Shown piece after piece: positions 1 to 64,000 of a stretch of 64,000 nt of DNA (its first letter is position 1; each line of letters starts with the position of its first letter). The notes below the pieces were generated by a model. It was not told the DNA's origin and did no database searches. It worked only from the letters and a program-made list of their open reading frames with translations. Origin of the DNA: a virus; the IMG/VR virus record IMGVR_UViG_3300049783_000824, positions 1-64,000 of that record; one strand, given 5' to 3'. The translations under genes and the position numbers were made by a program.

Positions 1-3000
1 TCACTAGTACAGGCACTTGATAGAACAGTATACGACACTCAGATTCGAGTTAACGTATTGACTGGGGTTGCTGGTATAAAATTCCCGATAGGTTCACCAA
101 AAGCACCTGTAAACAATTTAGTAGATGGACTATTAATAGCGGATAAATTAGACATAAGTCAATTTTATATAGAAACCAATATCACGCTGCCTGAAGATGA
201 TTTTTCAGACAAGCAATTCTTTGGAGTATCTGCAGCATATACATCAATAACTGTACCATCTGGGGCAACAGTACACAATACAACATTCACTGATGTTATC
301 TTGGGGGGTGATATTGGGGGTGAAATTGTTGCTGAACGGTGTAATATAATAAATGTGTTATCATTTAGCGGTTGGATGCTAAATGTCGCTATTGCTGGGG
401 GGGCAGTAGTTCAACTCGCAGGTAATGCTACTTCCTACATATTCGATTCATGGTCGGCAGCTACTGGAGAAAACTATCCGATTATAGATTTCGGTGGTTC
501 AGGTAATGGCCTAGCTATGAGAAATTATAGTGGTGGTATACAAATACGAAATAAAACAGGCCCCGAGGAGGTCAGTATATCTCTAGTTGGGGGTGAAATA
601 CATATTGCAAATACTGTTACCTCTGGGCGAATAACGTTGCGTGGGTCTGGGAGATGGGACGGGGCAGAAAATTATACTGGTGGGGCTACAATTATTAACG
701 AACTTGTAGACGGTGTGTTTATTCAGGATTTAAGTAGAACTGCATATAATAACCGTGTTACCATTGATGTTGGCTCCATACACAGCGGCACCGTGTATCC
801 TGTCGGAACTGGTAAAGCACCCGTAAACAATATTCAGGATGCCGTACTTATAGCGATTGATTTGGGATTTGATACCCTAGAGCTACTAAGCGATATAACA
901 TTAGATACGGGTGACATTGTAGTAAACTTTGACATAGTAGGACAGTCTTCTGCTAGAACAACAATAACCATAAATGATGGGGCAGATGTAACGGACTGTA
1001 CATATAGTGACGCTACTGTGACTGGTATACTTGATGGAAGATCAACGCTTGCACGCTGTGAGATTGGCGTGTTGTCAATATTGAACGGTATTGTACGTAG
1101 CTGTTCATTGTCAAGTGCTTTAATTACACTGGGTGGTGGTAATCCTACTGCCTTTATAGATTGTTTTAGCGGTGTCCCCGGATTAGGAACCCCGACAATA
1201 GATATGGGTGGGTCTGGGCAAGCACTATCAATTAGAAATTATAACGGTGGTATAGCTATAGCCAACAAAACGGGAGCCGACTTTATATCAGTGGATATGG
1301 CTAGTGGCCAAATCATATTGGAAGATACTGTTACCACTGGAACTATAGTAATGCGTGGTATTGCAGCGTGGGCAAATAGGGAATCGTATGCTGGTGGTGC
1401 TACCATAGTTAACCAGTTAATCGATGGTAACCTAATTCAGGCACTGGATGCCACTGCTTATGACCATCGCATTGACGTAAATACTATTACTGGCATTGCG
1501 GGTACGGACTTCCCAATTGGTACTTCTAAGCAACCAGTAAGTAATTTATCGGATGCCTTACTTATATCCAACAAATTAGCAATATCTGATATATTTCTGA
1601 GTAATTCCAATACTATACCTGCTATTATAGACTTTGCAAATATTCAGTTTACTGGACTTTCAGCAGCATCGACCGCGTTGTATATACCAGCAGGCTCATT
1701 GGTGGATACAACAACATATAAGGAAATGATATTAGGTGGATATTTTAGTGGGCAGGCAACTGTCGAGCGGTGCCAACTTCTGGATATCTTTGGATTTAAT
1801 GGCGCTATGGTCAATGTTGGACTATTTCCGGGTTACACTACTACATTAGGTGGTGGCCTCCCAACATACATACTAGATTCGTGGTCTGCTAGCACTGAAG
1901 GCTCGTTCCCAGTAATAGATATGGGCGGGGCAGGCCAAGTATTAACCATGCGAAACTTTGCAGGTGGTGTTGAGCTAATAAATAAAACTGGTCCAGAGCC
2001 GGTAGGTATATCATTGACAGGTGGTCAGGTAATAATAGATAATACTGTAGTAAACGGGACTATAACTCTACGTGGCACAGGTACATGGGGCAATGAAGCC
2101 GCCTATACTGGTGCGGCAAATGTCGTGAACGAACTAGTCGATGGTGTGTTCATTCAGGAACTTTCCCAGACTGTATATTTGGGTGAGGTTAGGGTGGATG
2201 TTGTTAATGGGACTGCAGGCACAGAATACCCAATTGGGACAGCCGAAGTAACCTCAAGCAACATATATGATGCGTTGACCATTTGTTCAGAACGTGGGTT
2301 CAATCGCATACATATTCTCGGAGACCTGACTATTCCTGCAGATGTAGATGTTAGTGACATTACGTTTGAATCGGATAACATCCGAAGCGCGGTGGTTACT
2401 GTGATCAATGGTGCAATAACCACAAACACTGTATTCAGACTCCTAACCGTTGAGGGTACTATGAGTGGGACTATTTCCGTCCGTGAAGCGTTGGTTAGGT
2501 ACATCGTTAATTTTGAGGGCGATATGTATGATACTGACCTGCAGGGTTCTATTTCCCTTGGTGCTACACTAGCATACCACCGATTTATTAATTGCTTCGG
2601 AGCAGCCTTAAATCCATCAGTAGCTGGTGTAACGATTGATATGGGTGGGGATAAACATGTAGTATTCCACGGATTTAAAGGTTTACTTGAGGTAAGCAAT
2701 ATGACATCTGCGACAGCAGTACTGCTTCTTGGGTTAGATGGTGGTGCAGTATCCTTTGCATCTGATGTGACTGCTGGTCTTGTATATGTTGTTGGGATTG
2801 GGGGTGTAAATGCTGACTTGTCTGGGCCTAGCGCCACTATCAACACAACTGCATTGATTGGCACCCAAACTATACAGACTGCGGTATGGGATGCTATACT
2901 GGATGACCATTTGGGTATTGGTACTACCGGTGAAGCACTTAATAAGAGTGATACTAAGCTTGATGAAATTCATAAGCTGCACGGTCTCGATCCTACCAAC

Positions 3001-3099
3001 CCATTGGTTGTTTCGTCTACAGAAAGAAGTGCTGGTGTTGATGTTGTACAGGATATTACAGACGATGGTAATGGCACAGTAACCGTAACGAGGCAGTAA
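1..3099 (+). CDS. Repeat-built virion structural protein, probably tail fibre or baseplate-associated (5' end cut off by the window)
   Basis: The frame is open from the first base, so the true start lies upstream; an in-frame TTG at 58 is not a convincing start. The protein is built of long repeats of about 238 residues. A block of the type FPIGT-K-PVNNL-DAL recurs near nt 73, 787, 1500 and 2218, and each repeat also contains an IDMGG-G/MRN-GG segment. The Gly/Thr/Val/Ile-rich composition suggests stacked beta structure. The C-terminus carries AVWDAILDDHLGIGTTGEALN, a segment type I recognise from many phage tail and neck proteins, followed by a short tail. No enzymatic motif is visible. The next virion gene starts 3 bases after the stop. 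Tail fibre is the best guess; a head fibre or neck protein is possible. Confidence 0.7.
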   Translation, partial: SLVQALDRTVYDTQIRVNVLTGVAGIKFPIGSPKAPVNNLVDGLLIADKLDISQFYIETNITLPEDDFSDKQFFGVSAAYTSITVPSGATVHNTTFTDVILGGDIGGEIVAERCNIINVLSFSGWMLNVAIAGGAVVQLAGNATSYIFDSWSAATGENYPIIDFGGSGNGLAMRNYSGGIQIRNKTGPEEVSISLVGGEIHIANTVTSGRITLRGSGRWDGAENYTGGATIINELVDGVFIQDLSRTAYNNRVTIDVGSIHSGTVYPVGTGKAPVNNIQDAVLIAIDLGFDTLELLSDITLDTGDIVVNFDIVGQSSARTTITINDGADVTDCTYSDATVTGILDGRSTLARCEIGVLSILNGIVRSCSLSSALITLGGGNPTAFIDCFSGVPGLGTPTIDMGGSGQALSIRNYNGGIAIANKTGADFISVDMASGQIILEDTVTTGTIVMRGIAAWANRESYAGGATIVNQLIDGNLIQALDATAYDHRIDVNTITGIAGTDFPIGTSKQPVSNLSDALLISNKLAISDIFLSNSNTIPAIIDFANIQFTGLSAASTALYIPAGSLVDTTTYKEMILGGYFSGQATVERCQLLDIFGFNGAMVNVGLFPGYTTTLGGGLPTYILDSWSASTEGSFPVIDMGGAGQVLTMRNFAGGVELINKTGPEPVGISLTGGQVIIDNTVVNGTITLRGTGTWGNEAAYTGAANVVNELVDGVFIQELSQTVYLGEVRVDVVNGTAGTEYPIGTAEVTSSNIYDALTICSERGFNRIHILGDLTIPADVDVSDITFESDNIRSAVVTVINGAITTNTVFRLLTVEGTMSGTISVREALVRYIVNFEGDMYDTDLQGSISLGATLAYHRFINCFGAALNPSVAGVTIDMGGDKHVVFHGFKGLLEVSNMTSATAVLLLGLDGGAVSFASDVTAGLVYVVGIGGVNADLSGPSATINTTALIGTQTIQTAVWDAILDDHLGIGTTGEALNKSDTKLDEIHKLHGLDPTNPLVVSSTERSAGVDVVQDITDDGNGTVTVTRQ

Positions 3100-3102
3100 C
3101 AC

Positions 3103-4191
3103 GTGGCTATCAATAAAGGTACACCCACAGATATTGCTTTACAGGGTTTAAACAACCCCGATGACGTTTTATCGTTAGCCTTACAGGGTTTTCTAGAGAC
3201 AGACTTAGCAATCTTCGGGGACATCACTATCGGTGGTGAAGCCACTATATCAATAACACGAAACCTACAATCTACTGGTATTATCAACCTAGAAGGTGAG
3301 GCTGGATTAGAAGCTACCCTTAACCATAATTCCACAGGTGCACTTAACCTCAATGGCAGCAGCACAACCCGCAGAATATTTGGTTACCAGTCAACAGGTA
3401 TCATTGCTCTAAGTGGCAATGGAACAATAGATACAACCATCACCCCTACAGAACCAGCAACAATAGTTCTTGGTGGTACAACACAGATCAGTGTTACTCG
3501 CAACCTAGCATCTTCTGGTAATGTAATTATATCCGGTGATGCTGCCAACGCAAGAACATTTGCATATGTAAGTAGTGGTCTTGTTATTATTGCCGGTGAT
3601 ACAGCCATAGAGTTCATACCAGAGGACTTCGCGATAGATTCATCTGGTGGTGTGGTAATTGGTGGAGAAGCCATAGTATCAGCTACAGTCACGACCAGCA
3701 ACCAAAGGCCGGGAGGTGCTGGTAGTATTGCTGCACACGCATATGCATTGTCTGTAAGGATGCATGATGAAGAAATATACCGAGACTACATAGAACGCCT
3801 TGAGTTAGCTAGAGAAAGACAGAAGAAGAAGTTTTCTAGAACCTACACTAATAAATCTACAGGAAGTGTCAAGGTAAGTGGTGAAGCTAAGGTAACATCA
3901 TCTACAAATAAGACTGATGATTATTTGGTTGATTATACCGAATGCAAAGAGATAGATGATATAATATTAACAGAAGATGCCATGCTAATTTCTGGTGATC
4001 TGGTTGGTGGTGTGTATGCCGATGGTGTTGTTAGACACACACCAATTGATACTGTTATGAAAGTAACCAAACGACGTGAAGTTATTAATAATATAATACG
4101 GTTAGAGGATATTGATTTAGTTGGTGGTGGTATTTTGTCTCAAGATGATAGAGATGAAAACGAACTATATGAGCTTGATTTGGTATCCTAG
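3103..4191 (+). CDS. Repeat-containing virion structural protein (GTG start)
   Basis: It starts with GTG directly behind the preceding structural gene and was probably co-transcribed with it. Residues 1 to about 200 hold a short beta-type repeat of roughly 25-30 residues (GGEATI, STGIINLEGEA, GNVIISGDA and similar), the kind of composition found in fibre shafts. A charged segment near residues 205-250 (RMHDEEIYRDYIERLELARERQKKK) looks helical, and another GSVKVSGEA repeat follows it. The C-terminal part (about 265-362) is acidic and not repetitive. No catalytic motif is visible. The genomic neighbourhood is the only functional evidence. I do not recognise a named family. Confidence 0.65.
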   Translation: MAINKGTPTDIALQGLNNPDDVLSLALQGFLETDLAIFGDITIGGEATISITRNLQSTGIINLEGEAGLEATLNHNSTGALNLNGSSTTRRIFGYQSTGIIALSGNGTIDTTITPTEPATIVLGGTTQISVTRNLASSGNVIISGDAANARTFAYVSSGLVIIAGDTAIEFIPEDFAIDSSGGVVIGGEAIVSATVTTSNQRPGGAGSIAAHAYALSVRMHDEEIYRDYIERLELARERQKKKFSRTYTNKSTGSVKVSGEAKVTSSTNKTDDYLVDYTECKEIDDIILTEDAMLISGDLVGGVYADGVVRHTPIDTVMKVTKRREVINNIIRLEDIDLVGGGILSQDDRDENELYELDLVS

Positions 4192-4223
4192 CATAAATAT
4201 ACTTACAATCTTAATGGAGTATA
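4192..4223 (+). promoter_or_regulatory. Variant late promoter (CATAAATA) with overlapping inverted repeat
   Basis: CATAAATA at 4192-4199 differs from the T4 late octamer only at its first base and lies 30 bases before the next start codon. TATACT (4198-4203) is complementary to AGTATA (4218-4223), which overlaps the GGAG ribosome site (4216-4219). RNA started from this promoter (about 4205) would lack the left arm. Confidence 0.45.
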
Positions 4224-4229
4224 ATAAAA

Positions 4230-4616
4230 ATGTCATGTTCAGCAAAGCAGATAGCAATAAAGGCGGGTCAAGCAGCACTAGCTGCGGTAAAATCAGAATA
4301 TGATAATGCTTTAGGTGCTCTTAAATCACTAGCTCCGGGTGGATTTCCAACTAGACAAGATTTTGAAGCAGCAAAAGCACTTGCACATGCAGATGCTAAA
4401 GTTAAATTAGCGGCATATAAGGCTCAGGTTGGGACACTCGCTGGCCTATGTGCAGCCATATTACCACTAGACCTTTTAAAAGTTGAGGCTATCACAAACG
4501 CGGAAGAGGTTACTAATACTACATTGGCCGCAGGGTTAACAAGTGGAGCAGCAGCTGCCGCAGCAATAGCAAAAAGCGTACTCGATAAGGCACTAAAGGA
4601 TAACCTACTATGCTAA
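4230..4616 (+). CDS. Small alanine-rich helical protein, unknown
   Basis: A 128-residue protein rich in Ala, Lys and Leu, probably all alpha-helical, with a more hydrophobic C-terminal third (ALAAGLTSGAAAAAAIAKS near 99-117). A TGGAG ribosome site precedes the ATG. It is preceded by a late-type octamer, so it is likely a virion or assembly component. The start of the next gene overlaps its end by 7 bases, which suggests translational coupling. I do not recognise a family. Confidence 0.6.
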   Translation: MSCSAKQIAIKAGQAALAAVKSEYDNALGALKSLAPGGFPTRQDFEAAKALAHADAKVKLAAYKAQVGTLAGLCAAILPLDLLKVEAITNAEEVTNTTLAAGLTSGAAAAAAIAKSVLDKALKDNLLC

Positions 4617-5446
4617 TAAAAAACATTCTTACAGAACAACCGTTAAAAGACTTTGAGCCTATTGGGGATTTTGATAAAAGTTCATCATTTCGTGACAAAC
4701 GAGATAGGACTATGATTAAGAATCCAAGGTTTAAAGAAATTATGACTAAAAAATTCAAAAATACAAACTACGATATTAACATGTATTTTGTCAACTCACC
4801 AGCAGCCAATAAACATACTGAAGTGGGTGGTGTTAGTTTGGAATGGGTTAGAGAAAACCTTGGAGATGAAGTTGCAGATAAAGTTGAGCCAAACTACCAA
4901 GAGGATTCACAGGTTAATATAATATTTACAAACAATAAAGGTTCTGAGAGACTTAACATGACACCGTGGATAATTGCCCATAGGATGGGGCATGCGTTCG
5001 GAGCTAATAATGGTAGAGGGATGGGAAGTCAGTACAGGAGCTATGATGAAATAGTCGAGGCTATAAGCAGAGAATTTAAGATGATATTTCATGATGTTTA
5101 TGGTATTAAAAGGTTTAGCAGTAATAAAAAAGGACCAACCGATAGGGAAAGTCAGTTACTAATGAAGCACCTAGCCCACAACATATGTACATTCAAATCA
5201 GCACGCGATAAGAATTTGAGAGATTACTTTGAATTATACAATGAACTATTTGCGCAACACATGATAAATGGCCGAATACGCTTCAATGAATTGCCATTGC
5301 GTTTTAAAGCTGGCAGTGATATAATATCAGTTCGTGATAAAGAAGCATATGAGGAATTGAAAGATCTGGACTCCCTAGCTAACACATTAGAATATTATTT
5401 CGATGAAATGTTAGGCGAGGCTGAACAGCACGTTCTGGTTATGTAA
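4610..5446 (+). CDS. Phage protein with an HRMGH metalloprotease-like motif
   Basis: A 278-residue protein overlapping the preceding gene by 7 bases. Residues about 121-132 read TPWIIAHRMGHAFG, which looks like a zincin helix (HExxH) in which the catalytic Glu is replaced by Arg, leaving an HxxxH pair followed by A-F-G. A late Glu-rich helix (YEELKDLDSLANTLEYYFDEM) is the only other distinct element. I recall this HR-x-GHA pattern from other phage hypothetical proteins, so it is probably a conserved, non-proteolytic relative. Its position among virion genes suggests a structural or assembly role, but nothing proves it. Confidence 0.6.
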   Translation: MLIKNILTEQPLKDFEPIGDFDKSSSFRDKRDRTMIKNPRFKEIMTKKFKNTNYDINMYFVNSPAANKHTEVGGVSLEWVRENLGDEVADKVEPNYQEDSQVNIIFTNNKGSERLNMTPWIIAHRMGHAFGANNGRGMGSQYRSYDEIVEAISREFKMIFHDVYGIKRFSSNKKGPTDRESQLLMKHLAHNICTFKSARDKNLRDYFELYNELFAQHMINGRIRFNELPLRFKAGSDIISVRDKEAYEELKDLDSLANTLEYYFDEMLGEAEQHVLVM

Positions 5447-5463
5447 TAACATAGGATAATATT

Positions 5464-5709
5464 ATGAAACACAAGATTCCAGATTATACCTTCGACCCTG
5501 ATGCGGAATATGGCATGGACGTTGAAGTTGAGATAACTACGGCATACATCAAAGAATATAGTATTAAAATAAAAAATTATAACTTACAAAAACTATTGGT
5601 TGAAATATCTGAACTTGAAATTGATTTTGATAGTAATTCTGTTTTGGGAATACGCGTGTTTAATGTGTTGCATATAGCCCTAGATAACCTACTTAACCGG
5701 AACAGGTAA
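5464..5709 (+). CDS. Small hypothetical protein
   Basis: An 81-residue acidic protein preceded by AGGATAAT, a ribosome site used by several genes in this window. The stop codon abuts the ATG of the sulfotransferase-like gene, so the two are likely co-translated. No recognisable motif. It begins an accessory block of short co-directional genes running to about 8.3 kb. Confidence 0.55.
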   Translation: MKHKIPDYTFDPDAEYGMDVEVEITTAYIKEYSIKIKNYNLQKLLVEISELEIDFDSNSVLGIRVFNVLHIALDNLLNRNR

Positions 5710-6306
5710 ATGATACTCTCAAGAGAGCATAAGTTCGTATTCATATCAACACCCAAGACAGGCTCACATACATTCTTTAAGCTATTGCCCGAACAGTTCA
5801 ATGGCAAGCGTATGGATGGGCCATTTCACAGAACGGAGATGCCTATCAATACTGAGGGGTACACGGTGTTCTCTACGGTAAGAAACCCATATGAACGGCT
5901 GGTGGCACTATGGAACTCATTGTTACACACAAAGCCCGACCCCCATGCATATAGGGACACGTGGCTATCTGTAATACGTAAAGATGACTTTTTAACCTTC
6001 TGTAAGTTTGCAGCTAAAAACAAAGATAAAATTGAGACTATGGCAGATGTAAGGATGCCAACACTCATGATGCCGCAGCATAGATGGTATAGAAGGCTAC
6101 CAGATAATGTAATACCTTTACACCTTGAGAATATAGATGAAGAATTTCATGCGTTGCCATTTGTCACAGACCGTGTTATAATCCCACATGAGCTTAAACG
6201 AAGACATGCTACATGGGATGATCTTAAAACAGATGAGATCATAGAGTGTGCTAACCAATGGGCGGGTGAAGATTTTGAGAAGTTTGGATATAACAAAGAG
6301 GAATAA
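5710..6306 (+). CDS. Sulfotransferase-family protein
   Basis: A 198-residue protein with the two PAPS-binding signatures of the family. STPKTGSHT near residues 13-21 matches the 5'-phosphosulfate loop (usually xPKxGxT/S), and FSTVRNPYERLVALW near 55-70 matches the 3'-phosphate loop (xRNPxxR). Such enzymes transfer sulfate from PAPS to sugars or proteins. It is shorter than cellular enzymes but contains the expected core. In marine phages such genes are thought to modify host surface or virion glycans; the substrate here is unknown. Its ATG immediately follows the preceding stop. Confidence 0.75.
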   Translation: MILSREHKFVFISTPKTGSHTFFKLLPEQFNGKRMDGPFHRTEMPINTEGYTVFSTVRNPYERLVALWNSLLHTKPDPHAYRDTWLSVIRKDDFLTFCKFAAKNKDKIETMADVRMPTLMMPQHRWYRRLPDNVIPLHLENIDEEFHALPFVTDRVIIPHELKRRHATWDDLKTDEIIECANQWAGEDFEKFGYNKEE

Positions 6307-6309
6307 TGT

Positions 6310-6600
6310 ATGAATAGTGTAGATTTTTGTTTTTGGTTACAAGGATATTTTGAACTACAAGAGGGTGATGAGCCGTTGACAGCAAAACAGGTGGAAGTAT
6401 TAAAGAACCATTTGTCATTAGTGTTTAAACATGAAATTGATCCAATGCGTTTAAATGAAACACAAGCCACCGAAGCTGAATTAAATGAAGCACACACACC
6501 CTACCATACCGTAATGGGGATGTTCCCACTGCTTGACGGTAATAAACTCACCAATGTTAATGATTTTCCTAGTGGCAATGACCCACTTATTAGGTGCTAA
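6310..6600 (+). CDS. Conserved small phage protein (NSVDFCFWLQGYFEL type)
   Basis: A 96-residue protein whose start, NSVDFCFWLQGYFELQE, is a pattern I recognise from many phage hypothetical proteins, followed by a helix with LTAKQVEVLKNHLSLVF. No function is known to me. It starts 3 bases after the sulfotransferase-like gene and ends just before the next small gene, so it belongs to the same transcript. Confidence 0.65.
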   Translation: MNSVDFCFWLQGYFELQEGDEPLTAKQVEVLKNHLSLVFKHEIDPMRLNETQATEAELNEAHTPYHTVMGMFPLLDGNKLTNVNDFPSGNDPLIRC

Positions 6601-6602
6601 GC

Positions 6603-6887
6603 ATGTGTAAAGAACCAGAGAATTTCCCAGAAGAAGATGTTGAAAAAATAGAATCAACTGTTGAAAATTGGGAAAATGGTAAACTGGGTAATGATGAAAG
6701 GTATGTAAAGAGGTCAGATGATATTGCTGTTAAATTATCTCAGCTTATGAGAGATATAGATGCATCTGATTTTTTAAAACGAAAAGTTACAGAAGAGCAA
6801 CAGCAAAGATTTAATGATCTTATCCTTGAACGCGCAAAACATTCAGATAATATCGAAATACGTGAAGGCAAGAAAACATTATATTAA
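6603..6887 (+). CDS. Small charged helical hypothetical protein
   Basis: A 94-residue, very charged, mostly helical protein (Glu/Asp/Lys-rich). I chose the ATG at 6603 over an in-frame GTG at 6594 because the GTG lies inside the preceding gene and has no better ribosome site. No motif identified. Confidence 0.5.
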   Translation: MCKEPENFPEEDVEKIESTVENWENGKLGNDERYVKRSDDIAVKLSQLMRDIDASDFLKRKVTEEQQQRFNDLILERAKHSDNIEIREGKKTLY

Positions 6888-6903
6888 ATACTAAGGATAA
6901 TAT

Positions 6904-7551
6904 ATGAGCGAACTACCACATAACCAAATAATTCATAAAATACAACTTCCCGAAAATGTGGTAGCTGCATATACTGAACCACATAGAGTATACCATAACA
7001 TTGATCACCTTCAATACATGATTCATAATCTAAGGACATTGTATTCAGACCTACCTAAGGATGTTTTTGATGCAACCCTGTGGGCTATCATGTACCATGA
7101 TATTGTTTATAACATACCTTCTAAAAAACAAACAAATGAAGAACTAAGCAGTGATCTTTTTATTGCCGAACACGGGGATCACAGTTTAGTGGTAGAGATT
7201 GCACAGGCTATACGTTGTACCGAAGGACACCAGTTAGATTTTGAATATAGTATCAAAAATGAAATAGCTGAAAAAATGGGGCGTCCAACTCCAGCATGGA
7301 GCATTGTGAGTACTCTTATTGACCTTGACTTATGGGCACTAAGTGATGAAGAACTATACCTTGAAAATAATGATAAGATAAAGCTTGAAAATAATGCATC
7401 AGATGAGCAATGGGTTATAGGTCGTAGTAACTGGCTTGGATCATTCTTACAGCGTGATAATATTTACTACACTACCCTTGGAAAAACACGAGAAGCTGAG
7501 GCAAGGCGTATACTACAAGCTGACTTAGATAATCTAAACAGTCTAAAATAA
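6904..7551 (+). CDS. HD-domain metal-dependent phosphohydrolase
   Basis: A 215-residue protein of the predicted HD phosphohydrolase type. YTEPHRVYHNIDHLQYMI (about residues 22-39) supplies the first histidines, and IMYHDIVYN (about 62-70) contains the HD pair followed by a conserved Tyr, then NEELSSDLF. These residues normally bind a metal and hydrolyse phosphate esters or (deoxy)nucleotides; the substrate is unknown. It is preceded by AAGGATAAT 7 bases before the ATG. A nucleotide-metabolism role in the infected cell is the likely use. Confidence 0.75.
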   Translation: MSELPHNQIIHKIQLPENVVAAYTEPHRVYHNIDHLQYMIHNLRTLYSDLPKDVFDATLWAIMYHDIVYNIPSKKQTNEELSSDLFIAEHGDHSLVVEIAQAIRCTEGHQLDFEYSIKNEIAEKMGRPTPAWSIVSTLIDLDLWALSDEELYLENNDKIKLENNASDEQWVIGRSNWLGSFLQRDNIYYTTLGKTREAEARRILQADLDNLNSLK

Positions 7552-7586
7552 TAAATATTATTGAATGAAATTATACAACTTAAAAA

Positions 7587-7616
7587 AAGGAGGAAATCAT
7601 GTTTAGTAATTTATGA
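7587..7616 (+). other. Five-codon mini-ORF behind a perfect Shine-Dalgarno sequence
   Basis: AAGGAGGA at 7587-7594 is followed 4 bases later by ATG TTT AGT AAT TTA TGA (7599-7616). The ribosome site is stronger than that of nearly every real gene here, yet the frame codes for only five residues. The next gene starts at 7636 with its own AAGGAG site. It may be a leader peptide, a translation-coupling device or the remains of a lost gene. Confidence 0.35.
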
Positions 7617-7635
7617 TACTTAAGGAGTAACTAAC

Positions 7636-8262
7636 ATGAAAGCAAAAACTATACCTACAGAACCATTCCTTTTTACTTATAAGGTTTGGGATGCATTTTA
7701 CTGCATTTATGTATTTAAATCTTCTGATTTGGAGGAGGTTTACGAATATCACAACAATCTTCCATATGAGATGATATCCCAATACGTTTATTTAAAAGAC
7801 CGCTACTGTATAAATGGTGGACCGTACACTATCCGGGTAGAAAACACCCGCTACATAATACATGGTCACTTCGGTGATAAAGTTCAGATGCCACGTATCA
7901 AGCGAAGAATAAAAAACTACAGTGATTATTCCACTACCCCCGATATTTGTTACGTAAAAGGTAACCCAAATAAAATAAAGCGTGGCTACCATAAAGATAA
8001 ATGGGGTGGCATGCACTGCATGGACATGACATATAAGCATGATTTTATAACTGGTGGGCATTTTAGAGCCTTCAGCAACACGAATGAGAGACGAGCTAAC
8101 TGTGGGGACGCGTGTGACTATGGCGTGAATGTGGTACGTGGTGCTAGGAGAATGGGGACATTAATTGATCCATGGGACGGCATACCCAATTCTACAGCAA
8201 AAAACATATACAGTTGGAAAGCCCACGGCAAAAGACGAAAGCAATGGAAACCAAAGTATTGA
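7636..8262 (+). CDS. Hypothetical protein with basic aromatic C-terminus
   Basis: A 208-residue protein rich in Tyr, Lys, Arg and His, with a good AAGGAG site. The C-terminus SWKAHGKRRKQWKPKY is a pattern I recognise from T4-like phage hypothetical proteins that end in a WK-KRRKQW-KP motif. Several Cys (CMD, ANCGDACDYG near 156-164) could bind metal or be structural. Function unknown. It is followed by a late promoter, which marks the end of this accessory block. Confidence 0.6.
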   Translation: MKAKTIPTEPFLFTYKVWDAFYCIYVFKSSDLEEVYEYHNNLPYEMISQYVYLKDRYCINGGPYTIRVENTRYIIHGHFGDKVQMPRIKRRIKNYSDYSTTPDICYVKGNPNKIKRGYHKDKWGGMHCMDMTYKHDFITGGHFRAFSNTNERRANCGDACDYGVNVVRGARRMGTLIDPWDGIPNSTAKNIYSWKAHGKRRKQWKPKY

Positions 8263-8271
8263 CAGCCCTGA

Positions 8272-8279
8272 TATAAATA
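8272..8279 (+). promoter_or_regulatory. T4-type late promoter octamer
   Basis: A perfect TATAAATA. In T4 this octamer is the -10 element read by the phage late sigma factor and clamp. It lies 33 bases before an ATG at 8305 and 66 bases before the ATG at 8338. Confidence 0.6.
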
Positions 8280-8337
8280 CTATTATACTACGCGGTAATG
8301 TATTATGACATTAATGGGTAATTTAAGGACTTCTGTA

Positions 8338-8607
8338 ATGTGCATGGTGTTATCAACTCATGTATATGCTAGTGATTTACTAATCACCTTTAGATCACAA
8401 GAATCGATGAAGCCTAATATTATATTAGAATACAGTGATATGGAAGTTATATATGATGGGCCAAATACTTTGCGCGTAGAGATTGGTGGTATTAAAATTC
8501 AACGTAAGATTAGGTTAGTGAAATCTAAAACTTTCGATTTAGATTTCACTGACAAGCACGCATACCGTGATAGATATTTTAGAAAGACCAGATACAGCCC
8601 ACGTTAG
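8338..8607 (+). CDS. Small hypothetical protein, probably late-expressed
   Basis: An 89-residue protein from the ATG at 8338, which has an AAGGA site 7 bases upstream. An in-frame ATG at 8305 would add 11 residues but lacks a ribosome site. The C-terminus is basic (HAYRDRYFRKTRYSPR). The N-terminal MCMVLSTHVYASDLLITF is hydrophobic and might act as a weak signal or core strand. The upstream late promoter suggests expression with virion genes. No family recognised. Confidence 0.5.
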   Translation: MCMVLSTHVYASDLLITFRSQESMKPNIILEYSDMEVIYDGPNTLRVEIGGIKIQRKIRLVKSKTFDLDFTDKHAYRDRYFRKTRYSPR

Positions 8608-8612
8608 ATATT

Positions 8613-8834
8613 TTACTGATGACTATTATCAATCACTAATAGTAATTTAGATATTCTAGTCCTTAGCCTAATAAGTTCAGAGCTAGCTGCTTGCTTCTCC
8701 GATAACTTTCTAATGATGGCATCTATCTTGTTTATATCCGACTGCAAGTTTTGCCCCAAGGGTTCTTTACGAACCCCAGACATTGTTAAATTCTTCCTGA
8801 TGTACTTATCTTTTAATTCTATAACTTCAGACAT
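8613..8834 (-). CDS. Small helical hypothetical protein on the minus strand
   Basis: A 73-residue, mostly helical protein (SDINKIDAIIRKLSEKQ... ELIRLRTRISKLL) convergent with the preceding gene, with its stop 5 bases from the neighbour's. AGGAA lies 7 bases before the ATG, and a host-type promoter is visible upstream. The heptad-like Leu/Ile spacing suggests a short coiled coil. It could be an early regulatory or host-takeover protein; function unknown. Confidence 0.6.
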   Translation of the reverse strand: MSEVIELKDKYIRKNLTMSGVRKEPLGQNLQSDINKIDAIIRKLSEKQAASSELIRLRTRISKLLLVIDNSHQ

Positions 8835-8858
8835 AATTCATTTCCTATATATCATCTA

Positions 8859-8888
8859 ATTGTACTACAAATAGTATTTTGTTGTCAA
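8859..8888 (-). promoter_or_regulatory. Host-type promoter for the small minus-strand gene
   Basis: Read on the minus strand: TTGACA (8888-8883), an 18-bp spacer, then TACAAT (8864-8859), about 25 bases before the ATG at 8834. The -35 is the perfect sigma70 consensus. It lies in the 243-base gap between divergent genes. Confidence 0.6.
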
Positions 8889-9007
8889 TATTTTAATTAG
8901 GTGGATAATTTTTTAAAAATTATTGTAATTTTTGACCAATTCTTTTTCTTTATATTTCAATAACTTACAGAAAAACTTTCTAATAAATTAATAATTGAGT
9001 GGAGAGC

Positions 9008-9053
9008 TATAAATAATTGTGTACGTTTATACCAGAAGCGTATGGTTATAAAC
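9008..9053 (+). promoter_or_regulatory. Late promoter and 5' leader hairpin of the scaffold-capsid operon
   Basis: TATAAATA at 9008-9015 precedes the gp22-like gene by 63 bases. Downstream, GTTTATACC (9025-9033) pairs with GGTTATAAAC (9044-9053) with one bulged T, giving a hairpin inside the late leader. Unlike the other late-promoter repeats in this window, both arms would be in the late RNA, so it may stabilise the message. Confidence 0.55.
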
Positions 9054-9077
9054 TATTTTAAAACTGAGGAGTTTGCT

Positions 9078-10061
9078 ATGGAAGAGTTGCTTCAACAATT
9101 AGTAGAGAATGAACTACTAACAGAAGATACCAAAAAAGAGCTTACTGAAGCTATCACTAAGCAAAACAATGAGCTTTTAGAAGCTCGTATTGTTGAGCAC
9201 AAAGCGGAAGTAGAAGCTCAAGTTCGTGTAGAACTACAGGAACAATATCAGGCTGATAAAGAAGCCTTAATCGAAGCTATTGACACTAAGGTGGAAGAGC
9301 ATTTGAAAGAAGAACTTGATGAATTGCGTGACGACATTGAACGTTTCCGTGATTTGGAAGTTGAGTACGCTGAAAAGCTATCTGAAGCTAAAGAGGAATT
9401 AAGTGAAGTCCTTAAAGGTGACATTGAAGAACTTGTTGAAACTATTGACACTTTCTTGGACATGCGTCTTGCTGAAGAAGTTAAAGAATTGAAAGAAGAT
9501 ATTGACAATGTTAAGCGCCTACAATTCGGTGCTGAAATTTTCGAAGCATTCGAAGGTATGTTTGCTAAGAAGTTTGTTGATGAAAATGGTCTTGAAAAAG
9601 ATCTAACTGAAAAAGAAAATCGTTTGAGCGAGTTGTCTGCAAAATTGGATGAAGCGTCTAACGAGTTGAAAGTTATTAAGCGTGAGAAGAAGCTTGCTGA
9701 GGTTCTAGAACCCCTACATGGCCGTTCACGTGAAGTTATGGAAGCAGTGCTAAAGAATATCGCAACTGAAAAGTTGACGGAAGCTTATGACCACTACATT
9801 CCAAAAGTTCTACACGAAAGCACTAGTGTTGTCGTGGAGTCGGAGAAGGAACCTGCTAAAAAGTCAGAAGTACTAGCCGAGGGTGATGCTGTAGACACCA
9901 AGCCTGTTAAAGGTAAAGTAATTACAGAAGGAACGGTTGTCGCTACTGGCGATACCGAACAATTGATTGAAGAATCAGTTGAACTTGAGAACGAATTACC
10001 AGAAGCCGTTAAGAAGCAACTTGCACGCTTAAAGCATCTTGGTGGTTTTAACTCACAATAG
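9078..10061 (+). CDS. Prohead core scaffolding protein (gp22-like)
   Basis: A 327-residue, highly charged, long-helical/coiled-coil protein directly upstream of the major capsid gene, the canonical position of T4 gene 22. The central FGAEIFEAFEGMF (about residues 154-166) is the segment I associate with gp22-like core proteins, and the composition (Glu, Lys, Leu, Ala) fits an internal scaffold that is degraded after head assembly. I chose the ATG at 9078, which has GAGGA 7 bases upstream, over an earlier in-frame ATG at 9042. It is transcribed from a late promoter together with the capsid gene. Confidence 0.85.
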   Translation: MEELLQQLVENELLTEDTKKELTEAITKQNNELLEARIVEHKAEVEAQVRVELQEQYQADKEALIEAIDTKVEEHLKEELDELRDDIERFRDLEVEYAEKLSEAKEELSEVLKGDIEELVETIDTFLDMRLAEEVKELKEDIDNVKRLQFGAEIFEAFEGMFAKKFVDENGLEKDLTEKENRLSELSAKLDEASNELKVIKREKKLAEVLEPLHGRSREVMEAVLKNIATEKLTEAYDHYIPKVLHESTSVVVESEKEPAKKSEVLAEGDAVDTKPVKGKVITEGTVVATGDTEQLIEESVELENELPEAVKKQLARLKHLGGFNSQ

Positions 10062-10090
10062 AATTACCCCATAGGTTAGGAGATAATAAC

Positions 10091-11485
10091 ATGGACAATT
10101 CACTTTTCGAACATTGGGACGAAACCAAAGAAGCTTTGCTTGATGGTTTAAAACAGTCTCAGAAAGAAGTAGTAGGGCCGCTTTTGGAAAACCAAAAGAG
10201 GTACTTGATTCAAGAAACAGCAGCGACTGGTTCTATTCAAGCACACGACATTGCTAACTTCCGTAAAACTTTACTACCAATGATCCGTCGTATCATTCCC
10301 GGTACTATCGCTAGTGAGCTAGTGGGCGTACAGCCAATGAGCGGACCAGTTGGTCTAGTATACACTCTTCGTTACCGTTACGAAGAAAACATGACTCACA
10401 ATGCTGCGTCATCACAGTTTGGTGGTTTTGACATCACATCAGGCGACGAAGCTTTCGGTAACGCTTCTCCAGTTCGTCAGTTCTATGCTGGTAACACTGG
10501 TGCTGCACAAGCTGCTGGTGCCTCTGGTATCGACACTGCTGGTGGACCTGCTAATATCGATGCTACTACTGCTGAGGGTGGTGCTTGGGAATCTTCAAGC
10601 GACGTAACTACTTATGCTACTGGTACTTCTGACTTCTCTGGATACTCAGTGAACGTTGGTGGTTCTATGCTAGGTGGTTCTGGTTCATTCGCTGAAGGTA
10701 ATGGTGGTCGTAAGATGTCACTAGAAGTTATCTCTCAGGCAGTTGAAGCTGGTAGCCGTAAACTACAGTCTGGTTGGACAATCGAAGCTATGCAAGACCT
10801 AAACAGTCAGCATGGTCTAGATATCGAGAGCGAGATCACTAAGGCTCTATCTGCAGAAATCGTGCAGGAAATCGACGCAGAAATCATTAACGACCTACTA
10901 GCACTATCTGGTACTGTTCGTACCTTTGATTTCGGCAACACTGGTGGTACTACTTATGCTCCTGCATTCGTAGGTGATCGTTTCGCTAACCTTGGTGTTC
11001 GCATCAACGAAGTAGCAAACGTTATCGCTCGTAAGACCCGTCGTGGTGCTGGTAACTTCATCGTTGTTTCTCCGATGATCGTATCTGTACTTCAGTCTGC
11101 TGCTAAATCGGTTTTCGCTCCTGCAGTTGAAGGTTCTTTTAAAGGTCCAAACAACACTGAGCTTGTTGGTATGCTAAATGGTCGTATCAAAGTATACAGC
11201 TATTTGTGGAACCAAGCTACTCCGGGTGTTTCTTCACCTAATGGTGATGACAAGATCCTAGTTGGTTACAAAGGTGGAAACGGTGAAGTTGACTCAGGTT
11301 ACTTCTACGCACCATATGTACCTCTAATGAGTTCTGGTGTGATCGTTAACCCAGTTACTTTCCAACCTGTTGTTTCTCTAATGACTCGTTATGGTAAAGT
11401 TGCTCTTACTGATCCAACTACATCGTTGGGCAATTCAGCTGACTATTATGGTAGAATCAATGTTACGAATCTAGATTTCATCTAA
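10091..11485 (+). CDS. Major capsid protein (gp23-like)
   Basis: A 464-residue protein of the T4 gp23 family. The N-terminal LFEHW, the ANFRKTLLPMIRRIIPGTIA block (about residues 57-76) and ASELVGVQPMSGPVGLVYTLRYRY (about 76-99) are the hallmarks, as is the C-terminal Y-GRINVTNLDFI. T4 gp23 has a cleaved propeptide of about 65 residues; the FRKTLLPMIRR block falls close to where the mature chain would begin, so similar processing is likely. A strong AGGAG site precedes the ATG, codon use is biased to highly expressed codons (GGT, GCT, CGT), and a strong terminator follows. It forms the hexamers of the head lattice. Confidence 0.96.
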   Translation: MDNSLFEHWDETKEALLDGLKQSQKEVVGPLLENQKRYLIQETAATGSIQAHDIANFRKTLLPMIRRIIPGTIASELVGVQPMSGPVGLVYTLRYRYEENMTHNAASSQFGGFDITSGDEAFGNASPVRQFYAGNTGAAQAAGASGIDTAGGPANIDATTAEGGAWESSSDVTTYATGTSDFSGYSVNVGGSMLGGSGSFAEGNGGRKMSLEVISQAVEAGSRKLQSGWTIEAMQDLNSQHGLDIESEITKALSAEIVQEIDAEIINDLLALSGTVRTFDFGNTGGTTYAPAFVGDRFANLGVRINEVANVIARKTRRGAGNFIVVSPMIVSVLQSAAKSVFAPAVEGSFKGPNNTELVGMLNGRIKVYSYLWNQATPGVSSPNGDDKILVGYKGGNGEVDSGYFYAPYVPLMSSGVIVNPVTFQPVVSLMTRYGKVALTDPTTSLGNSADYYGRINVTNLDFI

Positions 11486-11528
11486 GATAAGTTTCAGTGA
11501 TACTAGTCTACTAGTAAGTTAGAAAATA

Positions 11529-11558
11529 AAAAAACCTCACTCCGGTGGGGTTTTTTTT
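11529..11558 (+). terminator. Rho-independent terminator after the major capsid gene
   Basis: An AACCTCAC arm, TCCG loop and GTGGGGTT arm are followed by a run of eight T. The UUCG-like tetraloop and the T-run make this one of the clearest terminators in the window. It closes the scaffold-capsid transcript. Confidence 0.9.
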
Positions 11559-11576
11559 GCCCTAAAAAAAGGTAAC

Positions 11577-11608
11577 ACCATAAATATGCATACATTAGGA
11601 GATATGGT
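11577..11608 (+). promoter_or_regulatory. Variant late promoter (CATAAATA) with overlapping inverted repeat
   Basis: CATAAATA at 11579-11586 lies just after the capsid terminator. ACCATA (11577-11582) is complementary to TATGGT (11603-11608), which lies between the AGGAG site (11597-11601) and the ATG at 11610. RNA started about 11592 would lack the left arm. Confidence 0.4.
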
Positions 11609-11609
11609 T

Positions 11610-12041
11610 ATGTACGAATATAGATGCAAGGTAGTTCATATAGTCGATGGTGACACTGTTGATGTAGATATTGACTTGGGTTTTGGTGTCTGGATACATA
11701 ATGAGCGAATACGATTGTATGGGATGGATGCCCCCGAAAGTAGAACAAGAGATTTAGAAGAGAAGAAGTTTGGTATATTGGCTAAAGAGTTCGTACAGGC
11801 TAAATTGCCATTGGGTAGCACACAAAAACTTGTAACTAAATCATATGATTCAACAGGTAAATATGGAAGAATACTTGGCACGTTTAAAGTGTTTGATTTT
11901 GTTACAGATAGTGAGCAAACTTTAACCGAAATAATGATACGTGACCACTATGCAGTTGCATACTATGGGCAACATAAAGATGAAGTAGAGCAGGCGCATT
12001 TAGAAAATAGGATTAAGTTAATCGAAGCCCAAGGTGTGTAA
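11610..12041 (+). CDS. Staphylococcal-nuclease-like (TNase/SNase) endonuclease
   Basis: A 143-residue OB-fold nuclease close to the usual domain length. Counted from the chosen ATG, the active-site set is intact: VDGDTVDVDID (12-22), RIRLYGMDAPE with Arg35, Asp40 and Glu43, and KYGRILG with Arg87. These numbers happen to equal those of staphylococcal nuclease. An AAYYG-type end motif (AVAYYG) follows. I chose the ATG at 11610 because AGGAG lies 8 bases upstream; two earlier in-frame ATGs have none. There is no signal peptide, so it acts in the cytoplasm or virion, perhaps on host DNA/RNA. It is transcribed after the capsid terminator from a late-type promoter. Confidence 0.85.
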   Translation: MYEYRCKVVHIVDGDTVDVDIDLGFGVWIHNERIRLYGMDAPESRTRDLEEKKFGILAKEFVQAKLPLGSTQKLVTKSYDSTGKYGRILGTFKVFDFVTDSEQTLTEIMIRDHYAVAYYGQHKDEVEQAHLENRIKLIEAQGV

Positions 12042-12064
12042 CAAAGCTGGTACACATATTGTAA

Positions 12065-12104
12065 CCAATGCGTCACAGTTGTTATAAATAATAACACATT
12101 GGAG
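12065..12104 (+). promoter_or_regulatory. Late promoter inside a hairpin that covers the endolysin ribosome site
   Basis: TATAAATA (12083-12090) lies in the loop region of a nested inverted repeat. CCAATG (12065-12070) pairs with CATTGG (12097-12102), and GTTAT (12081-12085) pairs with ATAAC (12091-12095). The right outer arm takes half of the GGAG ribosome site (12101-12104). RNA starting from the late promoter (about 12096) lacks the left arms. T4 lysozyme gene e is known to be controlled by the same kind of arrangement. Confidence 0.6.
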
Positions 12105-12111
12105 ATTAACT

Positions 12112-12513
12112 ATGTCATATAAATTTGGTAAAACATCACAAGATAGATTAGATACGTGCCACCCTATATTACAAGAACTGGCTAACGAAGTGATTAAACA
12201 TATTGACTTTACCGTTGTGTGTGGTCACAGGGGCGAGGAAGATCAAAAGGCAGCAGTTGCCAGTAAAGCAAGTAAGGTTAATTTCCCAAACAGTAAGCAC
12301 AATTCACTACCATCCATTGCCATTGATGTTGCCCCGTATCCAATAGATTGGGATGACATTAAGCGATTTGCCTTCCTTGTTGGTATATTTAAAGGGGTAG
12401 CAATAGCAAAAGGTTACAAGATACGTTTAGGCTCGGATTGGGATTCAGATGGGGACATTACTGATCACAAGTTCATGGACTGGCCACACATAGAATTAGT
12501 ACTAGAGGAGTAG
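12112..12513 (+). CDS. M15-family peptidase, likely endolysin
   Basis: A 133-residue single-domain M15 (VanY/Ply500-like) peptidase. The zinc ligands are visible: SKHN with His63, IDVAP with Asp72 and WPHIEL with His126, with Glu128 close by, plus the conserved CGHRGEEDQKAAV helix (about 37-50). The family cleaves L-Ala-D-Glu or D-Ala peptide bonds in peptidoglycan. There is no signal peptide and no cell-wall-binding domain, as expected for an endolysin of a phage of Gram-negative hosts that needs a holin. The promoter and hairpin upstream suggest strictly late translation. Confidence 0.88.
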   Translation: MSYKFGKTSQDRLDTCHPILQELANEVIKHIDFTVVCGHRGEEDQKAAVASKASKVNFPNSKHNSLPSIAIDVAPYPIDWDDIKRFAFLVGIFKGVAIAKGYKIRLGSDWDSDGDITDHKFMDWPHIELVLEE

Positions 12514-12516
12514 AGT

Positions 12517-12846
12517 ATGCCCACTCTAAGCTTTAAGGAATATTATGATTCCAAGCAAAAGTTACTTTCCGCATGTGAAAGTATCCCTAGGATACGAAGT
12601 GAATACCGTATTACAAAATACTGCAAATTTCCATTTTTTGAATCATTAAGTTCTGAGAATAGGGAATATATTGCGTTCAAGCCAAAGGATAGAATTGAAG
12701 TCCTTTGGGAAAAGGTGGATGAGTATGATGCTTATCCGGTAGCGAAGAGGATAACCCTTATAACTGAAGGTCGTAAAGAAGTTTTTCCAATCTGGAATAA
12801 TAAGAAGATGCATAGTTGGATTGATACCAACACCAACGAAATGTAA
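12517..12846 (+). CDS. Conserved phage hypothetical protein (FKEYYDSKQKLL / TKYCKFP type)
   Basis: A 109-residue protein starting 3 bases after the endolysin stop. The pattern LSFKEYYDSKQKLL ... YRITKYCKFPF ... YIAFKPKDRIEVLWE is one I recognise from T4-like phages, without a known function. It is probably co-transcribed with the endolysin. Confidence 0.6.
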   Translation: MPTLSFKEYYDSKQKLLSACESIPRIRSEYRITKYCKFPFFESLSSENREYIAFKPKDRIEVLWEKVDEYDAYPVAKRITLITEGRKEVFPIWNNKKMHSWIDTNTNEM

Positions 12847-12902
12847 AAATAAGAGCGTACTCGCATTTATTACAATAATAACTTACTAGTTAGGAATTTG
12901 AG

Positions 12903-13604
12903 ATGATCACAGAATGGGCAAGCATATTAGAATCATATGGGTGGGGAGCACTGATATTCACCCTCACTGCGTATGTACTTATTGCATACTTAAAGAAAAT
13001 GTCAAAAGTGTGGAACTCTAGGGACATCGCTAATGTAAGCGAAGATAATCATTTTATAAGATCCCAATTAAAGGCGCATCAAGTATTTTCTACTATACAA
13101 TATAAGGTAAATAATGAAATCCCTACTTTAAAATTTAAAGGGAACACATTTCCAGTTAGGCAAAAACTTTTTAGGAAGATGCTTGAAGTAAAACTGATAA
13201 CTGTCAAAGGCATGTTACATAGTATAATAGAAATGAACGTTTTTGGGAAGACACACCCGACTGAATGGTCCATTGCTGTGCAGAGTGCAATAGACGAAAG
13301 TGATTATACATTATCAAATTTAGCATTGCGTGAAGGAATACCAGCTATAGTTGTAAGCGAATATATGGTTTGGCATTCCGTAAGTACTAAAACCCTAATG
13401 GCCTATGTAAATGACTTGGCCATATCCACATTACATGAGACAAATGAATCAAGGACCAGCACACTATACTCAATTATTGATTTACAAATGTCAGTCATGG
13501 TTGGTGATGCAGAGAGGACTCTAATATCACTAAATGGTTCCCTGAGTGGTCTTGTATTCAACGGTGAAACCATTGAATCTATGGCAGACGAACACGAACT
13601 ATAG
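12903..13604 (+). CDS. Membrane-anchored protein with one N-terminal transmembrane helix
   Basis: A 233-residue protein with one clear hydrophobic segment near residues 13-31 (YGWGALIFTLTAYVLIAYL) followed by Lys/Arg, then a soluble, largely helical domain. The short N-out region and positive residues after the helix predict a cytoplasmic C-terminal domain. It lies between the endolysin and two large virion genes and may take part in lysis control or assembly at the membrane, but a holin normally has more transmembrane segments or is much shorter. No family name recognised. Confidence 0.6.
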   Translation: MITEWASILESYGWGALIFTLTAYVLIAYLKKMSKVWNSRDIANVSEDNHFIRSQLKAHQVFSTIQYKVNNEIPTLKFKGNTFPVRQKLFRKMLEVKLITVKGMLHSIIEMNVFGKTHPTEWSIAVQSAIDESDYTLSNLALREGIPAIVVSEYMVWHSVSTKTLMAYVNDLAISTLHETNESRTSTLYSIIDLQMSVMVGDAERTLISLNGSLSGLVFNGETIESMADEHEL

Positions 13605-13620
13605 CTTTTTGCTCGTTACT

Positions 13621-13628
13621 TATAAATA
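13621..13628 (+). promoter_or_regulatory. T4-type late promoter octamer
   Basis: A perfect TATAAATA 29 bases before the start codon of a large virion protein gene. Confidence 0.7.
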
Positions 13629-13656
13629 TCATTAGATAAATAAAAGGTTAAGTTTA

Positions 13657-16600
13657 ATGGCTATATATGACAAATTCGCAGATGCACCGAACAGACTAAA
13701 ACTTGAAGGTCAAGAGATTACGGTCAAATTAGTCAGAAATGGTGACGGTACTGCAACAATCAAATGGAACATCCCCGTTATTAGCGGCTGTGATGTAGAA
13801 AACTTAGTATATGATGGTATTGTAATTACCGTAAGTAATAGACCAGCTAATCATATAACAACGTCCCCCCAGTCTGGAACATACTATGATGCTGACGCAA
13901 CATTCGACAGGGACTTACATACTGGTGATAGTATTAATGTTGCATCCGTCGTTGGTGCATTTTACCACGATAAGTCAACAGTATCACTAACTGTCAATGA
14001 CGTTCTAGAAAAAACTCCGTATTATGTTTCTGCATATGCTGTTGACCAAAACGGCAACTATCATAGGGAAGGTGTGCACGCGTATAGCCTACCAACATCA
14101 CAGGCTGAAACCCAACAGGCTGGAGATGAGACCCCAGCATATCACGACGTTTTAGTAGACACACCAGAGGGCATATCAACGAAGGCCCGTACTGGATTAG
14201 TGATAGGTACAACCTATAACATTAAACTGCTTATAAATGGTAAGTGTTATGAGTATGATGATTTACTTGGAAGTGATGTACAAACATTTGAAGACTTGGC
14301 ATCAACTATCAATAATAGGTTAATCATGTCAACTAACCCAATATTGGGACCATTATTCCCTAATGAAGGGAAGTATATGGTAGATGTTGACAATGAAACT
14401 GTGTACATGTGGGACGGCTCAGCTAATATTGAGCAAGTTTCTACCTTCTTTGGCACTGACCCATCAATCCCAATATTGGATACCTACTGGTATAAGCCAT
14501 CAACCGATGCACTTAAGGTCCGTGAGGTTGGTGGGTGGGCATCAGTAACTAGCATTATAAAGTATTCAAGTGATCCATCAATGCCAGTAGACGGGACTGT
14601 GTGGCTTGACAAGGCGTTTAACAGTAATAATGAGTTAGACACCCTTAATACCTCTGGGTGGGTTTGGGATGGTGTTACGTGGTGTAAGAAGCCAACTATT
14701 ATCCAGACACGTAGCCCACTACTCCCACCTGTACTCACATCTAGTGATTATTGGTATAACGAAGAGGATGGCTCTGTATCTAAACGGAACATAGAATTAC
14801 GAACATGGGAAGAAGTGAACCCTGTAGTATGGGACACTGACCCCAACACTATAGCTGATGCCAACCATTGGTACAACCAAGAAACGGAATTAGCTTTAAT
14901 TAGAGTTAGTGGTGTATGGGAAGAAATTAACAACATACGATACGCAGAGCGTAATAGTGTTGGTGAATTAGACTCACCTGTTGCCAATCATTACTGGTTA
15001 ATACCTTCTGAGCAAGTTTTACTTAAGCGTGATGCCACAAATACTGTATGGGTTGACGTAAATGTTGTGATAAGCTATAATGATCCCGCTGATCGTGCAA
15101 GCTGTGATGCTTGGTGGGATGTTAGCGTTGGTGTTGATAACCTATTCATTTGGGATGCAGTAAACATTACATGGGTTGCTGTCACTAACTTTACACAATC
15201 TGCTGTAGATCCAGCCACCACAGTAACTTTAGAAGCTGGGACATTGTGGTATAACCAAGAAACTGAGGTTATGCAGAAGATTACCGGATTAAACTGTTCT
15301 GATATCCAATACATATGTTCATCATATGACCCAACTAACTTACCAGTAGGTATCGTGTGGTTGAAAACAACCGATAACACATGGTATATATGGGACGGCT
15401 CTGCGTTCGTATTGATAACCGTTATCGTTGATGAGGATGACCCATACGTTGTTGTTGATGGGATGTTCTGGTACAATACTGCATCAGATGAGCTATATTT
15501 GAGAGTGGTTGGGGTATGGGTATTGCAGGTGTACACCACCGACACACTATCTCCAGCTATCGGTACTTTATTTTATGATACACTTGAGGACGCATTACTT
15601 GAATGGGATGGTGAAGCTTGGATAGCTGCGTGTGGTTTAGCTGAAGTTGTATTAGACTTTAACAGAAGTGTATGTTTCGATAACATGACCAACTCCATTA
15701 GCAGCAGTTTATTCTCACCATATAACGACATTGATAAGTTTGGCCGTGACCTTATTCGGTTCAAGACATGCAATACGGGGTGTGACGAGACCATTATAGT
15801 AGACGAAATGTCATCGGTAATGTCTAGCTTATCCAAACCAGTAATGTATCAAAACCCAGCCACTGGTCGTAGCATAAATGAGGCAGGGTCAACCTATAGA
15901 GAATTGGGTGTTGGTGACGATGGGACACCCGATGAAAGGCGCAAGCTTCAGGATCAGATTAGAGTAGCTCTGGGGTCTGTAGGTGTCCAAGTTGAATTGA
16001 CTAAACAACAACTAGACGAATGTATTGATAATGCACTGTTGATGGTTAGGAAGTATTCTAGCTATTCATATCAACATGTAATGTTCTTCATGGATGTTGT
16101 TCCTAACCAACAAAGATATTTACTTACTAATAAGTGTGTTGGTTTTAATAAGATCAGCAATATTAATGCGGCTTACCGTATGAAGGGTGGTGGCCTTGGT
16201 CTTGGTCGTGGTGGTGGTATGGGAGGAGGTGATTTGCATGGATATGCAGCAATGCAGCAACTATATCATGCTGGAAAGTTTGATATGTTGTCTTTTCACC
16301 TAGTGTCACAGTACATAGAGGAATTGAATATGATATTTGCTAATAATATTGTATTTGATTTTTACGAAGATACCAGAATATTAAATTTCCATCAAGTGTT
16401 TTATCATAAAGAGAGGATATTACTAGATGCATTTATTGACCTTCCAGAGCAAAAATTGATGACCAATAGGTATCTTGAACTGTGGATTAAGAAGTGGGCA
16501 TTAGCTGAAGCTAAGATGATACTGTCTCAGGTTCGTGGTAAGTTCCAGTCTCTACCGGGGCCAAATGGTTCTACGGTATTGAACTCTCAGGAATTAATCA

Positions 16601-16701
16601 CACAGGCTGAAAATGAAAAGGTAGAATTGAGGGAAGAGCTACATGATCGTTCTATGCAAGATCATAACAGCGATGTCCAATCTCAGTTCTTTATGGGGTA
16701 A
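13657..16701 (+). CDS. Large modular virion protein: Fn3-like N-terminus, WYN repeats, conserved neck/baseplate-type C-terminus
   Basis: A 1014-residue protein. The N-terminus (about 15-150) looks like a fibronectin-III-type domain (LVRNGDGTATIKWNIP ... TPYYVSAYAVDQNGNYHREG). From about 260 to 660 it contains some ten short repeats of the type DP-P--G-YWYN--T--L----G-W--V, probably beta-hairpin modules exposed on the particle. The C-terminal 270 residues (from GDDGTPDERRKLQDQI) include VELTKQQLDECIDNALLMV, NQQRYLLTNKCVGFNKI, a Gly-rich loop (GGGLGLGRGGGMGGGD near 843-858) and a segment KMILSQVRGKFQSLPGPNG, which I recognise from neck/tail-completion-type proteins of marine T4-like phages. It probably joins head and tail while displaying the repeats. 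A late promoter precedes it. Confidence 0.75.
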   Translation: MAIYDKFADAPNRLKLEGQEITVKLVRNGDGTATIKWNIPVISGCDVENLVYDGIVITVSNRPANHITTSPQSGTYYDADATFDRDLHTGDSINVASVVGAFYHDKSTVSLTVNDVLEKTPYYVSAYAVDQNGNYHREGVHAYSLPTSQAETQQAGDETPAYHDVLVDTPEGISTKARTGLVIGTTYNIKLLINGKCYEYDDLLGSDVQTFEDLASTINNRLIMSTNPILGPLFPNEGKYMVDVDNETVYMWDGSANIEQVSTFFGTDPSIPILDTYWYKPSTDALKVREVGGWASVTSIIKYSSDPSMPVDGTVWLDKAFNSNNELDTLNTSGWVWDGVTWCKKPTIIQTRSPLLPPVLTSSDYWYNEEDGSVSKRNIELRTWEEVNPVVWDTDPNTIADANHWYNQETELALIRVSGVWEEINNIRYAERNSVGELDSPVANHYWLIPSEQVLLKRDATNTVWVDVNVVISYNDPADRASCDAWWDVSVGVDNLFIWDAVNITWVAVTNFTQSAVDPATTVTLEAGTLWYNQETEVMQKITGLNCSDIQYICSSYDPTNLPVGIVWLKTTDNTWYIWDGSAFVLITVIVDEDDPYVVVDGMFWYNTASDELYLRVVGVWVLQVYTTDTLSPAIGTLFYDTLEDALLEWDGEAWIAACGLAEVVLDFNRSVCFDNMTNSISSSLFSPYNDIDKFGRDLIRFKTCNTGCDETIIVDEMSSVMSSLSKPVMYQNPATGRSINEAGSTYRELGVGDDGTPDERRKLQDQIRVALGSVGVQVELTKQQLDECIDNALLMVRKYSSYSYQHVMFFMDVVPNQQRYLLTNKCVGFNKISNINAAYRMKGGGLGLGRGGGMGGGDLHGYAAMQQLYHAGKFDMLSFHLVSQYIEELNMIFANNIVFDFYEDTRILNFHQVFYHKERILLDAFIDLPEQKLMTNRYLELWIKKWALAEAKMILSQVRGKFQSLPGPNGSTVLNSQELITQAENEKVELREELHDRSMQDHNSDVQSQFFMG

Positions 16702-16703
16702 CT

Positions 16704-18398
16704 ATGAGTATAACTAGCCAACTAGAGGCACTATTAAGCAACGGCAATTGTCCAGTTGATGGGGATGGTAATTTCATCCCTCCACCTACAGATGATGCTG
16801 TTGCGAAGATATGCAGTAATTTTAACCCGGCATTAGATTGTACTAATGACGTACCAAATCCCGCATGGGAATTAACTGAGTCCGATGACTCATGTTTGAT
16901 TGATTCATACATTAATGAAAGCATTCAAATTGGTGGGGCAGTAGTGAACGTACACCGTCTGCTTGGTGTTCATGAACAAGGCTCATTGCAGGATTTAACT
17001 GGGAGTGGTAGTGCCATCTCTAATGGTGATAACCCAAATTTTCCAGCACGCAACGCGTTTGATTTATTTCAGACACAATGGCGATCAACCCAGTATGGAC
17101 CTGATGTAATGTCATCGTATATTGGATATGACTTTGGTGAAATACTGTTGGATAATAATAGAAAACGTTACAGCATTGAAACCTTTGTAAAGTTTGACGT
17201 GTCATCAATAAAAATACACCAAGGGTGTAGAAAAGAAAACCGTGTTACCAAAGCTAGGGTTGAGCGATCAAACGATGGTGTTAAGTGGTATGGTGTTCAA
17301 GTGGTTGACTTGCCAGACTGTGAAGGTGCAGCTAAGGTAAACTTTAAGCGGTCAGTACCTTCTAGGTTTTGGCGATTGCGCCCAGTTGCATTTAACGGTG
17401 GGGCTAATGATGCATGGGAAGTTCAAGCAATACAACTATTAGACTATGAAGCTACCGATGTAAATAACATTCAGGATAGAATACTGTTGGAAAATAGGGA
17501 TAGAGATTACGATGAGAATCCTATCCGTATGAAGGGGTCATACACTCCCGTGGATGTACAGGCATTCCAAAGTAAACATGGATTTGGTAGCATGTACAGT
17601 GGAAATGAATGGGTTTTGGAAATAAGCTTCTCATCTACCATATCAGTATTGGGTAGACCATTTGTGATTGGTGACATTATACAGTTACCAGCCGAGACTC
17701 AATTTACTGCTAGTCTTAAACCTATAAAACGATACCTTGAAATAACTGATGTTGCGTGGAGCACTAACAGCTATACACCAAATTGGATTCCCACTATGCA
17801 GCGTTTGATAGCAAAGCCGGTAATGGCATCGCAGGAGACACAAGACGTGATGGGTAAGCTTACAGAAGACCAAGATGAATTGGGTCTCGTTGATATCAAT
17901 GATGGCAGCAATGACAAACAATATCAAGATTTTTCTGAGATAGCACAAACAATTGAGGCTGATGGTAATACTTTAGTTCCTCAGAATGGTATAGATTATG
18001 CTGACATTGCAGATGTATCTGCTGAATTCTATGAATGGACTAGGGAAAATTCTGGAACTGGCAGTGATCTCGTTGCTAGACGGATTGATGCGGTACGTTC
18101 ACAGTATGGGTACGATGCAATGCCCCCAAACGGAGAGGCATATACACAGGCTGATGAATTTCCACCTAACCCGAAAGATGGTGCCTACCATCGCCTAACG
18201 TATACTAGTATAAGGTCAGGAATACCAGCACGGCTACATAGATTTTCAGTAGCAAAAAACAATTGGATATTTTTAGAAAAGGATCGAAGGGCATTGTTAT
18301 CACATGTTGGCAATAATGTTAGACGCACTTTACGTGAAGAAACTTCAACGGTCACCCCACCAGATGATAAGGATGCATACTTGGATGATGAAACGTAA
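16704..18398 (+). CDS. Virion structural protein with a discoidin (F5/8C)-like domain
   Basis: A 564-residue protein starting 3 bases after the preceding virion gene. Residues about 120-250 look like a galactose-binding-like beta-sandwich: YIGYDFGEI, VSSIKIHQG, ARVERSNDGVKWYGVQ, FWRLRPVAFNG. Such domains bind sugars or lipids and are often displayed on phage particles. The C-terminal part (FPPNPKDGAYHRLTY ... KNNWIFLEKDRRAL) is a segment type I associate with phage neck and tail proteins. The order with the previous gene suggests a shared substructure such as collar or neck fibres. Confidence 0.7.
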   Translation: MSITSQLEALLSNGNCPVDGDGNFIPPPTDDAVAKICSNFNPALDCTNDVPNPAWELTESDDSCLIDSYINESIQIGGAVVNVHRLLGVHEQGSLQDLTGSGSAISNGDNPNFPARNAFDLFQTQWRSTQYGPDVMSSYIGYDFGEILLDNNRKRYSIETFVKFDVSSIKIHQGCRKENRVTKARVERSNDGVKWYGVQVVDLPDCEGAAKVNFKRSVPSRFWRLRPVAFNGGANDAWEVQAIQLLDYEATDVNNIQDRILLENRDRDYDENPIRMKGSYTPVDVQAFQSKHGFGSMYSGNEWVLEISFSSTISVLGRPFVIGDIIQLPAETQFTASLKPIKRYLEITDVAWSTNSYTPNWIPTMQRLIAKPVMASQETQDVMGKLTEDQDELGLVDINDGSNDKQYQDFSEIAQTIEADGNTLVPQNGIDYADIADVSAEFYEWTRENSGTGSDLVARRIDAVRSQYGYDAMPPNGEAYTQADEFPPNPKDGAYHRLTYTSIRSGIPARLHRFSVAKNNWIFLEKDRRALLSHVGNNVRRTLREETSTVTPPDDKDAYLDDET

Positions 18399-18711
18399 AC
18401 CAACTACAGTAGAAACGTTTAGAGCATTTTATGAACTCATGAGTGACGGTTGCACTTTTGCGCCTGATATGGTATTCTATGACTGTTGTGTAGAACATGA
18501 TATTGATTATTCTACGGGAACTGTAAACAGGGCAGAAGCTGATAGGAAGTTGAGAGTGTGTATAAGGGCAAAGGGGTATCCAATACTATGTTGGGTATAC
18601 TGGTTGGGTGTTAGACTGTTTGGGTGGGTATCATATTACTTTGGTGACAGTGTACAATCCAGAAAAGAATATAAATTATTAGTAGAAGACAATAAATCTG
18701 ACACAATGTAA
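18385..18711 (+). CDS. Phospholipase-A2-like small protein
   Basis: From the ATG at 18385 (overlapping the previous stop by 14 bases) the protein has 108 residues. FYDCCVEHDIDYSTG (about 31-45) matches the PLA2 signature CCxxHDxxY with Cys34/35, His38, Asp39 and Tyr42, preceded by a Cys at 23 that could be a disulfide partner. A hydrophobic stretch (ILCWVYWLGVRLFGWVSYYF, about 69-88) could insert into or lie on a membrane. PLA2-fold enzymes cleave the sn-2 bond of phospholipids with Ca2+. In phages such proteins are mostly unstudied; membrane damage at entry or lysis is a guess. Confidence 0.6.
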   Translation: MMKRKPTTVETFRAFYELMSDGCTFAPDMVFYDCCVEHDIDYSTGTVNRAEADRKLRVCIRAKGYPILCWVYWLGVRLFGWVSYYFGDSVQSRKEYKLLVEDNKSDTM

Positions 18712-18737
18712 TCCCAGAGCTAAATACAACTCCACTA

Positions 18738-18766
18738 TTGCAAACTTACCCCAAGTTTGTTAAAAT
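18738..18766 (+). promoter_or_regulatory. Host-type promoter for the replicative helicase gene
   Basis: TTGCAA (18738-18743), a 17-bp spacer, then TAAAAT (18761-18766), 19 bases before the helicase ATG. It lies in the gap after the last late gene of the preceding block. Confidence 0.5.
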
Positions 18767-18784
18767 ATATGAACAGGAGTTTTA

Positions 18785-20275
18785 ATGGCTAATAATAAAC
18801 AACAAAAATTAATGATTCAGGATATGCTATCTTCATTAGATGTGTATGTCCGAACCGCTGGCATTCTACAACCAGCATATTTCGATGCAGGTTACGAACC
18901 AATTGTAAAATATATCCACGACTACTACGGTAAGTATAAGGCAACTCCCAGCATAGACCAATTGGATGCAAAATTCGATATAGAATTGGAAGAAACAAAG
19001 AAGATAACACGTGATCGGATAGAATATACCTGCGATGAGATAGAAAAGTTCTGCAGAGAAACAGCGGTTAAAGATGCATTTTATGAATCTCTTCAAGATA
19101 TTGAAGATGATAATATGTCTATAGTTTTAGAAAGGGTGTCAACAGCTGTAAAAATATCCCTACAAAAAGATACGGGTCTTGATGTATATGAAAATCCAGA
19201 GGAAACTCTTAACTCACTCATAGAACTATTTACTCCAATCCCAACCGGAATAGAAGGAATAGATGGGCCACTTGGTGGTGGGCTAGTTCGTAAGCAATTT
19301 ACCCTATTCTCTGCCAACTCAGGTGGTGGTAAATCACTTATGTTGGCAAATATAGGCCGCAACTACTCAGCTAGAGGTCTAAATGTATTATACATAACAT
19401 TAGAATTGGCTGAAGAGATGGTATATTTAAGAAACGCATCTATCATTTCTGGAATAGATGCTGCCATATGGAAGAATCACATACCTGAAATTGCAGCAAA
19501 GATAATAGAGAGTGATCCGAGGACAGGTGGTGGTTCGTACATCCTTAAACGGTTACCACAACAATCAAATGCATCTGACATGAGGGCGTATCTGGCACAC
19601 TATGAGGCCGAGTACGGGTGTGTGCCAGATGTAATGCTTGTGGACTATATCGACCTAATGGCACCCAACCGTGGAATCAGCAGTGTTGGTATATTTGAAC
19701 AGGATAAACAAAAGGCAGAAGAACTAAACGAAATATTCTTTGAGTTTGATATGATTGGAATATCCGCATCCCAGCAAAATAGAGATGCAATTAGCATAGG
19801 AACACCAAACCAATCTATTATTGCAGGTGGTATATCTAAGGTAAATACAGTCGATAATTATATTTCAATATTCATGGATGACATTATGCGCCTTGAGGGT
19901 ATAATGAATATATATTTCCTAAAAACTAGATCTAGCCGTGGGGTTGGTCATTGTTCACTATTAGACTTTAACCCATTAAACTTAAGAATTGGTGACCCAA
20001 AGGGTAATGTCAATAGGGGTGTTATGCCTGCTGGCCGCAAGGCAACCATATCCAATATACTTGATGATATTAATGGAGAAGCAAAGCCTAAGCAACCAAC
20101 CGACGTAAACATTGACCTTAAGGGGTTACCGGGGCTAGAAGATGATGACACTGCTGGAACGGTTTCTAATGCACCAGAAGAGCTATTTGACTCTGTGCCA
20201 CCAACGTTGCCTAAATCTAAGGTTACTGAAGAAAAGTCTAAGAATTTAATGGAATTGATGACAAGTTTACAATAA
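18785..20275 (+). CDS. Replicative DNA helicase (gp41/DnaB-type)
   Basis: A 496-residue RecA-fold hexameric helicase of the T4 gp41 type. Walker A is SANSGGGKS (176-184), Walker B is VMLVDYIDLM (283-292), with the DnaB-family GGxS/R-type elements SASQQNR and KTRSSRGVG further on. The N-terminal 150 residues are helical, as in gp41. It unwinds the fork ahead of the polymerase and interacts with primase, which is encoded at 55.9 kb. The C-terminal about 90 residues are a variable acidic linker. Ribosome site ACAGGAG; host-type promoter just upstream. The last base of its stop overlaps the next in-frame region. Confidence 0.93.
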   Translation: MANNKQQKLMIQDMLSSLDVYVRTAGILQPAYFDAGYEPIVKYIHDYYGKYKATPSIDQLDAKFDIELEETKKITRDRIEYTCDEIEKFCRETAVKDAFYESLQDIEDDNMSIVLERVSTAVKISLQKDTGLDVYENPEETLNSLIELFTPIPTGIEGIDGPLGGGLVRKQFTLFSANSGGGKSLMLANIGRNYSARGLNVLYITLELAEEMVYLRNASIISGIDAAIWKNHIPEIAAKIIESDPRTGGGSYILKRLPQQSNASDMRAYLAHYEAEYGCVPDVMLVDYIDLMAPNRGISSVGIFEQDKQKAEELNEIFFEFDMIGISASQQNRDAISIGTPNQSIIAGGISKVNTVDNYISIFMDDIMRLEGIMNIYFLKTRSSRGVGHCSLLDFNPLNLRIGDPKGNVNRGVMPAGRKATISNILDDINGEAKPKQPTDVNIDLKGLPGLEDDDTAGTVSNAPEELFDSVPPTLPKSKVTEEKSKNLMELMTSLQ

Positions 20276-20286
20276 TGGAGAAAGTT

Positions 20287-20568
20287 ATGATAGAATCGGA
20301 TAAAGTAAAAACAGTTACTGTTAACGGTGAGGGTGGGAAAGAAGTTACCCTATATCTCCCTGAGATGGAGACTGACCCCGTGCTGAAAGATGCAATTGCA
20401 CAATATGATGAAATTGTATCAGAGGCCACAAATATTGAATTCCAAAGAAATAAGATTAATATTGCACTATCAGCAATGAGGTCTAGGGTGTACGAGTGTG
20501 CTCTAGACTTTTATAAAAGAACGAGAACCAACACTACTGAGGAGTCAGAAAATGCCGACAATAGTTAA
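20287..20568 (+). CDS. Small hypothetical protein behind the helicase
   Basis: A 93-residue protein from the ATG at 20287, which has GGAGAAA directly upstream; an in-frame ATG at 20275 overlaps the helicase stop and lacks a site. It has an N-terminal beta-rich part and a C-terminal helical part ending in acidic residues. Its position suggests early expression with the helicase. No family recognised. Confidence 0.55.
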   Translation: MIESDKVKTVTVNGEGGKEVTLYLPEMETDPVLKDAIAQYDEIVSEATNIEFQRNKINIALSAMRSRVYECALDFYKRTRTNTTEESENADNS

Positions 20569-20794
20569 CTGTGTAAATAGGGCCGATAATGTTGAAATGT
20601 GCCCATGCCAACTTAAAATATATAAAGATAATGATTATGATCTTGAATCATGCGGAGATATAGAAAATATTCAATGCCTAATTCTAAACTTACCTAGGCT
20701 TGTGGATTTTGGTGAAGAGTATGAAAAATATGTAGACTGTAAGAAAGCTGAGATACTTTCATATCATTCTTGGTATGAACATACCTACGGGTGA
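20552..20794 (+). CDS. Small cysteine-containing hypothetical protein
   Basis: An 80-residue protein overlapping the previous gene by 17 bases, with GAGGAG upstream. It has six Cys (at 7, 17, 19, 34, 42 and 63), including a CPC, so metal binding is conceivable but no standard spacing is seen. A late promoter follows. Function unknown. Confidence 0.5.
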   Translation: MPTIVNCVNRADNVEMCPCQLKIYKDNDYDLESCGDIENIQCLILNLPRLVDFGEEYEKYVDCKKAEILSYHSWYEHTYG

Positions 20795-20812
20795 CATAAA
20801 GGATTGCTATAG

Positions 20813-20847
20813 TATAAATACCAATACAAACACAGTTAAGGTATTTA
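20813..20847 (+). promoter_or_regulatory. Late promoter overlapping an inverted repeat that hides the small-terminase ribosome site
   Basis: TATAAATA at 20813-20820. TAAATACC (20815-20822) is a perfect 8-base complement of GGTATTTA (20840-20847), which contains part of the AAGG ribosome site (20838-20841) and ends one base before the ATG at 20849. RNA initiated about 6 bases after the octamer lacks the left arm, while read-through RNA from the helicase promoter contains both. Confidence 0.6.
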
Positions 20848-20848
20848 A

Positions 20849-21304
20849 ATGAGCAATAATGATAATAAGGTTACCAAAGTAATTGATCACCCATTGGAAG
20901 AGTTCTTTGGTATTGAACGGGGTTCAACTGAAGTCCAAGTATTCGAACGTAAGAATGAAGCTGTTAAATCAGAATATTACGATGATAAGGACAAAGAGAT
21001 AGATGATCAGTTTCAGGAAATTTATGATAGTGCTATGGATGGCTACGATGAGCTTGCAGAGGAGCTTCATAAGGTTGAGGGCAGATACAAGGCTCGTGTA
21101 GGTGAAGTGTCTGTACAGCATCTGAACGCAGCATTAAACGCAGCATCACATAAAGCAAGACTAAAGGAACATAAAGATAAATTGGAATCTAAATTAAAAT
21201 CTGGACCATCAAGTGTAACAACTAATAACACCTTAGTGGTGGACGATAGAAGTGCGCTATTAGAACAGTTGCGAAAAAGCATGGCTGGTGGTTCAGATGA
21301 GTAG
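20849..21304 (+). CDS. Small terminase subunit candidate (gp16-like)
   Basis: A 151-residue, largely helical protein with a late promoter, two genes upstream of the large terminase. The layout resembles T4-like small terminases: an acidic start with PLEEFFGIERGSTEVQV, central helices (about 50-120), and a C-terminal TTNNTLVVDDRSALLEQLR segment that I associate with this family. The small subunit forms a ring that recognises DNA and stimulates the packaging motor. The two genes in between are unusual. A scaffold or other DNA-binding protein is an alternative. Confidence 0.55.
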   Translation: MSNNDNKVTKVIDHPLEEFFGIERGSTEVQVFERKNEAVKSEYYDDKDKEIDDQFQEIYDSAMDGYDELAEELHKVEGRYKARVGEVSVQHLNAALNAASHKARLKEHKDKLESKLKSGPSSVTTNNTLVVDDRSALLEQLRKSMAGGSDE

Positions 21305-22382
21305 TTTCCTAACAGAGGGGCGTAAACCAGAAACACAAGGTGTTCGTAATGAAGTTGCAAACTTTGTTTTGGCTTATTGCATAACAGCAATGTTTTTAAT
21401 AAAGAACCAAAACAATGAATTAAAGCCCATACACTTTTTTACTTTAGCACATGACTATTTTGGTAAGGGTAAAAAAAGTGTAAACTTTAATAGTATGGAA
21501 AGTGCATCATCAACCTACGACCAAATAACCTTGCGTGCTCCAGTTTCAGAAGAAGCAAGGAAGTTTATAAACGAAAAGATATTATCAAATGAAGAACAAG
21601 AATACCACATGGTTAGGTCAATAATCAAATATTTAAATGAAGACCCTAACTTTAATAACTTGGTAGCAACTACAACTAACAATGGAATAATAAATCATAT
21701 TGTAATCGACATAGATAATCTGTCAACATCAGGAGCATCTAGTAGTATACTAATTGATAATGCTAATGTTAATGTTACAAGTACATTAATACCAGTATAT
21801 GACTTCTCAAATAAGATAGGTGGTATTGGTCAGAAAGAACTGGCAAAGGATTATGGCTATGAATGCCAACGAACATTCCTAGAATCAATGTTTGGTATTG
21901 ACTTAGGGCATGATTCTGGTGTATACTATCAAGCAGCGCACAATAACGGGAAACCTAGTGTAGCTTCTATGGAAGCAGCAACTAGGCAAATGTATGATGA
22001 GTTTTGTAAGAAACTTAATAGCGGTTTGAGTGGAGCATATGACTCGGCACTTACTGATTTTAAACAAAACTTATTATCGTGTATGGTTGATAAGTGTTAT
22101 GGTACGGGTGACATGAGCGATGCATCCTGTTTATTGTTAAGTAATGATAAGGTTGGGTATGAAAGCTTTGTACCGTCACAGCTAATTAAATCATTATATA
22201 GCGGTACATTGCAAGCGAAATGTCCAAGTCATATCAACCCATCCATACGAATATGCGATGGTGATAAGAACGAACTATTTCAATTGCGTTTTAAGAAAGA
22301 GAAATATAAGGACAATATAACAGGGTATCGTTATAAGATGTACTTTACACCGTCGAAGGTGGGGAAATATTTTACTAACTAA
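21297..22382 (+). CDS. Hypothetical protein between the terminase genes
   Basis: A 361-residue protein; the ATG at 21297 overlaps the end of the small-terminase candidate by 8 bases, so translation is probably coupled. It starts with RNEVANFVLAYCITAMFL and ends with a basic segment LRFKKEKYKDNITGYRYKMYF. The central part is Asn/Ser-rich (near 130-160). The C-terminal ELFQLRFKKEK resembles the strand-plus-lysine ends of some restriction-like nucleases, but a clear PD-(D/E)xK set is not visible, so I make no function call. Its place suggests a late or packaging-linked role. Confidence 0.55.
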   Translation: MSSFLTEGRKPETQGVRNEVANFVLAYCITAMFLIKNQNNELKPIHFFTLAHDYFGKGKKSVNFNSMESASSTYDQITLRAPVSEEARKFINEKILSNEEQEYHMVRSIIKYLNEDPNFNNLVATTTNNGIINHIVIDIDNLSTSGASSSILIDNANVNVTSTLIPVYDFSNKIGGIGQKELAKDYGYECQRTFLESMFGIDLGHDSGVYYQAAHNNGKPSVASMEAATRQMYDEFCKKLNSGLSGAYDSALTDFKQNLLSCMVDKCYGTGDMSDASCLLLSNDKVGYESFVPSQLIKSLYSGTLQAKCPSHINPSIRICDGDKNELFQLRFKKEKYKDNITGYRYKMYFTPSKVGKYFTN

Positions 22383-22393
22383 AGGGAATATAG

Positions 22394-24094
22394 ATGAGCA
22401 ATAGTGACGACAACAGTAACACGGCTTTTATAGCCAAGTACAAAGCAGCAATAAAGGCAAAATTAAATAGGCAGGAATTCGCAGCGTATCTTGGGATTAA
22501 ACCAGATAGTGTTATACGTCGAAGACTAAGCATATATACCGCAACTGGCCTAGACTTGCCACTACTTGAAAACTGTGTAGATTTTGATGATACTGTTGCT
22601 ATTGGCGTAGTTAAGGTTGAAAAATTCGAAGAGTTTTATAAGGATATCCTTTATAAGGATTCTGGCCCAGAAACTATTGATTTAACTTCATCATCAGATA
22701 AAAAAATATACATTATAACTGCTGCTCAAAATGCAACACCAATACACGAACCATTCTTTGCTGCATTGTTAAAGTATTGTGAATTGCGCGATGCCGAGTT
22801 GATGGTTATCCCCTATCGTTATAAAAACCCAACGTCTTTATGGTCAGATACTAATAAGGGCGGTGAGTGGTGGTTTTCATCATTGGAACCTTACCTTGTA
22901 GACACTAAAGTTAAGATCACTAAATCTCTACAAATGTTGGGTCAGATTAAAACACAACCAACAGCGGTAACCCCACTTTCAGGGTTCGACGCATTCACTG
23001 GTTCTGACTCTGCAATTTTAGGTCACCCTAAGGTTCAGTTAAAAACTATTGCTACCCCAAGCAAACAAATGCCAAAAATTCTAACTACAACTGGTGCATG
23101 TACTGTTGAAAACTATACGGACAGTAAAGCTGGCCATAAAGGTAGGTTCCACCATAACATAAGTGCATTGGTTGTGGAAGTGGATGGTGATAAGTTCCAC
23201 CTGCGCCACGTACATGGCGAAGACGACGGTTCTTTCTATGATCTCCAGTATCACTATACCCCAAGGGGAAGAAGCCTCTACGGGCGTGTAGCAGCGTTTG
23301 TACCGGGAGACATCCATGCCGAATTTGTGGATAAGTCTGTAGAGAGGGCAATGTTTGGTGAGGGTTCTATCTGTGATGTGTTAAACCCTGAAACTATAGC
23401 ATACCATGACATTGAAGATTTCTATAGAAGAAACCACCACCATAATGGTAATGATGTAATTGCATTTGGAAAACACCATTACGGTAGAAATAATGTAGAA
23501 GAAGGTTTACAGATGTCTGCCGACTTTATCGATAGGAATGCACGACCAGATACCATGAACCTTATTGTTAGGGCAAACCACGATGAGGCATTTGATCGGT
23601 GGTTGGCTGATGCAGACCCAAAATATGATCCAGAAAACGCAAGGTTTTATTATTATATGAAATTCCACCAGTTGGATAGTGTAGCTATGACCGATACAGG
23701 CTTCTCATACATAGATGCGTTTGAATTCTGGTGTAACAATCCACTAGACCAACTTGGAATACAAAAGAACGATAACGTTGTATTTTTAAAGCGAGATGAA
23801 AGCTTTGTAGTCGCTGGCATTGAGATTGGGTTTCACGGTGATAAGGGTATAAATGGTAGTCGTGGTAGTGCACAAGCATTTTCCAAAATTGGACCTAAGA
23901 CTATTATTGGACATAGCCACTCACCATCCATCACTGAGGGGTGCTATCAGGTTGGGTTAAGTGCACAGATTAATTTGGAATATGCAAGTGGCCCATCAAG
24001 TTGGTTGCATTCACATTGTGTGGTGTATCCCAATGGCTCACGAGTATTATTAAACGTCATAGATGGTGATTGGCGTGGAATTTATGATGAGTAG
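22394..24094 (+). CDS. T5 A1-like protein: helix-turn-helix plus metallophosphoesterase domain
   Basis: A 566-residue protein. Residues about 22-48 (AKLNRQEFAAYLGIKPDSVIRRRL) look like a helix-turn-helix. The middle contains a set of phrases I recognise from the phage T5 A1 (pre-early DNA transfer) family: IITAAQNATPIHEPF, VIPYRYKNPTSLW, PLSGFDAFTG, ILGHPK and TTTGACTVENYTDSKAG. A calcineurin-like metal site follows: GDIH (305-308), ANHD (394-397), GFHGDKG (479-485) and GHSH (506-509). In T5, A1 is needed for host DNA degradation and second-step DNA transfer. Its role in a T4-like phage, wedged between the terminase genes, is open. Confidence 0.75.
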   Translation: MSNSDDNSNTAFIAKYKAAIKAKLNRQEFAAYLGIKPDSVIRRRLSIYTATGLDLPLLENCVDFDDTVAIGVVKVEKFEEFYKDILYKDSGPETIDLTSSSDKKIYIITAAQNATPIHEPFFAALLKYCELRDAELMVIPYRYKNPTSLWSDTNKGGEWWFSSLEPYLVDTKVKITKSLQMLGQIKTQPTAVTPLSGFDAFTGSDSAILGHPKVQLKTIATPSKQMPKILTTTGACTVENYTDSKAGHKGRFHHNISALVVEVDGDKFHLRHVHGEDDGSFYDLQYHYTPRGRSLYGRVAAFVPGDIHAEFVDKSVERAMFGEGSICDVLNPETIAYHDIEDFYRRNHHHNGNDVIAFGKHHYGRNNVEEGLQMSADFIDRNARPDTMNLIVRANHDEAFDRWLADADPKYDPENARFYYYMKFHQLDSVAMTDTGFSYIDAFEFWCNNPLDQLGIQKNDNVVFLKRDESFVVAGIEIGFHGDKGINGSRGSAQAFSKIGPKTIIGHSHSPSITEGCYQVGLSAQINLEYASGPSSWLHSHCVVYPNGSRVLLNVIDGDWRGIYDE

Positions 24095-24113
24095 TTCGCA
24101 CTAATATACATCA

Positions 24114-24145
24114 TATAAATACTATGTATCGAGGATATGTAGTAT
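24114..24145 (+). promoter_or_regulatory. Late promoter overlapping a 12-bp hairpin that hides the large-terminase start
   Basis: TATAAATA at 24114-24121. Bases 24119-24130 (ATACTATGTATC) can pair with 24134-24145 (GATATGTAGTAT) over 12 positions including two G-U pairs, leaving a 3-base loop. The hairpin takes up the GAGG ribosome site (24131-24134) and the first two bases of the ATG at 24144. RNA starting about 24127 from the late promoter loses the outer eight pairs. Confidence 0.6.
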
Positions 24146-25685
24146 GCGCAGAGGTAACCCCAATCTTAAAAAAGCCCACCAGACAATGGAGGTTACCTAT
24201 GAGCAGATAGAAGAGTTAAAGAAGTGTATGCGAGATCCTAAGTACTTCATTAGGAGGTACATATACATAAGCCACCCGGTACAAGGTCGTATAAAGTTTA
24301 ATTTATATGATTACCAAGAAGATTTAATAGATTCTTACCATAACAATCGATTTAATGTTGTGTTATCAGCACGCCAAACGGGAAAGACTGAAACTTCATG
24401 TGCTTACATTCTATGGTACACTATATTTAACTCAGATAAAACCGTACTTGTAGTATCTAAGGATGCGGATGCTGCAAAGGAAATCATTAAAAAGATACAG
24501 GGTATGTATGAAGAGCTTCCACTATGGCTTAAGCCCGGAATACAAGATGATGACTGGAATAAGCACAATGCTGCATTTGATAACAATTCAAGAATAGTAG
24601 CTAGAACAACCACACCTACTTCTGGTCGTGGTCTAGCTATTTCCCTATTATACTGTGATGAGCTTGCGTTTGTTAAGCCTTATATTCAAAATGAATTCTG
24701 GGATTCAGTATTCCCAACACTGTCTACTGGTGGTTCTTGTATTGTTACATCAACACCAAACGGTGATACAAACTTGTATGCTACAATATGGCGTGGTGGT
24801 GAGGCAGAGACTAATGGCTTTAAAGCATCTAGGATATACTGGGATCAACCGCCGGGACGAGATGAAGAATTTAAAGAGGATATGATATCTAAACTTGGGG
24901 AAAGGAAGTGGCTTCAGGAATTTGAATGTGAATTCATATCATCTGACAACTCACTGTTCGATACTAGGATAATTCAGATAGAACAGAAGCGATTTGAAAA
25001 TATGAAACCAGCATTTTCAATGAACGGTGAGCAAGATTTCTTTAAACCATTGTCACAAGATATGATATACTTAGTTGGTGTTGACCCATCTACCGGCAAC
25101 GGAAATGATTTCTCAACAATTGAGGTATTTGAATTTCCATCTATGCAACAGGTTATGGAATTCAGGTCAAATACCGTAAGTGAGGTTGTATTATACTCAC
25201 ATCTAAAGAAAGTGATAGGGTTCTTGGAAAAGTATTCTAATGATGTTTACTTCAGTGTAGAGTCAAATGGTGTAGGTAGGGCACTGATAGCATTATACAT
25301 GCAGGATGAGGCACCACCAATGTACGCACACTTTATGAGTGAAGCTGGTAAGAATAAGATGGGTTACACTACCACCAATACGTCTAAAAAAGATTGTGCT
25401 ATAAGATTTAAGAATATGTTTGAGCGTAGGGAGATGACTATATACTCACAAATCCTGTATAATGAAATGAAGGCGTATATCCGCAAGGGGGAAGGGTTTG
25501 AGGCCCAAACGGGAGCAACTGATGACTGTATATCAGCAGTGTACGTTGTAATGCGTATGCTGGATGAGATTGCACTGTATGACCCCAGAGCATATGACAA
25601 ATTATATAGGTTTTCAGAGCAGGCAGCGGGTGATGAATGGTATACCGAAGACAATAATGCACCAATACCCGGTGGAATGTTTTAA
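24144..25685 (+). CDS. Terminase large subunit (gp17-like packaging motor)
   Basis: A 513-residue two-domain terminase. ATPase domain: DYQEDLI, Walker A SARQTGKT (75-82), Walker B LLYCDE (168-173) with the catalytic Glu, and coupling motif VTSTPNG (201-207). RNase-H-like nuclease domain: VGVDPSTG (311-318) with the first catalytic Asp, SVESNGVG, and the late DDC motif in GATDDCISAV (about 455-464). It translocates and cuts concatemeric DNA at the portal. The length is shorter than T4 gp17 (610) but usual for marine T4-like phages. The upstream late promoter and hairpin imply late translation. Confidence 0.96.
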   Translation: MRRGNPNLKKAHQTMEVTYEQIEELKKCMRDPKYFIRRYIYISHPVQGRIKFNLYDYQEDLIDSYHNNRFNVVLSARQTGKTETSCAYILWYTIFNSDKTVLVVSKDADAAKEIIKKIQGMYEELPLWLKPGIQDDDWNKHNAAFDNNSRIVARTTTPTSGRGLAISLLYCDELAFVKPYIQNEFWDSVFPTLSTGGSCIVTSTPNGDTNLYATIWRGGEAETNGFKASRIYWDQPPGRDEEFKEDMISKLGERKWLQEFECEFISSDNSLFDTRIIQIEQKRFENMKPAFSMNGEQDFFKPLSQDMIYLVGVDPSTGNGNDFSTIEVFEFPSMQQVMEFRSNTVSEVVLYSHLKKVIGFLEKYSNDVYFSVESNGVGRALIALYMQDEAPPMYAHFMSEAGKNKMGYTTTNTSKKDCAIRFKNMFERREMTIYSQILYNEMKAYIRKGEGFEAQTGATDDCISAVYVVMRMLDEIALYDPRAYDKLYRFSEQAAGDEWYTEDNNAPIPGGMF

Positions 25686-25702
25686 GTTTGATAAATACAG
25701 TA

Positions 25703-26230
25703 ATGTGTGATATAATAATACAAGATAGTACATTGATTGAAGCAACTTTAAGTGATTTGCATAACAACACTGTTAGCAATTTTGATACTCCACGACAGAC
25801 AACTGCCGGTAGAGTACAAGTAACTCAAAAGATTTTCAATGCAATGCCAAGAAATTCTATAGTAGGGGTGACCGCTAAGACTCGCTCCAGTGCTAAAGAA
25901 TACGTAACTCGTATGTTGTTTTCTAACATTGAGTACGTAGAAGAGGAAGGTGTAGACACATCTACATTTACTTCTGCTGATGGTACTGACTATGTAGTTG
26001 GTGCTATGGGTTATCGAGATAACGATGTTAAGGTTGGATGTAACTGTCTTGACTTTTATTATCGTTTTGCTGTATGGAATAGCAAAGAGGGTAGTCTGCT
26101 GGGAAGCGTACCACCACCCTATGTTAAGAAAACAGATAGCGAACCAGCCAACCCCAATCAAGTGTCGGGGATGTGCAAACATCTTATCGCACTGACGGAT
26201 GAGCTAAAAAGAGAAAGATTCTTAAAGTAA
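25703..26230 (+). CDS. SWIM-type zinc-binding phage protein behind the terminase
   Basis: A 175-residue protein starting at the ATG at 25703; an in-frame TTG at 25688 is a weaker choice and neither has a strong ribosome site. The sequence VGCNCLDFYYRFAVWN ... GMCKHLIALTDEL contains CxC ... CxH, the SWIM zinc pattern, with the spacer carrying PPPYVKKTDSEPANPN. I recognise this from other phage hypothetical proteins. SWIM domains mediate DNA or protein contacts. The N-terminal half is beta-rich. The location directly after the large terminase suggests packaging or head completion, but this is inference. Confidence 0.6.
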   Translation: MCDIIIQDSTLIEATLSDLHNNTVSNFDTPRQTTAGRVQVTQKIFNAMPRNSIVGVTAKTRSSAKEYVTRMLFSNIEYVEEEGVDTSTFTSADGTDYVVGAMGYRDNDVKVGCNCLDFYYRFAVWNSKEGSLLGSVPPPYVKKTDSEPANPNQVSGMCKHLIALTDELKRERFLK

Positions 26231-26242
26231 TCATTTAAAGTG

Positions 26243-26270
26243 TTGATAATTATAAGGAGCATCGTATAAT
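26243..26270 (+). promoter_or_regulatory. Host-type promoter for the gp32 gene
   Basis: TTGATA (26243-26248), a 16-bp spacer, then TATAAT (26265-26270), about 95 bases before the gp32 start. The same bases can also fold as RNA in longer transcripts (see the leader entry), so the two readings compete. Confidence 0.45.
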
Positions 26271-26338
26271 GACCCCATTACCGATATCCTTCAAGATATA
26301 TAAAGTAATATAAAGTAATATAAAGTAATATAAAGTAA
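26254..26338 (+). promoter_or_regulatory. gp32 leader: hairpin followed by AU-rich tandem decamers (putative autogenous operator)
   Basis: Three stacked complementary segments form a hairpin: AAGG (26254-26257) with CCTT (26288-26291), ATCG (26261-26264) with CGAT (26282-26285), and TAATG (26267-26271) with CATTA (26276-26280), loop ACCC. Four tandem copies of a 10-base unit (TAAAGTAATA type, 26298-26338) follow, G/C-poor and unstructured, just before the AAGGAG site of gp32. In T4 the gene 32 message has a folded element followed by an unstructured A/U repeat to which gp32 binds cooperatively to repress its own translation. A 14-codon ORF (26269-26313) lies within this region and is probably not functional. 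Confidence 0.55.
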
Positions 26339-26365
26339 ACTAAGAAACCTATAAGGAGAAGTAAG

Positions 26366-27400
26366 ATGGCAAGACGTTCATTAAAAGATCTACGTGAGCA
26401 CATTAGTAAATCTGCAAATAATGGCAACAACACAGGTGGGCAATTCTATCCACACTGGAAACTACCAAAGGATGGCGAAACCAGAATTCGGATCACAGAA
26501 GATCCTGATGAAGAGAACCCGTTCATTGCGTACATTGAATACATGGAACACAAACTTGAAGTTGACACTGATCGTGCAAACGCTGAAAGTGATTGGATTA
26601 GAGTACCATGTATTAAAAACTTGGGTAAAAACCACAACTGTCCACTATGTGAACATTCAAGCAAGCTGTATAAGGCAAAAGATGAGGATGCTGGTAAGTA
26701 CTTTTACCGCGAATTATTTGCTCTTCTTCGTGGTGTTGTTGTAGAAGATGGCCTTGAGTATGCAGAAGGTGAAGAAACTCAAACGGGTAAAGAGCTAGTA
26801 TTCAAATTCAGCTACCAGTTGAGCAATGCACTTAAAAGCGAGATGGGAAAGCTAGATGATGACGATATGTTTTGGGATTTGGAAGAAGGCATAGACTTTA
26901 TTATCCAAAAGAAAATGGTTAAGGGTAAAGGCGATAAGGAATATGGGAAGTATGACGTTGGTAGCAGCTTTGCTAGACGACCAAGTGACGTTTCTCAATA
27001 TAAGAATGCTGTTACTGATCAACCATTGTCGGCTCTTATCCCAGAAATCCCATCATATGATGAGGCAGCTGCTGCACTAGCTAGACACTTTAAGTTTAAG
27101 TCTGGTGGTGCTGGCCAATCATCTGGCGATGACGATGACGATAACTCAACCAGCGAAGACGAATTGATGGCACAAATCAACCGTAAGCGCCGGGATAAGA
27201 AGAAAGTTGTAGAAGAGGAAGCACCCGTGAAGGCTGCTAAATCTAAAGTGGTCGAAGACGAGAAAGATGAAGAGGATTTTGATGACATCCCTTTTGATAA
27301 AGAAGATGCTGATGATTCCGATGACAGCATTTTAGATTCTCTTCGTGACGATGACGATGATGATGACGATGATGATATCCTTTCTCAACTGAAAGGGTAA
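26366..27400 (+). CDS. Single-stranded DNA-binding protein (gp32-like)
   Basis: A 344-residue protein with the gp32 layout. A basic N-terminal segment (MARRSLKDLREHI) serves for cooperativity; an OB-fold core contains a zinc-type cysteine cluster VPCIKNLGKNHNCPLCEH (about 82-99), comparable to the T4 Cys/His site. The very acidic C-terminal tail (from about 255) ends in a run of ten Asp followed by ILSQL and is used to bind replication partners. It coats ssDNA in replication, recombination and repair. AAGGAG site. The leader suggests autogenous translational control. Confidence 0.92.
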   Translation: MARRSLKDLREHISKSANNGNNTGGQFYPHWKLPKDGETRIRITEDPDEENPFIAYIEYMEHKLEVDTDRANAESDWIRVPCIKNLGKNHNCPLCEHSSKLYKAKDEDAGKYFYRELFALLRGVVVEDGLEYAEGEETQTGKELVFKFSYQLSNALKSEMGKLDDDDMFWDLEEGIDFIIQKKMVKGKGDKEYGKYDVGSSFARRPSDVSQYKNAVTDQPLSALIPEIPSYDEAAAALARHFKFKSGGAGQSSGDDDDDNSTSEDELMAQINRKRRDKKKVVEEEAPVKAAKSKVVEDEKDEEDFDDIPFDKEDADDSDDSILDSLRDDDDDDDDDDILSQLKG

Positions 27401-27420
27401 AATCTAGTCGGAAACCATAT

Positions 27421-27444
27421 GGGTGTGGTGTAAAAGCCACACTC
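27421..27444 (+). other. Intergenic hairpin between gp32 and UvsX genes
   Basis: GGGTGTGG (27421-27428) pairs with CCACACTC (27437-27444), loop TGTAAAAG. No T-run follows, so it is more likely an RNA-processing or stability element, or an inefficient terminator separating the abundant gp32 message from the uvsX message. Confidence 0.45.
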
Positions 27445-27481
27445 ATTCTATATCATAAATCTTATAAGGAGAATAATACTA

Positions 27482-28588
27482 ATGTCATCATTTATGGAAA
27501 AATATAAAAAGAACTTGGCCAAGCAAGATGGCCTTAATTTAGAACTACTACCCCCAACATATTTCTTAAACACTGGCAACTATGCCTTGAATAAGCTTAT
27601 GACTGGCGACTTTGAAGGTGGAATTCCACAGGGAAGACTGGCATGCTTCTCAGGACATTCTAGCTCTGGTAAGAGTTTGGTAGCTGCCAGCACCATTGCC
27701 CAAATCATCAAGGATGGTGGATATGGTTTTGTTATAGATTCGGAAACCTCTCTGGACTCTGCGTTTATGACAAACTGTGGTGTTGATGTTGACAGCCCCA
27801 ACTATCAGTATATTGGTGTTGATGGAATTCCACAAGCAACTGCACAAGTTAATAACATACTTAAAATGTATCGAGAAACAGGTGAAACCACACGTGGTCT
27901 TATCGTAGTCGATTCGCTTGATATGTTATTAACTGATACTGAACAGAAGCGATTGGATTCTAAGGGAGATATCGGTGGTGACCAAGGACAACAGGCCAAG
28001 CAACTGAAGGCCACACTTAAGACTTGGGTACACTCACTCAACAATCTACCTGTAAGCATCATATGCACTAAACAGCCATACGTTGAGCAAGACCCAATTA
28101 AGGCACTTGAGAACCCATGGAAAATTACGGAATCTTTGAAGTTTGCATTCAGCCAAATCATTATGTTTGAAAAACTGCAATTCAAAAAAGAAGAGAATGG
28201 TAAAAAATCTCATAGGGGATTTACCCTTAAGAGCGTATCATACAAAAACCGTATTGGTCGTGAAAAGCAAGTTGTTAAGATTGAAATTCCTTTTGATCAT
28301 GGTGTTGAGCCATTCTCAGGGTTAATTGAGATTGCAACTGAGTTTGGTATCATCAGTAAAAATGGTGGGTGGTATACACCAGTAGCATTTGAAGGTCCAA
28401 AGTTCCAGCAGGGTAAAGCCGAAGGGGATATCGACTTCATGAACGTGTTATTAGAGCAGATTAAATCTGTCAATAATAAGGACATGGAAGTAAATGCAGC
28501 ACTTGATGACTACGTAAGTGAATCTGAAAAAGGTGAACCAACACGTAAAGCACGCGCAGCACGCAATGTTCCACCGGGTGATGAGTAA
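27482..28588 (+). CDS. uvsX: RecA-like recombinase (UvsX)
   Basis: A 368-residue RecA-fold protein. Walker A is GHSSSGKS (58-65), Walker B is GLIVVDSLDML (about 139-149), and TKQPYVEQDP and the L2-type loop region follow. Length and order behind gp32 fit T4 UvsX (391). It forms presynaptic filaments and drives strand invasion for recombination-dependent replication. The next gene starts directly after its stop codon, and a UvsY candidate and UvsW follow, forming a recombination operon. Confidence 0.92.
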   Translation: MSSFMEKYKKNLAKQDGLNLELLPPTYFLNTGNYALNKLMTGDFEGGIPQGRLACFSGHSSSGKSLVAASTIAQIIKDGGYGFVIDSETSLDSAFMTNCGVDVDSPNYQYIGVDGIPQATAQVNNILKMYRETGETTRGLIVVDSLDMLLTDTEQKRLDSKGDIGGDQGQQAKQLKATLKTWVHSLNNLPVSIICTKQPYVEQDPIKALENPWKITESLKFAFSQIIMFEKLQFKKEENGKKSHRGFTLKSVSYKNRIGREKQVVKIEIPFDHGVEPFSGLIEIATEFGIISKNGGWYTPVAFEGPKFQQGKAEGDIDFMNVLLEQIKSVNNKDMEVNAALDDYVSESEKGEPTRKARAARNVPPGDE

Positions 28589-29155
28589 ATGTCTGTTAAG
28601 AAAATGCTGGACGCCAAGGATGAGTTTGAATTACAAATCCTTAGTAACTATAAAAATATCCTAGACGATGTTTTTAAGTTCACTTATAAAGTTGATGGGC
28701 GAGTTAACTGGGAGAGAATCACTAGATTCTCCCCCAGTAGTAACTTTGTATCCGTTAGCGGAATAGCTGAGTTACCAGATGATTATGTTATAGTAGACGA
28801 GAATGATAAGGAAACACAAATGCCCGTGAACTTTATTATCCCTATAGTAGCATTGGATGATGGTTCAACTGCAAGTGATATATCAAAGCACGCTCAGCGT
28901 ATAGGTACATTCCGGGCAATATTGGGTAATGATGTGGATGCCTACTTTGATATACTTACTGATGCCGAATCAACTATGGATGATGTTAATAGAATTGTAA
29001 ATAAATATGACGCTTCTGAGGATGTACCATTATCTGCAAAAATTGTACCTATTTTTACCAAAGATACACCAATTCTAGTGGGCTTTGACATGGATGAACT
29101 TACGGATGAGCAATTAACATCATTAGCCCTACATACTGAAATATCAAAACAATGA
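28589..29155 (+). CDS. Hypothetical protein in the recombination operon
   Basis: A 188-residue acidic protein whose ATG directly follows the UvsX stop. It has a helical start (FELQILSNYKNILDDVFKF), a beta-rich centre (FVSVSGIAELPDDYVIVDE) and an acidic C-terminus. No motif or family recognised. Tight spacing on both sides argues that it works with UvsX/UvsW, or is at least co-expressed early. Confidence 0.6.
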   Translation: MSVKKMLDAKDEFELQILSNYKNILDDVFKFTYKVDGRVNWERITRFSPSSNFVSVSGIAELPDDYVIVDENDKETQMPVNFIIPIVALDDGSTASDISKHAQRIGTFRAILGNDVDAYFDILTDAESTMDDVNRIVNKYDASEDVPLSAKIVPIFTKDTPILVGFDMDELTDEQLTSLALHTEISKQ

Positions 29156-29667
29156 AAGTTATTGATGTTAAAAAACTTAGGGAAGACATCCGTAAGATAA
29201 AACTAAAGACATTCAATGACCTTAATGAAAGTCTAGATAACTTAGATGATATACTAGATGAATATAAATTATTACATAAGGTTTCAAAGGATTTAGTTAA
29301 TCTTAAGGGTGCTGACCTTATTGAAGCTTTAGTCTCACAACCAAATGATTATCTATTTTATAGAACATGTACCAATTACTTGAAAAAGATACTGGACTAC
29401 ATGGAAAGCTTGCTGCGATATGAAAGGGCTAAAGAAGCTGCAAAGATTCGTGAAACCAAATCAAGAGCATCTGATTTGAATGACAGGGCTATTAGTCAAT
29501 TGATAGACGGTAAAGAGTACATCCAAGATATAACTATAAATGTAATTAAAGTTCGTGAGGTCTATGACCTACACTTAACTATAATTGAAGCCTATAACCA
29601 GAGAGGGTATGCCCTCAACAACATAACTAAGGCTAGGGTAGCTGAAATACAAAACATTATACTATGA
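29152..29667 (+). CDS. UvsY-like recombination mediator candidate
   Basis: A 171-residue, fully helical, charged protein overlapping its neighbours by 4 bases on both sides. The C-terminal half (RYERAKEAAKIRETKSRASDLNDRAIS ... GKEYIQDITINVIKVREVY-LHLTIIEAYNQRGYALNNITKARVAEIQN) resembles the order seen in T4 UvsY (DKDVLKVDTSLQY, then a -SRGFAIKHIQDMRAF- type end). UvsY loads UvsX onto gp32-covered ssDNA and would be expected in exactly this operon. T4 UvsY is 137 residues. The call rests on context and weak similarity read by eye. Confidence 0.5.
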   Translation: MKVIDVKKLREDIRKIKLKTFNDLNESLDNLDDILDEYKLLHKVSKDLVNLKGADLIEALVSQPNDYLFYRTCTNYLKKILDYMESLLRYERAKEAAKIRETKSRASDLNDRAISQLIDGKEYIQDITINVIKVREVYDLHLTIIEAYNQRGYALNNITKARVAEIQNIIL

Positions 29668-31139
29668 AAGCAAAAATAAAAATAATAGATGAAGTTAACA
29701 TTGTAGTATCCAATCTACTTGATAGGGACATAAGTAACCTTGCGGATATGTTTGCAGTATACACTAAGGGCTTTAGGCATAATGCCAGTTATAAGCTTGG
29801 TAGGTGGGATGGTAAGATAAAGTTCTTCCATGCAAATGGTAAGTCCTATGTAAAGCTTCTTCCAGAGATAGTCAAGTACCTCAGTAACAATGATTATACC
29901 ATTGATATAATTGACAATCGAGTTAATGTTGATTTAACTATTGATGAAATAGACGAGAACTACCTTAAGGATAAGGGATATGATGTTGTCCTTGGCCCAC
30001 ATCAGGTACGTGGAGTAAACGCACTAACTGAAGAGGGTGGTGGTATATTTGAAGGTGGGACTGGGGCAGGAAAAACTCTTATGACAGCGGTTCTATGCCA
30101 TTTGTATGAAGAGAATCTTAAGTTTAAATGTATTATAATAGTGCCATCATCTGACCTTATTGATCAGACCAAGGATGAGCTTGTAAAATATGGTGTTGAT
30201 GTTGGTGAATACAGTGGAACTATGAAAGATATTAACCATACACACGTTGTGAGCACATGGCAAGCTCTACAGAATAACAAAGGTATCATTGGACAGTTTA
30301 AGGCAGTGATTGTAGATGAGTGCCATGGCGTAGCTGGGGCCACACTACAGGAGATTCTAAATGAACATGGTGCTGGGTGCTTAGTGAGGTTAGGTCTTAC
30401 GGGAACCCTTCCAGAAGCCGATATAGACATGATGGCAGTTACTGTAACACTTGGGCATGTAGTTGAAAAGGTCGAGGCATCTGAGCTTATAGCTAGAGGA
30501 TGGCTTGCAGAATTGAACTTATACACCTATGAGTTGGTCGAAGATGTGCGTAAAGATTATCATGAATTCTGTGAAGAGTATCCACAGGAATCTGCTGACA
30601 TTACTTACAAAGAATACAAAGCAAACTTCTTTGCTGATTTCCAATCGGAAAAGAAATATTTACAAAAGAATCCAAATAGACTTGAGTTTCTTGCTAGGCT
30701 AATTAATAAGCCAAAAAAGAATACGCTGATACTGGTGCCTAATGTTGAGTTTGGTAGAACCTTAGCTAAAATGATACCAAACGCGGTGTTCATTTATGGT
30801 AAAGATGTAAAGGCTGTTCGTAAAATATTGTATAGTTCATTTGATGATAAGGATGACATTGTTGCAATAACGACATTCCAATTAGCATCAACTGGATTGA
30901 ATATAAGACGTATTTTTAATTTGTTTTTAGTTGATCCGGGAAAGAGCTATGTTCAAATTATCCAGAGCATTGGTCGTGGGTTACGGAAGGCACACGATAA
31001 AGATAAGGTAAATGTGTATGACATATACAGTGACTTTAAATTTTCCAAGAGGCATGCAGCTGCAAGGAAGAAGCATTATAAATTGAAGAATTACCCGTTC
31101 AAAAAGAACAAGATAGACTATCTGCCATTAGTGGCATAA
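29664..31139 (+). CDS. uvsW: UvsW-like SF2 DNA/RNA helicase
   Basis: A 491-residue superfamily-2 helicase. The N-terminal UvsW-type domain contains NASYKLGRWDGKIKFF (40-55); then Walker A GGTGAGKT (131-138), DECH box (218-221), LTGT (about 245) and motif VI QSIGRGLR (about 439-446). It remodels branched DNA and R-loops and in T4 helps switch from origin- to recombination-dependent replication. The ATG overlaps the preceding stop by 4 bases. Confidence 0.92.
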   Translation: MKAKIKIIDEVNIVVSNLLDRDISNLADMFAVYTKGFRHNASYKLGRWDGKIKFFHANGKSYVKLLPEIVKYLSNNDYTIDIIDNRVNVDLTIDEIDENYLKDKGYDVVLGPHQVRGVNALTEEGGGIFEGGTGAGKTLMTAVLCHLYEENLKFKCIIIVPSSDLIDQTKDELVKYGVDVGEYSGTMKDINHTHVVSTWQALQNNKGIIGQFKAVIVDECHGVAGATLQEILNEHGAGCLVRLGLTGTLPEADIDMMAVTVTLGHVVEKVEASELIARGWLAELNLYTYELVEDVRKDYHEFCEEYPQESADITYKEYKANFFADFQSEKKYLQKNPNRLEFLARLINKPKKNTLILVPNVEFGRTLAKMIPNAVFIYGKDVKAVRKILYSSFDDKDDIVAITTFQLASTGLNIRRIFNLFLVDPGKSYVQIIQSIGRGLRKAHDKDKVNVYDIYSDFKFSKRHAAARKKHYKLKNYPFKKNKIDYLPLVA

Positions 31140-31157
31140 CCATAACAGGATAATAAC

Positions 31158-31655
31158 ATGGTAATATCAGATGAAAATTCATACCCAATACTTATTGATG
31201 GTATAGATACGGCAACACTAACAGATTATTTTTGGGTGTTACAACTACAACTTGATAACGAAATGGACTTCATGCTTCAGAAGCTGGAAATGTTTGAAGA
31301 ACAAACAACACCAACTTTAGAGTTTTTAATTGGTGACTACTTAATAGAGGCACCCACTAACTGGAACATACTAGTTTATTCGGAAGAGACTGCCCAGTTG
31401 GATATTGTAGAAGTATCAGATTTAGCTAGATCAAAGTTCACAGCTGTGGTATACTTGCACAATAAAGGCAAAGTTGTACCCGGTCCAATAACTGTTGTTG
31501 ATTATCACCGTGAAGCTCACGTTAGAAATCCTTCACTAAATAAACATACAATGTTATGTCATCACGTTGGCCCAGATGCATGGGTATGCCTAGCACCAAC
31601 AGACAACTATAATAAGTATTTGAAGAATTCTCTAGTTGGTGATCTGCTAGAATAA
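31158..31655 (+). CDS. Conserved phage hypothetical protein (NKHTMLCHHVGPDAWV type)
   Basis: A 165-residue protein with AGGATAAT upstream. The phrases GDYLIEAPTNWNILVYSEETAQLDIV and NPSLNKHTMLCHHVGPDAWVCLAP-DNYNKYLK are ones I recognise from T4-like phage hypothetical proteins. His/Cys clustering near 128-138 might bind metal. It lies behind UvsW and before another conserved unknown. Function unknown. Confidence 0.6.
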   Translation: MVISDENSYPILIDGIDTATLTDYFWVLQLQLDNEMDFMLQKLEMFEEQTTPTLEFLIGDYLIEAPTNWNILVYSEETAQLDIVEVSDLARSKFTAVVYLHNKGKVVPGPITVVDYHREAHVRNPSLNKHTMLCHHVGPDAWVCLAPTDNYNKYLKNSLVGDLLE

Positions 31656-31670
31656 CAAGGAGTTATAATA

Positions 31671-32144
31671 ATGGCCGCAAAAAAGAAAAAAAGTACAGTA
31701 GCTAAACAAGTATCGATAAGTGAATTACAATCCTTCATTGAAGGTGCAACCGCATTTAATTCAGATGATTGGCACCCCAATAAGGAACAATGGACTAGAA
31801 TTGTTGAAATGATTATGACAATTAAACCAGAAGAGACTGTTGTTGTGAACAATGTACCACATGTTGTGAATGTACCACAACAAACTCCACAAAGACAGTT
31901 TCTACCATCAACGTTTGGTAGTGGTGATGTGGATGGTGATGGTTATGCCCATAATTCTTCAGTAGCGGATGGTGGATTTGAAGATTTAAGATCAAAAGCA
32001 CCTAGGACTGATATGCGAAAAATTAAGGCTGAGAAAACCGGGATTGGTGGTGTAGATGATAATGGTATCACAGTATCTGGTATAAAAGTTAAGACACCTA
32101 ATGTAGATTCATCAAAAGGTGACTATGACACACCATTTGCGTGA
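31671..32144 (+). CDS. Conserved phage hypothetical protein (DDWHPNKEQW type)
   Basis: A 157-residue protein. The N-terminal half after a lysine-rich start contains ISELQSFIEGATAFNSDDWHPNKEQWTRIVEMIM, a helix pattern I recognise from marine T4-like phages. The second half is Gly/Asp/Val-rich and looks disordered. An AAGGAG site precedes the ATG, and the 3' end overlaps the next gene by 20 bases. It may be an adaptor with a disordered tail; function unknown. Confidence 0.55.
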   Translation: MAAKKKKSTVAKQVSISELQSFIEGATAFNSDDWHPNKEQWTRIVEMIMTIKPEETVVVNNVPHVVNVPQQTPQRQFLPSTFGSGDVDGDGYAHNSSVADGGFEDLRSKAPRTDMRKIKAEKTGIGGVDDNGITVSGIKVKTPNVDSSKGDYDTPFA

Positions 32145-32700
32145 TATAACGCAATTCAGTACCCAACTGAATGGTAGGCTAATGTGTGGGGACGGTGATT
32201 CGATTGTAGAGTTACCATTCTTATACGACCATCTACTTAACGGTGGTTTGGGTTCTGATGTTTTCATATCAAAAAAAGACTGCAATTCACCAGAGGTTGA
32301 ATTTTATAACAAAAGCTTTAGTGAAGAGAAGGTTAATTATAAAAAAGAAATGAAGGATACCTCATTAGATTGGAATATTCCTAAAAGGTATAAAGAGTTG
32401 GATGTTTATGCCTATTTGCTCAATAAACTTAAGGCTGAAGTAAAGAGTTGTGAGTTTAGTGATGATGAGCTTAGGGTTAGATTTTACCGTGTTAAGATGG
32501 AGTTGCGTATTTGGGAAAAAAGAAATTTACTAGATATGTTGCGCTCATTAATTTTTATAGTAAATACACTAGAAGAACAAAAAATTATATGGGGTACTGG
32601 GCGTGGAAGTTCATGTGCATCGTATGCCCTATACCTTATAGGGTTGCATCAAGTAGATAGTGTTGAGTATGAATTAGACATTGGTGAGTTTTTTCGCTGA
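32125..32700 (+). CDS. DnaE-like DNA polymerase III alpha fragment, N-terminal half of the split core (GRGS motif)
   Basis: A 191-residue protein from the ATG at 32125 (a GTG 6 bases earlier is possible). The C-terminal block IIWGTGRGSSCASYALYLIG, followed by LHQVDSVEYELDIGEFFR, matches the GRGSGAGS / LDPL-YDLLFERFL segment of bacterial PolIII alpha that lies immediately before the catalytic PDxDxDF strand. The gene stops exactly at that boundary, and the remaining motifs are found in a separate gene at 38159. The first 150 residues are helical with no PHP motif visible. Whether the two parts assemble into an active enzyme is unknown. Confidence 0.65.
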   Translation: MTHHLRDITQFSTQLNGRLMCGDGDSIVELPFLYDHLLNGGLGSDVFISKKDCNSPEVEFYNKSFSEEKVNYKKEMKDTSLDWNIPKRYKELDVYAYLLNKLKAEVKSCEFSDDELRVRFYRVKMELRIWEKRNLLDMLRSLIFIVNTLEEQKIIWGTGRGSSCASYALYLIGLHQVDSVEYELDIGEFFR

Positions 32701-32708
32701 AGGTATAT

Positions 32709-32716
32709 TATAAATA
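32709..32716 (+). promoter_or_regulatory. T4-type late promoter octamer
   Basis: A perfect TATAAATA 25 bases before the ATG at 32741. It marks the following gene as late although it lies among replication genes. Confidence 0.65.
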
Positions 32717-32740
32717 GTAACATAATGATGGGGTTTAAAA

Positions 32741-33160
32741 ATGGCAAAGAAAAGAAAAGTTAGTAGTGCACTTGGTGAAACTGTAGACTTTGATCTAATG
32801 AGAGTTAAGCAGAATATCGAAAATCGTGATAAGCCAGACGGTGTTGAAATGCGAGAAAAGTATATCGACATCCGTCGTCGTCGTAATCCACGAAGAAATG
32901 TGGCAGATTTGGTTACTGAACAGCGAAGTAATGAAACTGACGCACGTGATAAAATACAGCAAAGCAAGAAGAATAAGCAAGAAGCATTGGCTAAACTGGA
33001 AAGTGAAGCTAAACTAGAAGCACCAACGGATATCACGGTAGAGGATGTTGTTGATACCACGGTATCTACTGAAAAGCCAGACGATACTGAGATACTACAA
33101 GCTTCACCTAAGAAGAAAATTGTAAAGCGTACCCAACCTGAGGAGAACTCAGACAAATAA
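32741..33160 (+). CDS. Conserved basic/acidic hypothetical protein (KKRKVSSALGETVDFDL type), probably late
   Basis: A 139-residue protein with an N-terminal block KKRKVSSALGETVDFDLMRVKQNI and YIDIRRRRNPRRNV that I recognise from marine T4-like phages, then a helical Lys/Glu-rich part and an acidic, probably disordered tail ending in KKKIVKRTQPEENSDK. The arginine-rich patch could bind nucleic acid. The upstream late promoter suggests a head-internal or DNA-bound virion protein. Confidence 0.55.
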   Translation: MAKKRKVSSALGETVDFDLMRVKQNIENRDKPDGVEMREKYIDIRRRRNPRRNVADLVTEQRSNETDARDKIQQSKKNKQEALAKLESEAKLEAPTDITVEDVVDTTVSTEKPDDTEILQASPKKKIVKRTQPEENSDK

Positions 33161-33489
33161 TGGAAGCTAATATGCGTAAAGAAATTGACCCAGTACATAA
33201 CCAGATTTTGTTCCAATTTGTAGAAGACACAACTAGGGGCAAGTTTAATGAGAAATCCAACGGGGGCATTCTACTTGTTGAAGATAGTAGCAAGCAAGTG
33301 GAACATTGTAGATGGGGCACGGTAGTATCAACTGGACCGAATGTTAAGGACGTTGTAGAGGGTGAAGTTATTCTCATAAACGCCCTAATGTGGACTAATG
33401 GTTTTAGGATGACAGACACCGATTACTGGATAACTTCTGAACCCGAAATAATTGCTAAATGGGTCGATGACAATAGTCTTCCTAGTTAA
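33160..33489 (+). CDS. GroES-like co-chaperonin candidate (gp31 analogue)
   Basis: A 109-residue protein. The pattern NQILFQFVEDT ... SNGGILLVED ... WGTVVSTGPNVKDVVEGEVILI is that of a GroES-type beta-barrel: a G-I-hydrophobic mobile-loop end, then GTVVxxGP, then EGEVIL. The segment corresponding to the mobile loop (about 17-37) is present. T4 gp31 replaces host GroES so that gp23 can fold, and marine T4-like phages often carry such genes. An alternative start is the ATG at 33172. The similarity is read by eye and not certain. Confidence 0.5.
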   Translation: MEANMRKEIDPVHNQILFQFVEDTTRGKFNEKSNGGILLVEDSSKQVEHCRWGTVVSTGPNVKDVVEGEVILINALMWTNGFRMTDTDYWITSEPEIIAKWVDDNSLPS

Positions 33490-33501
33490 ATAAATATACC
33501 C

Positions 33502-34386
33502 ATGAGATCTTATATTTTCCCCACAATAGTAATGTTGGCAGCATTGGCACTCGCAGCTGGTGCAGCCTTATTTACTATACTTGGATTTCGAGAATTATTT
33601 GAACCGTCATTAAAGATAACCTTAATGGCAGCTTCAATTGAACTCGGTAAGATTGTTGCCGTATCTGCACTATATCAGTTCAAGGATGTTCTGGGGTGGA
33701 TATCAAAACTATTCCTACTATTCCTAATTATTGTTGCTATGGCAGTTACTTCTATGGGTGTTTATGGATACCTATCAAGTGCATACCAACGGGATTCGTT
33801 GGCAATAACCCAGAACAGTGCTAAGCTTGAGCTTTTAAGTAGCAGGAAAGCAGCCTTAGAGCAACGCCTAGGCGGTATGGATCAACAGATAGCAAACGTA
33901 CCAGAGGCATACGTGTCGAAGCGTATGGAGCTTATATCAACGTTTAAACCCGAACGTACATCAGTATTGAATGAACTGGACGTGCTAGAACAACAAAACC
34001 TAGATTTAACACTAGATAAGCTTAGCAAAGAGACCGAATTTGGTGCAATATTGTTATTAGCTAACTCAGTAGATTGGCTAGATGCAGATAATGCAATGTT
34101 GTATTTTATACTGGCAGTCATATTCATCTTTGACCCGATGGCAATAGCCTTGACGTTTGCGTCTAACGTAGGGTATGCTAAGGCTGCTTCAGACACAGCT
34201 AAGAAAAATGATACTGTTGAACCTGTAGTTGTTGACCAACCCACATCTAGTTTAAATGATGATGAAGTTAAAAGCATAGCTACAGCCCTTAGTGACTTGG
34301 CAAATGAAGTTAAAGAAATGAAGAATTCCACCCCAAAGAACAATCGTTCTGAAATATTAGATAACATGAGAAAACAAAAAGCTTGA
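33502..34386 (+). CDS. Conserved membrane protein with coiled-coil loop
   Basis: A 294-residue protein with about four transmembrane segments: near 8-28, 40-57 (weak), 67-90 and 194-218. Between the third and fourth lies a long charged helical domain (about 95-190) with heptad character that probably crosses or faces the periplasm. The C-terminus is a cytoplasmic helical tail. The LGFRELFEPSLKITLMAASIELGKIV segment is one I recognise from phage membrane proteins. It may anchor phage processes to the inner membrane; function unknown. Confidence 0.65.
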   Translation: MRSYIFPTIVMLAALALAAGAALFTILGFRELFEPSLKITLMAASIELGKIVAVSALYQFKDVLGWISKLFLLFLIIVAMAVTSMGVYGYLSSAYQRDSLAITQNSAKLELLSSRKAALEQRLGGMDQQIANVPEAYVSKRMELISTFKPERTSVLNELDVLEQQNLDLTLDKLSKETEFGAILLLANSVDWLDADNAMLYFILAVIFIFDPMAIALTFASNVGYAKAASDTAKKNDTVEPVVVDQPTSSLNDDEVKSIATALSDLANEVKEMKNSTPKNNRSEILDNMRKQKA

Positions 34387-34411
34387 TAACCCAACCATAA
34401 TCTTGTATAAT
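34383..34411 (+). promoter_or_regulatory. Strong host-type promoter for the clamp-loader genes
   Basis: TTGATA (34383-34388), a 17-bp spacer, then TATAAT (34406-34411), 26 bases before the gp44 ATG. It is one of the closest matches to sigma70 consensus in the window. Confidence 0.7.
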
Positions 34412-34436
34412 CGTCCCCTTATAAGGGAATTGATAT

Positions 34437-35369
34437 ATGTTAAAAAAACTATGGGTACGATCATACATGCCCACCAAACTTGAAGATTATGTTTTTCAAA
34501 ATGAACACAACAGGGTTCAATTTACCAAATTCGTAAAAGATAAATCCTTCCCCCATTTGCTGTTGAAAGGACATAAGGGTTCGGGCAAGACTACCATGGC
34601 CCTTATCCTTAAGAATGAACTCGGCATACTCGACGGTGATTTTAAATTTCTAAACTCAGCGGATGATAACTCTATTAATGTGGTTCGTAATGTTATTAAA
34701 CCTTTTAGTGAATCAATGCCTCTTGGTGAATTTAAGGTAGTCCTATTAGACGAAGCTGAGTTTTTAAGTACAGAAGCACAGAAAGCATTATGTGGTATGC
34801 TGGAGCGATACTCAGATACTGTCAGGTTTATATTAACATGTAATAGACCACACAAGATAATACCTGAACTCAAATCACGGTGTACAGAATTCTCCTTTAA
34901 TGAATTTGATAAGAAGTCAATGGCAACACATGTATATAAAATCCTGAAGAACGAGGGTGTTACGGTGTCCAGTGTTGAACTGCTTATGGGCTATGTTAAT
35001 GAAAGCTACCCAGACATGCGTAAGATACTGCAAAACCTAGAGACTAACGTTATTGATGGGGTATTAGAGCCAGCAAATGGCAGTGATGAGAAAAGCCAAC
35101 TCCTTTTGGACATTGTTGACCAGCTAAGTGCAGGTAAATGGTTAGAGGTTAGGGCCGGTATTGTACAGAACATTGAGGAGCATGAATGGGATGAGATTTA
35201 TAGATTTCTATACGATAACTTAGATCAAATTGAAGGCTTTGATAACACAGACAATTGGAAGTGTGGTATCATTATACTTGCAGATCATATCAGGTTTCAT
35301 TATCAGGTTGCTGACCCTGAAATAAATTTCAGCGCATGTATGATAAGACTATCAGGAGTTATTAAATAA
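34437..35369 (+). CDS. Sliding-clamp loader large subunit (gp44-like)
   Basis: A 310-residue AAA+ ATPase. Walker A is GHKGSGKTT (45-53), Walker B is VVLLDEAEFL (101-110, DEAE type), sensor 1 is ILTCNRPHKI (about 132-141) and the arginine-finger motif is ELKSRCTEF (144-152). Length matches T4 gp44 (319). It opens the gp45-type clamp with the small subunit. The clamp gene itself is not in the window. A gp62 candidate follows after one small gene. AAGGGAATTGAT precedes the ATG. Confidence 0.93.
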   Translation: MLKKLWVRSYMPTKLEDYVFQNEHNRVQFTKFVKDKSFPHLLLKGHKGSGKTTMALILKNELGILDGDFKFLNSADDNSINVVRNVIKPFSESMPLGEFKVVLLDEAEFLSTEAQKALCGMLERYSDTVRFILTCNRPHKIIPELKSRCTEFSFNEFDKKSMATHVYKILKNEGVTVSSVELLMGYVNESYPDMRKILQNLETNVIDGVLEPANGSDEKSQLLLDIVDQLSAGKWLEVRAGIVQNIEEHEWDEIYRFLYDNLDQIEGFDNTDNWKCGIIILADHIRFHYQVADPEINFSACMIRLSGVIK

Positions 35370-35689
35370 TGACAAGAGAATTACAATTAGATGAAGACCA
35401 AGCAAGACTAGACTTAGATAACGTATCTAAGTTTTCTGACAAAAATCAACGTCTGGCATGGAGACGTAAGCGAACAAAAATGGATGAGTTGTTAGCAAAA
35501 ATTCTGCCATACGAAGAACAAATCTTGGAGATAATCTACGAGAAGCAATCAATTATGGATGATATTGAAGTCGTGCGGAAGGCAATGGTAAAAGAATGTG
35601 TTCACCCTGCTGACTATCTTGTGCATAAGGGAAACTTTATACTGTGCAAATTTTGCAAAAACAAAATTGTAATTAACAATGGCAAATAA
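35369..35689 (+). CDS. Conserved small phage protein with a C-terminal Cys/His zinc-type motif
   Basis: A 106-residue protein overlapping the clamp-loader stop by one base, with an AGGAG site. The helical part (SDKNQRLAWRRKRTKMDELLAKILPYEEQIL) is followed by ECVHPADYLVHKGNFILCKFCKNKI, a C-x-H ... CxxC arrangement that probably binds zinc. I recognise it as a conserved T4-like protein encoded with the clamp loader. Function unknown. Confidence 0.65.
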   Translation: MTRELQLDEDQARLDLDNVSKFSDKNQRLAWRRKRTKMDELLAKILPYEEQILEIIYEKQSIMDDIEVVRKAMVKECVHPADYLVHKGNFILCKFCKNKIVINNGK

Positions 35690-36137
35690 GCTTGATATCT
35701 TCAAGGTATTGGAAAAGGTAGACGATTTTGACATCGACTACTTTAATGGGCTAACTGATGATGAGAAGAAGTCGTTAGCACCCTACGTACTTATGTTGTG
35801 GATGTCAGGTACTAAGTCTCAAACCCAGCTGATACAACTAAATGTGTTTATGAATTCATTAGTATTTAAGATTCCACCTGAACATAGTGGTTTGTTATAT
35901 AAGTTAGCATGCGTTGCTAGTGATGGCAAAAGAAAGAAGTACAATTGGGTAGGTAAGAAAACCAAAAGCAAGAAATATGCAACGGCAACCGATGTGCTAA
36001 GTAGATATTATAGATGCAGTACGACAGAAGCTCTTGGGTATATTGGTATTCTTAACTATGATGATGTTGCTGAAATTGCCATGGAACTTGGTGAACAGGA
36101 CGATACACTGAAGAAAATCAAAAAAGAGATGAAATGA
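35679..36137 (+). CDS. Clamp-loader small subunit candidate (gp62-like)
   Basis: A 152-residue helical protein overlapping the previous gene by 11 bases. The order DIDYFNGLTDDEKKSLAPYVLMLWMSG, then a middle NVFMNSLVFKIPPEHSGLLYKLAC and a W-containing stretch, is what I associate with gp62-type subunits of marine T4-like phages, and the position two genes behind gp44 agrees. gp62 holds the gp44 tetramer together. Sequence evidence is weak; context carries the call. Confidence 0.6.
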   Translation: MANKLDIFKVLEKVDDFDIDYFNGLTDDEKKSLAPYVLMLWMSGTKSQTQLIQLNVFMNSLVFKIPPEHSGLLYKLACVASDGKRKKYNWVGKKTKSKKYATATDVLSRYYRCSTTEALGYIGILNYDDVAEIAMELGEQDDTLKKIKKEMK

Positions 36138-36820
36138 GTAGTAGTGGTACATATTTTGAATGCAAGCACTGTTTAAAAAAGTTCATAAGTGAACGTTATT
36201 ATAACAAACATGAATGTGAACAAATGAAACGGTTTAAACTCCTTGGGACAAATAGGGGCAGTATTGCATATTCATGTTATTGCTCTTGGGCAACGCATAA
36301 AGGATATCGTAAGCCAACAGTAGACCATTTTATAGACTCAAGAAAATTCAAAGCATTTTTTAGGTTCATTGAATTCTCAAATAAAATGGCATTACCTGCA
36401 AGGGATAGATACATTGAGTACATGACTAGCTTAGGTATTAATCCTGTTGACTGGACAAAGAAAATTGTATACGAACATTACATAACTGAATTTGATAATA
36501 TCTTTTCCCCAGAGGATCAAGCTGCGATAACTGTTGATACCGTATTTGAACTCGCTAGAATATACGAATGTGAGACCGATGACATATTCACATACATGGA
36601 GGCTAACACGCTACTGCAATTAGTTCAAGCGAAAAAACTTTCACCTTGGGTGTTGCTATTTTCAAATAAGTTTATAAGTTTTATTCAAAATGATATGACC
36701 CGAGAACAGAGAATCATGTTAAAGACTAACATGGACATAACTTCATGGGAGGTGATATTCAAAAAATCAGTAAAGACGGCAAAGAAAATGCAGACCTATG
36801 TAAATGCGTTGGGTATTTAA
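36134..36820 (+). CDS. C2H2 zinc-finger phage protein, possible helicase-loader-type
   Basis: A 228-residue protein overlapping the previous gene by 4 bases. The start FECKHCLKKFISERYYNKHECE is a C2H2-type finger (CxxC, then H-x-C). The rest is helical with SWATHKGYRKPTVDHFIDSRKFKAFFRFIEF, YEHYITEF and LSPWVLLFSNKFISFI. I know this finger-plus-helix protein as conserved in T4-like marine phages. The helical half loosely resembles the order of elements in T4 gp59, the gp41 loader; that is speculation. It closes the clamp-loader operon. Confidence 0.6.
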   Translation: MSSSGTYFECKHCLKKFISERYYNKHECEQMKRFKLLGTNRGSIAYSCYCSWATHKGYRKPTVDHFIDSRKFKAFFRFIEFSNKMALPARDRYIEYMTSLGINPVDWTKKIVYEHYITEFDNIFSPEDQAAITVDTVFELARIYECETDDIFTYMEANTLLQLVQAKKLSPWVLLFSNKFISFIQNDMTREQRIMLKTNMDITSWEVIFKKSVKTAKKMQTYVNALGI

Positions 36821-37056
36821 CCGCAACCCCAGTTACTGATTGGGTAGATTCTACTTGTTGAATGGGGTGGTATTTGGAACTGTGAATAACCAGCCCAACA
36901 ATTAACCCATTGGGGTGTGTGGTTAATAATACGCATATATGGCATCTGCATACCATATTTGTCGAACACGGGGACTTGTTGACAACAACTATAACTATTT
37001 GACAGTGGTGAAAAGCATAGTAGGGTTATAAGTATGAGTAGTGATATTTTATACAT
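36817..37056 (-). CDS. Small exported protein with signal peptide
   Basis: A 79-residue minus-strand protein. MYKISLLILITLLCFSPLSNSYS is a typical Sec signal peptide (n-, h- and c-region). The mature part begins with two Cys and contains Trp, Cys and Pro. The Cys just after the predicted cleavage point is not in a good lipobox, so soluble periplasmic or poorly matching lipoprotein are both possible. It overlaps the stop of the upstream gene by one base (TAATG) and the end of the plus-strand gene by 4 bases. The arrangement with the upstream membrane protein resembles a two-gene lysis or superinfection cassette. Confidence 0.6.
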   Translation of the reverse strand: MYKISLLILITLLCFSPLSNSYSCCQQVPVFDKYGMQMPYMRIINHTPQWVNCWAGYSQFQIPPHSTSRIYPISNWGCG

Positions 37057-37448
37057 TATTCGAGTTCTCCAGTTGAAGGAAGTCCCTTTGAAAGGATTCC
37101 CGATGATATGATTGCTGACCGGCGTACCGATAAGGCTTCGGAATTTTGCTTTATTTGGTCGTATATTCGTTGTGAATTTAATGACATGGGTTCAACTGGC
37201 ACACCAGTTTGGACAGATGTTGCAGTTGTTGCAGCTACATCAGACTCTATCTCACTCAGCCTATAGTCATTGAGTGACAAGTGGAGTTCTATGCTTCTGA
37301 ATTCACTCAACACGTTAGCACTGAGTATATCATTTTTACTAGCAAGATTATTGTTAGCCCAAAAAATTGCACCAGATATTGAACTAACGATTGTTATAAC
37401 ACCTATTATCATAGATATGTTGTCGTTGATTGATTTTAGTATGGCCAT
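37056..37448 (-). CDS. Single-pass membrane protein, first gene of a minus-strand pair
   Basis: A 130-residue protein with one transmembrane segment near residues 12-31 (SMIIGVITIVSSISGAIFWA) and a soluble, helical C-terminal part with heptad traces (VLSEFRSIELHLSLNDYRLSEIESDV). The topology with a short N-terminus is like inner-membrane spanins or antiholin-like proteins. It is translationally coupled to the small exported protein. No family recognised. It is isolated on the minus strand between two plus-strand operons. Confidence 0.55.
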   Translation of the reverse strand: MAILKSINDNISMIIGVITIVSSISGAIFWANNNLASKNDILSANVLSEFRSIELHLSLNDYRLSEIESDVAATTATSVQTGVPVEPMSLNSQRIYDQIKQNSEALSVRRSAIISSGILSKGLPSTGELE

Positions 37449-37470
37449 AGGTTATGATTATCCATTATTA

Positions 37471-37478
37471 TATAAATA
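37471..37478 (+). promoter_or_regulatory. T4-type late promoter octamer
   Basis: A perfect TATAAATA within a very AT-rich stretch, 31 bases before the ATG at 37510. The AT richness makes a chance match more likely than elsewhere. Confidence 0.5.
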
Positions 37479-37509
37479 TATATATGTTATTTACACTGAA
37501 GGTTAACAA

Positions 37510-38169
37510 ATGAGAGATATAGAAAACTGGATAGATATAGACACAAAACGGGTTGGATTGCTATCCAAATCTGATTGGACACAATTACCAGATAGTGGGC
37601 TTAGTAAAAGCTGTGTTATTGAATGGAAGGTCTGGCGTGGTGCTATGCGTAAAGTCAATAAGCATATCTACGATCAACCGTTGGTGGCAGTTGTTGTTAT
37701 TAAAGAGTTGCAGGACAGTTTACCCAAAAATGTATACGCTGATAACACTGTGCAGGTAGCATCTGACGGCCCAATTATACCACAACCTAAAGAGAAAACA
37801 ATAGACGACATCCGGGACTTACCTGAAGGTAAAATTTACGGCAAGACTAAACTTGAGGTTGAATATAGAAGTAAAATACTTAAGGCATCACCCCCATTGG
37901 AATTATCATTCCTATACTCAGAACGTCTTAGTCAGGCTATTGACTACTTATCAGACAACGGTACTGCGTTCCCGTTGCTTGACGTTCTTTCTGAAAGTTT
38001 GGGCAAGTCCACGGAAGAAGTAGCAGTTAGTATACTCAAAAAGCAAACAAATACTATCAATAGTTTTGCAACCATTGAACGTGGCTATATCGAATGCTTG
38101 AAAGACGTAAATAAATCTGCTACAATGTCTGATATAAAAGAGGCTCTAGTTAAATTCGATGGATATTGA
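37510..38169 (+). CDS. Tail-assembly-chaperone-like protein (SDWTQLPDS motif)
   Basis: A 219-residue protein. RVGLLSKSDWTQLPDSGLSKSCVIEWKVWRGAMRKV (about 14-49) matches the R-LL--SDWTQ-PD--L----W--YR-LR pattern of phage tail-fibre-assembly/XkdW-type proteins. The rest is helical and variable. Such proteins are small virion-assembly factors. The upstream late octamer fits. The end overlaps the DnaE-like fragment gene by 11 bases, an odd pairing of a tail-type gene with a polymerase-type gene. Confidence 0.6.
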   Translation: MRDIENWIDIDTKRVGLLSKSDWTQLPDSGLSKSCVIEWKVWRGAMRKVNKHIYDQPLVAVVVIKELQDSLPKNVYADNTVQVASDGPIIPQPKEKTIDDIRDLPEGKIYGKTKLEVEYRSKILKASPPLELSFLYSERLSQAIDYLSDNGTAFPLLDVLSESLGKSTEEVAVSILKKQTNTINSFATIERGYIECLKDVNKSATMSDIKEALVKFDGY

Positions 38170-38728
38170 TATAGACCTGATACCGGGCGTAGACCCACGT
38201 GAGTTGTTTAGAAATGCTATACCAGCATCGATGGTAAATGATGGTGTGTTGAAGAAGCACCCCGTAGGATATTACTTCCAAGATATACCTGTAGATAAAG
38301 TAACTGGGCTATCAGCAATACCATACAAAGAGTCTGAAGACTTCGGGTATTATAAAATAGACCTACTCACCGTTAATATACTCAAATCATTTGACTCAAA
38401 AGAAGAAATGGTTAGGCTGCAGAAGATAGAACCTAATTGGAATTTATTAAAAGATGCGAAAGTTGTTGAAAAGCTATTCCATCTTGGTAAGCACTACAGT
38501 GTAATCAATAAGGTAAAACCAAAAAGTATTCTAGCATTAGCTGATGTGTTTGCATTAATCCGACCAAACAAAAGACCACTGCTTGATAAATACATTGAGA
38601 ACCCAGAGAAATACCGAACTGAGTTGTACACTAAGCGTGCACCGGAAGATATGCGCAAAGCACACGCTATACCATATGCAATCTTGATTGTATTACAATT
38701 ACATTTAGTTGAGCAAGGAAGACTATGA
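38159..38728 (+). CDS. DnaE-like DNA polymerase III alpha fragment, C-terminal half of the split core (catalytic Asp motifs)
   Basis: A 189-residue protein beginning MDIDIDLIPGVDPRELF, which corresponds to the PDxDxDF---RR motif with two catalytic Asp of bacterial PolIII alpha. It continues with KKHPVGYYF (32-40), like the HPAG motif, and GYYKIDLLTVNIL (63-75), like the KFDFLGL motif with the third catalytic Asp (Asp68). The spacing between Asp pair and third Asp is about 62 residues against about 150 in E. coli, so the core is much reduced. The piece N-terminal to this point is the separate gene at 32125. It overlaps both neighbours by a few bases. Confidence 0.65.
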   Translation: MDIDIDLIPGVDPRELFRNAIPASMVNDGVLKKHPVGYYFQDIPVDKVTGLSAIPYKESEDFGYYKIDLLTVNILKSFDSKEEMVRLQKIEPNWNLLKDAKVVEKLFHLGKHYSVINKVKPKSILALADVFALIRPNKRPLLDKYIENPEKYRTELYTKRAPEDMRKAHAIPYAILIVLQLHLVEQGRL

Positions 38729-39078
38729 GAAAATTAACTGAAATACTAGCGGAAAAACAATTTAACTTGAGCAATACCGAGAAGGCTATCATTGCGTCTA
38801 TGTCAATATCACCTACCCCCGAAATGTCATATGGTGTGGTTACTGGTGCACGAAACTCAGTCACTGCACGTAAGCAATTAGAAGCAGTAGGTTTGATAAA
38901 TGTTGATGATGAAACCAAAACAGCTGAGCTTACATCTGCGGGTACTCAAGTATTAACTTATGAGAACCTCACAGATGAAGCTGGTGAGCTAACCGATAGG
39001 GGTAAGGAACTTGTAGACCGGTATAAGTCAGATATCGGTGAATGGAAAAAGTTCGAATCATTTAAGCGTTTTACTTAA
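38725..39078 (+). CDS. Small protein with winged-helix-like pattern
   Basis: A 117-residue protein whose ATG overlaps the previous stop by 4 bases. The order NLSNTEKAIIASMSISPTPEMSYGVVTGARNSVTARKQLEAVGLINVDDETKTAELTSAG looks like a helix-helix-recognition-helix followed by a beta wing, as in small winged-helix DNA-binding proteins. It may regulate transcription or bind DNA with the DnaE-like fragment. A conserved phage protein by memory; function unproven. Confidence 0.5.
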   Translation: MRKLTEILAEKQFNLSNTEKAIIASMSISPTPEMSYGVVTGARNSVTARKQLEAVGLINVDDETKTAELTSAGTQVLTYENLTDEAGELTDRGKELVDRYKSDIGEWKKFESFKRFT

Positions 39079-39499
39079 GTCGTTTCCTTACTATTTCTAT
39101 ACCCTGAGAAACTTCCTTCTTCTTTCTCTTTCTAATCTTAGATGGGCCATCCATATTAAAATGTGGTAATGGTCCAATAACCCTAGTTACGTAATCTAGG
39201 GGGAAAGCTCGTAGTATATTTTCAGTAGACTCACTAAGACCTCTCCTAGAGAATTCAATGGAAATAGGATACCTATCACCATTGGTATGATACCACTCAT
39301 CTGCAATCTCAATCAAGGTTTCTTCATCAAACCGTTCAGGACCACATAGATCAATAACATACCCGTATATGTATTTCTTTGATACGTTATCAACTATATT
39401 AAGAAAACTTTTGTCGTTATAACGTATAAGCGTTATGAACTGATATCCTTCATAGTCATCTGGATGTGGTTCTACTACCAATGGAAATTTCTTACTCAT
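39071..39499 (-). CDS. Hypothetical protein on the minus strand
   Basis: A 142-residue protein, convergent with and overlapping its neighbour by 8 bases. AGGATC precedes the ATG. It contains YEGYQFITLIRYNDKSFLNIVDN, YGYVIDLCGPERFDEETLIEIADEWY and a basic C-terminus with KIRKRKKKEV. I recall the middle segment from T4-like phage hypothetical proteins. Function unknown. Confidence 0.6.
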   Translation of the reverse strand: MSKKFPLVVEPHPDDYEGYQFITLIRYNDKSFLNIVDNVSKKYIYGYVIDLCGPERFDEETLIEIADEWYHTNGDRYPISIEFSRRGLSESTENILRAFPLDYVTRVIGPLPHFNMDGPSKIRKRKKKEVSQGIEIVRKRLK

Positions 39500-39615
39500 G
39501 ATTAAGATCCTTTATTATTTCATACACTTAATATCTATAGCCATTATATCCCGAAGTCACAATAACTAACATGTATATTAAAACACAACCGTTTATGCTG
39601 GGAATCCAGTATGGG

Positions 39616-41277
39616 CTATAGTGCTGGTAATTGGTATATGTATGCCTTACCTGACCCATCAGTAACACCATCTTCAGTTTCACCCTGTGCACCAACTATT
39701 GCATAGTTTCCATCTATTGCCACAGACGATCCGAATTGGTCAGCACCACTAGTACCATGTGCATTTGGATTATCTAATGTAAATAATAATGCCCCAGTAG
39801 TGACATTAAATATGTATGCCTTACCTGAACTAAAACCATCAACATCATCTTCGTTAGATGCACCAGCTATAGCATAATTACCACCTATGGCTACAGTCTG
39901 AGCGAAACGGTCACCAGTACTAGTACTGTATGCATTTGGGTTATCTAATGTAAATAATAATGCCCCAGTTGTAACGTTAAATATGTATGCTTTACCTGAA
40001 AGACCACCGGCATCAGCCTCGTTGTATGCACCAACTATTGCATAGTCTCCACTTATTGCAACAACGGATGCAAAGTAGTCAGTAGCACTAGTACTGTATG
40101 CATTTGGATTATCTAATGTAAATAATAATGCCCCAGTCGTGGCATTAAATATGTATGCCTTACCTGAACCGTTACCACCAGCATCATCTTCGAAAGGTGC
40201 ACCAGCTATAGCATAATTACCACCTATGGCTACAGTCTGACCGAAACGGTCATCATTACTAGTACTATATGCATTTGGATTATCTAATGTAACTAATAAT
40301 GCCCCAGTTGTGACATTGAATATGTATGCCTTACCACTACTGGTGCCACCAGCATCATCTTCCTTCCATGCGCTAACAATTGCGGAGTTTCCATCTATTG
40401 CTACAGAATATCCGAAACGGTCATCTAAACTTGTACCGAATGGGTTTGGGTTATCTAATGTAAATAATAAAGCCCCAGTTGCAACATTAAATATGTATGC
40501 CTTACCGGAATCATTACCATTAGCATCATTTTCACCCCACGCACCAACTATTGCATAGTTTTCACTTACCGCAACAGATATCCCGAAGTAATCAGAAGCA
40601 GTAGTGCCGAATGAATTTGGGTTGTCAAGTGTATGTAATAGTGCACCGGTTGTAACGTTAAATATGTATGCCTTACCACTACTGGTGCCACCTGCATCAT
40701 CTTCTGAATATGCCCCAACTATTGCGTAGTTACCACTTAGAGATGCACTGTTTCCGAAAACGTCTTGAAAACCAGTACCGTATGCATTTGGGTTATCTAA
40801 TGTATGTAATAATAATGGTGCACTGATTGGTGGTGTAATAGATGGTGTAATAGATGGTGTAATAGATGGTGTAATAGATGGTGTAATAGATGGTGTAATA
40901 GATGGTGTTACTGCTGGTGTTACTGCTGGTGTTACTGCTGGTGTTACCGTTACAGAGGGTAAAGATAGATAATCCCATACCATAAGATGTGCAATACCGA
41001 CAGTTGGTGCATCAAAATCTACAGTTATGGTTGATTCATCGGTAAGTGTAATTGACACAAAATCTTTTTTAGTAATATCTTCACCGTTCTCATCATATAT
41101 TCGGAGTATTAATGATTTTGATTGCCTACCATGTATTATAACCCAAGAGGCTCTTGGGTATTCTATCTTGAATCTATATGACCAAAAACCAGCACCAACC
41201 AACTCACTCGCGTTGATTGCATGCTTTCCTGTCACCAAGTCGATGTATACTGGAACAATTCTACTGTTATTAGTCAT
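39616..41277 (-). CDS. Seven-blade beta-propeller protein with Thr/Pro linker, probable adhesin or fibre
   Basis: A 553-residue protein. An N-terminal beta-rich domain (1-115) is followed by a low-complexity linker of TPAV and TPSI repeats (about 116-150) and then seven repeats of about 57 residues, each carrying a LLFTLDNPNAYSTS strand, an FG-SVAI--NYAIVGA core and a GKAYIFNVTTGA end. Seven such FG-GAP-like repeats predict a closed seven-blade propeller. The linker plus propeller suggests a particle-displayed binding head. The gene lies alone on the minus strand behind its own late promoter. Host-surface recognition is inferred. Confidence 0.7.
   Translation of the reverse strand: MTNNSRIVPVYIDLVTGKHAINASELVGAGFWSYRFKIEYPRASWVIIHGRQSKSLILRIYDENGEDITKKDFVSITLTDESTITVDFDAPTVGIAHLMVWDYLSLPSVTVTPAVTPAVTPAVTPSITPSITPSITPSITPSITPSITPPISAPLLLHTLDNPNAYGTGFQDVFGNSASLSGNYAIVGAYSEDDAGGTSSGKAYIFNVTTGALLHTLDNPNSFGTTASDYFGISVAVSENYAIVGAWGENDANGNDSGKAYIFNVATGALLFTLDNPNPFGTSLDDRFGYSVAIDGNSAIVSAWKEDDAGGTSSGKAYIFNVTTGALLVTLDNPNAYSTSNDDRFGQTVAIGGNYAIAGAPFEDDAGGNGSGKAYIFNATTGALLFTLDNPNAYSTSATDYFASVVAISGDYAIVGAYNEADAGGLSGKAYIFNVTTGALLFTLDNPNAYSTSTGDRFAQTVAIGGNYAIAGASNEDDVDGFSSGKAYIFNVTTGALLFTLDNPNAHGTSGADQFGSSVAIDGNYAIVGAQGETEDGVTDGSGKAYIYQLPAL
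40832..40945. repeat. Tandem 12-bp repeats coding the Thr/Pro linker
   Basis: Six near-identical copies of a 12-base unit (GGTGTAATAGAT on the plus strand) followed by about three copies of GGTGTTACTGCT. Read on the minus strand they code TPSI and TPAV. Perfect tandem units in frame can expand or shrink by slippage without frameshift, changing linker length. Confidence 0.85.
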
Positions 41278-41318
41278 TTATAAAAAACCTTTTATATGAT
41301 TATATGTATTTATAAATG
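41275..41318 (-). promoter_or_regulatory. Minus-strand late promoter overlapping a 10-bp inverted repeat that includes the start codon
   Basis: On the minus strand TATAAATA lies at 41314-41307. The 10-base segment CATTTATAAA (minus strand, 41318-41309) is perfectly complementary to TTTATAAATG (41284-41275), which contains the ATG of the propeller gene. RNA from the late promoter (start about 41301) lacks the first arm, whereas read-through RNA would fold over the start codon. Confidence 0.6.
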
Positions 41319-41325
41319 CTCCAGA

Positions 41326-41333
41326 CATAAATA
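41326..41333 (+). promoter_or_regulatory. Variant late promoter (CATAAATA)
   Basis: CATAAATA 28 bases before the ATG at 41361, back to back with the minus-strand late promoter of the propeller gene. The first base deviates from the T4 octamer. Confidence 0.4.
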
Positions 41334-41360
41334 GTACCATAGACGATTGGAATATATTTT

Positions 41361-42146
41361 ATGAAAAAGACAAGACTTTTTGAGTTTATGAAAAATAAGC
41401 GATTTGAACTAACTGATTCAGAATTTGAAGTATCGGCTGAACCCAACCCATTCACCAACCCTAAGAAAAGTGTTATGATGGCAGATGATGATATTACAGG
41501 GAAAGTGCGGCTTCGTGGCAAAGAAAGATATCATGACTTGGTAAACCGCATTGATGCATTAGATAAAATGCTTGACGCTGAGATGGGTTTAGATTATGAT
41601 GAGAAGTATAAGACTAGTAAAGACGAAGATGATTACTATTTAAATACAAAAGATAGATCATATCGTAAAAATGAATTCAACGATGAGGAAGATGTTGATG
41701 ATATTGATGCTGATGCTGGGTGGGCCTTTATGCGTAATCTTGCAGATGAAGATGATATGGGAGATGACTTCAACATGGACTTGGAATCTGATGAGCAAGA
41801 CATGGATGTTGACACCGGCATGGATGCCGACCCTGATTCTGATATGGAAGATGATATGGAAGATGATATGGAAGGTCCAGAAGAACTCCCGTATGAAGGT
41901 ATAGTTAGGGCAGTCAAGGGTGCTTATTTAGTATCCAAGAAAGAACAAGCGGACGAAACCTTCACTGAGGTATGGATGTACAATGTTGGAAAGAAGTATG
42001 ACGATGAAGCCAACATCCGTAAAGCTATACTTTCTGGTACTGACATTGACCCAACTAAGAACTTCTCTGAGGATGGCACACAGGAGGCCGTTATAACATC
42101 AGTAGGTAATGTTCAATTTCTAACACTGGTGGGAATACCTGATTAA
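41361..42146 (+). CDS. Acidic conserved phage protein
   Basis: A 261-residue protein with a charged N-terminal third, a very acidic low-complexity middle (near 105-173, including three DME/DDME repeats) and a compact C-terminal domain: YEGIVRAVKGAYLVSKKEQ, ETFTEVWMYNVG, IRKAILSGTDIDPTKN and GNVQFLTLVGIPD. The C-terminal domain is a conserved unknown I recognise from marine T4-like phages. The acidic part and probable late promoter would suit a head-internal or DNA-mimic role, which is inference only. Confidence 0.6.
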   Translation: MKKTRLFEFMKNKRFELTDSEFEVSAEPNPFTNPKKSVMMADDDITGKVRLRGKERYHDLVNRIDALDKMLDAEMGLDYDEKYKTSKDEDDYYLNTKDRSYRKNEFNDEEDVDDIDADAGWAFMRNLADEDDMGDDFNMDLESDEQDMDVDTGMDADPDSDMEDDMEDDMEGPEELPYEGIVRAVKGAYLVSKKEQADETFTEVWMYNVGKKYDDEANIRKAILSGTDIDPTKNFSEDGTQEAVITSVGNVQFLTLVGIPD

Positions 42147-42147
42147 C

Positions 42148-42176
42148 TTGTGTTATCTTTAACATTATGATATAAT
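42148..42176 (+). promoter_or_regulatory. Host-type promoter
   Basis: TTGTGT (42148-42153), a 17-bp spacer, then TATAAT (42171-42176), 24 bases before the ATG at 42201. It starts an early-type operon of kinase, exonuclease and spanin-like genes. Confidence 0.65.
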
Positions 42177-42200
42177 ATTCCTTTAAGGAGAAATTATCTA

Positions 42201-42644
42201 ATGGATACAAAAACAGTAAATTTAGAAGATATTGGAAAAGAACATGTTTCTGGAGAAAACCCAGATGGTGCTGACCTCACATCTGAGGTTCTATCTGCCC
42301 TTGGAATTTTGCAAGATCAGGTACAGCAGAATGAACCAGAGTATGTTGAGCCAGATAATCTCCCAGAAGAAGATATAGCAAACTTCCGTAAACTATATCA
42401 ACTATCAAATGAGACAATTGGTAGTTATATGCACACAGCCGCGAAACTTCAGGACAACATTAAAACAGCAAAGACTTCTTATAAGGTTGACCTGTATACC
42501 AAAAAGTTTAAAAAGATTAAAGAAAAGTTTCAGGATGAATTAGCTAGAAATATTCAACTTGAAACATTCTTTAAGGATAATGGTATTGAACCTACAGTGG
42601 AAGTTGTTACTGAAGATGCTACTCCTGAGAGTGAAGTTAAATGA
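42201..42644 (+). CDS. Helical hypothetical protein
   Basis: A 147-residue protein with an AAGGAG site, an acidic N-terminal third and a long helical, probably coiled-coil C-terminal part (FRKLYQLSNETIGSYMHTAAKLQDNIKTAK ... FKKIKEKFQDELARNI). It overlaps the following kinase-like gene by 4 bases. No family recognised. Confidence 0.55.
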   Translation: MDTKTVNLEDIGKEHVSGENPDGADLTSEVLSALGILQDQVQQNEPEYVEPDNLPEEDIANFRKLYQLSNETIGSYMHTAAKLQDNIKTAKTSYKVDLYTKKFKKIKEKFQDELARNIQLETFFKDNGIEPTVEVVTEDATPESEVK

Positions 42645-43249
42645 TTATAGGGGTATCTGGTGCACAGGGTCAAGGCAAATCAACACTTATAAGTGATTGT
42701 GATGCTAGTAACTCTGGTGGGCGTAAGTTATGGCTACAGACCTCTAGAAAACTACTCATCGATTGGGGATATACATTGGGCGACGTTAATAAGTATGCCC
42801 CATTAAAAGTTAAATTTCAAGATGAAATTATTAAACGACATGAGAAATCACTAATCTGGGCACTTGAACAAGCATCAGAAGCTAAGCATGTGTTTTTATC
42901 TGAAAGAACATTTGCAGACATATTTACTTATGCCCTTGCATCAATAGGCCCACACAATGAATATTCCAATTGGCTAGATGAGTATGCAGAAAAGTGCTCA
43001 GAAGCTCAAAAGAAGTATTTCCATACAGTGTTATTTCTGCAGGGCAGGGAATATGTCCCGGAGGATGACGGTGTTAGGTCTGTAAATATTCATTTTGCAC
43101 ATCTTGCAAATTCAATGATATTACATTATGCTGAAACATTCTCGAATAATGACTCGTTACTTGTTGTTAATGTGTCTGATAGGAAATCAAGAGTTCAACA
43201 CTTAAATGCTAGAATAGCTAAAATAAAGGAAGAAAATAAATGGGCATAA
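42641..43249 (+). CDS. P-loop kinase-like protein
   Basis: A 202-residue P-loop NTPase. Walker A is GVSGAQGQGKST (4-15), and HVFLSERTFADIFTYAL (about 86-102) has the D/E-R lid-type arrangement of deoxynucleoside/nucleotide kinases and of AAA_28-type kinases. A HFAHLANSMI stretch follows. It probably phosphorylates a nucleoside, nucleotide or small metabolite; the substrate cannot be read. It overlaps its neighbours by 4 and 10 bases. Confidence 0.65.
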   Translation: MIIGVSGAQGQGKSTLISDCDASNSGGRKLWLQTSRKLLIDWGYTLGDVNKYAPLKVKFQDEIIKRHEKSLIWALEQASEAKHVFLSERTFADIFTYALASIGPHNEYSNWLDEYAEKCSEAQKKYFHTVLFLQGREYVPEDDGVRSVNIHFAHLANSMILHYAETFSNNDSLLVVNVSDRKSRVQHLNARIAKIKEENKWA

Positions 43250-43848
43250 AGATACACGACATAATTGCAATAGACTGTGAAACTAGTGGCATGAACCTAA
43301 ATGCAAACAGATGCCTTAATCAGAATTCTGTAGCACATGGATACCAAGCAGTATCATGGGGCATTGTTATTACCGACACTGAAACCTTTAAGGTTAAGGA
43401 TGAACTATACGTCATGATCAAATGGAATGGTAAATCCAAATGGAATGCAAAAGCTGAGAGTATACATGGCCTTAGTAAGGAATACCTTGAAGAACATGGT
43501 ATGGATGAGGAAGACGCAGTTGTTGAAATCATGGAGTTCCTGATGAAGCATCTGGATATTACAGCACCACTGTATTGCCTTGGGCATAATGTCGTATCGT
43601 TTGATATTCCTTTCCTGAAAGATTTGTTCACTCGATATGAGTTATCAGACATTAAGTTTGGGCATAGACACCTAGACACGTTTGCACTTTCTATGGGTAC
43701 GGTACAGGAGTTTGATTCTGACACACTATTCAAACGTGTTGGGCTTAAGGATAGGGGTGAGCATAACGCATTAGAAGATGCAAAAAACGCACTTGAAGTG
43801 TATCGGAGACTAAATAAAGCATGGACACAGATGTTAGCGAAAAGTTAG
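43240..43848 (+). CDS. DEDDh 3'-5' exonuclease (RNase T/DnaQ-like, DexA-type)
   Basis: A 202-residue exonuclease with the complete DEDDh set: IAIDCETSG (about 8-16) with the first Asp and Glu, GHNVVSFDIPFL (about 114-125) with the second Asp, and HNALEDA (about 180-186) with His and the last Asp. In T4 DexA is a DNA exonuclease of the same fold. It may proofread for the DnaE-like fragments, which carry no exonuclease motif, or act in DNA degradation. Confidence 0.85.
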   Translation: MGIKIHDIIAIDCETSGMNLNANRCLNQNSVAHGYQAVSWGIVITDTETFKVKDELYVMIKWNGKSKWNAKAESIHGLSKEYLEEHGMDEEDAVVEIMEFLMKHLDITAPLYCLGHNVVSFDIPFLKDLFTRYELSDIKFGHRHLDTFALSMGTVQEFDSDTLFKRVGLKDRGEHNALEDAKNALEVYRRLNKAWTQMLAKS

Positions 43849-44039
43849 AACAGTTAAGAAAAACCATTATTGATATGGATAAGGCTTATAAAAAAGATTT
43901 CAATGCACATAAAAATGCAATAAACTTAACGGCTAAGAAATTATCAATATTAAGGCTAGAACTTAAGGCAGCTAAAGATCAGATTAGGACACTGAAATCT
44001 GATGTTAGTAGCCTTAAGTCTTCAATACGGAGAACGTGA
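43821..44039 (+). CDS. Short coiled-coil protein
   Basis: A 72-residue protein, almost entirely a heptad coiled coil (KLSILRLELKAAKDQIRTLKSDVSSLKSSI). Its ATG overlaps the exonuclease gene by 28 bases, and its stop overlaps the next ATG (TGATG). It could pair with the coiled-coil inner-membrane protein that follows. Function unknown. Confidence 0.55.
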   Translation: MDTDVSEKLEQLRKTIIDMDKAYKKDFNAHKNAINLTAKKLSILRLELKAAKDQIRTLKSDVSSLKSSIRRT

Positions 44040-44464
44040 TGTTTAGTTATATCAAAATTGCTTTATTTGTAGCTACTATAGGTGCCCTAGGATCAGCATA
44101 TGCATACCATACAATCACCGTTGCTGAGTTCAAGGCCGATGTTGCCCAGTTAGAGGCAAACAATCATACACTCAAGGAGAACAACGCATCTCTTATGGTG
44201 GCAGCTGAAAATAATGCAGCTAAAGTTCTTGAACTAGAGACGCAGAGAGATGAAGAACACTTAGCTGTTGTTAACCTAACTATCAAAACCCAAGAATTGG
44301 AAGAGGATAGGAAAAAGTTCATGCGAATATTTAAGGATCATAACCTTACCAGACTTGCACGTGCTAAACCGGGGCTAATAGAGACTCGTATTAATAATGC
44401 CACGGATGCCGTATTTAAGCAAGTGGAAGATCACAGCAAGGAGATTCAAGATGCGGATATGTAG
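44039..44464 (+). CDS. Inner-membrane coiled-coil protein, i-spanin-like
   Basis: A 141-residue protein from the ATG at 44039 with CGGAGA upstream (a GTG one codon earlier is in frame). One N-terminal transmembrane segment (IKIALFVATIGALGSAYAY, about 5-23) is followed by a long periplasmic heptad coiled coil (FKADVAQLEANNHTLKENNASL and onwards). Topology and size match i-spanins such as Rz. The following gene encodes an overlapping lipoprotein, the usual partner. Spanins fuse inner and outer membranes in the last step of lysis of Gram-negative hosts. The operon's early-type promoter is unusual for lysis genes. Confidence 0.55.
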   Translation: MFSYIKIALFVATIGALGSAYAYHTITVAEFKADVAQLEANNHTLKENNASLMVAAENNAAKVLELETQRDEEHLAVVNLTIKTQELEEDRKKFMRIFKDHNLTRLARAKPGLIETRINNATDAVFKQVEDHSKEIQDADM

Positions 44465-44858
44465 CCTATTGATTGCACTATCACTGTTAGGTGGTTGTTC
44501 ATGGTTTGGTGGTTCAGAAATCTTACCAGAACCTATTGTTGTTACAAAGATTGAAACAGTACCTCTTCGGATATACCAACCACCATTACCAGCCCAGATA
44601 GATATGGTTGGTATTACTTGGTTTGTCATTACTGAAGAGAATGCTGAAGAGAAATTCAAGGAAATCGAAAAGATTCTTGATGGCCAAGTAGTCATATTTG
44701 CATTAACCCCCGATGGTTATGAAAAAATGGCTGGAAACCTCCAAGAAATGCAAAGATATATCCTACAACAAAAAGAACTAATCCTATATTATCGCCATGC
44801 CACTAGTGATAGTGAAGGCACAACTGCTGCAGATTGGTTGAAAAATAATCCTGAATAA
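44451..44858 (+). CDS. Outer-membrane lipoprotein, o-spanin-like or related
   Basis: A 135-residue protein from the ATG at 44451, with AAGGAG 6 bases upstream, starting inside the preceding gene. MRICSLLIALSLLGGCSW is a lipoprotein signal with lipobox LLGGC (cleavage before Cys16), with Ser at +2 favouring the outer membrane. The mature part contains a Pro-rich segment (PEPIVV ... LRIYQPPLPAQIDM), as in many o-spanins, then a conserved domain (ITWFVITEEN ... LTPDGYEKMAGNLQEMQRYILQQKELILYYR) known to me from marine phage proteins of unknown function. It is larger than classical Rz1. Confidence 0.6.
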   Translation: MRICSLLIALSLLGGCSWFGGSEILPEPIVVTKIETVPLRIYQPPLPAQIDMVGITWFVITEENAEEKFKEIEKILDGQVVIFALTPDGYEKMAGNLQEMQRYILQQKELILYYRHATSDSEGTTAADWLKNNPE

Positions 44859-44898
44859 TCAAGATATTATCAGTTATGAACTAAGATCGTAACCGATT

Positions 44899-44906
44899 GA
44901 TAAATA
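44899..44906 (+). promoter_or_regulatory. Variant late promoter (GATAAATA)
   Basis: GATAAATA 31 bases before the ATG at 44938. It differs from the T4 late octamer only at its first base; position and distance match the other late sites. Confidence 0.35.
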
Positions 44907-44937
44907 TATCTGAATGCCAAAAGGATTATAGTATAAC

Positions 44938-45330
44938 ATGACACTTAAAAAGTACAATGACTCCAGTGATCTGGTTATTTTAGCTGAATATAAAGACCCA
45001 TTAGACAATGAATACTTCTTTTTATTGGATGAGTCATTGAATCAAATTTCATTTGCTACTAAGAGTGTGGGTGCAGCCAAGGGGTTTAAAGACTTTCTTA
45101 TGAAGCACCCGTATATGACTGGTATGGCTGTAGCTGTTGGTATGAATGCATTAGACACTTATAAGTCGAACAAGAGGCTCACTACCCGTTTTTTCGCCAC
45201 CACACAAATAGAGCGTGAAATGTATAAGAACATGTCTGAAGAATTAGCTAAGGGTGGCAACTATACTATATTGAAGCGTGGCAAACGCGTCAAGGGTGGA
45301 TGGCTTTGGGAATTAAAAAAGAAGGGTTAA
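44938..45330 (+). CDS. Conserved phage hypothetical protein (TRFFATTQIEREMY type)
   Basis: A 130-residue protein. It contains a hydrophobic Met-rich segment HPYMTGMAVAVGMNAL (about 57-72) and a C-terminal TTRFFATTQIEREMYKNMSEELAKGGNYTILKRGKRVKGGWLWEL that I recognise from T4-like phages. The context of neighbouring large hydrophilic proteins and a possible late promoter hints at a virion role. Function unknown. Confidence 0.6.
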   Translation: MTLKKYNDSSDLVILAEYKDPLDNEYFFLLDESLNQISFATKSVGAAKGFKDFLMKHPYMTGMAVAVGMNALDTYKSNKRLTTRFFATTQIEREMYKNMSEELAKGGNYTILKRGKRVKGGWLWELKKKG

Positions 45331-45334
45331 ACAC

Positions 45335-45676
45335 ATGAGAAGCCTATTTGATATAATGGGATTGACCGAAAATAAGAAAGAAGATGAAAGAAGGGCAGTT
45401 TTCAAGGAAACAGACCCCATGTCTCCGTTCCCCAATGATACAATAACTGCCCTCCAGCGAGAAATAAATAAAGGTGCAAAGGATTTAGAAAAGGATTGGG
45501 ATAATGCTTTAGAGCTTGTGGATAATAGCTTTTCTGAACTAGAAGTCCCTAAACCAAAACCCCAACAAACAAAACGATGGGAACAGTATAATGTTCTTAT
45601 CGCAACTGCCGTCAACGACCTATATGAAGCACGTGGGTTAGAAGGTAGTTGGAGAACTACCAAAACTAATAAATAG
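45335..45676 (+). CDS. Conserved phage hypothetical protein (NDTITALQREINKGAKDLE type)
   Basis: A 113-residue protein starting 4 bases after the previous stop. The segment NDTITALQREINKGAKDLEKDWDNALELVD and RWEQYNVLIATAVNDLYEARGLEGSW is a conserved helical pattern I associate with T4-like marine phages. Function unknown; likely co-expressed with its neighbours. Confidence 0.6.
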   Translation: MRSLFDIMGLTENKKEDERRAVFKETDPMSPFPNDTITALQREINKGAKDLEKDWDNALELVDNSFSELEVPKPKPQQTKRWEQYNVLIATAVNDLYEARGLEGSWRTTKTNK

Positions 45677-45696
45677 AATATAACGAGGTTACTACT

Positions 45697-47763
45697 ATGA
45701 ACAAAGACATTTTACGGTTGCTTGAACTATCTGGACAGAAAGAGAAAAGCATCACTGTTAGTAAATTATACGAAGGCTATAAGGTTAACCCTGCTGCCGA
45801 CGAAGATGGTATGGATGCCATTAAAGGTCTTGAAGGACCATTCCGAATGAAGAATGGTCGTGTTGTATACTATGACCCGAAAGAGGGCAAGTACTATGAT
45901 AGACGTACTGATATGTATTTGTCAAGGGAAGAAGCAGCTGCTCTACATGAAGCTGGCACACAATTCAATGAAGGGGTTATCCTCCATGCTACTGGCGAAG
46001 ATAAATCAATATCTCTACGTTTAGAAGCCATGTTGGGTATGCTGCAAGTGGCATCTGTATTACATAACAATGGTTATGATAATTTTGAAGTAACTGATGC
46101 TGATGGTAAGCGTGCACCAATTAAAGTTGATGACCTTTATAAAGTTGTTGAAGAATCTGATTCACCTGACGTAGAAAATGTATATGAAATGTCTAAGAAT
46201 GAAAGAAAACCAAACGAAAAAGAAAGTAGGGAAATGATTAAGGATTGTATTACTCAGCACCTGAAAAGAATGCCATACACCACGGCAGTGTCTCAATCAT
46301 ACGAGTTGTCCATGACTTATTTTGTTGACAGTGGCTTTTATGACCTAGATACGTTCCAAGGTATGTTCGATGAGGTAGTTGATGACATTGGTGATGTGGA
46401 TGGTGAACATCCACTAGATTATCAACATCGCCTTAAGTCTGAAGGTGTTGCAAAGGGTCGCCCAAGTGATCTTAAGCATACTGGTGGTCTATCACAAGCT
46501 ACTAACCAAAGTGAAAAGAAAGCCCTTAAAGCTAAAGAACGTCAACAGGGTAAGGAAGCTGCAAAGGTTACAGAAGGTGATAAATCTGACTATTCTTCAT
46601 GGAAAGAAAGTGTTAGTAAAAAGCATGGTTCTGAAAAGATATCATTTTTTGGTGATGAAAAAGACCTTGCCGGTGCAACTGTAACTGTTGATGGTAAGAA
46701 GAAATCTGTAGGTACATGGGACGGTACTAAGGGTGTAGTTCATGAATCAGCCCAAGACATCGTTGAAGCTACAAAACCAAGTGCAGAATTGATATCTAAT
46801 GCTGCTGATAAATTAAAAAGTAAATTGGTTGGTGATAAAGTAGACCCTAAGGCTGGTATTCGTAGAGAACCAACTAAGCCTAATGCTACCACAAAGGTTG
46901 TAGACTCGTCACGTGATGTAGTTGAAGGTGAAGATGAAACAGCACCAGCATTTGCAAAGGGTGATAGTGTTATGTACAAAGACTCTAAAAAGGTAGTGGT
47001 TGTGGCAGACGGCCCAGCTAATATGGTAGGCATCTCAGATAAAGCTGATGGTAAGGTCGATATGGTTAAATCTTGCGATTTGACCAAAGCTACCACATCA
47101 GTTGAAGAAGCTGCAGCAAGAATAATGGAGCTAAGCAAGGGTACACTACGTAACTATATTGACAAAGCTACTACTTCACAAATGTATAAGGATGAGGACA
47201 ATGCAGACCGGGATCATAGGCGAGGTAGGGGTAGTGTAGCTAAAACAAAACAACCACAACATTACCGTGACTCTAAGCAAACACGTGAGAAGGGTATCGG
47301 TGCTGCAAGTGTTAAGGTAGCTCGTAAAGACAGAGAAGATATGCGTGCAAGGGCTAATGAGGGTAACGTGAGTGAGGCAATGATGGCATCACCTGCTAAC
47401 CTATTCATTAACAGTGATCTACCAGCCAACGCTGTAGATGATGCTGATCTAAAGGGTGAGCGTACTGGCCAGAAGGACCGAACAACTGTTAAAAATAAAG
47501 TCCCTAAGGAAGTTATTGGTGCTATCAAAAAGAGAGTAGCCGAAATTAAAAAATCTATTGAAAGATATGATGATAAGGGATATAATGATCTAAGTGTTAA
47601 AGAGAATGCAGTTGATGCTCTTGAGCAAATTAGTGACAATCTGGCCCGTGGAGATCATGAAGGTTTCATGGAAGCGCAAATGTTCTTCCTAACCCTAATG
47701 AGTCCAATATGGGATCTGTTTCCTGCGCAGGTAGTAAATTATCTAGCAAAGGGATCTGAATAA
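45697..47763 (+). CDS. Large hydrophilic phage protein, probably head-associated
   Basis: A 688-residue, very charged protein. Ordered-looking parts are at about 20-230 (GPFRMKNGRVVYYDPKEGKYYDRRTDMYLSREEA, which resembles a head or particle domain) and at about 480-500 (MELSKGTLRNYIDKA, a motif known to me from marine T4-like phages), plus a C-terminal helical domain (610-688). Between them are Lys/Ser/Thr/Asp-rich, probably disordered stretches. No catalytic motif. A strong terminator follows. A head-internal protein injected or packaged with the DNA is possible. Confidence 0.6.
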   Translation: MNKDILRLLELSGQKEKSITVSKLYEGYKVNPAADEDGMDAIKGLEGPFRMKNGRVVYYDPKEGKYYDRRTDMYLSREEAAALHEAGTQFNEGVILHATGEDKSISLRLEAMLGMLQVASVLHNNGYDNFEVTDADGKRAPIKVDDLYKVVEESDSPDVENVYEMSKNERKPNEKESREMIKDCITQHLKRMPYTTAVSQSYELSMTYFVDSGFYDLDTFQGMFDEVVDDIGDVDGEHPLDYQHRLKSEGVAKGRPSDLKHTGGLSQATNQSEKKALKAKERQQGKEAAKVTEGDKSDYSSWKESVSKKHGSEKISFFGDEKDLAGATVTVDGKKKSVGTWDGTKGVVHESAQDIVEATKPSAELISNAADKLKSKLVGDKVDPKAGIRREPTKPNATTKVVDSSRDVVEGEDETAPAFAKGDSVMYKDSKKVVVVADGPANMVGISDKADGKVDMVKSCDLTKATTSVEEAAARIMELSKGTLRNYIDKATTSQMYKDEDNADRDHRRGRGSVAKTKQPQHYRDSKQTREKGIGAASVKVARKDREDMRARANEGNVSEAMMASPANLFINSDLPANAVDDADLKGERTGQKDRTTVKNKVPKEVIGAIKKRVAEIKKSIERYDDKGYNDLSVKENAVDALEQISDNLARGDHEGFMEAQMFFLTLMSPIWDLFPAQVVNYLAKGSE

Positions 47764-47788
47764 TTAATAGTTAATAATTGTTCATACC

Positions 47789-47815
47789 AAAGGGGACTAC
47801 ATGTCCCCTTTTTAT
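47789..47815 (+). terminator. Rho-independent terminator
   Basis: AAAGGGGAC, loop TACAT, GTCCCCTTT followed by TTATT. A perfect 9-bp stem directly behind the large hydrophilic protein gene. Confidence 0.9.
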
Positions 47816-47825
47816 TGAGGTAAAT

Positions 47826-47993
47826 ATGTACGTTTGTTTTTGTGGTGATAAGACGGAAGAAGAAATCATAGAGTCCATACACTCTGGAAACAACACTATG
47901 GAAGCACTCATGTGTGAATTAGATGTTGGGACTGGTTGTGGGTCTTGCAGGTATTTAGTAGAACGAATACTACAAACAGCAGTTACTTCTTAG
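47826..47993 (+). CDS. Bfd-like [2Fe-2S] ferredoxin, 55 residues
   Basis: A 55-residue protein from the ATG at 47826 (GAGG 7 bases upstream; an in-frame TTG at 47778 would start inside the terminator). The cluster ligands are CFC near the start and CGSC near residue 41-44, separated by TEEEIIESIHSGNNTMEALMCELDVGTG, the BFD (bacterioferritin-associated ferredoxin-like) domain spacing CxC...CxxC. In bacteria Bfd releases iron from bacterioferritin. Here it might deliver electrons or iron to a phage or host enzyme. Convergent with and overlapping the next gene by 11 bases. Confidence 0.75.
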   Translation: MYVCFCGDKTEEEIIESIHSGNNTMEALMCELDVGTGCGSCRYLVERILQTAVTS

Positions 47994-48546
47994 TATTAGA
48001 TATTAAACTGCTAATTAGCCTATTCTTCTTCCTTGATTCATTAAGTTCTTTAAGCTGGCGAGTTTCTTCAAATAGCTTAAGAAACTTTACCTTTTCATTA
48101 GCATAATATTCTTCTTGTAGTTCTTTCTTAGACTTAGAAGATAGTGGTTCTTTCTCTTTCTCTTTTGTTTTGGATAGAAGTGCTTTTATTTTATCATTGA
48201 TATCCTTCTTGCGAGTAGCCTCGAATATAATACTATTTGAAGACTCTTTAAACAACCCTGCATTTTTAGAATTACTTTCAAATATAGGGTCAGTGTTTTT
48301 AAACACTTTATACTGTTCGGATATGGCTAGGTCAGAACCACCAAAGGCTTTAAACAAATATACCTTAGATTTGTCATAGTTATCAAATTCAAATTCATAT
48401 ATACCGTCTTTAACTTCTTCCATGCCAAGCTTATCCACTACCAGAACACTTGAATCGTCCAGTGTTTCCCATACTTGGATAGTTGGTGCAAGACCAGTAG
48501 CCGGTGCATCGCCAATTGTAAATGAAGCTGATATGATTTTCTTCAT
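47983..48546 (-). CDS. Virion-type protein with N-terminal beta domain (IGDAPATGLAPTIQVW)
   Basis: A 187-residue minus-strand protein. The N-terminal about 85 residues (SASFTIGDAPATGLAPTIQVWETLDDSSVLVVD ... MEEVKDGIYEFEFDNYD) are an immunoglobulin-like beta domain that recurs in phage tail and neck proteins. The rest is a long charged helix. A late promoter lies upstream and an AGAGGGA site precedes the ATG. It is probably a minor virion component. Confidence 0.65.
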   Translation of the reverse strand: MKKIISASFTIGDAPATGLAPTIQVWETLDDSSVLVVDKLGMEEVKDGIYEFEFDNYDKSKVYLFKAFGGSDLAISEQYKVFKNTDPIFESNSKNAGLFKESSNSIIFEATRKKDINDKIKALLSKTKEKEKEPLSSKSKKELQEEYYANEKVKFLKLFEETRQLKELNESRKKNRLISSLISNTKK

Positions 48547-48564
48547 AGTTCCCTCTGTTAATAC

Positions 48565-48572
48565 TATTTATA
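48565..48572 (-). promoter_or_regulatory. T4-type late promoter octamer, minus strand
   Basis: TATAAATA on the minus strand, 18 bases upstream of the ATG at 48546. It is back to back with the host-type promoter at 48576-48604 that serves the plus strand. Confidence 0.65.
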
Positions 48573-48575
48573 CTA

Positions 48576-48604
48576 TTGTTATTTATCAAAGTATCTGTTA
48601 TACT
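48576..48604 (+). promoter_or_regulatory. Host-type promoter for the nucleotide-metabolism operon
   Basis: TTGTTA (48576-48581), a 17-bp spacer, then TATACT (48599-48604), 62 bases before the dCMP deaminase ATG. Confidence 0.6.
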
Positions 48605-48666
48605 TGCATATAATAAATTGTAACTAAAGAGCGGGTTCTTATCTCTTTTTATTTTAAAGGATACCA

Positions 48667-49212
48667 ATGGAAGTATTTAACAGTAATAAATGGAAATTAA
48701 GATTTTTGCGAATGGCATATCAGTCAGCAGCATGGTCTAAGGACACATCAACACAGGTTGGTGCATGTATCGTAACCCCAGACGGCAAGCCAAGGTCATT
48801 TGGATTTAATGGGATACCAGTGGGCATAGACGATGATGTGCCAGAACGTTATGAAAGACCAGAGAAATATAACTGGTTTGAGCATGCTGAACGTAATGCA
48901 ATATACTTGGCAGAAAGATCATTGAGTGGTTGTATATTATTTGTTACCCACTTACCCTGCCCAGATTGTATGCGAGGTATAATTCAGTCTGGTATAACAT
49001 CAGTGGTTGTTGACAAGTTTAATGGTGGCGGGCTTAGAACTAGTGACTTTTGGGATGATAAGGCTAAGATAACATTCACTATGATGGATGAGGCTAAAAT
49101 AAATGTTGACTTCATATACTCTGATGTTAAACTTGAACGAATCGGAACTGAGCTATTTGTAGTACCTCGAATGGAGGGAGAATGGATGGAGATGGCAATA
49201 AATGAAACTTGA
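48667..49212 (+). CDS. dCMP deaminase-type cytidine deaminase
   Basis: A 181-residue zinc deaminase. HAERNAI with His73 and the proton-shuttle Glu75, and PCPDC with Cys98 and Cys101, are intact. The start FLRMAYQSAAWSKDTSTQVGACIV is typical of deoxycytidylate deaminases. It converts dCMP to dUMP, the substrate for thymidylate synthase, and works with the DHFR encoded at 53.8 kb. AAGGATACC site; the 3' end overlaps the kinase gene by 11 bases. Confidence 0.9.
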   Translation: MEVFNSNKWKLRFLRMAYQSAAWSKDTSTQVGACIVTPDGKPRSFGFNGIPVGIDDDVPERYERPEKYNWFEHAERNAIYLAERSLSGCILFVTHLPCPDCMRGIIQSGITSVVVDKFNGGGLRTSDFWDDKAKITFTMMDEAKINVDFIYSDVKLERIGTELFVVPRMEGEWMEMAINET

Positions 49213-49696
49213 TAATGTAAAAACGAATCCAGAAATAATTGTGATGGTTGGTCTTCCCGGCAGTGGAAAAAGTACATGGCGGGATAATTTTCTTTCTGAC
49301 AAATCATACGTTATTGTTTCCAGTGATGATGAGATAGAAGCGATGGCAGCTGCTGATGGGACTGACTATAACAGAGGCTTTCAGAACTATATTGGTAAAG
49401 CCACAGCAATTAGTCAGCAAAAGTTTAAAGAAGCAGTAAATACCCATAAGAACATCATTTGGGATCAAACTAACCTGAACCCAAAGAAAAGGAAAGGGAT
49501 ATTACAACAAGTGCCAAAGCATTATAAAAAGATTGCAGTTGTATTTGAAGTTGATCCTGATGAGCTACAATCTAGGTTAGATAAACGTGAAAAGAGTACG
49601 GGTAAGAGAATACCTTCCAATGTAATGCAAAGCATGGCCAAAAGCTATGTTAAGCCATCACGGGCAGAGGGGTTCGATGAAGTAATAATTGCATAG
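49202..49696 (+). CDS. Polynucleotide-kinase-like P-loop protein
   Basis: A 164-residue P-loop kinase. Walker A is VGLPGSGKST (16-25); SSDDEIEAM follows at about 40, the pattern seen in the 5'-kinase domain of T4 Pnkp; IWDQTNLNPKKRK (about 85-97) and a lid with DKREKSTGKRIPSNVM complete the set. No phosphatase domain is attached, in contrast to T4 Pnkp. It may repair 5' ends of RNA or DNA. Its ATG overlaps the deaminase gene. Confidence 0.75.
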   Translation: MKLDNVKTNPEIIVMVGLPGSGKSTWRDNFLSDKSYVIVSSDDEIEAMAAADGTDYNRGFQNYIGKATAISQQKFKEAVNTHKNIIWDQTNLNPKKRKGILQQVPKHYKKIAVVFEVDPDELQSRLDKREKSTGKRIPSNVMQSMAKSYVKPSRAEGFDEVIIA

Positions 49697-49707
49697 GAGC
49701 ATAGGAC

Positions 49708-50322
49708 ATGTTAATCAGGAAGGAAGACAACTATAATGTAACCGGAGAATCTGTAAATCAACTACCGTTGATTTTAGCATTGAATTCTGGTGGGGAACCA
49801 CTTAATTGGATTACATATCAGGATAGTGCTTTCTATTCAGCTAAGGGGAAAATCCTATGGCAGACTGGTAAGTATGAAGTGCTTCTACGTGGTGGTACTA
49901 ATGCTGCAACAGGTAAGCAGTCTACTCTAATGGTAGACACTATTGTTGCGTTAGACAATAACACTAGTCCATCAAAGTATCGTAGGGACACACCTGCACT
50001 AATCAACCGTGAGTTGTTTGCACGTGACAGGCACCTGTGTGCTTACTGTGGGAACAAGTATAACTTAGCTAAGCTAACACGTGACCACGTTTTGCCACGC
50101 TCTAAGAACGGCCCAGACGTGTGGGAGAACGTTGTTACTGCATGCCGTACCTGTAATCAGAGAAAGGATGATAGGACGCCTGAACAGGCTAAGATGGCGC
50201 TGTTGTACATACCATATGTACCATCATACAATGAGACATTGATTCTTAAAAATAGAAATATTTTAGATGATCAAATGACATATTTGATGAAGGGTGTTTC
50301 AAAGCACAGTAGGTTGCATTAA
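49708..50322 (+). CDS. HNH endonuclease
   Basis: A 204-residue protein with a classical HNH/zinc module at about 110-153: CAYCGNKY, TRDHVLPRSKNGPDVWENVVTAC, RTCNQRK (two CxxC pairs around the DH and N residues). The N-terminal about 90 residues form a separate beta-rich domain. This architecture is shared by many stand-alone phage and bacterial HNH proteins. A homing or DNA-processing role is possible; no intron is evident nearby. Followed by a terminator. Confidence 0.85.
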   Translation: MLIRKEDNYNVTGESVNQLPLILALNSGGEPLNWITYQDSAFYSAKGKILWQTGKYEVLLRGGTNAATGKQSTLMVDTIVALDNNTSPSKYRRDTPALINRELFARDRHLCAYCGNKYNLAKLTRDHVLPRSKNGPDVWENVVTACRTCNQRKDDRTPEQAKMALLYIPYVPSYNETLILKNRNILDDQMTYLMKGVSKHSRLH

Positions 50323-50326
50323 ATAA

Positions 50327-50353
50327 CGGGGGGGCTTTTAGGCCCCTTTTTAT
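50327..50353 (+). terminator. Rho-independent terminator
   Basis: A G-run (GGGGGGC) and a GGCCCC arm separated by a short loop are followed by TTTTTATT. The stem contains one mismatch or bulge. It separates the HNH gene from the next promoter. Confidence 0.75.
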
Positions 50354-50382
50354 TGCTTTATTTTTATTTAGGCCCATATTCG

Positions 50383-50411
50383 TTGCCTTATTGTTACCAT
50401 TATGTTATACT
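50383..50411 (+). promoter_or_regulatory. Host-type promoter
   Basis: TTGCCT (50383-50388), a 17-bp spacer, then TATACT (50406-50411), 24 bases before the ATG at 50435, directly behind a terminator. Confidence 0.6.
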
Positions 50412-50434
50412 TGTCGGAGAAAAAAGGAAACTAT

Positions 50435-51238
50435 ATGAGCTTTAAAGTATACGGTGGGTTGAAACTAGAAGGAATAACTACATTAGAAGATTCCTTTAAG
50501 TTTATTGAGACAGTAAGAGGATTAACTGAAGTCTGGGTAGAGAAGAGAGTAGCCCACGACATTAAAGTATTAGCATGTTTAATACACGATATGTACCATT
50601 GTGTTGGGATTAATATTTTAGAAGGTGATGAAAGCGTAAGCAATGATGAAAGTCCATTGCTAGCTGCAACAACAAAAATATTTGAAGGTAATCGTTCTGC
50701 ACCATCCCATGAAACTGAGTATGTTTTATCCTTAGGATTTCATAAGGATGCGGTTGTTGCCATTCCATTCTTTCCAGAAGACAGTGCTATACCCGAATTA
50801 TTAGAACTACCAAACGTTAATGAGTTTGGATATTGGGACAACGTTGATCCACTAGAGGGTGTCCCTTATGATGAGTGGGAATTGCGTGGTAAAATTTGGA
50901 ATGAGGTTTTACACGGTTCTGGTATCCCAGCAGAAACTATGCTTACTGTTAGACTAGCAGATTCAAAATATCTAGTTCCAAGAGATGAGTTTATGGCAGA
51001 CATAACATCTGTTGAAAACAGAACCAAGTCATTGGTAATGAATATAGCATATGATAGAGCATATAAACTATTAGAAAAAGTAGATAACATACCTGCCGAT
51101 CAGTTCTCGCGATATCTACAGAAAACTGCAGCAAATGCAATCGAAGATATTAAAAAAGAAATTGATGGAAAATTAAATGAAAAACTCACAATGAAAGATT
51201 TAGAGAAACCACTTACAGGAGAAGCAAATGACGCATAA
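50435..51238 (+). CDS. Hypothetical protein, first gene of an early operon
   Basis: A 267-residue protein from the ATG at 50435 with AAGGAAA upstream; an in-frame ATG at 50402 overlaps the promoter and is rejected. Acidic overall, with HDIKVLACLIHDMYHCVGI (about 40-58) giving His/Cys residues that might bind metal, and a helical C-terminus (ANAIEDIKKEIDGKLNEKL). No family recognised. It overlaps the MazG-like gene by 11 bases. Confidence 0.6.
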   Translation: MSFKVYGGLKLEGITTLEDSFKFIETVRGLTEVWVEKRVAHDIKVLACLIHDMYHCVGINILEGDESVSNDESPLLAATTKIFEGNRSAPSHETEYVLSLGFHKDAVVAIPFFPEDSAIPELLELPNVNEFGYWDNVDPLEGVPYDEWELRGKIWNEVLHGSGIPAETMLTVRLADSKYLVPRDEFMADITSVENRTKSLVMNIAYDRAYKLLEKVDNIPADQFSRYLQKTAANAIEDIKKEIDGKLNEKLTMKDLEKPLTGEANDA

Positions 51239-51851
51239 AGATTTTCAAACATTAGCAATTAGAACGGAATCAATCGTAGATAGTATCGAGTCAACTGAGC
51301 TTGACTTGCAAGTGTTCGAGGATGCATTATCCGCAGCAGTGAACATCATTGATGTGCTAGATGTTTATAAAAAGAGTTTATTTTACGGCAAAGATTTAGA
51401 CAAAGAAAAGATTCTTACGAAGTTAGCAGTTGCTCAAGGGGATATAGAAGATGCACTGGCTGGTATTATTGAGTCAAGGCGCATACGAGATGATATACAA
51501 GTAGGGGTTGAGCTAAGCATTGATCCTAGGGTATTCCATGCAATCTTGGGAACTATCACTGAGCATGGTGAGATTGCCCATGCATTACTGACTGGCATGA
51601 ACAGTGAGGATGGAATTGACCTTGTTAACATGTGTGAAGAGTTAGGTGATTCTGATTGGTATAAGGCATTGTTCTATGAAGCCACTGGAATTGGTTGGGG
51701 CGATGTACAAGCAATGATTATTAAGAAGTTAGAATTACGGTACAGTGATAAGATCTTTACTAAAGAAGAAGCCGAAAGTCGGGATTTAGTTGCTGAGCGC
51801 CAATTACTACATGATGCTATTAATGAAGCAATAGCTGAGTATACAGCATAA
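51228..51851 (+). CDS. MazG-like NTP pyrophosphohydrolase
   Basis: A 207-residue all-helical protein. LGTITEHGEIAHALL (about 105-119) and VNMCEELGDSDWYKALFYEATG (about 128-149) give the E-xx-E and EExxD metal-binding motifs of the MazG-type fold, followed by KLELRYSDKIFTKEEAESRDLVAER. Such enzymes hydrolyse (d)NTPs or alarmones such as ppGpp. Phage MazG proteins are thought to adjust nucleotide pools. The N-terminal 90 residues are an extra helical domain. Confidence 0.75.
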   Translation: MTHKDFQTLAIRTESIVDSIESTELDLQVFEDALSAAVNIIDVLDVYKKSLFYGKDLDKEKILTKLAVAQGDIEDALAGIIESRRIRDDIQVGVELSIDPRVFHAILGTITEHGEIAHALLTGMNSEDGIDLVNMCEELGDSDWYKALFYEATGIGWGDVQAMIIKKLELRYSDKIFTKEEAESRDLVAERQLLHDAINEAIAEYTA

Positions 51852-51852
51852 T

Positions 51853-52443
51853 ATGCCACCTAAAATGGACAAACCTGTCATAGTGTTTGATTTAGATGAT
51901 ACTCTAATTGACTTGAAGACTGAACTATATACGGCACTACATACTGACTTTGGTAAGGATAGAGTGCCACATTGGTCATTGTGGGACACCCACAATGTTG
52001 AAAATATTGTGGGGATAGGCGTAAAAGAATTTATTAAGTGCTCTGTTAAGCATGAAATATATTTAACAGCTAAGCCTAATATTTTCGCTAAGCCTATGTT
52101 AAAGGATTTATCTGCGAGGGGATATCATGTTGTTATTCTAACAGCACGTGGTGGGTTTGTCCCTAAGGCATTTGAGAAGACGGAAAAATACTTAGCAGAC
52201 CATGATCTTGTATGTGACGAACTGATTATTAGTAACATTGGTGAAAACAAAATGGACAGTCTAACAAAGTTTGATAATATAAAATGCACAGTTGATGATA
52301 GTGCCAAGAACTGTAAAGATATGTTGGCGTCAGGTAAGGTTGAGCATGTATTTCTACATGCTCTCCCCAATAACGTTAATAGCTTAGAGTATATACGGAT
52401 ACATAATTTGTATCAAATATATCCTTACCTTGGGTTATCTTGA
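51853..52443 (+). CDS. HAD-superfamily phosphatase
   Basis: A 196-residue HAD protein. Motif I is VFDLDDTLID (about 10-19), motif II is VILTARGG (about 95-102), Lys near GENKMDSLTKF and motif IV is CTVDDSAKN (about 140-148). It is of the 5'-nucleotidase/capless type with a short insert. The substrate is likely a nucleotide or sugar phosphate. Convergent with PhoH, ends overlapping by 19 bases. Confidence 0.8.
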   Translation: MPPKMDKPVIVFDLDDTLIDLKTELYTALHTDFGKDRVPHWSLWDTHNVENIVGIGVKEFIKCSVKHEIYLTAKPNIFAKPMLKDLSARGYHVVILTARGGFVPKAFEKTEKYLADHDLVCDELIISNIGENKMDSLTKFDNIKCTVDDSAKNCKDMLASGKVEHVFLHALPNNVNSLEYIRIHNLYQIYPYLGLS

Positions 52444-53216
52444 TCGAAATCTTCCATGGCACATATCCAAGCTTTAACAAATTCACTACGAACAATATCT
52501 TCTTTCTTGAACACAATTTCATCAAAGTTGGGTATTGTTCTAGCGATTTGTAAAAACCGCTCCATACCGGATTTATCATTTCCAGATTTATACAAATCTG
52601 TTTGTATCTGGTCACCGACTATAAGTAGGTTAGAGTCGTCACCCACTCTAGTAATTACCGAATTCAATTCCCAAAAATTAAGGTTTTGTACTTCATCGAC
52701 AATAATTACGGCATCGTCCCAGTTAAGGCCACGAACAAAAGATGTTGGCATGAATTCAATAATACCAGCTTCTTTAAGGTTATCATAACTGTTGTTGTTT
52801 CCCATTAGGAATCCTACAATATCCCTATATGGTGCTTCGTATGGTTCAAGTTTCTCGGAAACTGTACCCGGAAGGTGTCCTAATTCTCTTGTGGAGACTG
52901 CACTGCGTACAATGATTATGCGTTGCTGTGGTTGTTCTTTTGATAAAACATCAGTTAGTGCTAGGTACATTGCTGCTAATGTTTTTCCTGTACCGGCTGA
53001 ACCATTTGCAATAATGTGGTTGCCGTTATAATATGATTCAAACATTTCTTTTTGTGGGGGGTTGAGCGGGTTTATTACTTTTAGATCGTGGAGTGACCAT
53101 GACTTTTTTCTTCGTTGTTCGGTCATAGCCATACCGTTATTTACAAGGCCACTTTTTAGGAGTTTAAGTTCGTATTCTTTATGGCCAACAGCCTTTGCTT
53201 GTTTTTTTCGTGACAT
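52425..53216 (-). CDS. PhoH-like ATPase
   Basis: A 263-residue P-loop ATPase of the PhoH family. Walker A is GSAGTGKT (72-79), then RSAVSTRELGHLPGTVSEKLEPY (105-127), a family hallmark, and Walker B is VIIVDEVQNL (170-179) with motif GDQIQTDL. Widespread in marine phages; a helicase/RNA-related role is suspected, and phosphate-stress induction is known only for some hosts. It lies on the minus strand in an otherwise plus-strand block. AATGGAGACATTAAT precedes the ATG. Confidence 0.9.
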   Translation of the reverse strand: MSRKKQAKAVGHKEYELKLLKSGLVNNGMAMTEQRRKKSWSLHDLKVINPLNPPQKEMFESYYNGNHIIANGSAGTGKTLAAMYLALTDVLSKEQPQQRIIIVRSAVSTRELGHLPGTVSEKLEPYEAPYRDIVGFLMGNNNSYDNLKEAGIIEFMPTSFVRGLNWDDAVIIVDEVQNLNFWELNSVITRVGDDSNLLIVGDQIQTDLYKSGNDKSGMERFLQIARTIPNFDEIVFKKEDIVRSEFVKAWICAMEDFDQDNPR

Positions 53217-53460
53217 ATTAATGTCTCCATGTTGTAGGTTAGTTTTTGTTCGTTACTGCTACGGTATATTACGAATCAGGCATATGCGTCACCTCCTATA
53301 AAATGAATTACATAGTCAAGATTGAGAACTATACTAATCTAACATTGACAAAGGTTGTAGTCTGAGATAGAATTGCAACAATGTCTCAAGCGTTCTTGAC
53401 AGTTATCGAATACTAAATATACGATAACTATAATTATTTATAACAGACTGGAGATAATAA
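53217..53460. promoter_or_regulatory. Regulatory gap between divergent PhoH and plus-strand operon: two host-type promoters, a minus-strand mini-ORF
   Basis: Plus strand: TTGACA (53345-53350), 17-bp spacer, TAGAAT (53368-53373); then TTGACA (53396-53401), 16-bp spacer, TATACG (53418-53423). Both point to the gene at 53461. Minus strand: AGGAGGTGA (53297-53289) followed by ATG CCT GAT TCG TAA (53283-53269), a four-codon frame behind a perfect ribosome site, 53 bases before the PhoH start. A minus-strand TATAAATA (53442-53435) could serve PhoH late, but is distant. Confidence 0.55.
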
Positions 53461-53763
53461 ATGGAAGAAGAATTTATCCTTGATATGTCAAAGACTTACA
53501 TATACGAAGGTGATGAGTATATTGCCACGGGTAAGTACGCTGAGAAAGTAAACTTGGAGGAAGATGAAGAACCTAGACGTAGAAGGTCAAATCGCCACCC
53601 AGTAAAAAAGAGCACAGCACATAATGTGCAAATACAAATAACCCCAGCCCCCCAACGGGGCAAGTCACAGGCTAGTATGGTAGGGGTATCAAAAGTAGAA
53701 AAATGGGTATATGCAAACGAACTGTATATGGTTCACGACATGTTAGATGAGGAAGATGATTAA
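53461..53763 (+). CDS. Small conserved hypothetical protein upstream of DHFR
   Basis: A 100-residue protein with CTGGAGA upstream. The first part (SKTYIYEGDEYIATGKYAEKV) is followed by an Arg cluster (EEPRRRRSNRHPVKK) and a C-terminal VEKWVYANELYMVHDML. Its stop directly abuts the DHFR ATG. The strong double promoter suggests high early expression. Function unknown. Confidence 0.6.
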   Translation: MEEEFILDMSKTYIYEGDEYIATGKYAEKVNLEEDEEPRRRRSNRHPVKKSTAHNVQIQITPAPQRGKSQASMVGVSKVEKWVYANELYMVHDMLDEEDD

Positions 53764-54261
53764 ATGAAAGCGATTATTGTAGCAGTTGACCGAATGGGTG
53801 GCATTGGTAAAGACAATGGCATTCCATGGAAATATAGCGAAGATATGAAATACTTTGCAGCAACAACAAAAAATAGCACATGTATTATGGGCCGTAAGAC
53901 ATATGAGAGTATATTGCCATACATTGGCAATAGGACTAGCCTATTACCCCACCGTCAGTGCCTCGTAGTGACCAGTAACGATGAATATGAGGTAACAGGT
54001 GCCAGTAGAGTAAGAAGCCTCACAGAGGGCTTAAAAGAAGCCTCATATGATAATGTGTTCTTCATTGGTGGTGCGTCGATATACATGGAAGCGTTGGGGC
54101 ATATAGACACGGCATACATCACCACCATCCCAGATGACTATGATTGTGATGTAAACATAAATAATGTTATTGGTTATGTTGCATCAAGCTTTGATTATGT
54201 GAGTGGGGAAGTGTCAGCTGCTGGGTTGAGTTATAGGGTATGGAGTAAAAATACTAGGTGA
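53764..54261 (+). CDS. Dihydrofolate reductase
   Basis: A 165-residue DHFR of standard length. MKAIIVAVDRMGGIGKDNGIPW carries the Met20-loop pattern with GIGxxxxxPW, SEDMKYFAATT the substrate Asp (in WKYSEDMKYF), IMGRKTYESI the NADPH-binding motif and FFIGGASIYMEAL the GG motif. It regenerates tetrahydrofolate for thymidylate synthesis. It works with the dCMP deaminase at 48.7 kb; thymidylate synthase is not in the window. Confidence 0.93.
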   Translation: MKAIIVAVDRMGGIGKDNGIPWKYSEDMKYFAATTKNSTCIMGRKTYESILPYIGNRTSLLPHRQCLVVTSNDEYEVTGASRVRSLTEGLKEASYDNVFFIGGASIYMEALGHIDTAYITTIPDDYDCDVNINNVIGYVASSFDYVSGEVSAAGLSYRVWSKNTR

Positions 54262-54292
54262 TAATACTAAATATAATTATACTGGAGAAAAT

Positions 54293-54787
54293 ATGAAATT
54301 ATTTACAATAACCGAGAAGAAGTCAGCCTCCGATGGGACGTATGTTGCACTTAAGGTATCCCCCGAAAGTAAAAAACTGCTAAAAGAAGTTATCCGTAAG
54401 CTGGGAGTCCCATCACCATTAGATACAAAAGATGCACATTCCACTTTAATATATTCCAGAAAGCCCTTACCAGACTTTAAGGCTAATGGTAAGTTAAAAT
54501 CCCCTATTGTTGCTAAATGTAAAAAGTTAACCATATTCCCCACAGATGATGGGAAAGCCTTAGTTATAGAGCTTGATAATAAGGAAATGCAGGATAGATT
54601 TGAAGAAATAATGTCAAAGCATGAAGCCACATCGGATTACGATGAATATAAACCACATGTAACCCTATCATATGATTGCGGTGACTTCGACATAAGTAGG
54701 ATTAATATTTCAGATATGATAGATTCTATTGAATTTTCAGAGGAATATTCAAATAAATTAATACTAGGGTGGGCATCAAAGAAATGA
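54293..54787 (+). CDS. Anti-CBASS protein Acb1-like 2H phosphoesterase
   Basis: A 164-residue 2H phosphoesterase with the two catalytic motifs HST (His49-Thr51) in AHSTLIYSRKPLP and HVT (His122-Thr124) in YKPHVTLSYD. The surroundings (DGTYVALKV near the start, a KHEAT-D-DEYKPHVTLSYDCGDFDIS block) agree with what I remember of T4 Acb1 (gp57B). Acb1 cleaves the cyclic oligonucleotides that activate CBASS effectors and so blocks this abortive defence. CTGGAG precedes the ATG. It sits in an early operon, as expected for a counter-defence enzyme. A general RNA 2',3'-cyclic phosphodiesterase is the alternative. Confidence 0.75.
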   Translation: MKLFTITEKKSASDGTYVALKVSPESKKLLKEVIRKLGVPSPLDTKDAHSTLIYSRKPLPDFKANGKLKSPIVAKCKKLTIFPTDDGKALVIELDNKEMQDRFEEIMSKHEATSDYDEYKPHVTLSYDCGDFDISRINISDMIDSIEFSEEYSNKLILGWASKK

Positions 54788-55053
54788 AAAATAGAACAAG
54801 ATTTGTAGGAAATGTACAAACAACATATAGTGATTGGTCACAGTCATTAGTCAACGCATATCCAGATGGTTTAAAGTTTGAACTGTTAGCAGGTAAAAAA
54901 ACTGTGGTGGCATACAGTGGTGGTGTTGATATTGGCCTGTTTAACTTTCAAATAGCACAAGGTGAGCTATTTTGGGATAGCGAGCACAACGAGCACATAC
55001 CCGAGAAAGACCCACAATATCAGAAATTTGATATCAACAAATTTATAAAATAA
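54784..55053 (+). CDS. Small hypothetical protein coupled to the Acb1-like gene
   Basis: An 89-residue protein; the ATG at 54784 overlaps the Acb1-like stop by 4 bases (ATGA). Trp/Tyr-rich middle (SDWSQSLVNAYPDGLKFELLAGKKTVVAYSGG). No family recognised. The tight coupling makes it worth testing together with the anti-CBASS candidate. Confidence 0.55.
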   Translation: MKNRTRFVGNVQTTYSDWSQSLVNAYPDGLKFELLAGKKTVVAYSGGVDIGLFNFQIAQGELFWDSEHNEHIPEKDPQYQKFDINKFIK

Positions 55054-55128
55054 ACTATATTATTGAGACAATAAATATAATATGTAATACCAGTGCATAA
55101 CACTATAAACAATAACGGAGTACGTTTG

Positions 55129-55830
55129 ATGAATAGTAATAAAAAAGATGTTGGCGAATTATTCATGCTAGAAAAGCAAGTAAAGTACTATGCACAAACT
55201 GTTAATATAACATTACATCACTTCTATATTAACGGGGAAATAGAACACGAAATAGATAAGTACGTTGACATGCTTAATGTTATGAAAACATGTGAAGCCC
55301 AAGATAAGATTTACATTTACTTGAATACACCGGGTGGGAGCCTAGGAACCACCATTCAAATAATAGCTGCAATGAACCAATCACAGGCAGAAATAACAAC
55401 TTTCTTAGAAGGTGATGTTTGTTCGGCAGGAACGATGATATTCTTATCAGGGGATAACTATGTAGTTAACGACCATTGTGCATTTATGATCCATAACTGT
55501 AGCCATGGTGGGTATGATAAGGGTGCAGCTATTGTATCACAAGTGGATTTCATGAAGACTTATTTCAAAAAAATGGCTACTAACATATATTCAGGATTCT
55601 TAACCGATGATGAAATTACAGATATGCTTGCAGATAAGGATTTCTGGATGGATTCTGATGAAGTAGTAGAACGCCTTAACGTGCGTGGTATCGGGGTCGT
55701 ATTTGATGGCAGGATTGATGACGAGATTGATGAAACGGCATATGAACCTAAACCAAAACCTAAGCCAAAGCCTAAACCAAAAGCTAAGGCTAAAGTTAAG
55801 GCTAAAGTTAAGGTAAAAACTAAAGCATGA
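55129..55830 (+). CDS. ClpP-like serine protease with Lys/Pro repeat tail
   Basis: A 233-residue protein from the ATG at 55129 (CGGAG upstream; an in-frame ATG at 55093 lacks a site). The ClpP core is intact: YLNTPGGS (oxyanion loop, about 64-71), GDVCSAGTMIF with Ser99 and IHNCSHGG with His122. The C-terminus is a peculiar tail of KP, KA and KV dipeptide repeats (about 206-233), strongly basic. In marine T4-like phages ClpP-like proteins are common; it may act as prohead protease in place of T4 gp21 or degrade host proteins. The tail might bind DNA or the acidic scaffold. Confidence 0.8.
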   Translation: MNSNKKDVGELFMLEKQVKYYAQTVNITLHHFYINGEIEHEIDKYVDMLNVMKTCEAQDKIYIYLNTPGGSLGTTIQIIAAMNQSQAEITTFLEGDVCSAGTMIFLSGDNYVVNDHCAFMIHNCSHGGYDKGAAIVSQVDFMKTYFKKMATNIYSGFLTDDEITDMLADKDFWMDSDEVVERLNVRGIGVVFDGRIDDEIDETAYEPKPKPKPKPKPKAKAKVKAKVKVKTKA

Positions 55831-55874
55831 CTCTTCTTTCAAATAGTTTAATGTTGTGATATAATACCACACAT

Positions 55875-56924
55875 ATGGAAACTATTGAAGACTTAGTACG
55901 AGATCACTTACCATTAATGCACGGAGAATCATCCAAAGGGTGGAACTCCGTGTATTGTGCTGTATGTGGTGATGGTACACACTCAAAAGGCCCCCGTGGT
56001 GGCTGGCTCTTTCAGGATGAAATGTGTTTCTACAATTGCTTTAATTGTAGTACAGATGGTAGTTTTGATCCAGATAGAGAAGCCCCACATTCAAAGAACA
56101 TGTGGGATATATTCAGAGCATTTGGTATACCAGTAAAGGAAGTAAATGGTCTCCTCGCATCTAAAATAAAAGATGATAAGAAGCGTGTTACAAAAGCAGA
56201 AAAGATAATATTACCATCAATTAAGCAACCTGATTTTTTTAAACCCATAACGGCCTATGCAGAGGATGACCCATTGGCATGTGAGGCTAGGGACTTCTTG
56301 TGGAATAAGTATAAAATGACACAAGATGACTACCCATTCTTCCTGTCTAAAGGTAAAACATCATCCGTAAACCCGGATGACATATTCCTTGCAAAGAATC
56401 TACTACCACGGATAATTATACCAACATACAAGAACAATGGCGATCTTATGTACTGGCAGGCACGCATTTTCTTTGGGGAATCAAATAAAAAATATTTAAG
56501 TGCCAGTGTTGAGAATAGCGGGGCAGTTATATATGGTACGGAGAATATCAACAATGAAAAATATAAGGATAGGCCACTATACATAACCGAAGGATTCTTT
56601 GATTCTTGGCATGTTAATGGCGTGGCAATTATAACTAATAATATGAAAACATCTAAAATAAAGCTACTAGAGAGAAACAAGAGAGATAAAGTAGTAATAC
56701 CAGACTATAATAGAGATGGCATGAATCTTGCAGACCAAGCTATTAATGAAGGGTGGGGAATATCCTTACCCGCCTACCTACCACACAGGGACATATGCAG
56801 TGCTATAAACCATTTCGGAAAACTATACGTACTTAAAACAATTATAAAAAACACATACTACAGTTTTGAAGCAAAAATGCGCCTTAAAGAGTTTAAGTTG
56901 AAAAATTATAAGTTTTTAGACTAG
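55875..56924 (+). CDS. DnaG-type DNA primase (gp61-like)
   Basis: A 349-residue primase. The N-terminal zinc ribbon has CxxC pairs at Cys28/Cys31 and Cys55/Cys58 (YCAVCGDG, YNCFNCS). The TOPRIM part begins with RIIIPTYKNNGDLMYWQAR, then LYITEGFFDSWHV with the catalytic Glu, and VVIPDYNRDGMNLADQA with the DxD-like acidic pair. It synthesises RNA primers for lagging strands with the gp41 helicase. A TATAAT (55860-55865) lies 9 bases before the ATG, but its -35 is weak. Confidence 0.88.
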   Translation: METIEDLVRDHLPLMHGESSKGWNSVYCAVCGDGTHSKGPRGGWLFQDEMCFYNCFNCSTDGSFDPDREAPHSKNMWDIFRAFGIPVKEVNGLLASKIKDDKKRVTKAEKIILPSIKQPDFFKPITAYAEDDPLACEARDFLWNKYKMTQDDYPFFLSKGKTSSVNPDDIFLAKNLLPRIIIPTYKNNGDLMYWQARIFFGESNKKYLSASVENSGAVIYGTENINNEKYKDRPLYITEGFFDSWHVNGVAIITNNMKTSKIKLLERNKRDKVVIPDYNRDGMNLADQAINEGWGISLPAYLPHRDICSAINHFGKLYVLKTIIKNTYYSFEAKMRLKEFKLKNYKFLD

Positions 56925-56928
56925 GAAC

Positions 56929-56960
56929 TATAAATATACTTAACCTACTAATGAGGTAAG
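56929..56960 (+). promoter_or_regulatory. T4-type late promoter octamer with nearby inverted repeat
   Basis: TATAAATA at 56929-56936, 27 bases before the ATG at 56964. CTTAACCT (56939-56946) can pair with AGGTAAG (56954-56960), with one bulge; the right arm covers the GAGG ribosome site. A transcript starting about 56942 would lose the base of the stem. Confidence 0.5.
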
Positions 56961-56963
56961 ATT

Positions 56964-57146
56964 ATGTTCAGCAACGAAAATACTAAAGATAAACCTGAAT
57001 TGAAGTTTGATTCTGTAGAACGCATTAACTCCGAATTATCCATGATTCAACGTAGAGTGGAAATATTTCGAGTCCTTAATAAAAATGAAAATGTAGAAGA
57101 TATGTCATTATCTAAAGAATTCTTTGAAGGTTTAAAACTTGTCTAA
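56964..57146 (+). CDS. Small hypothetical protein, probably late
   Basis: A 60-residue helical protein with a GAGG site, the first of three overlapping small genes between primase and fibre gene, behind a late promoter. No motif. Confidence 0.5.
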   Translation: MFSNENTKDKPELKFDSVERINSELSMIQRRVEIFRVLNKNENVEDMSLSKEFFEGLKLV

Positions 57147-57309
57147 AAAGCAATTAACTGTATCTAAAATAAGAAGAATAAAAGACTTATCCCAAATCAT
57201 GTATATAGCTGGAATCGTAATAAACTCAGATGGTTCCGTTTTTGATAAAACTACCAAAAAAACATATAATACAGTTGTTGATTGGTCACGGAGGCCCGAT
57301 GAAGTATGA
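57139..57309 (+). CDS. Small hypothetical protein with TTG start
   Basis: A 56-residue frame starting with TTG inside the previous stop region and overlapping the next gene by 11 bases. The sequence SKKQLTVSKIRRIKDLSQIMYIAGIVI plus NSDGSVFDKTTKKTYNTVVDW reads like a real small domain (helix followed by strands). Codon use and gapless tiling with the neighbours support it; the TTG start and weak ribosome site reduce confidence. Confidence 0.45.
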   Translation: MSKKQLTVSKIRRIKDLSQIMYIAGIVINSDGSVFDKTTKKTYNTVVDWSRRPDEV

Positions 57310-57520
57310 AGATAATGACCTTAAAGAATTGTATGAAAATGAATCACTTGAAACTTTTATTGAAAAAGTAAACCCAGCAAATATAGTAAACCCACGAACA
57401 AGAGCAATAGTAGCAGCATTAAGCCGATCAGTCCGAGTACTGGAGCTTGAATTTAACCCAATCGTCTCTCCAGAGCATGTGGAAAAAAGAGAAGATACTA
57501 ATCATTATCAAGAACCATAA
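57299..57520 (+). CDS. Small acidic hypothetical protein
   Basis: A 73-residue protein from the ATG at 57299, with GGAGG 6 bases upstream; an in-frame GTG/ATG region further upstream lies inside the previous small gene. It is helical and acidic with NPANIVNPRTRAIVAALSRSVRVLELE in the middle. No family recognised. Confidence 0.55.
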   Translation: MKYEDNDLKELYENESLETFIEKVNPANIVNPRTRAIVAALSRSVRVLELEFNPIVSPEHVEKREDTNHYQEP

Positions 57521-57523
57521 ATA
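57516..57523 (+). promoter_or_regulatory. Variant late promoter (CATAAATA)
   Basis: CATAAATA 22 bases before the ATG at 57546. A 5-base complement (AGTTA near 57521 and TAACT near 57537) flanks the AAGGATAA ribosome site, a weaker form of the repeat seen at other late promoters. Confidence 0.4.
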
Positions 57524-57545
57524 GTTACATTAAAGGATAACTTAT

Positions 57546-58496
57546 ATGGCAATTACTGGTGGTGATGATAATGGGGTTTCTAGCCCAATAGAATCATATA
57601 TTAAATATTTTAACGATATAAAACCTTATCATACTAAAATACTTGAAGTGTTGGAACAATATAATTTTTCCGATAGAATAAGCCCGTCGTTTGTAGAAAG
57701 CCTTGATATGGTTGTGCAGTTGGCATCACCAACACCAACACAAACTGTAACGCCGACATATACACCAACTGTCACACCTACTATGACAGTGACACCAACT
57801 ATGACGGTTACACCAACTATGACGGTTACGCCTACCATGACGGTTACACCAACTATGACGGCAGCGCCAACCGTAACACCAACACCAACGGTATCTTCTA
57901 CGCCAGCAGGTACACCAGCAATAACACCAACATCAACACCAGTAGGTACACCAGCAGGTACACCAGCTTCCACACCAGTAGGTACACCAGCAGGTACACC
58001 AGCAGGTACACCAGCATCTACACCAGCATCTACACCAGCTGGGACACCGGCAGGAACACTTTCTGAAGTTTCTTTGGCTGCTATGCCGGGTAGTATAAAC
58101 AACTCCTACGTTCAAGCTACTTCACCAGATGGTGGTAGGGTAACATCGGGTTTATCATTCGATCCTGACAGAACAATACGTAGAATAGACAATGACTCAG
58201 CTGGTAACGAGCTTCCGACTACAATACTTGGGGATTGGTTATCTTCTGGGTTTAACTCATCACTTTATGAAATATTTGCATCCTCTGTAACAGTATCAGG
58301 TGTACCAACTTATCTTAACAGTGCTACACTAAATACATGGCTGCAACTAAACACATTCAGGAGGTGGACATTGACATCTGCTTCATCTGGTTTTGATTCC
58401 TCTCAGACCACACTTACAATACAAATAAGGCTTGCAGGTACAACAACACCCGTGGTAACTGATTCAGTTAATTTATTTATAGACCGTGAAGTTTAA
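57546..58496 (+). CDS. Fibre-type virion protein with long Thr/Pro repeat linker
   Basis: A 316-residue protein in three parts. The N-terminal anchor (SSPIESYIKYFNDIKPYHTKILEVLEQYNF, about 11-40) contains the IKPYHTKI pattern common in phage tail/baseplate attachment regions. The linker (about 59-175) consists of TPTMTV repeats and then TPAG, TPAS and TPVG repeats. A beta-rich C-terminal domain of about 140 residues (DGGRVTSGLSFDPDRTI ... RWTLTSASSGFDSSQTTLTIQIRLAG) is likely surface-exposed. The layout equals that of the minus-strand propeller protein, so both are likely particle-displayed binding proteins. Preceded by a late-type octamer. Confidence 0.65.
   Translation: MAITGGDDNGVSSPIESYIKYFNDIKPYHTKILEVLEQYNFSDRISPSFVESLDMVVQLASPTPTQTVTPTYTPTVTPTMTVTPTMTVTPTMTVTPTMTVTPTMTAAPTVTPTPTVSSTPAGTPAITPTSTPVGTPAGTPASTPVGTPAGTPAGTPASTPASTPAGTPAGTLSEVSLAAMPGSINNSYVQATSPDGGRVTSGLSFDPDRTIRRIDNDSAGNELPTTILGDWLSSGFNSSLYEIFASSVTVSGVPTYLNSATLNTWLQLNTFRRWTLTSASSGFDSSQTTLTIQIRLAGTTTPVVTDSVNLFIDREV
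57772..58055. repeat. Tandem repeats coding the Thr/Pro linker
   Basis: About five near-perfect copies of an 18-base unit (ACACCAACTATGACGGTT type) near 57772-57861, then many copies of a 12-base unit (GGTACACCAGCA and variants) to about 58055. All are in frame with the fibre gene, so copy-number change would only alter linker length. Confidence 0.85.
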
Positions 58497-58501
58497 TGTA
58501 A

Positions 58502-58546
58502 AACAATTGCAACTAATCAAACATAGATTTGATAGTTGCAATTGTT
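58502..58546. terminator. Long hairpin at a convergent gene junction, probable bidirectional terminator
   Basis: A 13-base arm (58502-58514) is perfectly complementary to 58534-58546, and inside it ATCAAA (58516-58521) pairs with TTTGAT (58528-58533), loop CATAGA. It lies 6 bases behind the fibre stop and overlaps the last codons of the minus-strand nucleotidase gene. On the minus strand it is followed by TTTT, on the plus strand by TTG, so termination should be better for the minus-strand gene. Confidence 0.6.
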
Positions 58547-59004
58547 GAAGCTGCACTAGTATGAAGTATACCAATGCCACCAGCAGCAATGAACGGATCA
58601 ATTGACTGGCTTCGATCATCAATAAGCAATGAATTTTCATTAGCAAACGCAGCCTTTTCATGTGAAGCCCCTACCACATTAACTTTAATGCTACCAAAGT
58701 AGTCACGAACCCACTTGCGCTTTTGTGCAGGTGCATCAGTAGGAGTACTCCCAGATGCTGTCAGAATCCTAACATCATTTAAGTTATCCTGTAAGAATGA
58801 CATTAACTGCTTAGCATCATGTAACATAGGTAGGCTATAGAACCAAGGCTCAACATTATCGTTGTGGTGCTTAATAGACCCCCACACCTTTGATTTCTTA
58901 TCAGCCATAGTAAGGCCAAGCTTGTCTTTCAAAGCTCCCTCAAAGTCAGCTAAGACCCCATCCATGTCAACGTATATAATTGTATCTTTAGTTATTTCTT
59001 TCAT
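58513..59004 (-). CDS. 5'(3')-deoxyribonucleotidase-like HAD phosphatase
   Basis: A 163-residue HAD protein. Motif I is YVDMDGVLADF (about 11-21), the DxDGV(L)ADF form typical of 5'(3')-deoxyribonucleotidases; motif II is RILTASGS (about 79-86) and motif IV is LLIDDRSQSID (about 126-136). It dephosphorylates deoxynucleoside monophosphates and so affects nucleotide pools. The ATG overlaps the stop of the upstream minus-strand gene by 3 bases (ATGA). Confidence 0.82.
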   Translation of the reverse strand: MKEITKDTIIYVDMDGVLADFEGALKDKLGLTMADKKSKVWGSIKHHNDNVEPWFYSLPMLHDAKQLMSFLQDNLNDVRILTASGSTPTDAPAQKRKWVRDYFGSIKVNVVGASHEKAAFANENSLLIDDRSQSIDPFIAAGGIGILHTSAASTIATIKSMFD

Positions 59005-59198
59005 GTTTTAATCCATAATATTATTGCAGCAAATAAAATATTTAATGCTAGTGATGCCGTACCAACACATTTCCAAAGTTTAGTTTCGTCTCGATATGGA
59101 TTGTATGTCATATACTGACTTAATAGAGTGTAATACTTCTTTTGGTAATATGCAAGCTCTTCTTCATGTTCACCATCAAAATCTTGTCCCATTTTCAT
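59001..59198 (-). CDS. Small tail-anchored membrane protein
   Basis: A 65-residue protein from the ATG at 59198, with AGGAG 7 bases upstream; an in-frame ATG 18 bases earlier would place the ribosome site inside the frame. The soluble part is acidic and Tyr-rich (EHEEELAYYQKKYYTLLSQY). The C-terminal ASLALNILFAAIILWIKT is a single transmembrane segment, giving a tail-anchored, N-in topology. Function unknown; its size would allow an antiholin- or holin-like role. Confidence 0.55.
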   Translation of the reverse strand: MKMGQDFDGEHEEELAYYQKKYYTLLSQYMTYNPYRDETKLWKCVGTASLALNILFAAIILWIKT

Positions 59199-59356
59199 TA
59201 TATCTCCTGCCCACATTCATGTTTGCAACTATTACAACAGTTACACAGTTCATAATTTAAGTTGATTTCGCTTTTGTAAGGACATTGGTGGTATGTTTCC
59301 CCACCCCTCCCACATCGATCACAATCATTTACTCTATCATTAGTATCTTGTTCCAT
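59198..59356 (-). CDS. Small cysteine-rich zinc-ribbon-like protein
   Basis: A 52-residue protein from the ATG at 59356. It has ten Cys in CDRCGRGG, HQCPYKSEIN, ELCNCCNSCKHEC, so it very likely binds two zinc ions. The CPY-SEIN ... LCNCC-xC--EC pattern is one I recognise from T4-like phages. The stop overlaps the next ATG (TAATG). Function unknown. Confidence 0.65.
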   Translation of the reverse strand: MEQDTNDRVNDCDRCGRGGETYHQCPYKSEINLNYELCNCCNSCKHECGQEI

Positions 59357-59443
59357 TTTATACCCCGTATGTTTTATAAAAAAAGCAGAAGGGGTGTGTA
59401 GGAGCAGGCTATGAAGACCTATATACACACCCCCCCACCTTAC

Positions 59444-60841
59444 CTAACCTTTCGCTAACATTTTTAAGTATTTGTCAACGCGGACCTCATCCATACCATC
59501 AACATCAATAAAGGACGCTGCACTCAACGAACCCCACATTTTACCCACACCATCAACATCATTAACTGCCTTATTGATTTGCTTAACAATATGGCTACCA
59601 ATTTGAAGATACGGTTTGGCCTTATCTTCAATAGCTGCATCAGATGTGTAGTGTATCATCAACGCTAAGAACTTAACACATTGAACATACACCTCAGTTT
59701 TTCCATTTGAATTGAAGTTATGGTTAACTGAATGTAGTGCAGAGTATCTCTCTGGGCGACCAGTAGAAACAATCTTCAATGCTTCCTTAACAGCATCTTC
59801 AAATGCTGACTCAGAAGAAAGGTCAAGTCCACGTTCCTTTGCCAGTTGGTCAAGAATCTGCAAAATAGGTCGCTTGGCCCCATTAGTTGCAATAATTGAA
59901 CCGATAATTGGTGCAATACATTCAACACTAGCATTTCCGATAATGACTGGGGCATTCTTAGCGTCATCTTCGGTAACTAAGTTACTGATAATATCCTTTG
60001 GAACAAAGTCAAAGAACCGTCTAATATAGTTTTCATTTTTGAGAATATGAGGGATTGCATCGGTTGTAAAATTAATATTTTTAAACTCACCCAAGCACGC
60101 ATCATCAGTGTCATCATACAGCTTTTTAAGTTTAGCTGTGATAGACCCAGTTCCCAACCGCTGGCGCAATTGTGTTAAGTTCAGTTCCTTGTTAGGTAGC
60201 ACATCTTTGAGATCACCACCAGCTTGGAACATTTCAACTGCATATTCAAGTCTTCTGGGTGATACCAGCTTGTTCTCATCACTGCTAAGATCTTTCCACC
60301 ACTCAACTGCACCTTCACCAGCTTCACCAAACTTTTCCGTGAAGTAAAGCTTAGATGGCTTATATGGTATGTCAACAATTATCTGAAATCGGTCCTTTTG
60401 TGCTGGGTCAAGCGTCTCAACATCATATGACATATCTTCATCTTCATCATCTTCAGGGTTAATAGCTGCCCAAACCATGCGCAGGTTCTTAAATGGTACA
60501 CCATTAATAGACTTGAACTGGATAAGCTCCATAACCGCGTTACGCACCTTATCCTTGGAACGATTAAGCTCATCCATGAAGATAAACTCGACCTCATCAT
60601 TCTGGAAGTTCTTAGGTCGAACAAGTTCAATGAAACTTTGACCATTTTCGGTTTTCTCTTTAGGAACACCAACAAAGTCTACCCATGGGTCCATAGTAGC
60701 TGCTGAAAAATACTTCCACTTCAAACCATGACGCTCTGCAGCTGCCTTGATCATTGCAGTTTTACCAACACCGTGGCGACCACGCATTAGTACGTTAAGG
60801 TTGTTCTCAATATAAAAGTCTAGCTTCTTATCATCAATCAT
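59444..60841 (-). CDS. MoxR-type AAA+ ATPase
   Basis: A 465-residue AAA+ protein. Walker A is GRHGVGKT (21-28), Walker B is EFIFMDELNRSKDKVRNAV (85-103), and MVWAAINPEDDEDEDMSYDVETLDPAQKDRFQIIVDI follows with sensor 1 and the MoxR-typical arginine (AQKDRF). The C-terminal part is a helical domain. MoxR ATPases work as chaperones with VWA-domain partners, and exactly such a partner is encoded divergently at 60966. GGAGAAA precedes the ATG; a perfect TTGACA promoter lies upstream. Confidence 0.85.
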   Translation of the reverse strand: MIDDKKLDFYIENNLNVLMRGRHGVGKTAMIKAAAERHGLKWKYFSAATMDPWVDFVGVPKEKTENGQSFIELVRPKNFQNDEVEFIFMDELNRSKDKVRNAVMELIQFKSINGVPFKNLRMVWAAINPEDDEDEDMSYDVETLDPAQKDRFQIIVDIPYKPSKLYFTEKFGEAGEGAVEWWKDLSSDENKLVSPRRLEYAVEMFQAGGDLKDVLPNKELNLTQLRQRLGTGSITAKLKKLYDDTDDACLGEFKNINFTTDAIPHILKNENYIRRFFDFVPKDIISNLVTEDDAKNAPVIIGNASVECIAPIIGSIIATNGAKRPILQILDQLAKERGLDLSSESAFEDAVKEALKIVSTGRPERYSALHSVNHNFNSNGKTEVYVQCVKFLALMIHYTSDAAIEDKAKPYLQIGSHIVKQINKAVNDVDGVGKMWGSLSAASFIDVDGMDEVRVDKYLKMLAKG

Positions 60842-60872
60842 AGTTTTCTCCGTTTAGTTTCGATGTGGGGCC

Positions 60873-60936
60873 ATATTAACCCTATTGACTAAGTGTGTCA
60901 ACACCTATTGCTATTTTAATTTCAGTATGCCATAAT
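60873..60936. promoter_or_regulatory. Divergent host-type promoters of the MoxR / metallopeptidase-VWA pair
   Basis: Minus strand: TTGACA (60901-60896), 17-bp spacer, TAATAT (60878-60873), for the MoxR gene. Plus strand: TTGCTA (60908-60913), 17-bp spacer, CATAAT (60931-60936), for the VWA gene. The two -35 boxes are 6 bases apart, so polymerase binding at one should hinder the other. Confidence 0.65.
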
Positions 60937-60965
60937 GCGTTCCATACACATATAAGGAGAAATAC

Positions 60966-62414
60966 ATGAAAACAATTTCAAACCACGACCATATGAGGTT
61001 AGCTAGAGAATTAGAGAGACACCACGCCGTATTCGAGAGTATATGGTCAATTAGTCGCATTAGATTCTCAAAGAAAGTACCAACAGCAGGAGTATACTTT
61101 AATAAGAAGGGAGAGTGTGTAGATTTTGTTGTAAATTTTGATTTCTGGGAATCACTGTCCTTTCACCAGAAGTGTTTCGTGATTTCCCATGAGTGCATGC
61201 ATGTAACCTTAAACCATGGCATGCGTTCGATTAATTTTGGAAGAAGTAAACTGCTACATATAATGGCTAACTATGCACAAGACATTGTAATTAACCACGC
61301 ACTTGTTAACCGCTATGGATTTGATCGTTCAGAAATAGACCCACCAACAGAGGAAAGTCCTAACGGCAGTTACTGCTGGGTTGAAACCGTATTTCCAGAT
61401 GAAGAGGTTCCAGACGATCAGAACTTTGAATTTTATTACAATAAGTTAATGGAAATGGTCAAAGAAAAATTTGAAGAAATGTCAAAAAACGTCAAACTTG
61501 TCGATGAACACGGTAAGCCCAGTGAAGGTGAAGGTGAAGGTGAAGGTGAAGGTGAAGGTGAAGGTGAAGGTGAAGGTGAAGGTGAAGGCGAAGGCCAAGG
61601 CCAAGGTGAAGGTGAAGGTGAGGAGCTTGACAAGGATGATTATAATTTCTTTGATGCAAGTGAGGACTTCACTGATGTACTGGATAAACTTAATGGTGAC
61701 ATGAACGATAATGATAAGGATACCCTTAAAAAGTTTGTTGAAGACAACGAAGATAGTAATGGCCAAACTAAAGGTGGTAAGGGTGAAGTTGGGGCCAGAG
61801 GCACTGAAGGTGGAACCAGTTGGACCTTCGCAAACAAATTAGAAAAAAAGAAAAAGAAAAATAAGTTTGAATCCATTGTTACAAGCTGGGCTAAAAAGAA
61901 ACTAGTCCCAGAATATAAAGTAGTAGACCAATGGGTACATACTGATCGCAGGTTTGCGTGTGTTGATAGCAACCTTATTTTACCAACAGAATATGAAACA
62001 TATGACAAAATTAAGTCTGACATTATAGATGTATGGTTCTACCAAGACACATCAGGTTCTTGCACTGGGTATACCGATAGGTTCTTTTCTATTGCAGAAC
62101 AGATGCCATTAGAGCGTTTTAACATGAGAATGTTTTGCTTTGACACCTCGGTATATGAAACTACATTAGAATCTAGAAAGTTGTATGGCTTTGGTGGTAC
62201 TGACTTCGATATTCTTGAGGAACATATTCAAGAAGAAATGAAGAAAGATCCAAAGCTTAAGTACCCCGAAGCAGTGTTTGTTGTGACTGATGGTTATGGT
62301 AATAACATCCAACCACAGTTCCCAAAAAACTGGCACTGGATGCTTACACCTGATGCTACAAAAAACTGTATCCCAGATACATGTAACTTCTATAACCTTA
62401 CTGACTACGAGTAG
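60966..62414 (+). CDS. Metallopeptidase-like plus VWA-like protein with Gly-Glu repeat linker
   Basis: A 482-residue protein. N-terminal domain: FVISHECMHVTLNHGMR with HExxH (75-79) and a further His (84), as in the DUF2201-type predicted metallopeptidase domain that usually precedes a VWA-like domain. The middle has a run of GE dipeptides (about 187-219) from a DNA hexamer repeat. C-terminal VWA-like domain: YQDTSGS (MIDAS DxSxS, about 357-363), GFGGTDFDIL (MIDAS Thr) and FVVTDGYG (MIDAS Asp). This pair type (MoxR plus metallopeptidase-VWA) is known from bacteria as a chaperone or protein-maturation system; the phage target is unknown. AAGGAG site. Confidence 0.8.
   Translation: MKTISNHDHMRLARELERHHAVFESIWSISRIRFSKKVPTAGVYFNKKGECVDFVVNFDFWESLSFHQKCFVISHECMHVTLNHGMRSINFGRSKLLHIMANYAQDIVINHALVNRYGFDRSEIDPPTEESPNGSYCWVETVFPDEEVPDDQNFEFYYNKLMEMVKEKFEEMSKNVKLVDEHGKPSEGEGEGEGEGEGEGEGEGEGEGEGQGQGEGEGEELDKDDYNFFDASEDFTDVLDKLNGDMNDNDKDTLKKFVEDNEDSNGQTKGGKGEVGARGTEGGTSWTFANKLEKKKKKNKFESIVTSWAKKKLVPEYKVVDQWVHTDRRFACVDSNLILPTEYETYDKIKSDIIDVWFYQDTSGSCTGYTDRFFSIAEQMPLERFNMRMFCFDTSVYETTLESRKLYGFGGTDFDILEEHIQEEMKKDPKLKYPEAVFVVTDGYGNNIQPQFPKNWHWMLTPDATKNCIPDTCNFYNLTDYE
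61524..61620. repeat. Hexanucleotide repeat (GAAGGT) coding a Gly-Glu run
   Basis: About sixteen units of GAAGGT, with a few GAAGGC and CAAGGC/CAAGGT variants near 61586-61602, all in frame. Units of six keep the frame, so slippage changes only linker length. Confidence 0.9.
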
Positions 62415-62424
62415 TAAATAAAAG

Positions 62425-62467
62425 TTATCCTTGGTTACTAGTTATAAATACAGATAACCAAGGATAA
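62425..62467 (+). promoter_or_regulatory. Late promoter in the loop of a perfect 13-bp inverted repeat
   Basis: TTATCCTTGGTTA (62425-62437) and TAACCAAGGATAA (62455-62467) are perfect complements. The 17-base loop between them contains TATAAATA (62443-62450). The right arm ends 3 bases before the AGGAG site (62471-62475) of the gene at 62483. RNA from the late promoter (about 62456) lacks the left arm. It may also act as a terminator-like element for the preceding VWA gene. Confidence 0.7.
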
Positions 62468-62482
62468 TTAGGAGTCTATCAA

Positions 62483-63124
62483 ATGGCAAGAAGTATATTA
62501 GAAGGTGTAGTTAACGATCTAGTTAACAAAGAAACAATGAAACAGTTTATAGATAAAGTACATGCTAGCAGTGGTGTACCTAAAGATAAGCTTACTGAAG
62601 TTTATAACCAAGGTGTTAAGTTTGCTCTGAAATCTGGCAAACATGCGCTAACAACAGCAAAGGCCAATGTATTTTCCTACGTTAATTCTAACTCAAAAAC
62701 TATAACTGAGGTTAAAGAGTTGAGTGAAATTAATGAAGGGGATAGGTATGAGCGAACTTCCGATAGACTTAACCGTGGTGCGAAGGCAATGTTTGATAAA
62801 GCTATCCAGCGTGGACTATCATCTGAGGACTTATACCGCCAAGCAAGATTAGCTGATAAAATGGGCGAACCGCAAACCGATGCGCTGTTTAAGGCTGGTG
62901 ATATGCTTGCTAAACATGAAAAGCGTATGTTTGGTGAAGGTGATGCATACCAAACTGATGACGAACACTATAAAGATAAACTATATGGTCTTTGGGATAG
63001 CAAAGATAAGAAATGGGTAAGTAAGCATGTACCCAGAAGCAGCATGAAGCGATTGCGTAATAGGGCCGATAAACTTGACAACGAGTACGGTGCATATAGA
63101 TACCAAGTAAAGGAAGTAAAGTGA
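62483..63124 (+). CDS. Hypothetical late protein, helical
   Basis: A 213-residue basic protein with AGGAG 7 bases before the ATG. Helical, with repeated charged segments (DRYERTSDRLNRGAKAMFDKAIQRG; LYRQARLADKMG; KRMFGEGDAYQTDDEHYKDKLYGLWDSKDKKW) and a C-terminal RLRNRADKLDNEYGAYRYQV. The strong late promoter and hairpin suggest a virion or assembly protein. No family recognised. Confidence 0.6.
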   Translation: MARSILEGVVNDLVNKETMKQFIDKVHASSGVPKDKLTEVYNQGVKFALKSGKHALTTAKANVFSYVNSNSKTITEVKELSEINEGDRYERTSDRLNRGAKAMFDKAIQRGLSSEDLYRQARLADKMGEPQTDALFKAGDMLAKHEKRMFGEGDAYQTDDEHYKDKLYGLWDSKDKKWVSKHVPRSSMKRLRNRADKLDNEYGAYRYQVKEVK

Positions 63125-63333
63125 AAAAACATTTAGAACACGTAGATATGACGTATACTGGGCATCTTACTGGTGCGTGGAAGGAAATATACTTTGCAAT
63201 AGTTATGATATTAAAACTAGTAACGCATAGTATATTCCCACAAGTATTTGTATCATGCTATAGTGATTATATTATAGGTTGCATTGAACGCAGAAGCATA
63301 CAATACCATAAGAGCACTAAGCAAAGTACTTAG
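63121..63333 (+). CDS. Small membrane protein, DUF6356-like
   Basis: A 70-residue protein overlapping the preceding gene by 4 bases. HVDMTYTGHLTGAWKEIYFAIVMILKLVTHSIFPQVFVSCYSDYIIGCI follows the pattern NMTYxxHxxxSW, a hydrophobic segment with AIxxIxHxxFP and a second short hydrophobic segment, as in DUF6356 proteins that are common in phages. Probably an inner-membrane peptide; function unknown. It overlaps its convergent neighbour by 17 bases. Confidence 0.6.
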   Translation: MKKHLEHVDMTYTGHLTGAWKEIYFAIVMILKLVTHSIFPQVFVSCYSDYIIGCIERRSIQYHKSTKQST

Positions 63334-63682
63334 CATCTACATCAATCTCTATAGGTCTTTTTAATGGCACAGCCTTATCAACATACATATTAGTATGGTA
63401 AGGCTTAGCACCACTCGCACGATCAATTGACCACGTTATATGGTACTTACCACCTTCAGGTCTATCACTAGTCCCATCTATTTCCACTAGGAACCCTTCT
63501 ACATCTTCACCGTTATCGATGTACCCTACAACCATAACTTTATTAGGTTGTTCGGGTACTTCTTTATCTTTTATACCAAACTTTTCAGTAATATGATGAC
63601 CAATAAGTGTAGAATACTTCGGTGGGAATAAGTCTAATAACTTTTGTCTGGAGCCAGATTCTAACTCGTAACCGTTATACAT
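63317..63682 (-). CDS. 2H phosphoesterase-like conserved phage protein
   Basis: A 121-residue protein from the ATG at 63682 (an in-frame TTG 15 bases earlier is possible). It carries two HxT motifs, GHHITEKFG (about 28-36) and YHITWSIDRASGAKPYHTN (about 80-98), spaced like the paired HxT motifs of 2H phosphoesterases, with VMVVGYIDNGEDVEGFLVEIDGTSDRPEGGKYHIT between them. I recognise the same pattern in many phage hypothetical proteins. An RNA 2',3'-cyclic-end or cyclic-nucleotide substrate is possible. Confidence 0.6.
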   Translation of the reverse strand: MYNGYELESGSRQKLLDLFPPKYSTLIGHHITEKFGIKDKEVPEQPNKVMVVGYIDNGEDVEGFLVEIDGTSDRPEGGKYHITWSIDRASGAKPYHTNMYVDKAVPLKRPIEIDVDAKYFA

Positions 63683-63683
63683 A

Positions 63684-63848
63684 TTATTCCCGCCCAACTA
63701 TACCGTACAGTTGCCCGACAAGATCATTGATTTCGGATAGCTCCTCATCATCCTCTACGCCAGTATTTCCCTCTTCTAATATGTCAGAAACACCCGAGAG
63801 GTGTTCACTAATATTTTTGTAAATTGCATCTCTTTCAAAATCAGTCAT
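63684..63848 (-). CDS. Small acidic protein, 54 residues
   Basis: The frame runs from the ATG at 63848 to TAA at 63684, one base from the next gene's ATG. The product starts MTDFERDAIYKNISEHLSG and is acidic in the middle (EEGNTGVEDDEELSEI). Tight coupling with the 2H phosphoesterase-like gene supports it. No family recognised. Confidence 0.5.
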   Translation of the reverse strand: MTDFERDAIYKNISEHLSGVSDILEEGNTGVEDDEELSEINDLVGQLYGIVGRE

Positions 63849-63881
63849 GGTATATCCGTTTGTTAAGTGTTCGAGTATGAA

Positions 63882-64000
63882 CTAGGTAAAAAGTAACTGC
63901 TTACCACCTTCAGTTATAGGAACAATTTGTACATTCTTTTGCTGTTCGGCAGTTAACGTAGATACAAAGTTCTCGGCTAAATTCCTAGACTGTGCTTCAG
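63882..64000 (-). CDS. C-terminal end of a minus-strand gene cut by the window
   Basis: A frame open to the window end on the minus strand, terminating with TAG at 63884-63882. The 39 visible residues include LAENFVSTLTAEQQKNV and VPITEGGKQLLFT. The beginning is outside the window; no identity can be given. Confidence 0.45.
   Translation of the reverse strand, partial: EAQSRNLAENFVSTLTAEQQKNVQIVPITEGGKQLLFT

Follow-up and report, generated by a model that had tools for sequence, protein, structure and literature searches.

Two polymerase-like genes in a replication cassette

The window, i.e. the whole stretch of 64,000 nucleotides analysed here, carries two open reading frames (ORFs), hereafter the N-half and the C-half, which lie among genes for DNA replication and recombination. 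The N-half ORF extends to position 32700 from either a GTG at 32119 or an ATG at 32125, the latter preceded by AAAGGTGA, and its product ends in ...GTGRGSSCASYALYLIGLHQVDSVEYELDIGEFFR. The C-half product opens with MDIDIDL and has HPVG at residues 34-37 and KIDLL at residues 66-70, the start of its gene overlapping the preceding gene by 11 bases. The two ORFs are separated by 5,458 bases, and both clamp-loader genes are located inside this gap. A previous sequence-only reading, which had proposed a DnaE-like core split at the GRGS/DxDxD boundary, with the halves 5.5 kb apart and the clamp-loader genes between them, agrees with the ORFs and with the phrog_168 and phrog_225 matches.

Table 1. 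Coordinates of the N-half, the C-half and the surrounding genes in the window
Feature	Coordinates	Strand	Evidence
DnaB-type replicative helicase (context)	18785..20275	+	phrog_19 5.6e-51
Single-strand DNA-binding protein (context)	26366..27400	+	phrog_1192 1.3e-22
UvsX-type recombinase (context)	27482..28588	+	phrog_97 2.3e-42
UvsW-type helicase, cassette gene 1	29664..31139	+	phrog_16 8.5e-73; PF21241 UvsW_N 38.1 bits
phrog_11279 protein, no assigned function, between UvsW and N-half	31158..31655	+	1.1e-34
N-half: first palm part of a minimal Pol III alpha, with GRGS NTP-binding loop	32125..32700	+	profiles, hhalign, model
GroES-like (Cpn10), constant N-half neighbour	33160..33489	+	PF00166 25.5 bits
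Clamp-loader large subunit, T4 gp44 type	34437..35369	+	phrog_168 3.9e-69
Clamp-loader small subunit, gp62-like	35679..36137	+	phrog_225 6.2e-7
phrog_11058 protein, CxxC...HxC zinc-finger-like start	36134..36820	+	phrog_11058 2.3e-41; motif read
Gene directly upstream of C-half, part resembling phage tail assembly chaperone domains	37510..38169	+	PF16778 23.0 bits, below 26.6 cut-off
C-half: Pol III alpha DxDxD strand, HxxG and K-x-D strand, with fingers shortened	38159..38728	+	
DnaQ/RNase_T-type exonuclease, possible proofreading partner	43240..43848	+	PF00929 50.1 bits

The order UvsW, phrog_11279, N-half, GroES-like, gp44, gp62-like, zinc-finger protein and C-half forms a conserved cassette. 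Within 5 kb of the N-half, the GroES-like gene was found in 48/48 counted loci and gp44 in 43/48, while within the same distance of the C-half the gp62-like gene was present in 30/32 loci and the phrog_11058 gene in 29/32, the latter at a median gap of 218 b. Counting against the reading favoured below, gp44 and the GroES-like gene lie this close to the C-half in just 5/32 and 3/32 loci, and phrog_11058 and the gp62-like gene this close to the N-half in 16/48 and 19/48. The phrog_11058 protein is a candidate third subunit. As for the PF16778-like gene, 11 matches occur in the locus set; among the loci listed, only the window, XacN1, RAS14 and L132 have it.

A reduced C-family polymerase core in two halves

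Concerning the N-half, the match to Pfam PF07733 is above threshold (26.7 bits for a cut-off of 23.9), that to phrog_11127 covers nearly the full length (2.2e-42), and hhalign aligns the protein with E. coli Pol III alpha (97.8%, E 8.5e-13). In its confident predicted model (pLDDT 92.5), residues 79-193 superpose on residues 276-393 of E. coli alpha, with Z of 11.6-12.6 and rmsd of 2.1-2.8 over 108-112 aligned residues for 2hnh, 4jom and 5fkv. Residues 1-78 fall outside the structure matches and, as modelled, provide no evidence for a new fold. A BFVD search with the N-half ranked phage Pol III alpha or DNA polymerase entries at the top, two of them at E <= 0.001 and some rows being nameless.

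The C-half matches phrog_11778 over nearly its full length (2e-59). Pfam alone remained sub-threshold (PF17657, 12.3 of 22 bits) and the profile matches in the PDB were weak (best E 0.24), so that its identity was settled by profile-profile alignment with Pol III alpha (hhalign 96.9%, E 1.6e-10) and by fold comparison. Its model, also confident (pLDDT 96.2), superposes over residues 1-189 on residues 400-783 of E. coli alpha (2hnh: Z 9.7, rmsd 5.0, 185 aligned) and on residues 462-840, in its own numbering, of Thermus 3e0d (Z 9.9, rmsd 4.2, 188 aligned); overall, its Z values to Pol III structures ranged from 6.3 to 10.1, only partly above the 7-8 that the tool rates as common. With Foldseek alone, neither half model had a PDB match at E <= 0.001 (best 1.4e-3 and 1.2e-2). 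Both PHROGs are already annotated as 'DNA polymerase', and the two model ranges on E. coli alpha abut without overlap. Each of the two ORFs is one half of a C-family polymerase core in reduced form. The proposed kinship with Pol III alpha is upheld by hhalign for both halves, and the predicted C-half, with all three catalytic Asp residues, superposes whole on the known palm and fingers.

The counterparts of the catalytic triad of E. coli Pol III alpha (D401, D403 and D555) are all located in the C-half, the N-half contributing the GRGS loop. Asp2, Asp4 and Asp6 of the window align with D401, D403 and D405, and Asp68 with D555 (the last by hhalign), while C-half model residue 4 falls on 403 in 2hqa and residue 1 on 400 in 2hnh. 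By this alignment the triad is Asp2/Asp4/Asp68, which replaces the Asp4/Asp6/Asp68 first assigned. The intact active-site signature with a shortened Asp spacing, also part of the sequence-only reading, was confirmed, Asp4 and Asp68 being 64 residues apart vs. 152 for D403-D555 of E. coli. In addition, the 110 residues between D401 and H511 are reduced to 32, from which the loss of the thumb was read, and the 121 between R639 and H760 to 34. Judging from the model ranges and from Pfam (only PF07733 and the sub-threshold PF17657), the halves together lack PHP and thumb as well as the C-terminal part, and most of the fingers is gone.

What is left of the core is strictly conserved. G161-R162-G163-S164 is invariant in 71/71 aligned N-halves, with identities to the window down to 27%, and also in 12/12; D2, D4, D6, H34, K66, D68, R135, P136 and H169 are invariant in 50/50 C-halves (identity to the window down to 37% in this alignment) and in 11/11. 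That the halves are catalytically dead and form a regulatory or structural subunit, as their reduction and their never being fused in one ORF of the examined set might suggest, is very unlikely in view of these invariant catalytic positions. An active nucleotidyltransferase other than a template-directed DNA polymerase, one that extends protein or the ends of DNA or RNA by nucleotides, would account for a palm kept while the template-primer-holding thumb and much of the fingers are gone, as the two shortened spacings indicate. This activity is nonetheless unlikely, since the DnaE fingers residues (R639/P640 and the His of K-x-H) are invariant and the genes sit among clamp-loader and helicase genes.

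The split and its distribution

Where both halves were seen, they lie 4.4 kb to 230 kb apart and are never adjacent. The split boundary is identical in 11 isolate phages and in viral contigs: in the aligned isolates, the EFFR-type motif is followed by 0-2 residues at the end of N-halves, and 1-18 residues precede the DxDxD strand in C-halves. Of all ORFs of at least 60 aa from 159 viral-contig loci and from the window, none matched both half-profiles. ORFs of 566-579 aa with an N-profile match, present in eight loci, turned out to be unsplit PHP-less DnaE and not fusions of the minimal halves, as judged from a reading of five of these sequences and from a Pfam and PHROGs scan of one. That the split is an artefact, whether a frameshift, an assembly error, a split intein or the recent breakage of one gene, has practically no chance of being correct: no point in its favour was found, it is refuted by the common boundary and the spacing counts, and the N-half ends and C-half starts leave no room for intein parts.

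Each of the 11 isolate genomes, which were chosen for a match to one half (Vibrio phage 2.275.O among them is titled 'partial genome'), carries the N-half and the C-half once and has a PolB match. T4 has neither half. Phages 121Q and Sharanji of E. coli belong to the group with the pair, K-12 MG1655 being the host given for Sharanji. Pol A matches were found in 0/11 isolates and the DnaE profile gave only fragments, so that, with PolB in 11/11, Pol A and DnaE were rejected as alternative replicases. When searched with PolB of XacN1 and RAS14, the incomplete 73.7-kb record that contains the window gave no match. An exonuclease of the RNase_T type (PF00929) was detected by Pfam profile in 8/11 of these pair-bearing genomes, and the window exonuclease by BLAST in 3/11, one of the matches being weak (E 0.008); its absence at Pfam sensitivity from Slicko01, Phosso and SCTP-2 led to its rejection as an obligate subunit.

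These counts bear on whether the pair is a main replicase, e.g. for one strand, sharing replication with PolB, which is one of two roles called conceivable by Iyer et al. 2021 (Viruses 13:63, PMC7824862). Linkage to both clamp-loader subunits and UvsW, as well as the exonuclease in 8/11 genomes, would fit such a role. We consider it distinctly unlikely, because every isolate has a PolB match and the match to E. coli alpha ends at residue 783 of 1160, the Pol III processivity parts being absent. Of the earlier suggestion of an auxiliary or regulatory polymerase, the auxiliary part thus gains from PolB in the isolate relatives, while the regulatory part is not supported, the catalytic residues being invariant.

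Relatives of the two halves occur in at least 574 and at least 587 stretches of viral contigs; the arrangement, called unusual in the sequence-only reading, is not peculiar to the window and was published in 2021. Among 26 long viral contigs, both halves were found in 14, the N-half only in eight and the C-half only in four, which counts against the favoured reading. In two N-only contigs, G012 and G017 (200 and 156 kb, possibly fragments), a maximum-sensitivity profile search found no C-half (best E 0.98); a C-half motif regex match in G012 lies inside a 1,524-residue ORF and was judged to be due to chance. Two C-only contigs have an unsplit DnaE of ~570 residues and no N-half. A cellular origin was rejected: the 12 matching species-genome contigs are all titled MAGs and have gp62-like and phrog_11058 genes beside the C-half in 12/12 cases (weakest phrog_11058 match 4.9e-5), for which reason they resemble phage DNA that lies within the bins. 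L314 and L315, two of these contigs, seem to be one and the same sequence.

Proposed role and relation to known polymerases

The favoured reading, which we consider probable, is that the predicted heterodimer is an active, low-processivity accessory DNA polymerase linked to the clamp-loader machinery. It is based on homology, complementary folds, catalytic conservation, co-occurrence in isolates and gene linkage, from which we infer pairing, catalysis, accessory role and recruitment. Pairing of the two proteins would restore the catalytic core of a C-family polymerase (Pol III alpha) without its thumb. To this core the N-half would contribute the GRGS loop, gripping the triphosphate of the incoming NTP, and one part of the palm, and the C-half the two-metal Asp triad and the shortened fingers region. 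The heterodimer may fill gaps or carry out repair synthesis, possibly with recombination intermediates as substrates, alongside the phage B-family replicase, and would be brought to DNA by the clamp-loader system, possibly also by the zinc-finger protein encoded beside the C-half. A difficulty for this reading is the grip on the primer-template, since thumb, PHP and beta-binding or tau-binding parts are all absent. A possible but rather unlikely extension is a single multi-subunit C-family polymerase without thumb, made up of the two halves and the phrog_11058 zinc-finger protein. In this enzyme the zinc-finger protein would grip DNA in place of the thumb, and the gp44/gp62 loader would serve both the enzyme and PolB, giving a T4-type replisome a second, Pol III-type polymerase.

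If active, the pair would, to our knowledge, rank with the smallest C-family polymerases. It would be the product of two genes, and one phage would have both a Pol III-type polymerase and a family B polymerase that is eukaryote-like. Direct tests would then be possible on a minimal core of the replicative polymerase of bacteria, with a bearing on the origin of Pol III, and the conserved cassette points to partners for joint purification.

Compared with DnaE (E. coli 2HNH, Thermus 2HPI/3E0D, M. tuberculosis 7PU7), the window pair shares the palm and partial fingers in sequence and fold (PF07733, hhalign, models), the Asp triad, the GRGS loop, the DxDxD strand, HxxG, the K-x-D strand and the RP and K-x-H motifs. 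Unlike DnaE, a single chain of 1160 residues that includes PHP, thumb, complete fingers and a C-terminus that binds the clamp, it consists of two chains of ~190 residues each, without PHP, thumb, most of the fingers, OB and the beta- or tau-binding part. The pair is a derived relative of DnaE, not a canonical DnaE. From phrog_11127 and phrog_11778, the catalogued families of the halves, there is no difference.

Among the matches examined in the open-licence PubMed Central literature, only PMC7824862 describes the split system, and a literature search of the same open-licence papers found no experimental study of the pair. For jumbo phages of group 2.2, PMC7824862 reports a minimal Pol III alpha that is split into two stand-alone proteins, encoded by distant genes, beside a family B polymerase, and places Atu_ph07, an isolate of the present set, in this group. 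Like that system, the window and its relatives have two proteins split at the GRGS/DxDxD boundary and encoded by non-adjacent genes, and the window pair is without PHP, thumb and C-terminal Pol III domains; there is no difference in kind. The present analysis adds the residue conservation counts, the fold placement, the clamp-loader/GroES/zinc-finger cassette, the 141-kb non-jumbo carrier Slicko01, and the C-half contigs with an unsplit PHP-less DnaE.

Two genes matching DNA polymerase III alpha

The virus record behind the window is incomplete (73,686 bases, of which the window covers 64 kb). Among named phages, both proteins point to Xanthomonas phage XacN1 and the Stenotrophomonas phages CM1 and RAS14 as its closest kin, with identities of 46% and 42% for the N-half and 58% and 51% for the C-half. 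The sequence-only reading had proposed a DnaE-like polymerase split into two genes, and both were found as described: the N-half has the GRGS motif and YELDIGEFFR at its end, the C-half begins MDIDIDL, and clamp-loader genes of the gp44 and gp62 type (T4-type large and small subunits) lie between them.

Profile searches matched both halves to Pol III alpha/DnaE. The N-half scored above the curated cut-off of PF07733 (Pol III alpha NTPase domain) and matched phrog_11127 (2.2e-42); the C-half matched phrog_11778 (2e-59), its Pfam matches being below cut-off only. One profile, made from seven DnaE proteins, served for both halves in hhalign, which gave a probability of 97.8% (E 8.5e-13) for 71 N-halves, with GRGS 161-164 paired with E. 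coli 361-364, and 96.9% (E 1.6e-10) for 50 C-halves, with H34, K66, D68 and R135/P136 paired with H511, K553, D555 and R639/P640. With HMMER, Pol III chains 5lew and 7pu7 aligned to both the K-x-H motif and the DxDxD strand, and in the correct order, each score alone being meaningless and another segment of the match conflicting with hhalign. Fold alignments placed model residue 4 on 403 (2hqa) and residue 5 on 404 (4jom), that with 5fkv being off by one. Since HMMER and the fold alignments agree on this strand, Asp2/4/6 were equated with D401/403/405; the catalytic triad first proposed (Asp4/Asp6/Asp68) thus lay one Asp too far along it.

The AlphaFold2 models were confident, with a pLDDT of 96.2 (C-half) and 92.5 (N-half). 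With VIA-align, the C-half superposed on E. coli alpha 400-783 (2hnh, Z 9.7, rmsd 5.0, 185 aligned) and its top 16 rows were all Pol III alpha, PolC or entries titled DNA polymerase (Z 6.3-10.1; next row Z 4.0), while N-half residues 79-193 superposed on 276-393 (Z 11.6 for 2hnh, 12.6 for 5fkv and 4jom), the top 14 rows being likewise Pol III-type or DNA polymerase entries (Z 8.1-13.4; next Z 3.9). Foldseek alone also ranked Pol III alpha first for both models, though at E-values of only 1.4e-3 and 1.2e-2. The two matched ranges adjoin without overlap, which fits the prediction for a split enzyme. Neither half matched the PHP domain or anything past E. coli alpha residue 783. The D401-H511 spacing is 110 residues in E. 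coli vs. 32 in the window pair, a loss of 78 that equals the size of the thumb, which we take to be 433-510 in E. coli alpha; the R639-H760 spacing falls from 121 to 34 in the C-half, a cut in the fingers.

Conservation and distribution of the pair

After exclusion of open-ended, weak and over-long ORFs and then of near-duplicates, the alignments held 50 C-halves (the window and 49 of 85 ORFs; 37 to 69% identity to the window) and 71 N-halves (the window and 70 of 82; 27 to 63%). D2, D4, D6, H34, G37, K66, D68, P121, R135, P136, H169 and Y173 are invariant in all 50 C-halves, and E128, G159, G161, R162, G163, S164 and F191 in all 71 N-halves; in the isolate alignment, F191 is kept in 11/12. 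The D-x-D strand is close to the start in 84 of the 85 C-half ORFs, the exception (locus L110) starting inside the domain. This retention of catalytic positions argues against a catalytically dead subunit, which is judged improbable.

Annotated-phage records matched the N-half query in 77 cases and the C-half query in 63; among the 60 matches listed for each half, most were jumbo phages of the RaK2, 121Q, GAP32, PA5oct, Atu_ph07 and XacN1 types, with ten Bacillus and Cellulophaga records among those of the N-half. Several jumbo phage records (e.g. JN882285.1, KU574722.1, MK773491.1) label the C-half 'putative membrane protein', apparently a copied misannotation. Eleven isolate records, chosen for having a match to one half, were searched whole: each holds exactly one N-half, one C-half and a PolB (family B polymerase) match, and neither half was found in T4. 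A main-replicase role would be rather doubtful beside this PolB. The pair is not limited to jumbo phages, as Alishewanella phage Slicko01, a 141-kb circular record, has both halves, its N-half being diverged (19% to the window).

The IMG/VR scans gave at least 574 and at least 587 confirmed stretches for the two halves, from which the best 80 loci per half were retained. Among 26 long contigs picked from these, which may be fragments, 14 have both halves, 8 only the N-half and 4 only the C-half; PolB was found in 15/26. The N-only contigs (112-200 kb; G012 and G016-G022, carrying L189, L202, L206, L153, L199, L162, L197 and L178) may be fragments or carry a different partner. In long records having both, the halves lie 4.9 to 230 kb apart, and the closest spacing at any locus is 4.4 kb (L161); they are never adjacent in the long records and loci with both. 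That the split is an artefact is extremely improbable.

In two C-only contigs there is also an unsplit DnaE without PHP domain, about 570 residues long, at distances of 5.6 and 4.6 kb from the C-half. Six more C-half loci have a similar one, a second C-family polymerase gene within the same viral contig.

Positions of features in the window and in compared records
Feature	Record	Position (strand)	Remark
N-half	window	32125(32119)-32700 (+)	
phrog_11058 protein	window	36134-36820	zinc-finger-like start
C-half	window	38159-38728 (+)	
553-aa protein	window	39616-41277 (-)	SITP/AVTP tandem stretch, then repeats like LLHTLDNPN...GKAYIFNV; perhaps, as a guess from sequence, a surface or fibre protein
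DnaQ/RNase_T exonuclease	window	43240-43848	4.5 kb from C-half
Gene 9	KM507819.1 (121Q)	8128-8946	annotated 'DNA polymerase III'; matches RNase_T exonuclease profile
Unsplit PHP-less DnaE	L115	16085-17809	PF07733 147 bits, PF17657 54 bits
Unsplit PHP-less DnaE	L109, L108, L086, L100, L080, L065, L105		other C-half contigs
PolB over two open frames	OQ508956.1 (Slicko01)	3529-5033	
PolB over two open frames	LR588166.1 (MIJ3)	124889-128666	
PolB over two open frames	MF403008.1 (Atu_ph07)	212336-213688	

Gene cassette and neighbouring exonuclease

The order UvsW - phrog_11279 - N-half - GroES-like - gp44 - gp62-like - phrog_11058 - C-half was found in 8 of 31 loci compared (window, XacN1, RAS14, L132, L134, L150, L160 and L161), with extra genes between some members, and its N-half-to-C-half portion in L057, L059 and L061. 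In 121Q, Phosso and Atu_ph07, N-half - GroES - gp44 is separated from gp62-like - phrog_11058 - C-half, UvsW and phrog_11279 still preceding the N-half in 121Q, and phrog_11279 in Atu_ph07. In L139 and L152, UvsW through phrog_11058 is unbroken, followed by the C-half only after about 30 kb; at the same point, about 10 kb is inserted in XacN1 and RAS14. Given the common descent of these phages and the overlap between a few of the loci, they are not independent events.

Only loci flanked by 5 kb or more on each side entered the linkage counts: 48 of 97 for the N-half and 32 of 99 for the C-half. A GroES-like gene was no farther than 5 kb from the N-half in 48/48 and gp44 in 43/48; the C-half had a gp62-like gene in that range in 30/32 and phrog_11058 in 29/32, the latter at a median gap of 218 bases. 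The gp62-like gene and phrog_11058 also adjoin the C-half in 12/12 contigs of a separate set from species genomes, two of which are apparently the same sequence. The phrog_11058 proteins, as frequent a C-half neighbour as the gp62-like gene, start CxxC...HxC, as read from the window and L115.

PF00929 matched in 8 of the 11 isolates, with no match in T4 or the other three. The distance from this exonuclease to the C-half is under 5 kb in XacN1, RAS14, 121Q, RaK2, GAP32 and Vibrio phage 2.275.O, and larger in MIJ3 and Atu_ph07. Proofreading for the split enzyme would be a possible role, but one weakened by the fact that replication genes cluster anyway and by the three isolates without a match. 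From its RNase_T match, 121Q gene 9 is an epsilon-like exonuclease, not alpha.

Relation to known systems

The analysis shows homology, complementary folds, conserved residues, joint occurrence and gene linkage. The best supported reading, and a reasonably probable one, is a two-chain C-family core: the halves would pair, the reconstituted core would be catalytic, and it would act as an accessory polymerase. A nucleotidyltransferase other than a DNA polymerase appears unlikely. No experimental study of the pair was found in the literature searched. The Atu_ph07 paper describes an epsilon subunit and a single gene, gp316, for an alpha subunit; gp316 is probably the N-half, its gene number being close to clamp loader gp312. 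Iyer et al. 2021 (PMC7824862) described a split minimal Pol III alpha in group 2.2 jumbo phages; as its main text holds none of the words GroES, C2H2, zinc finger or Zn-finger, the cassette is taken as unreported there. The split polymerase is therefore already known as a kind: the window is a further member, and the present comparison contributes the gene cassette.
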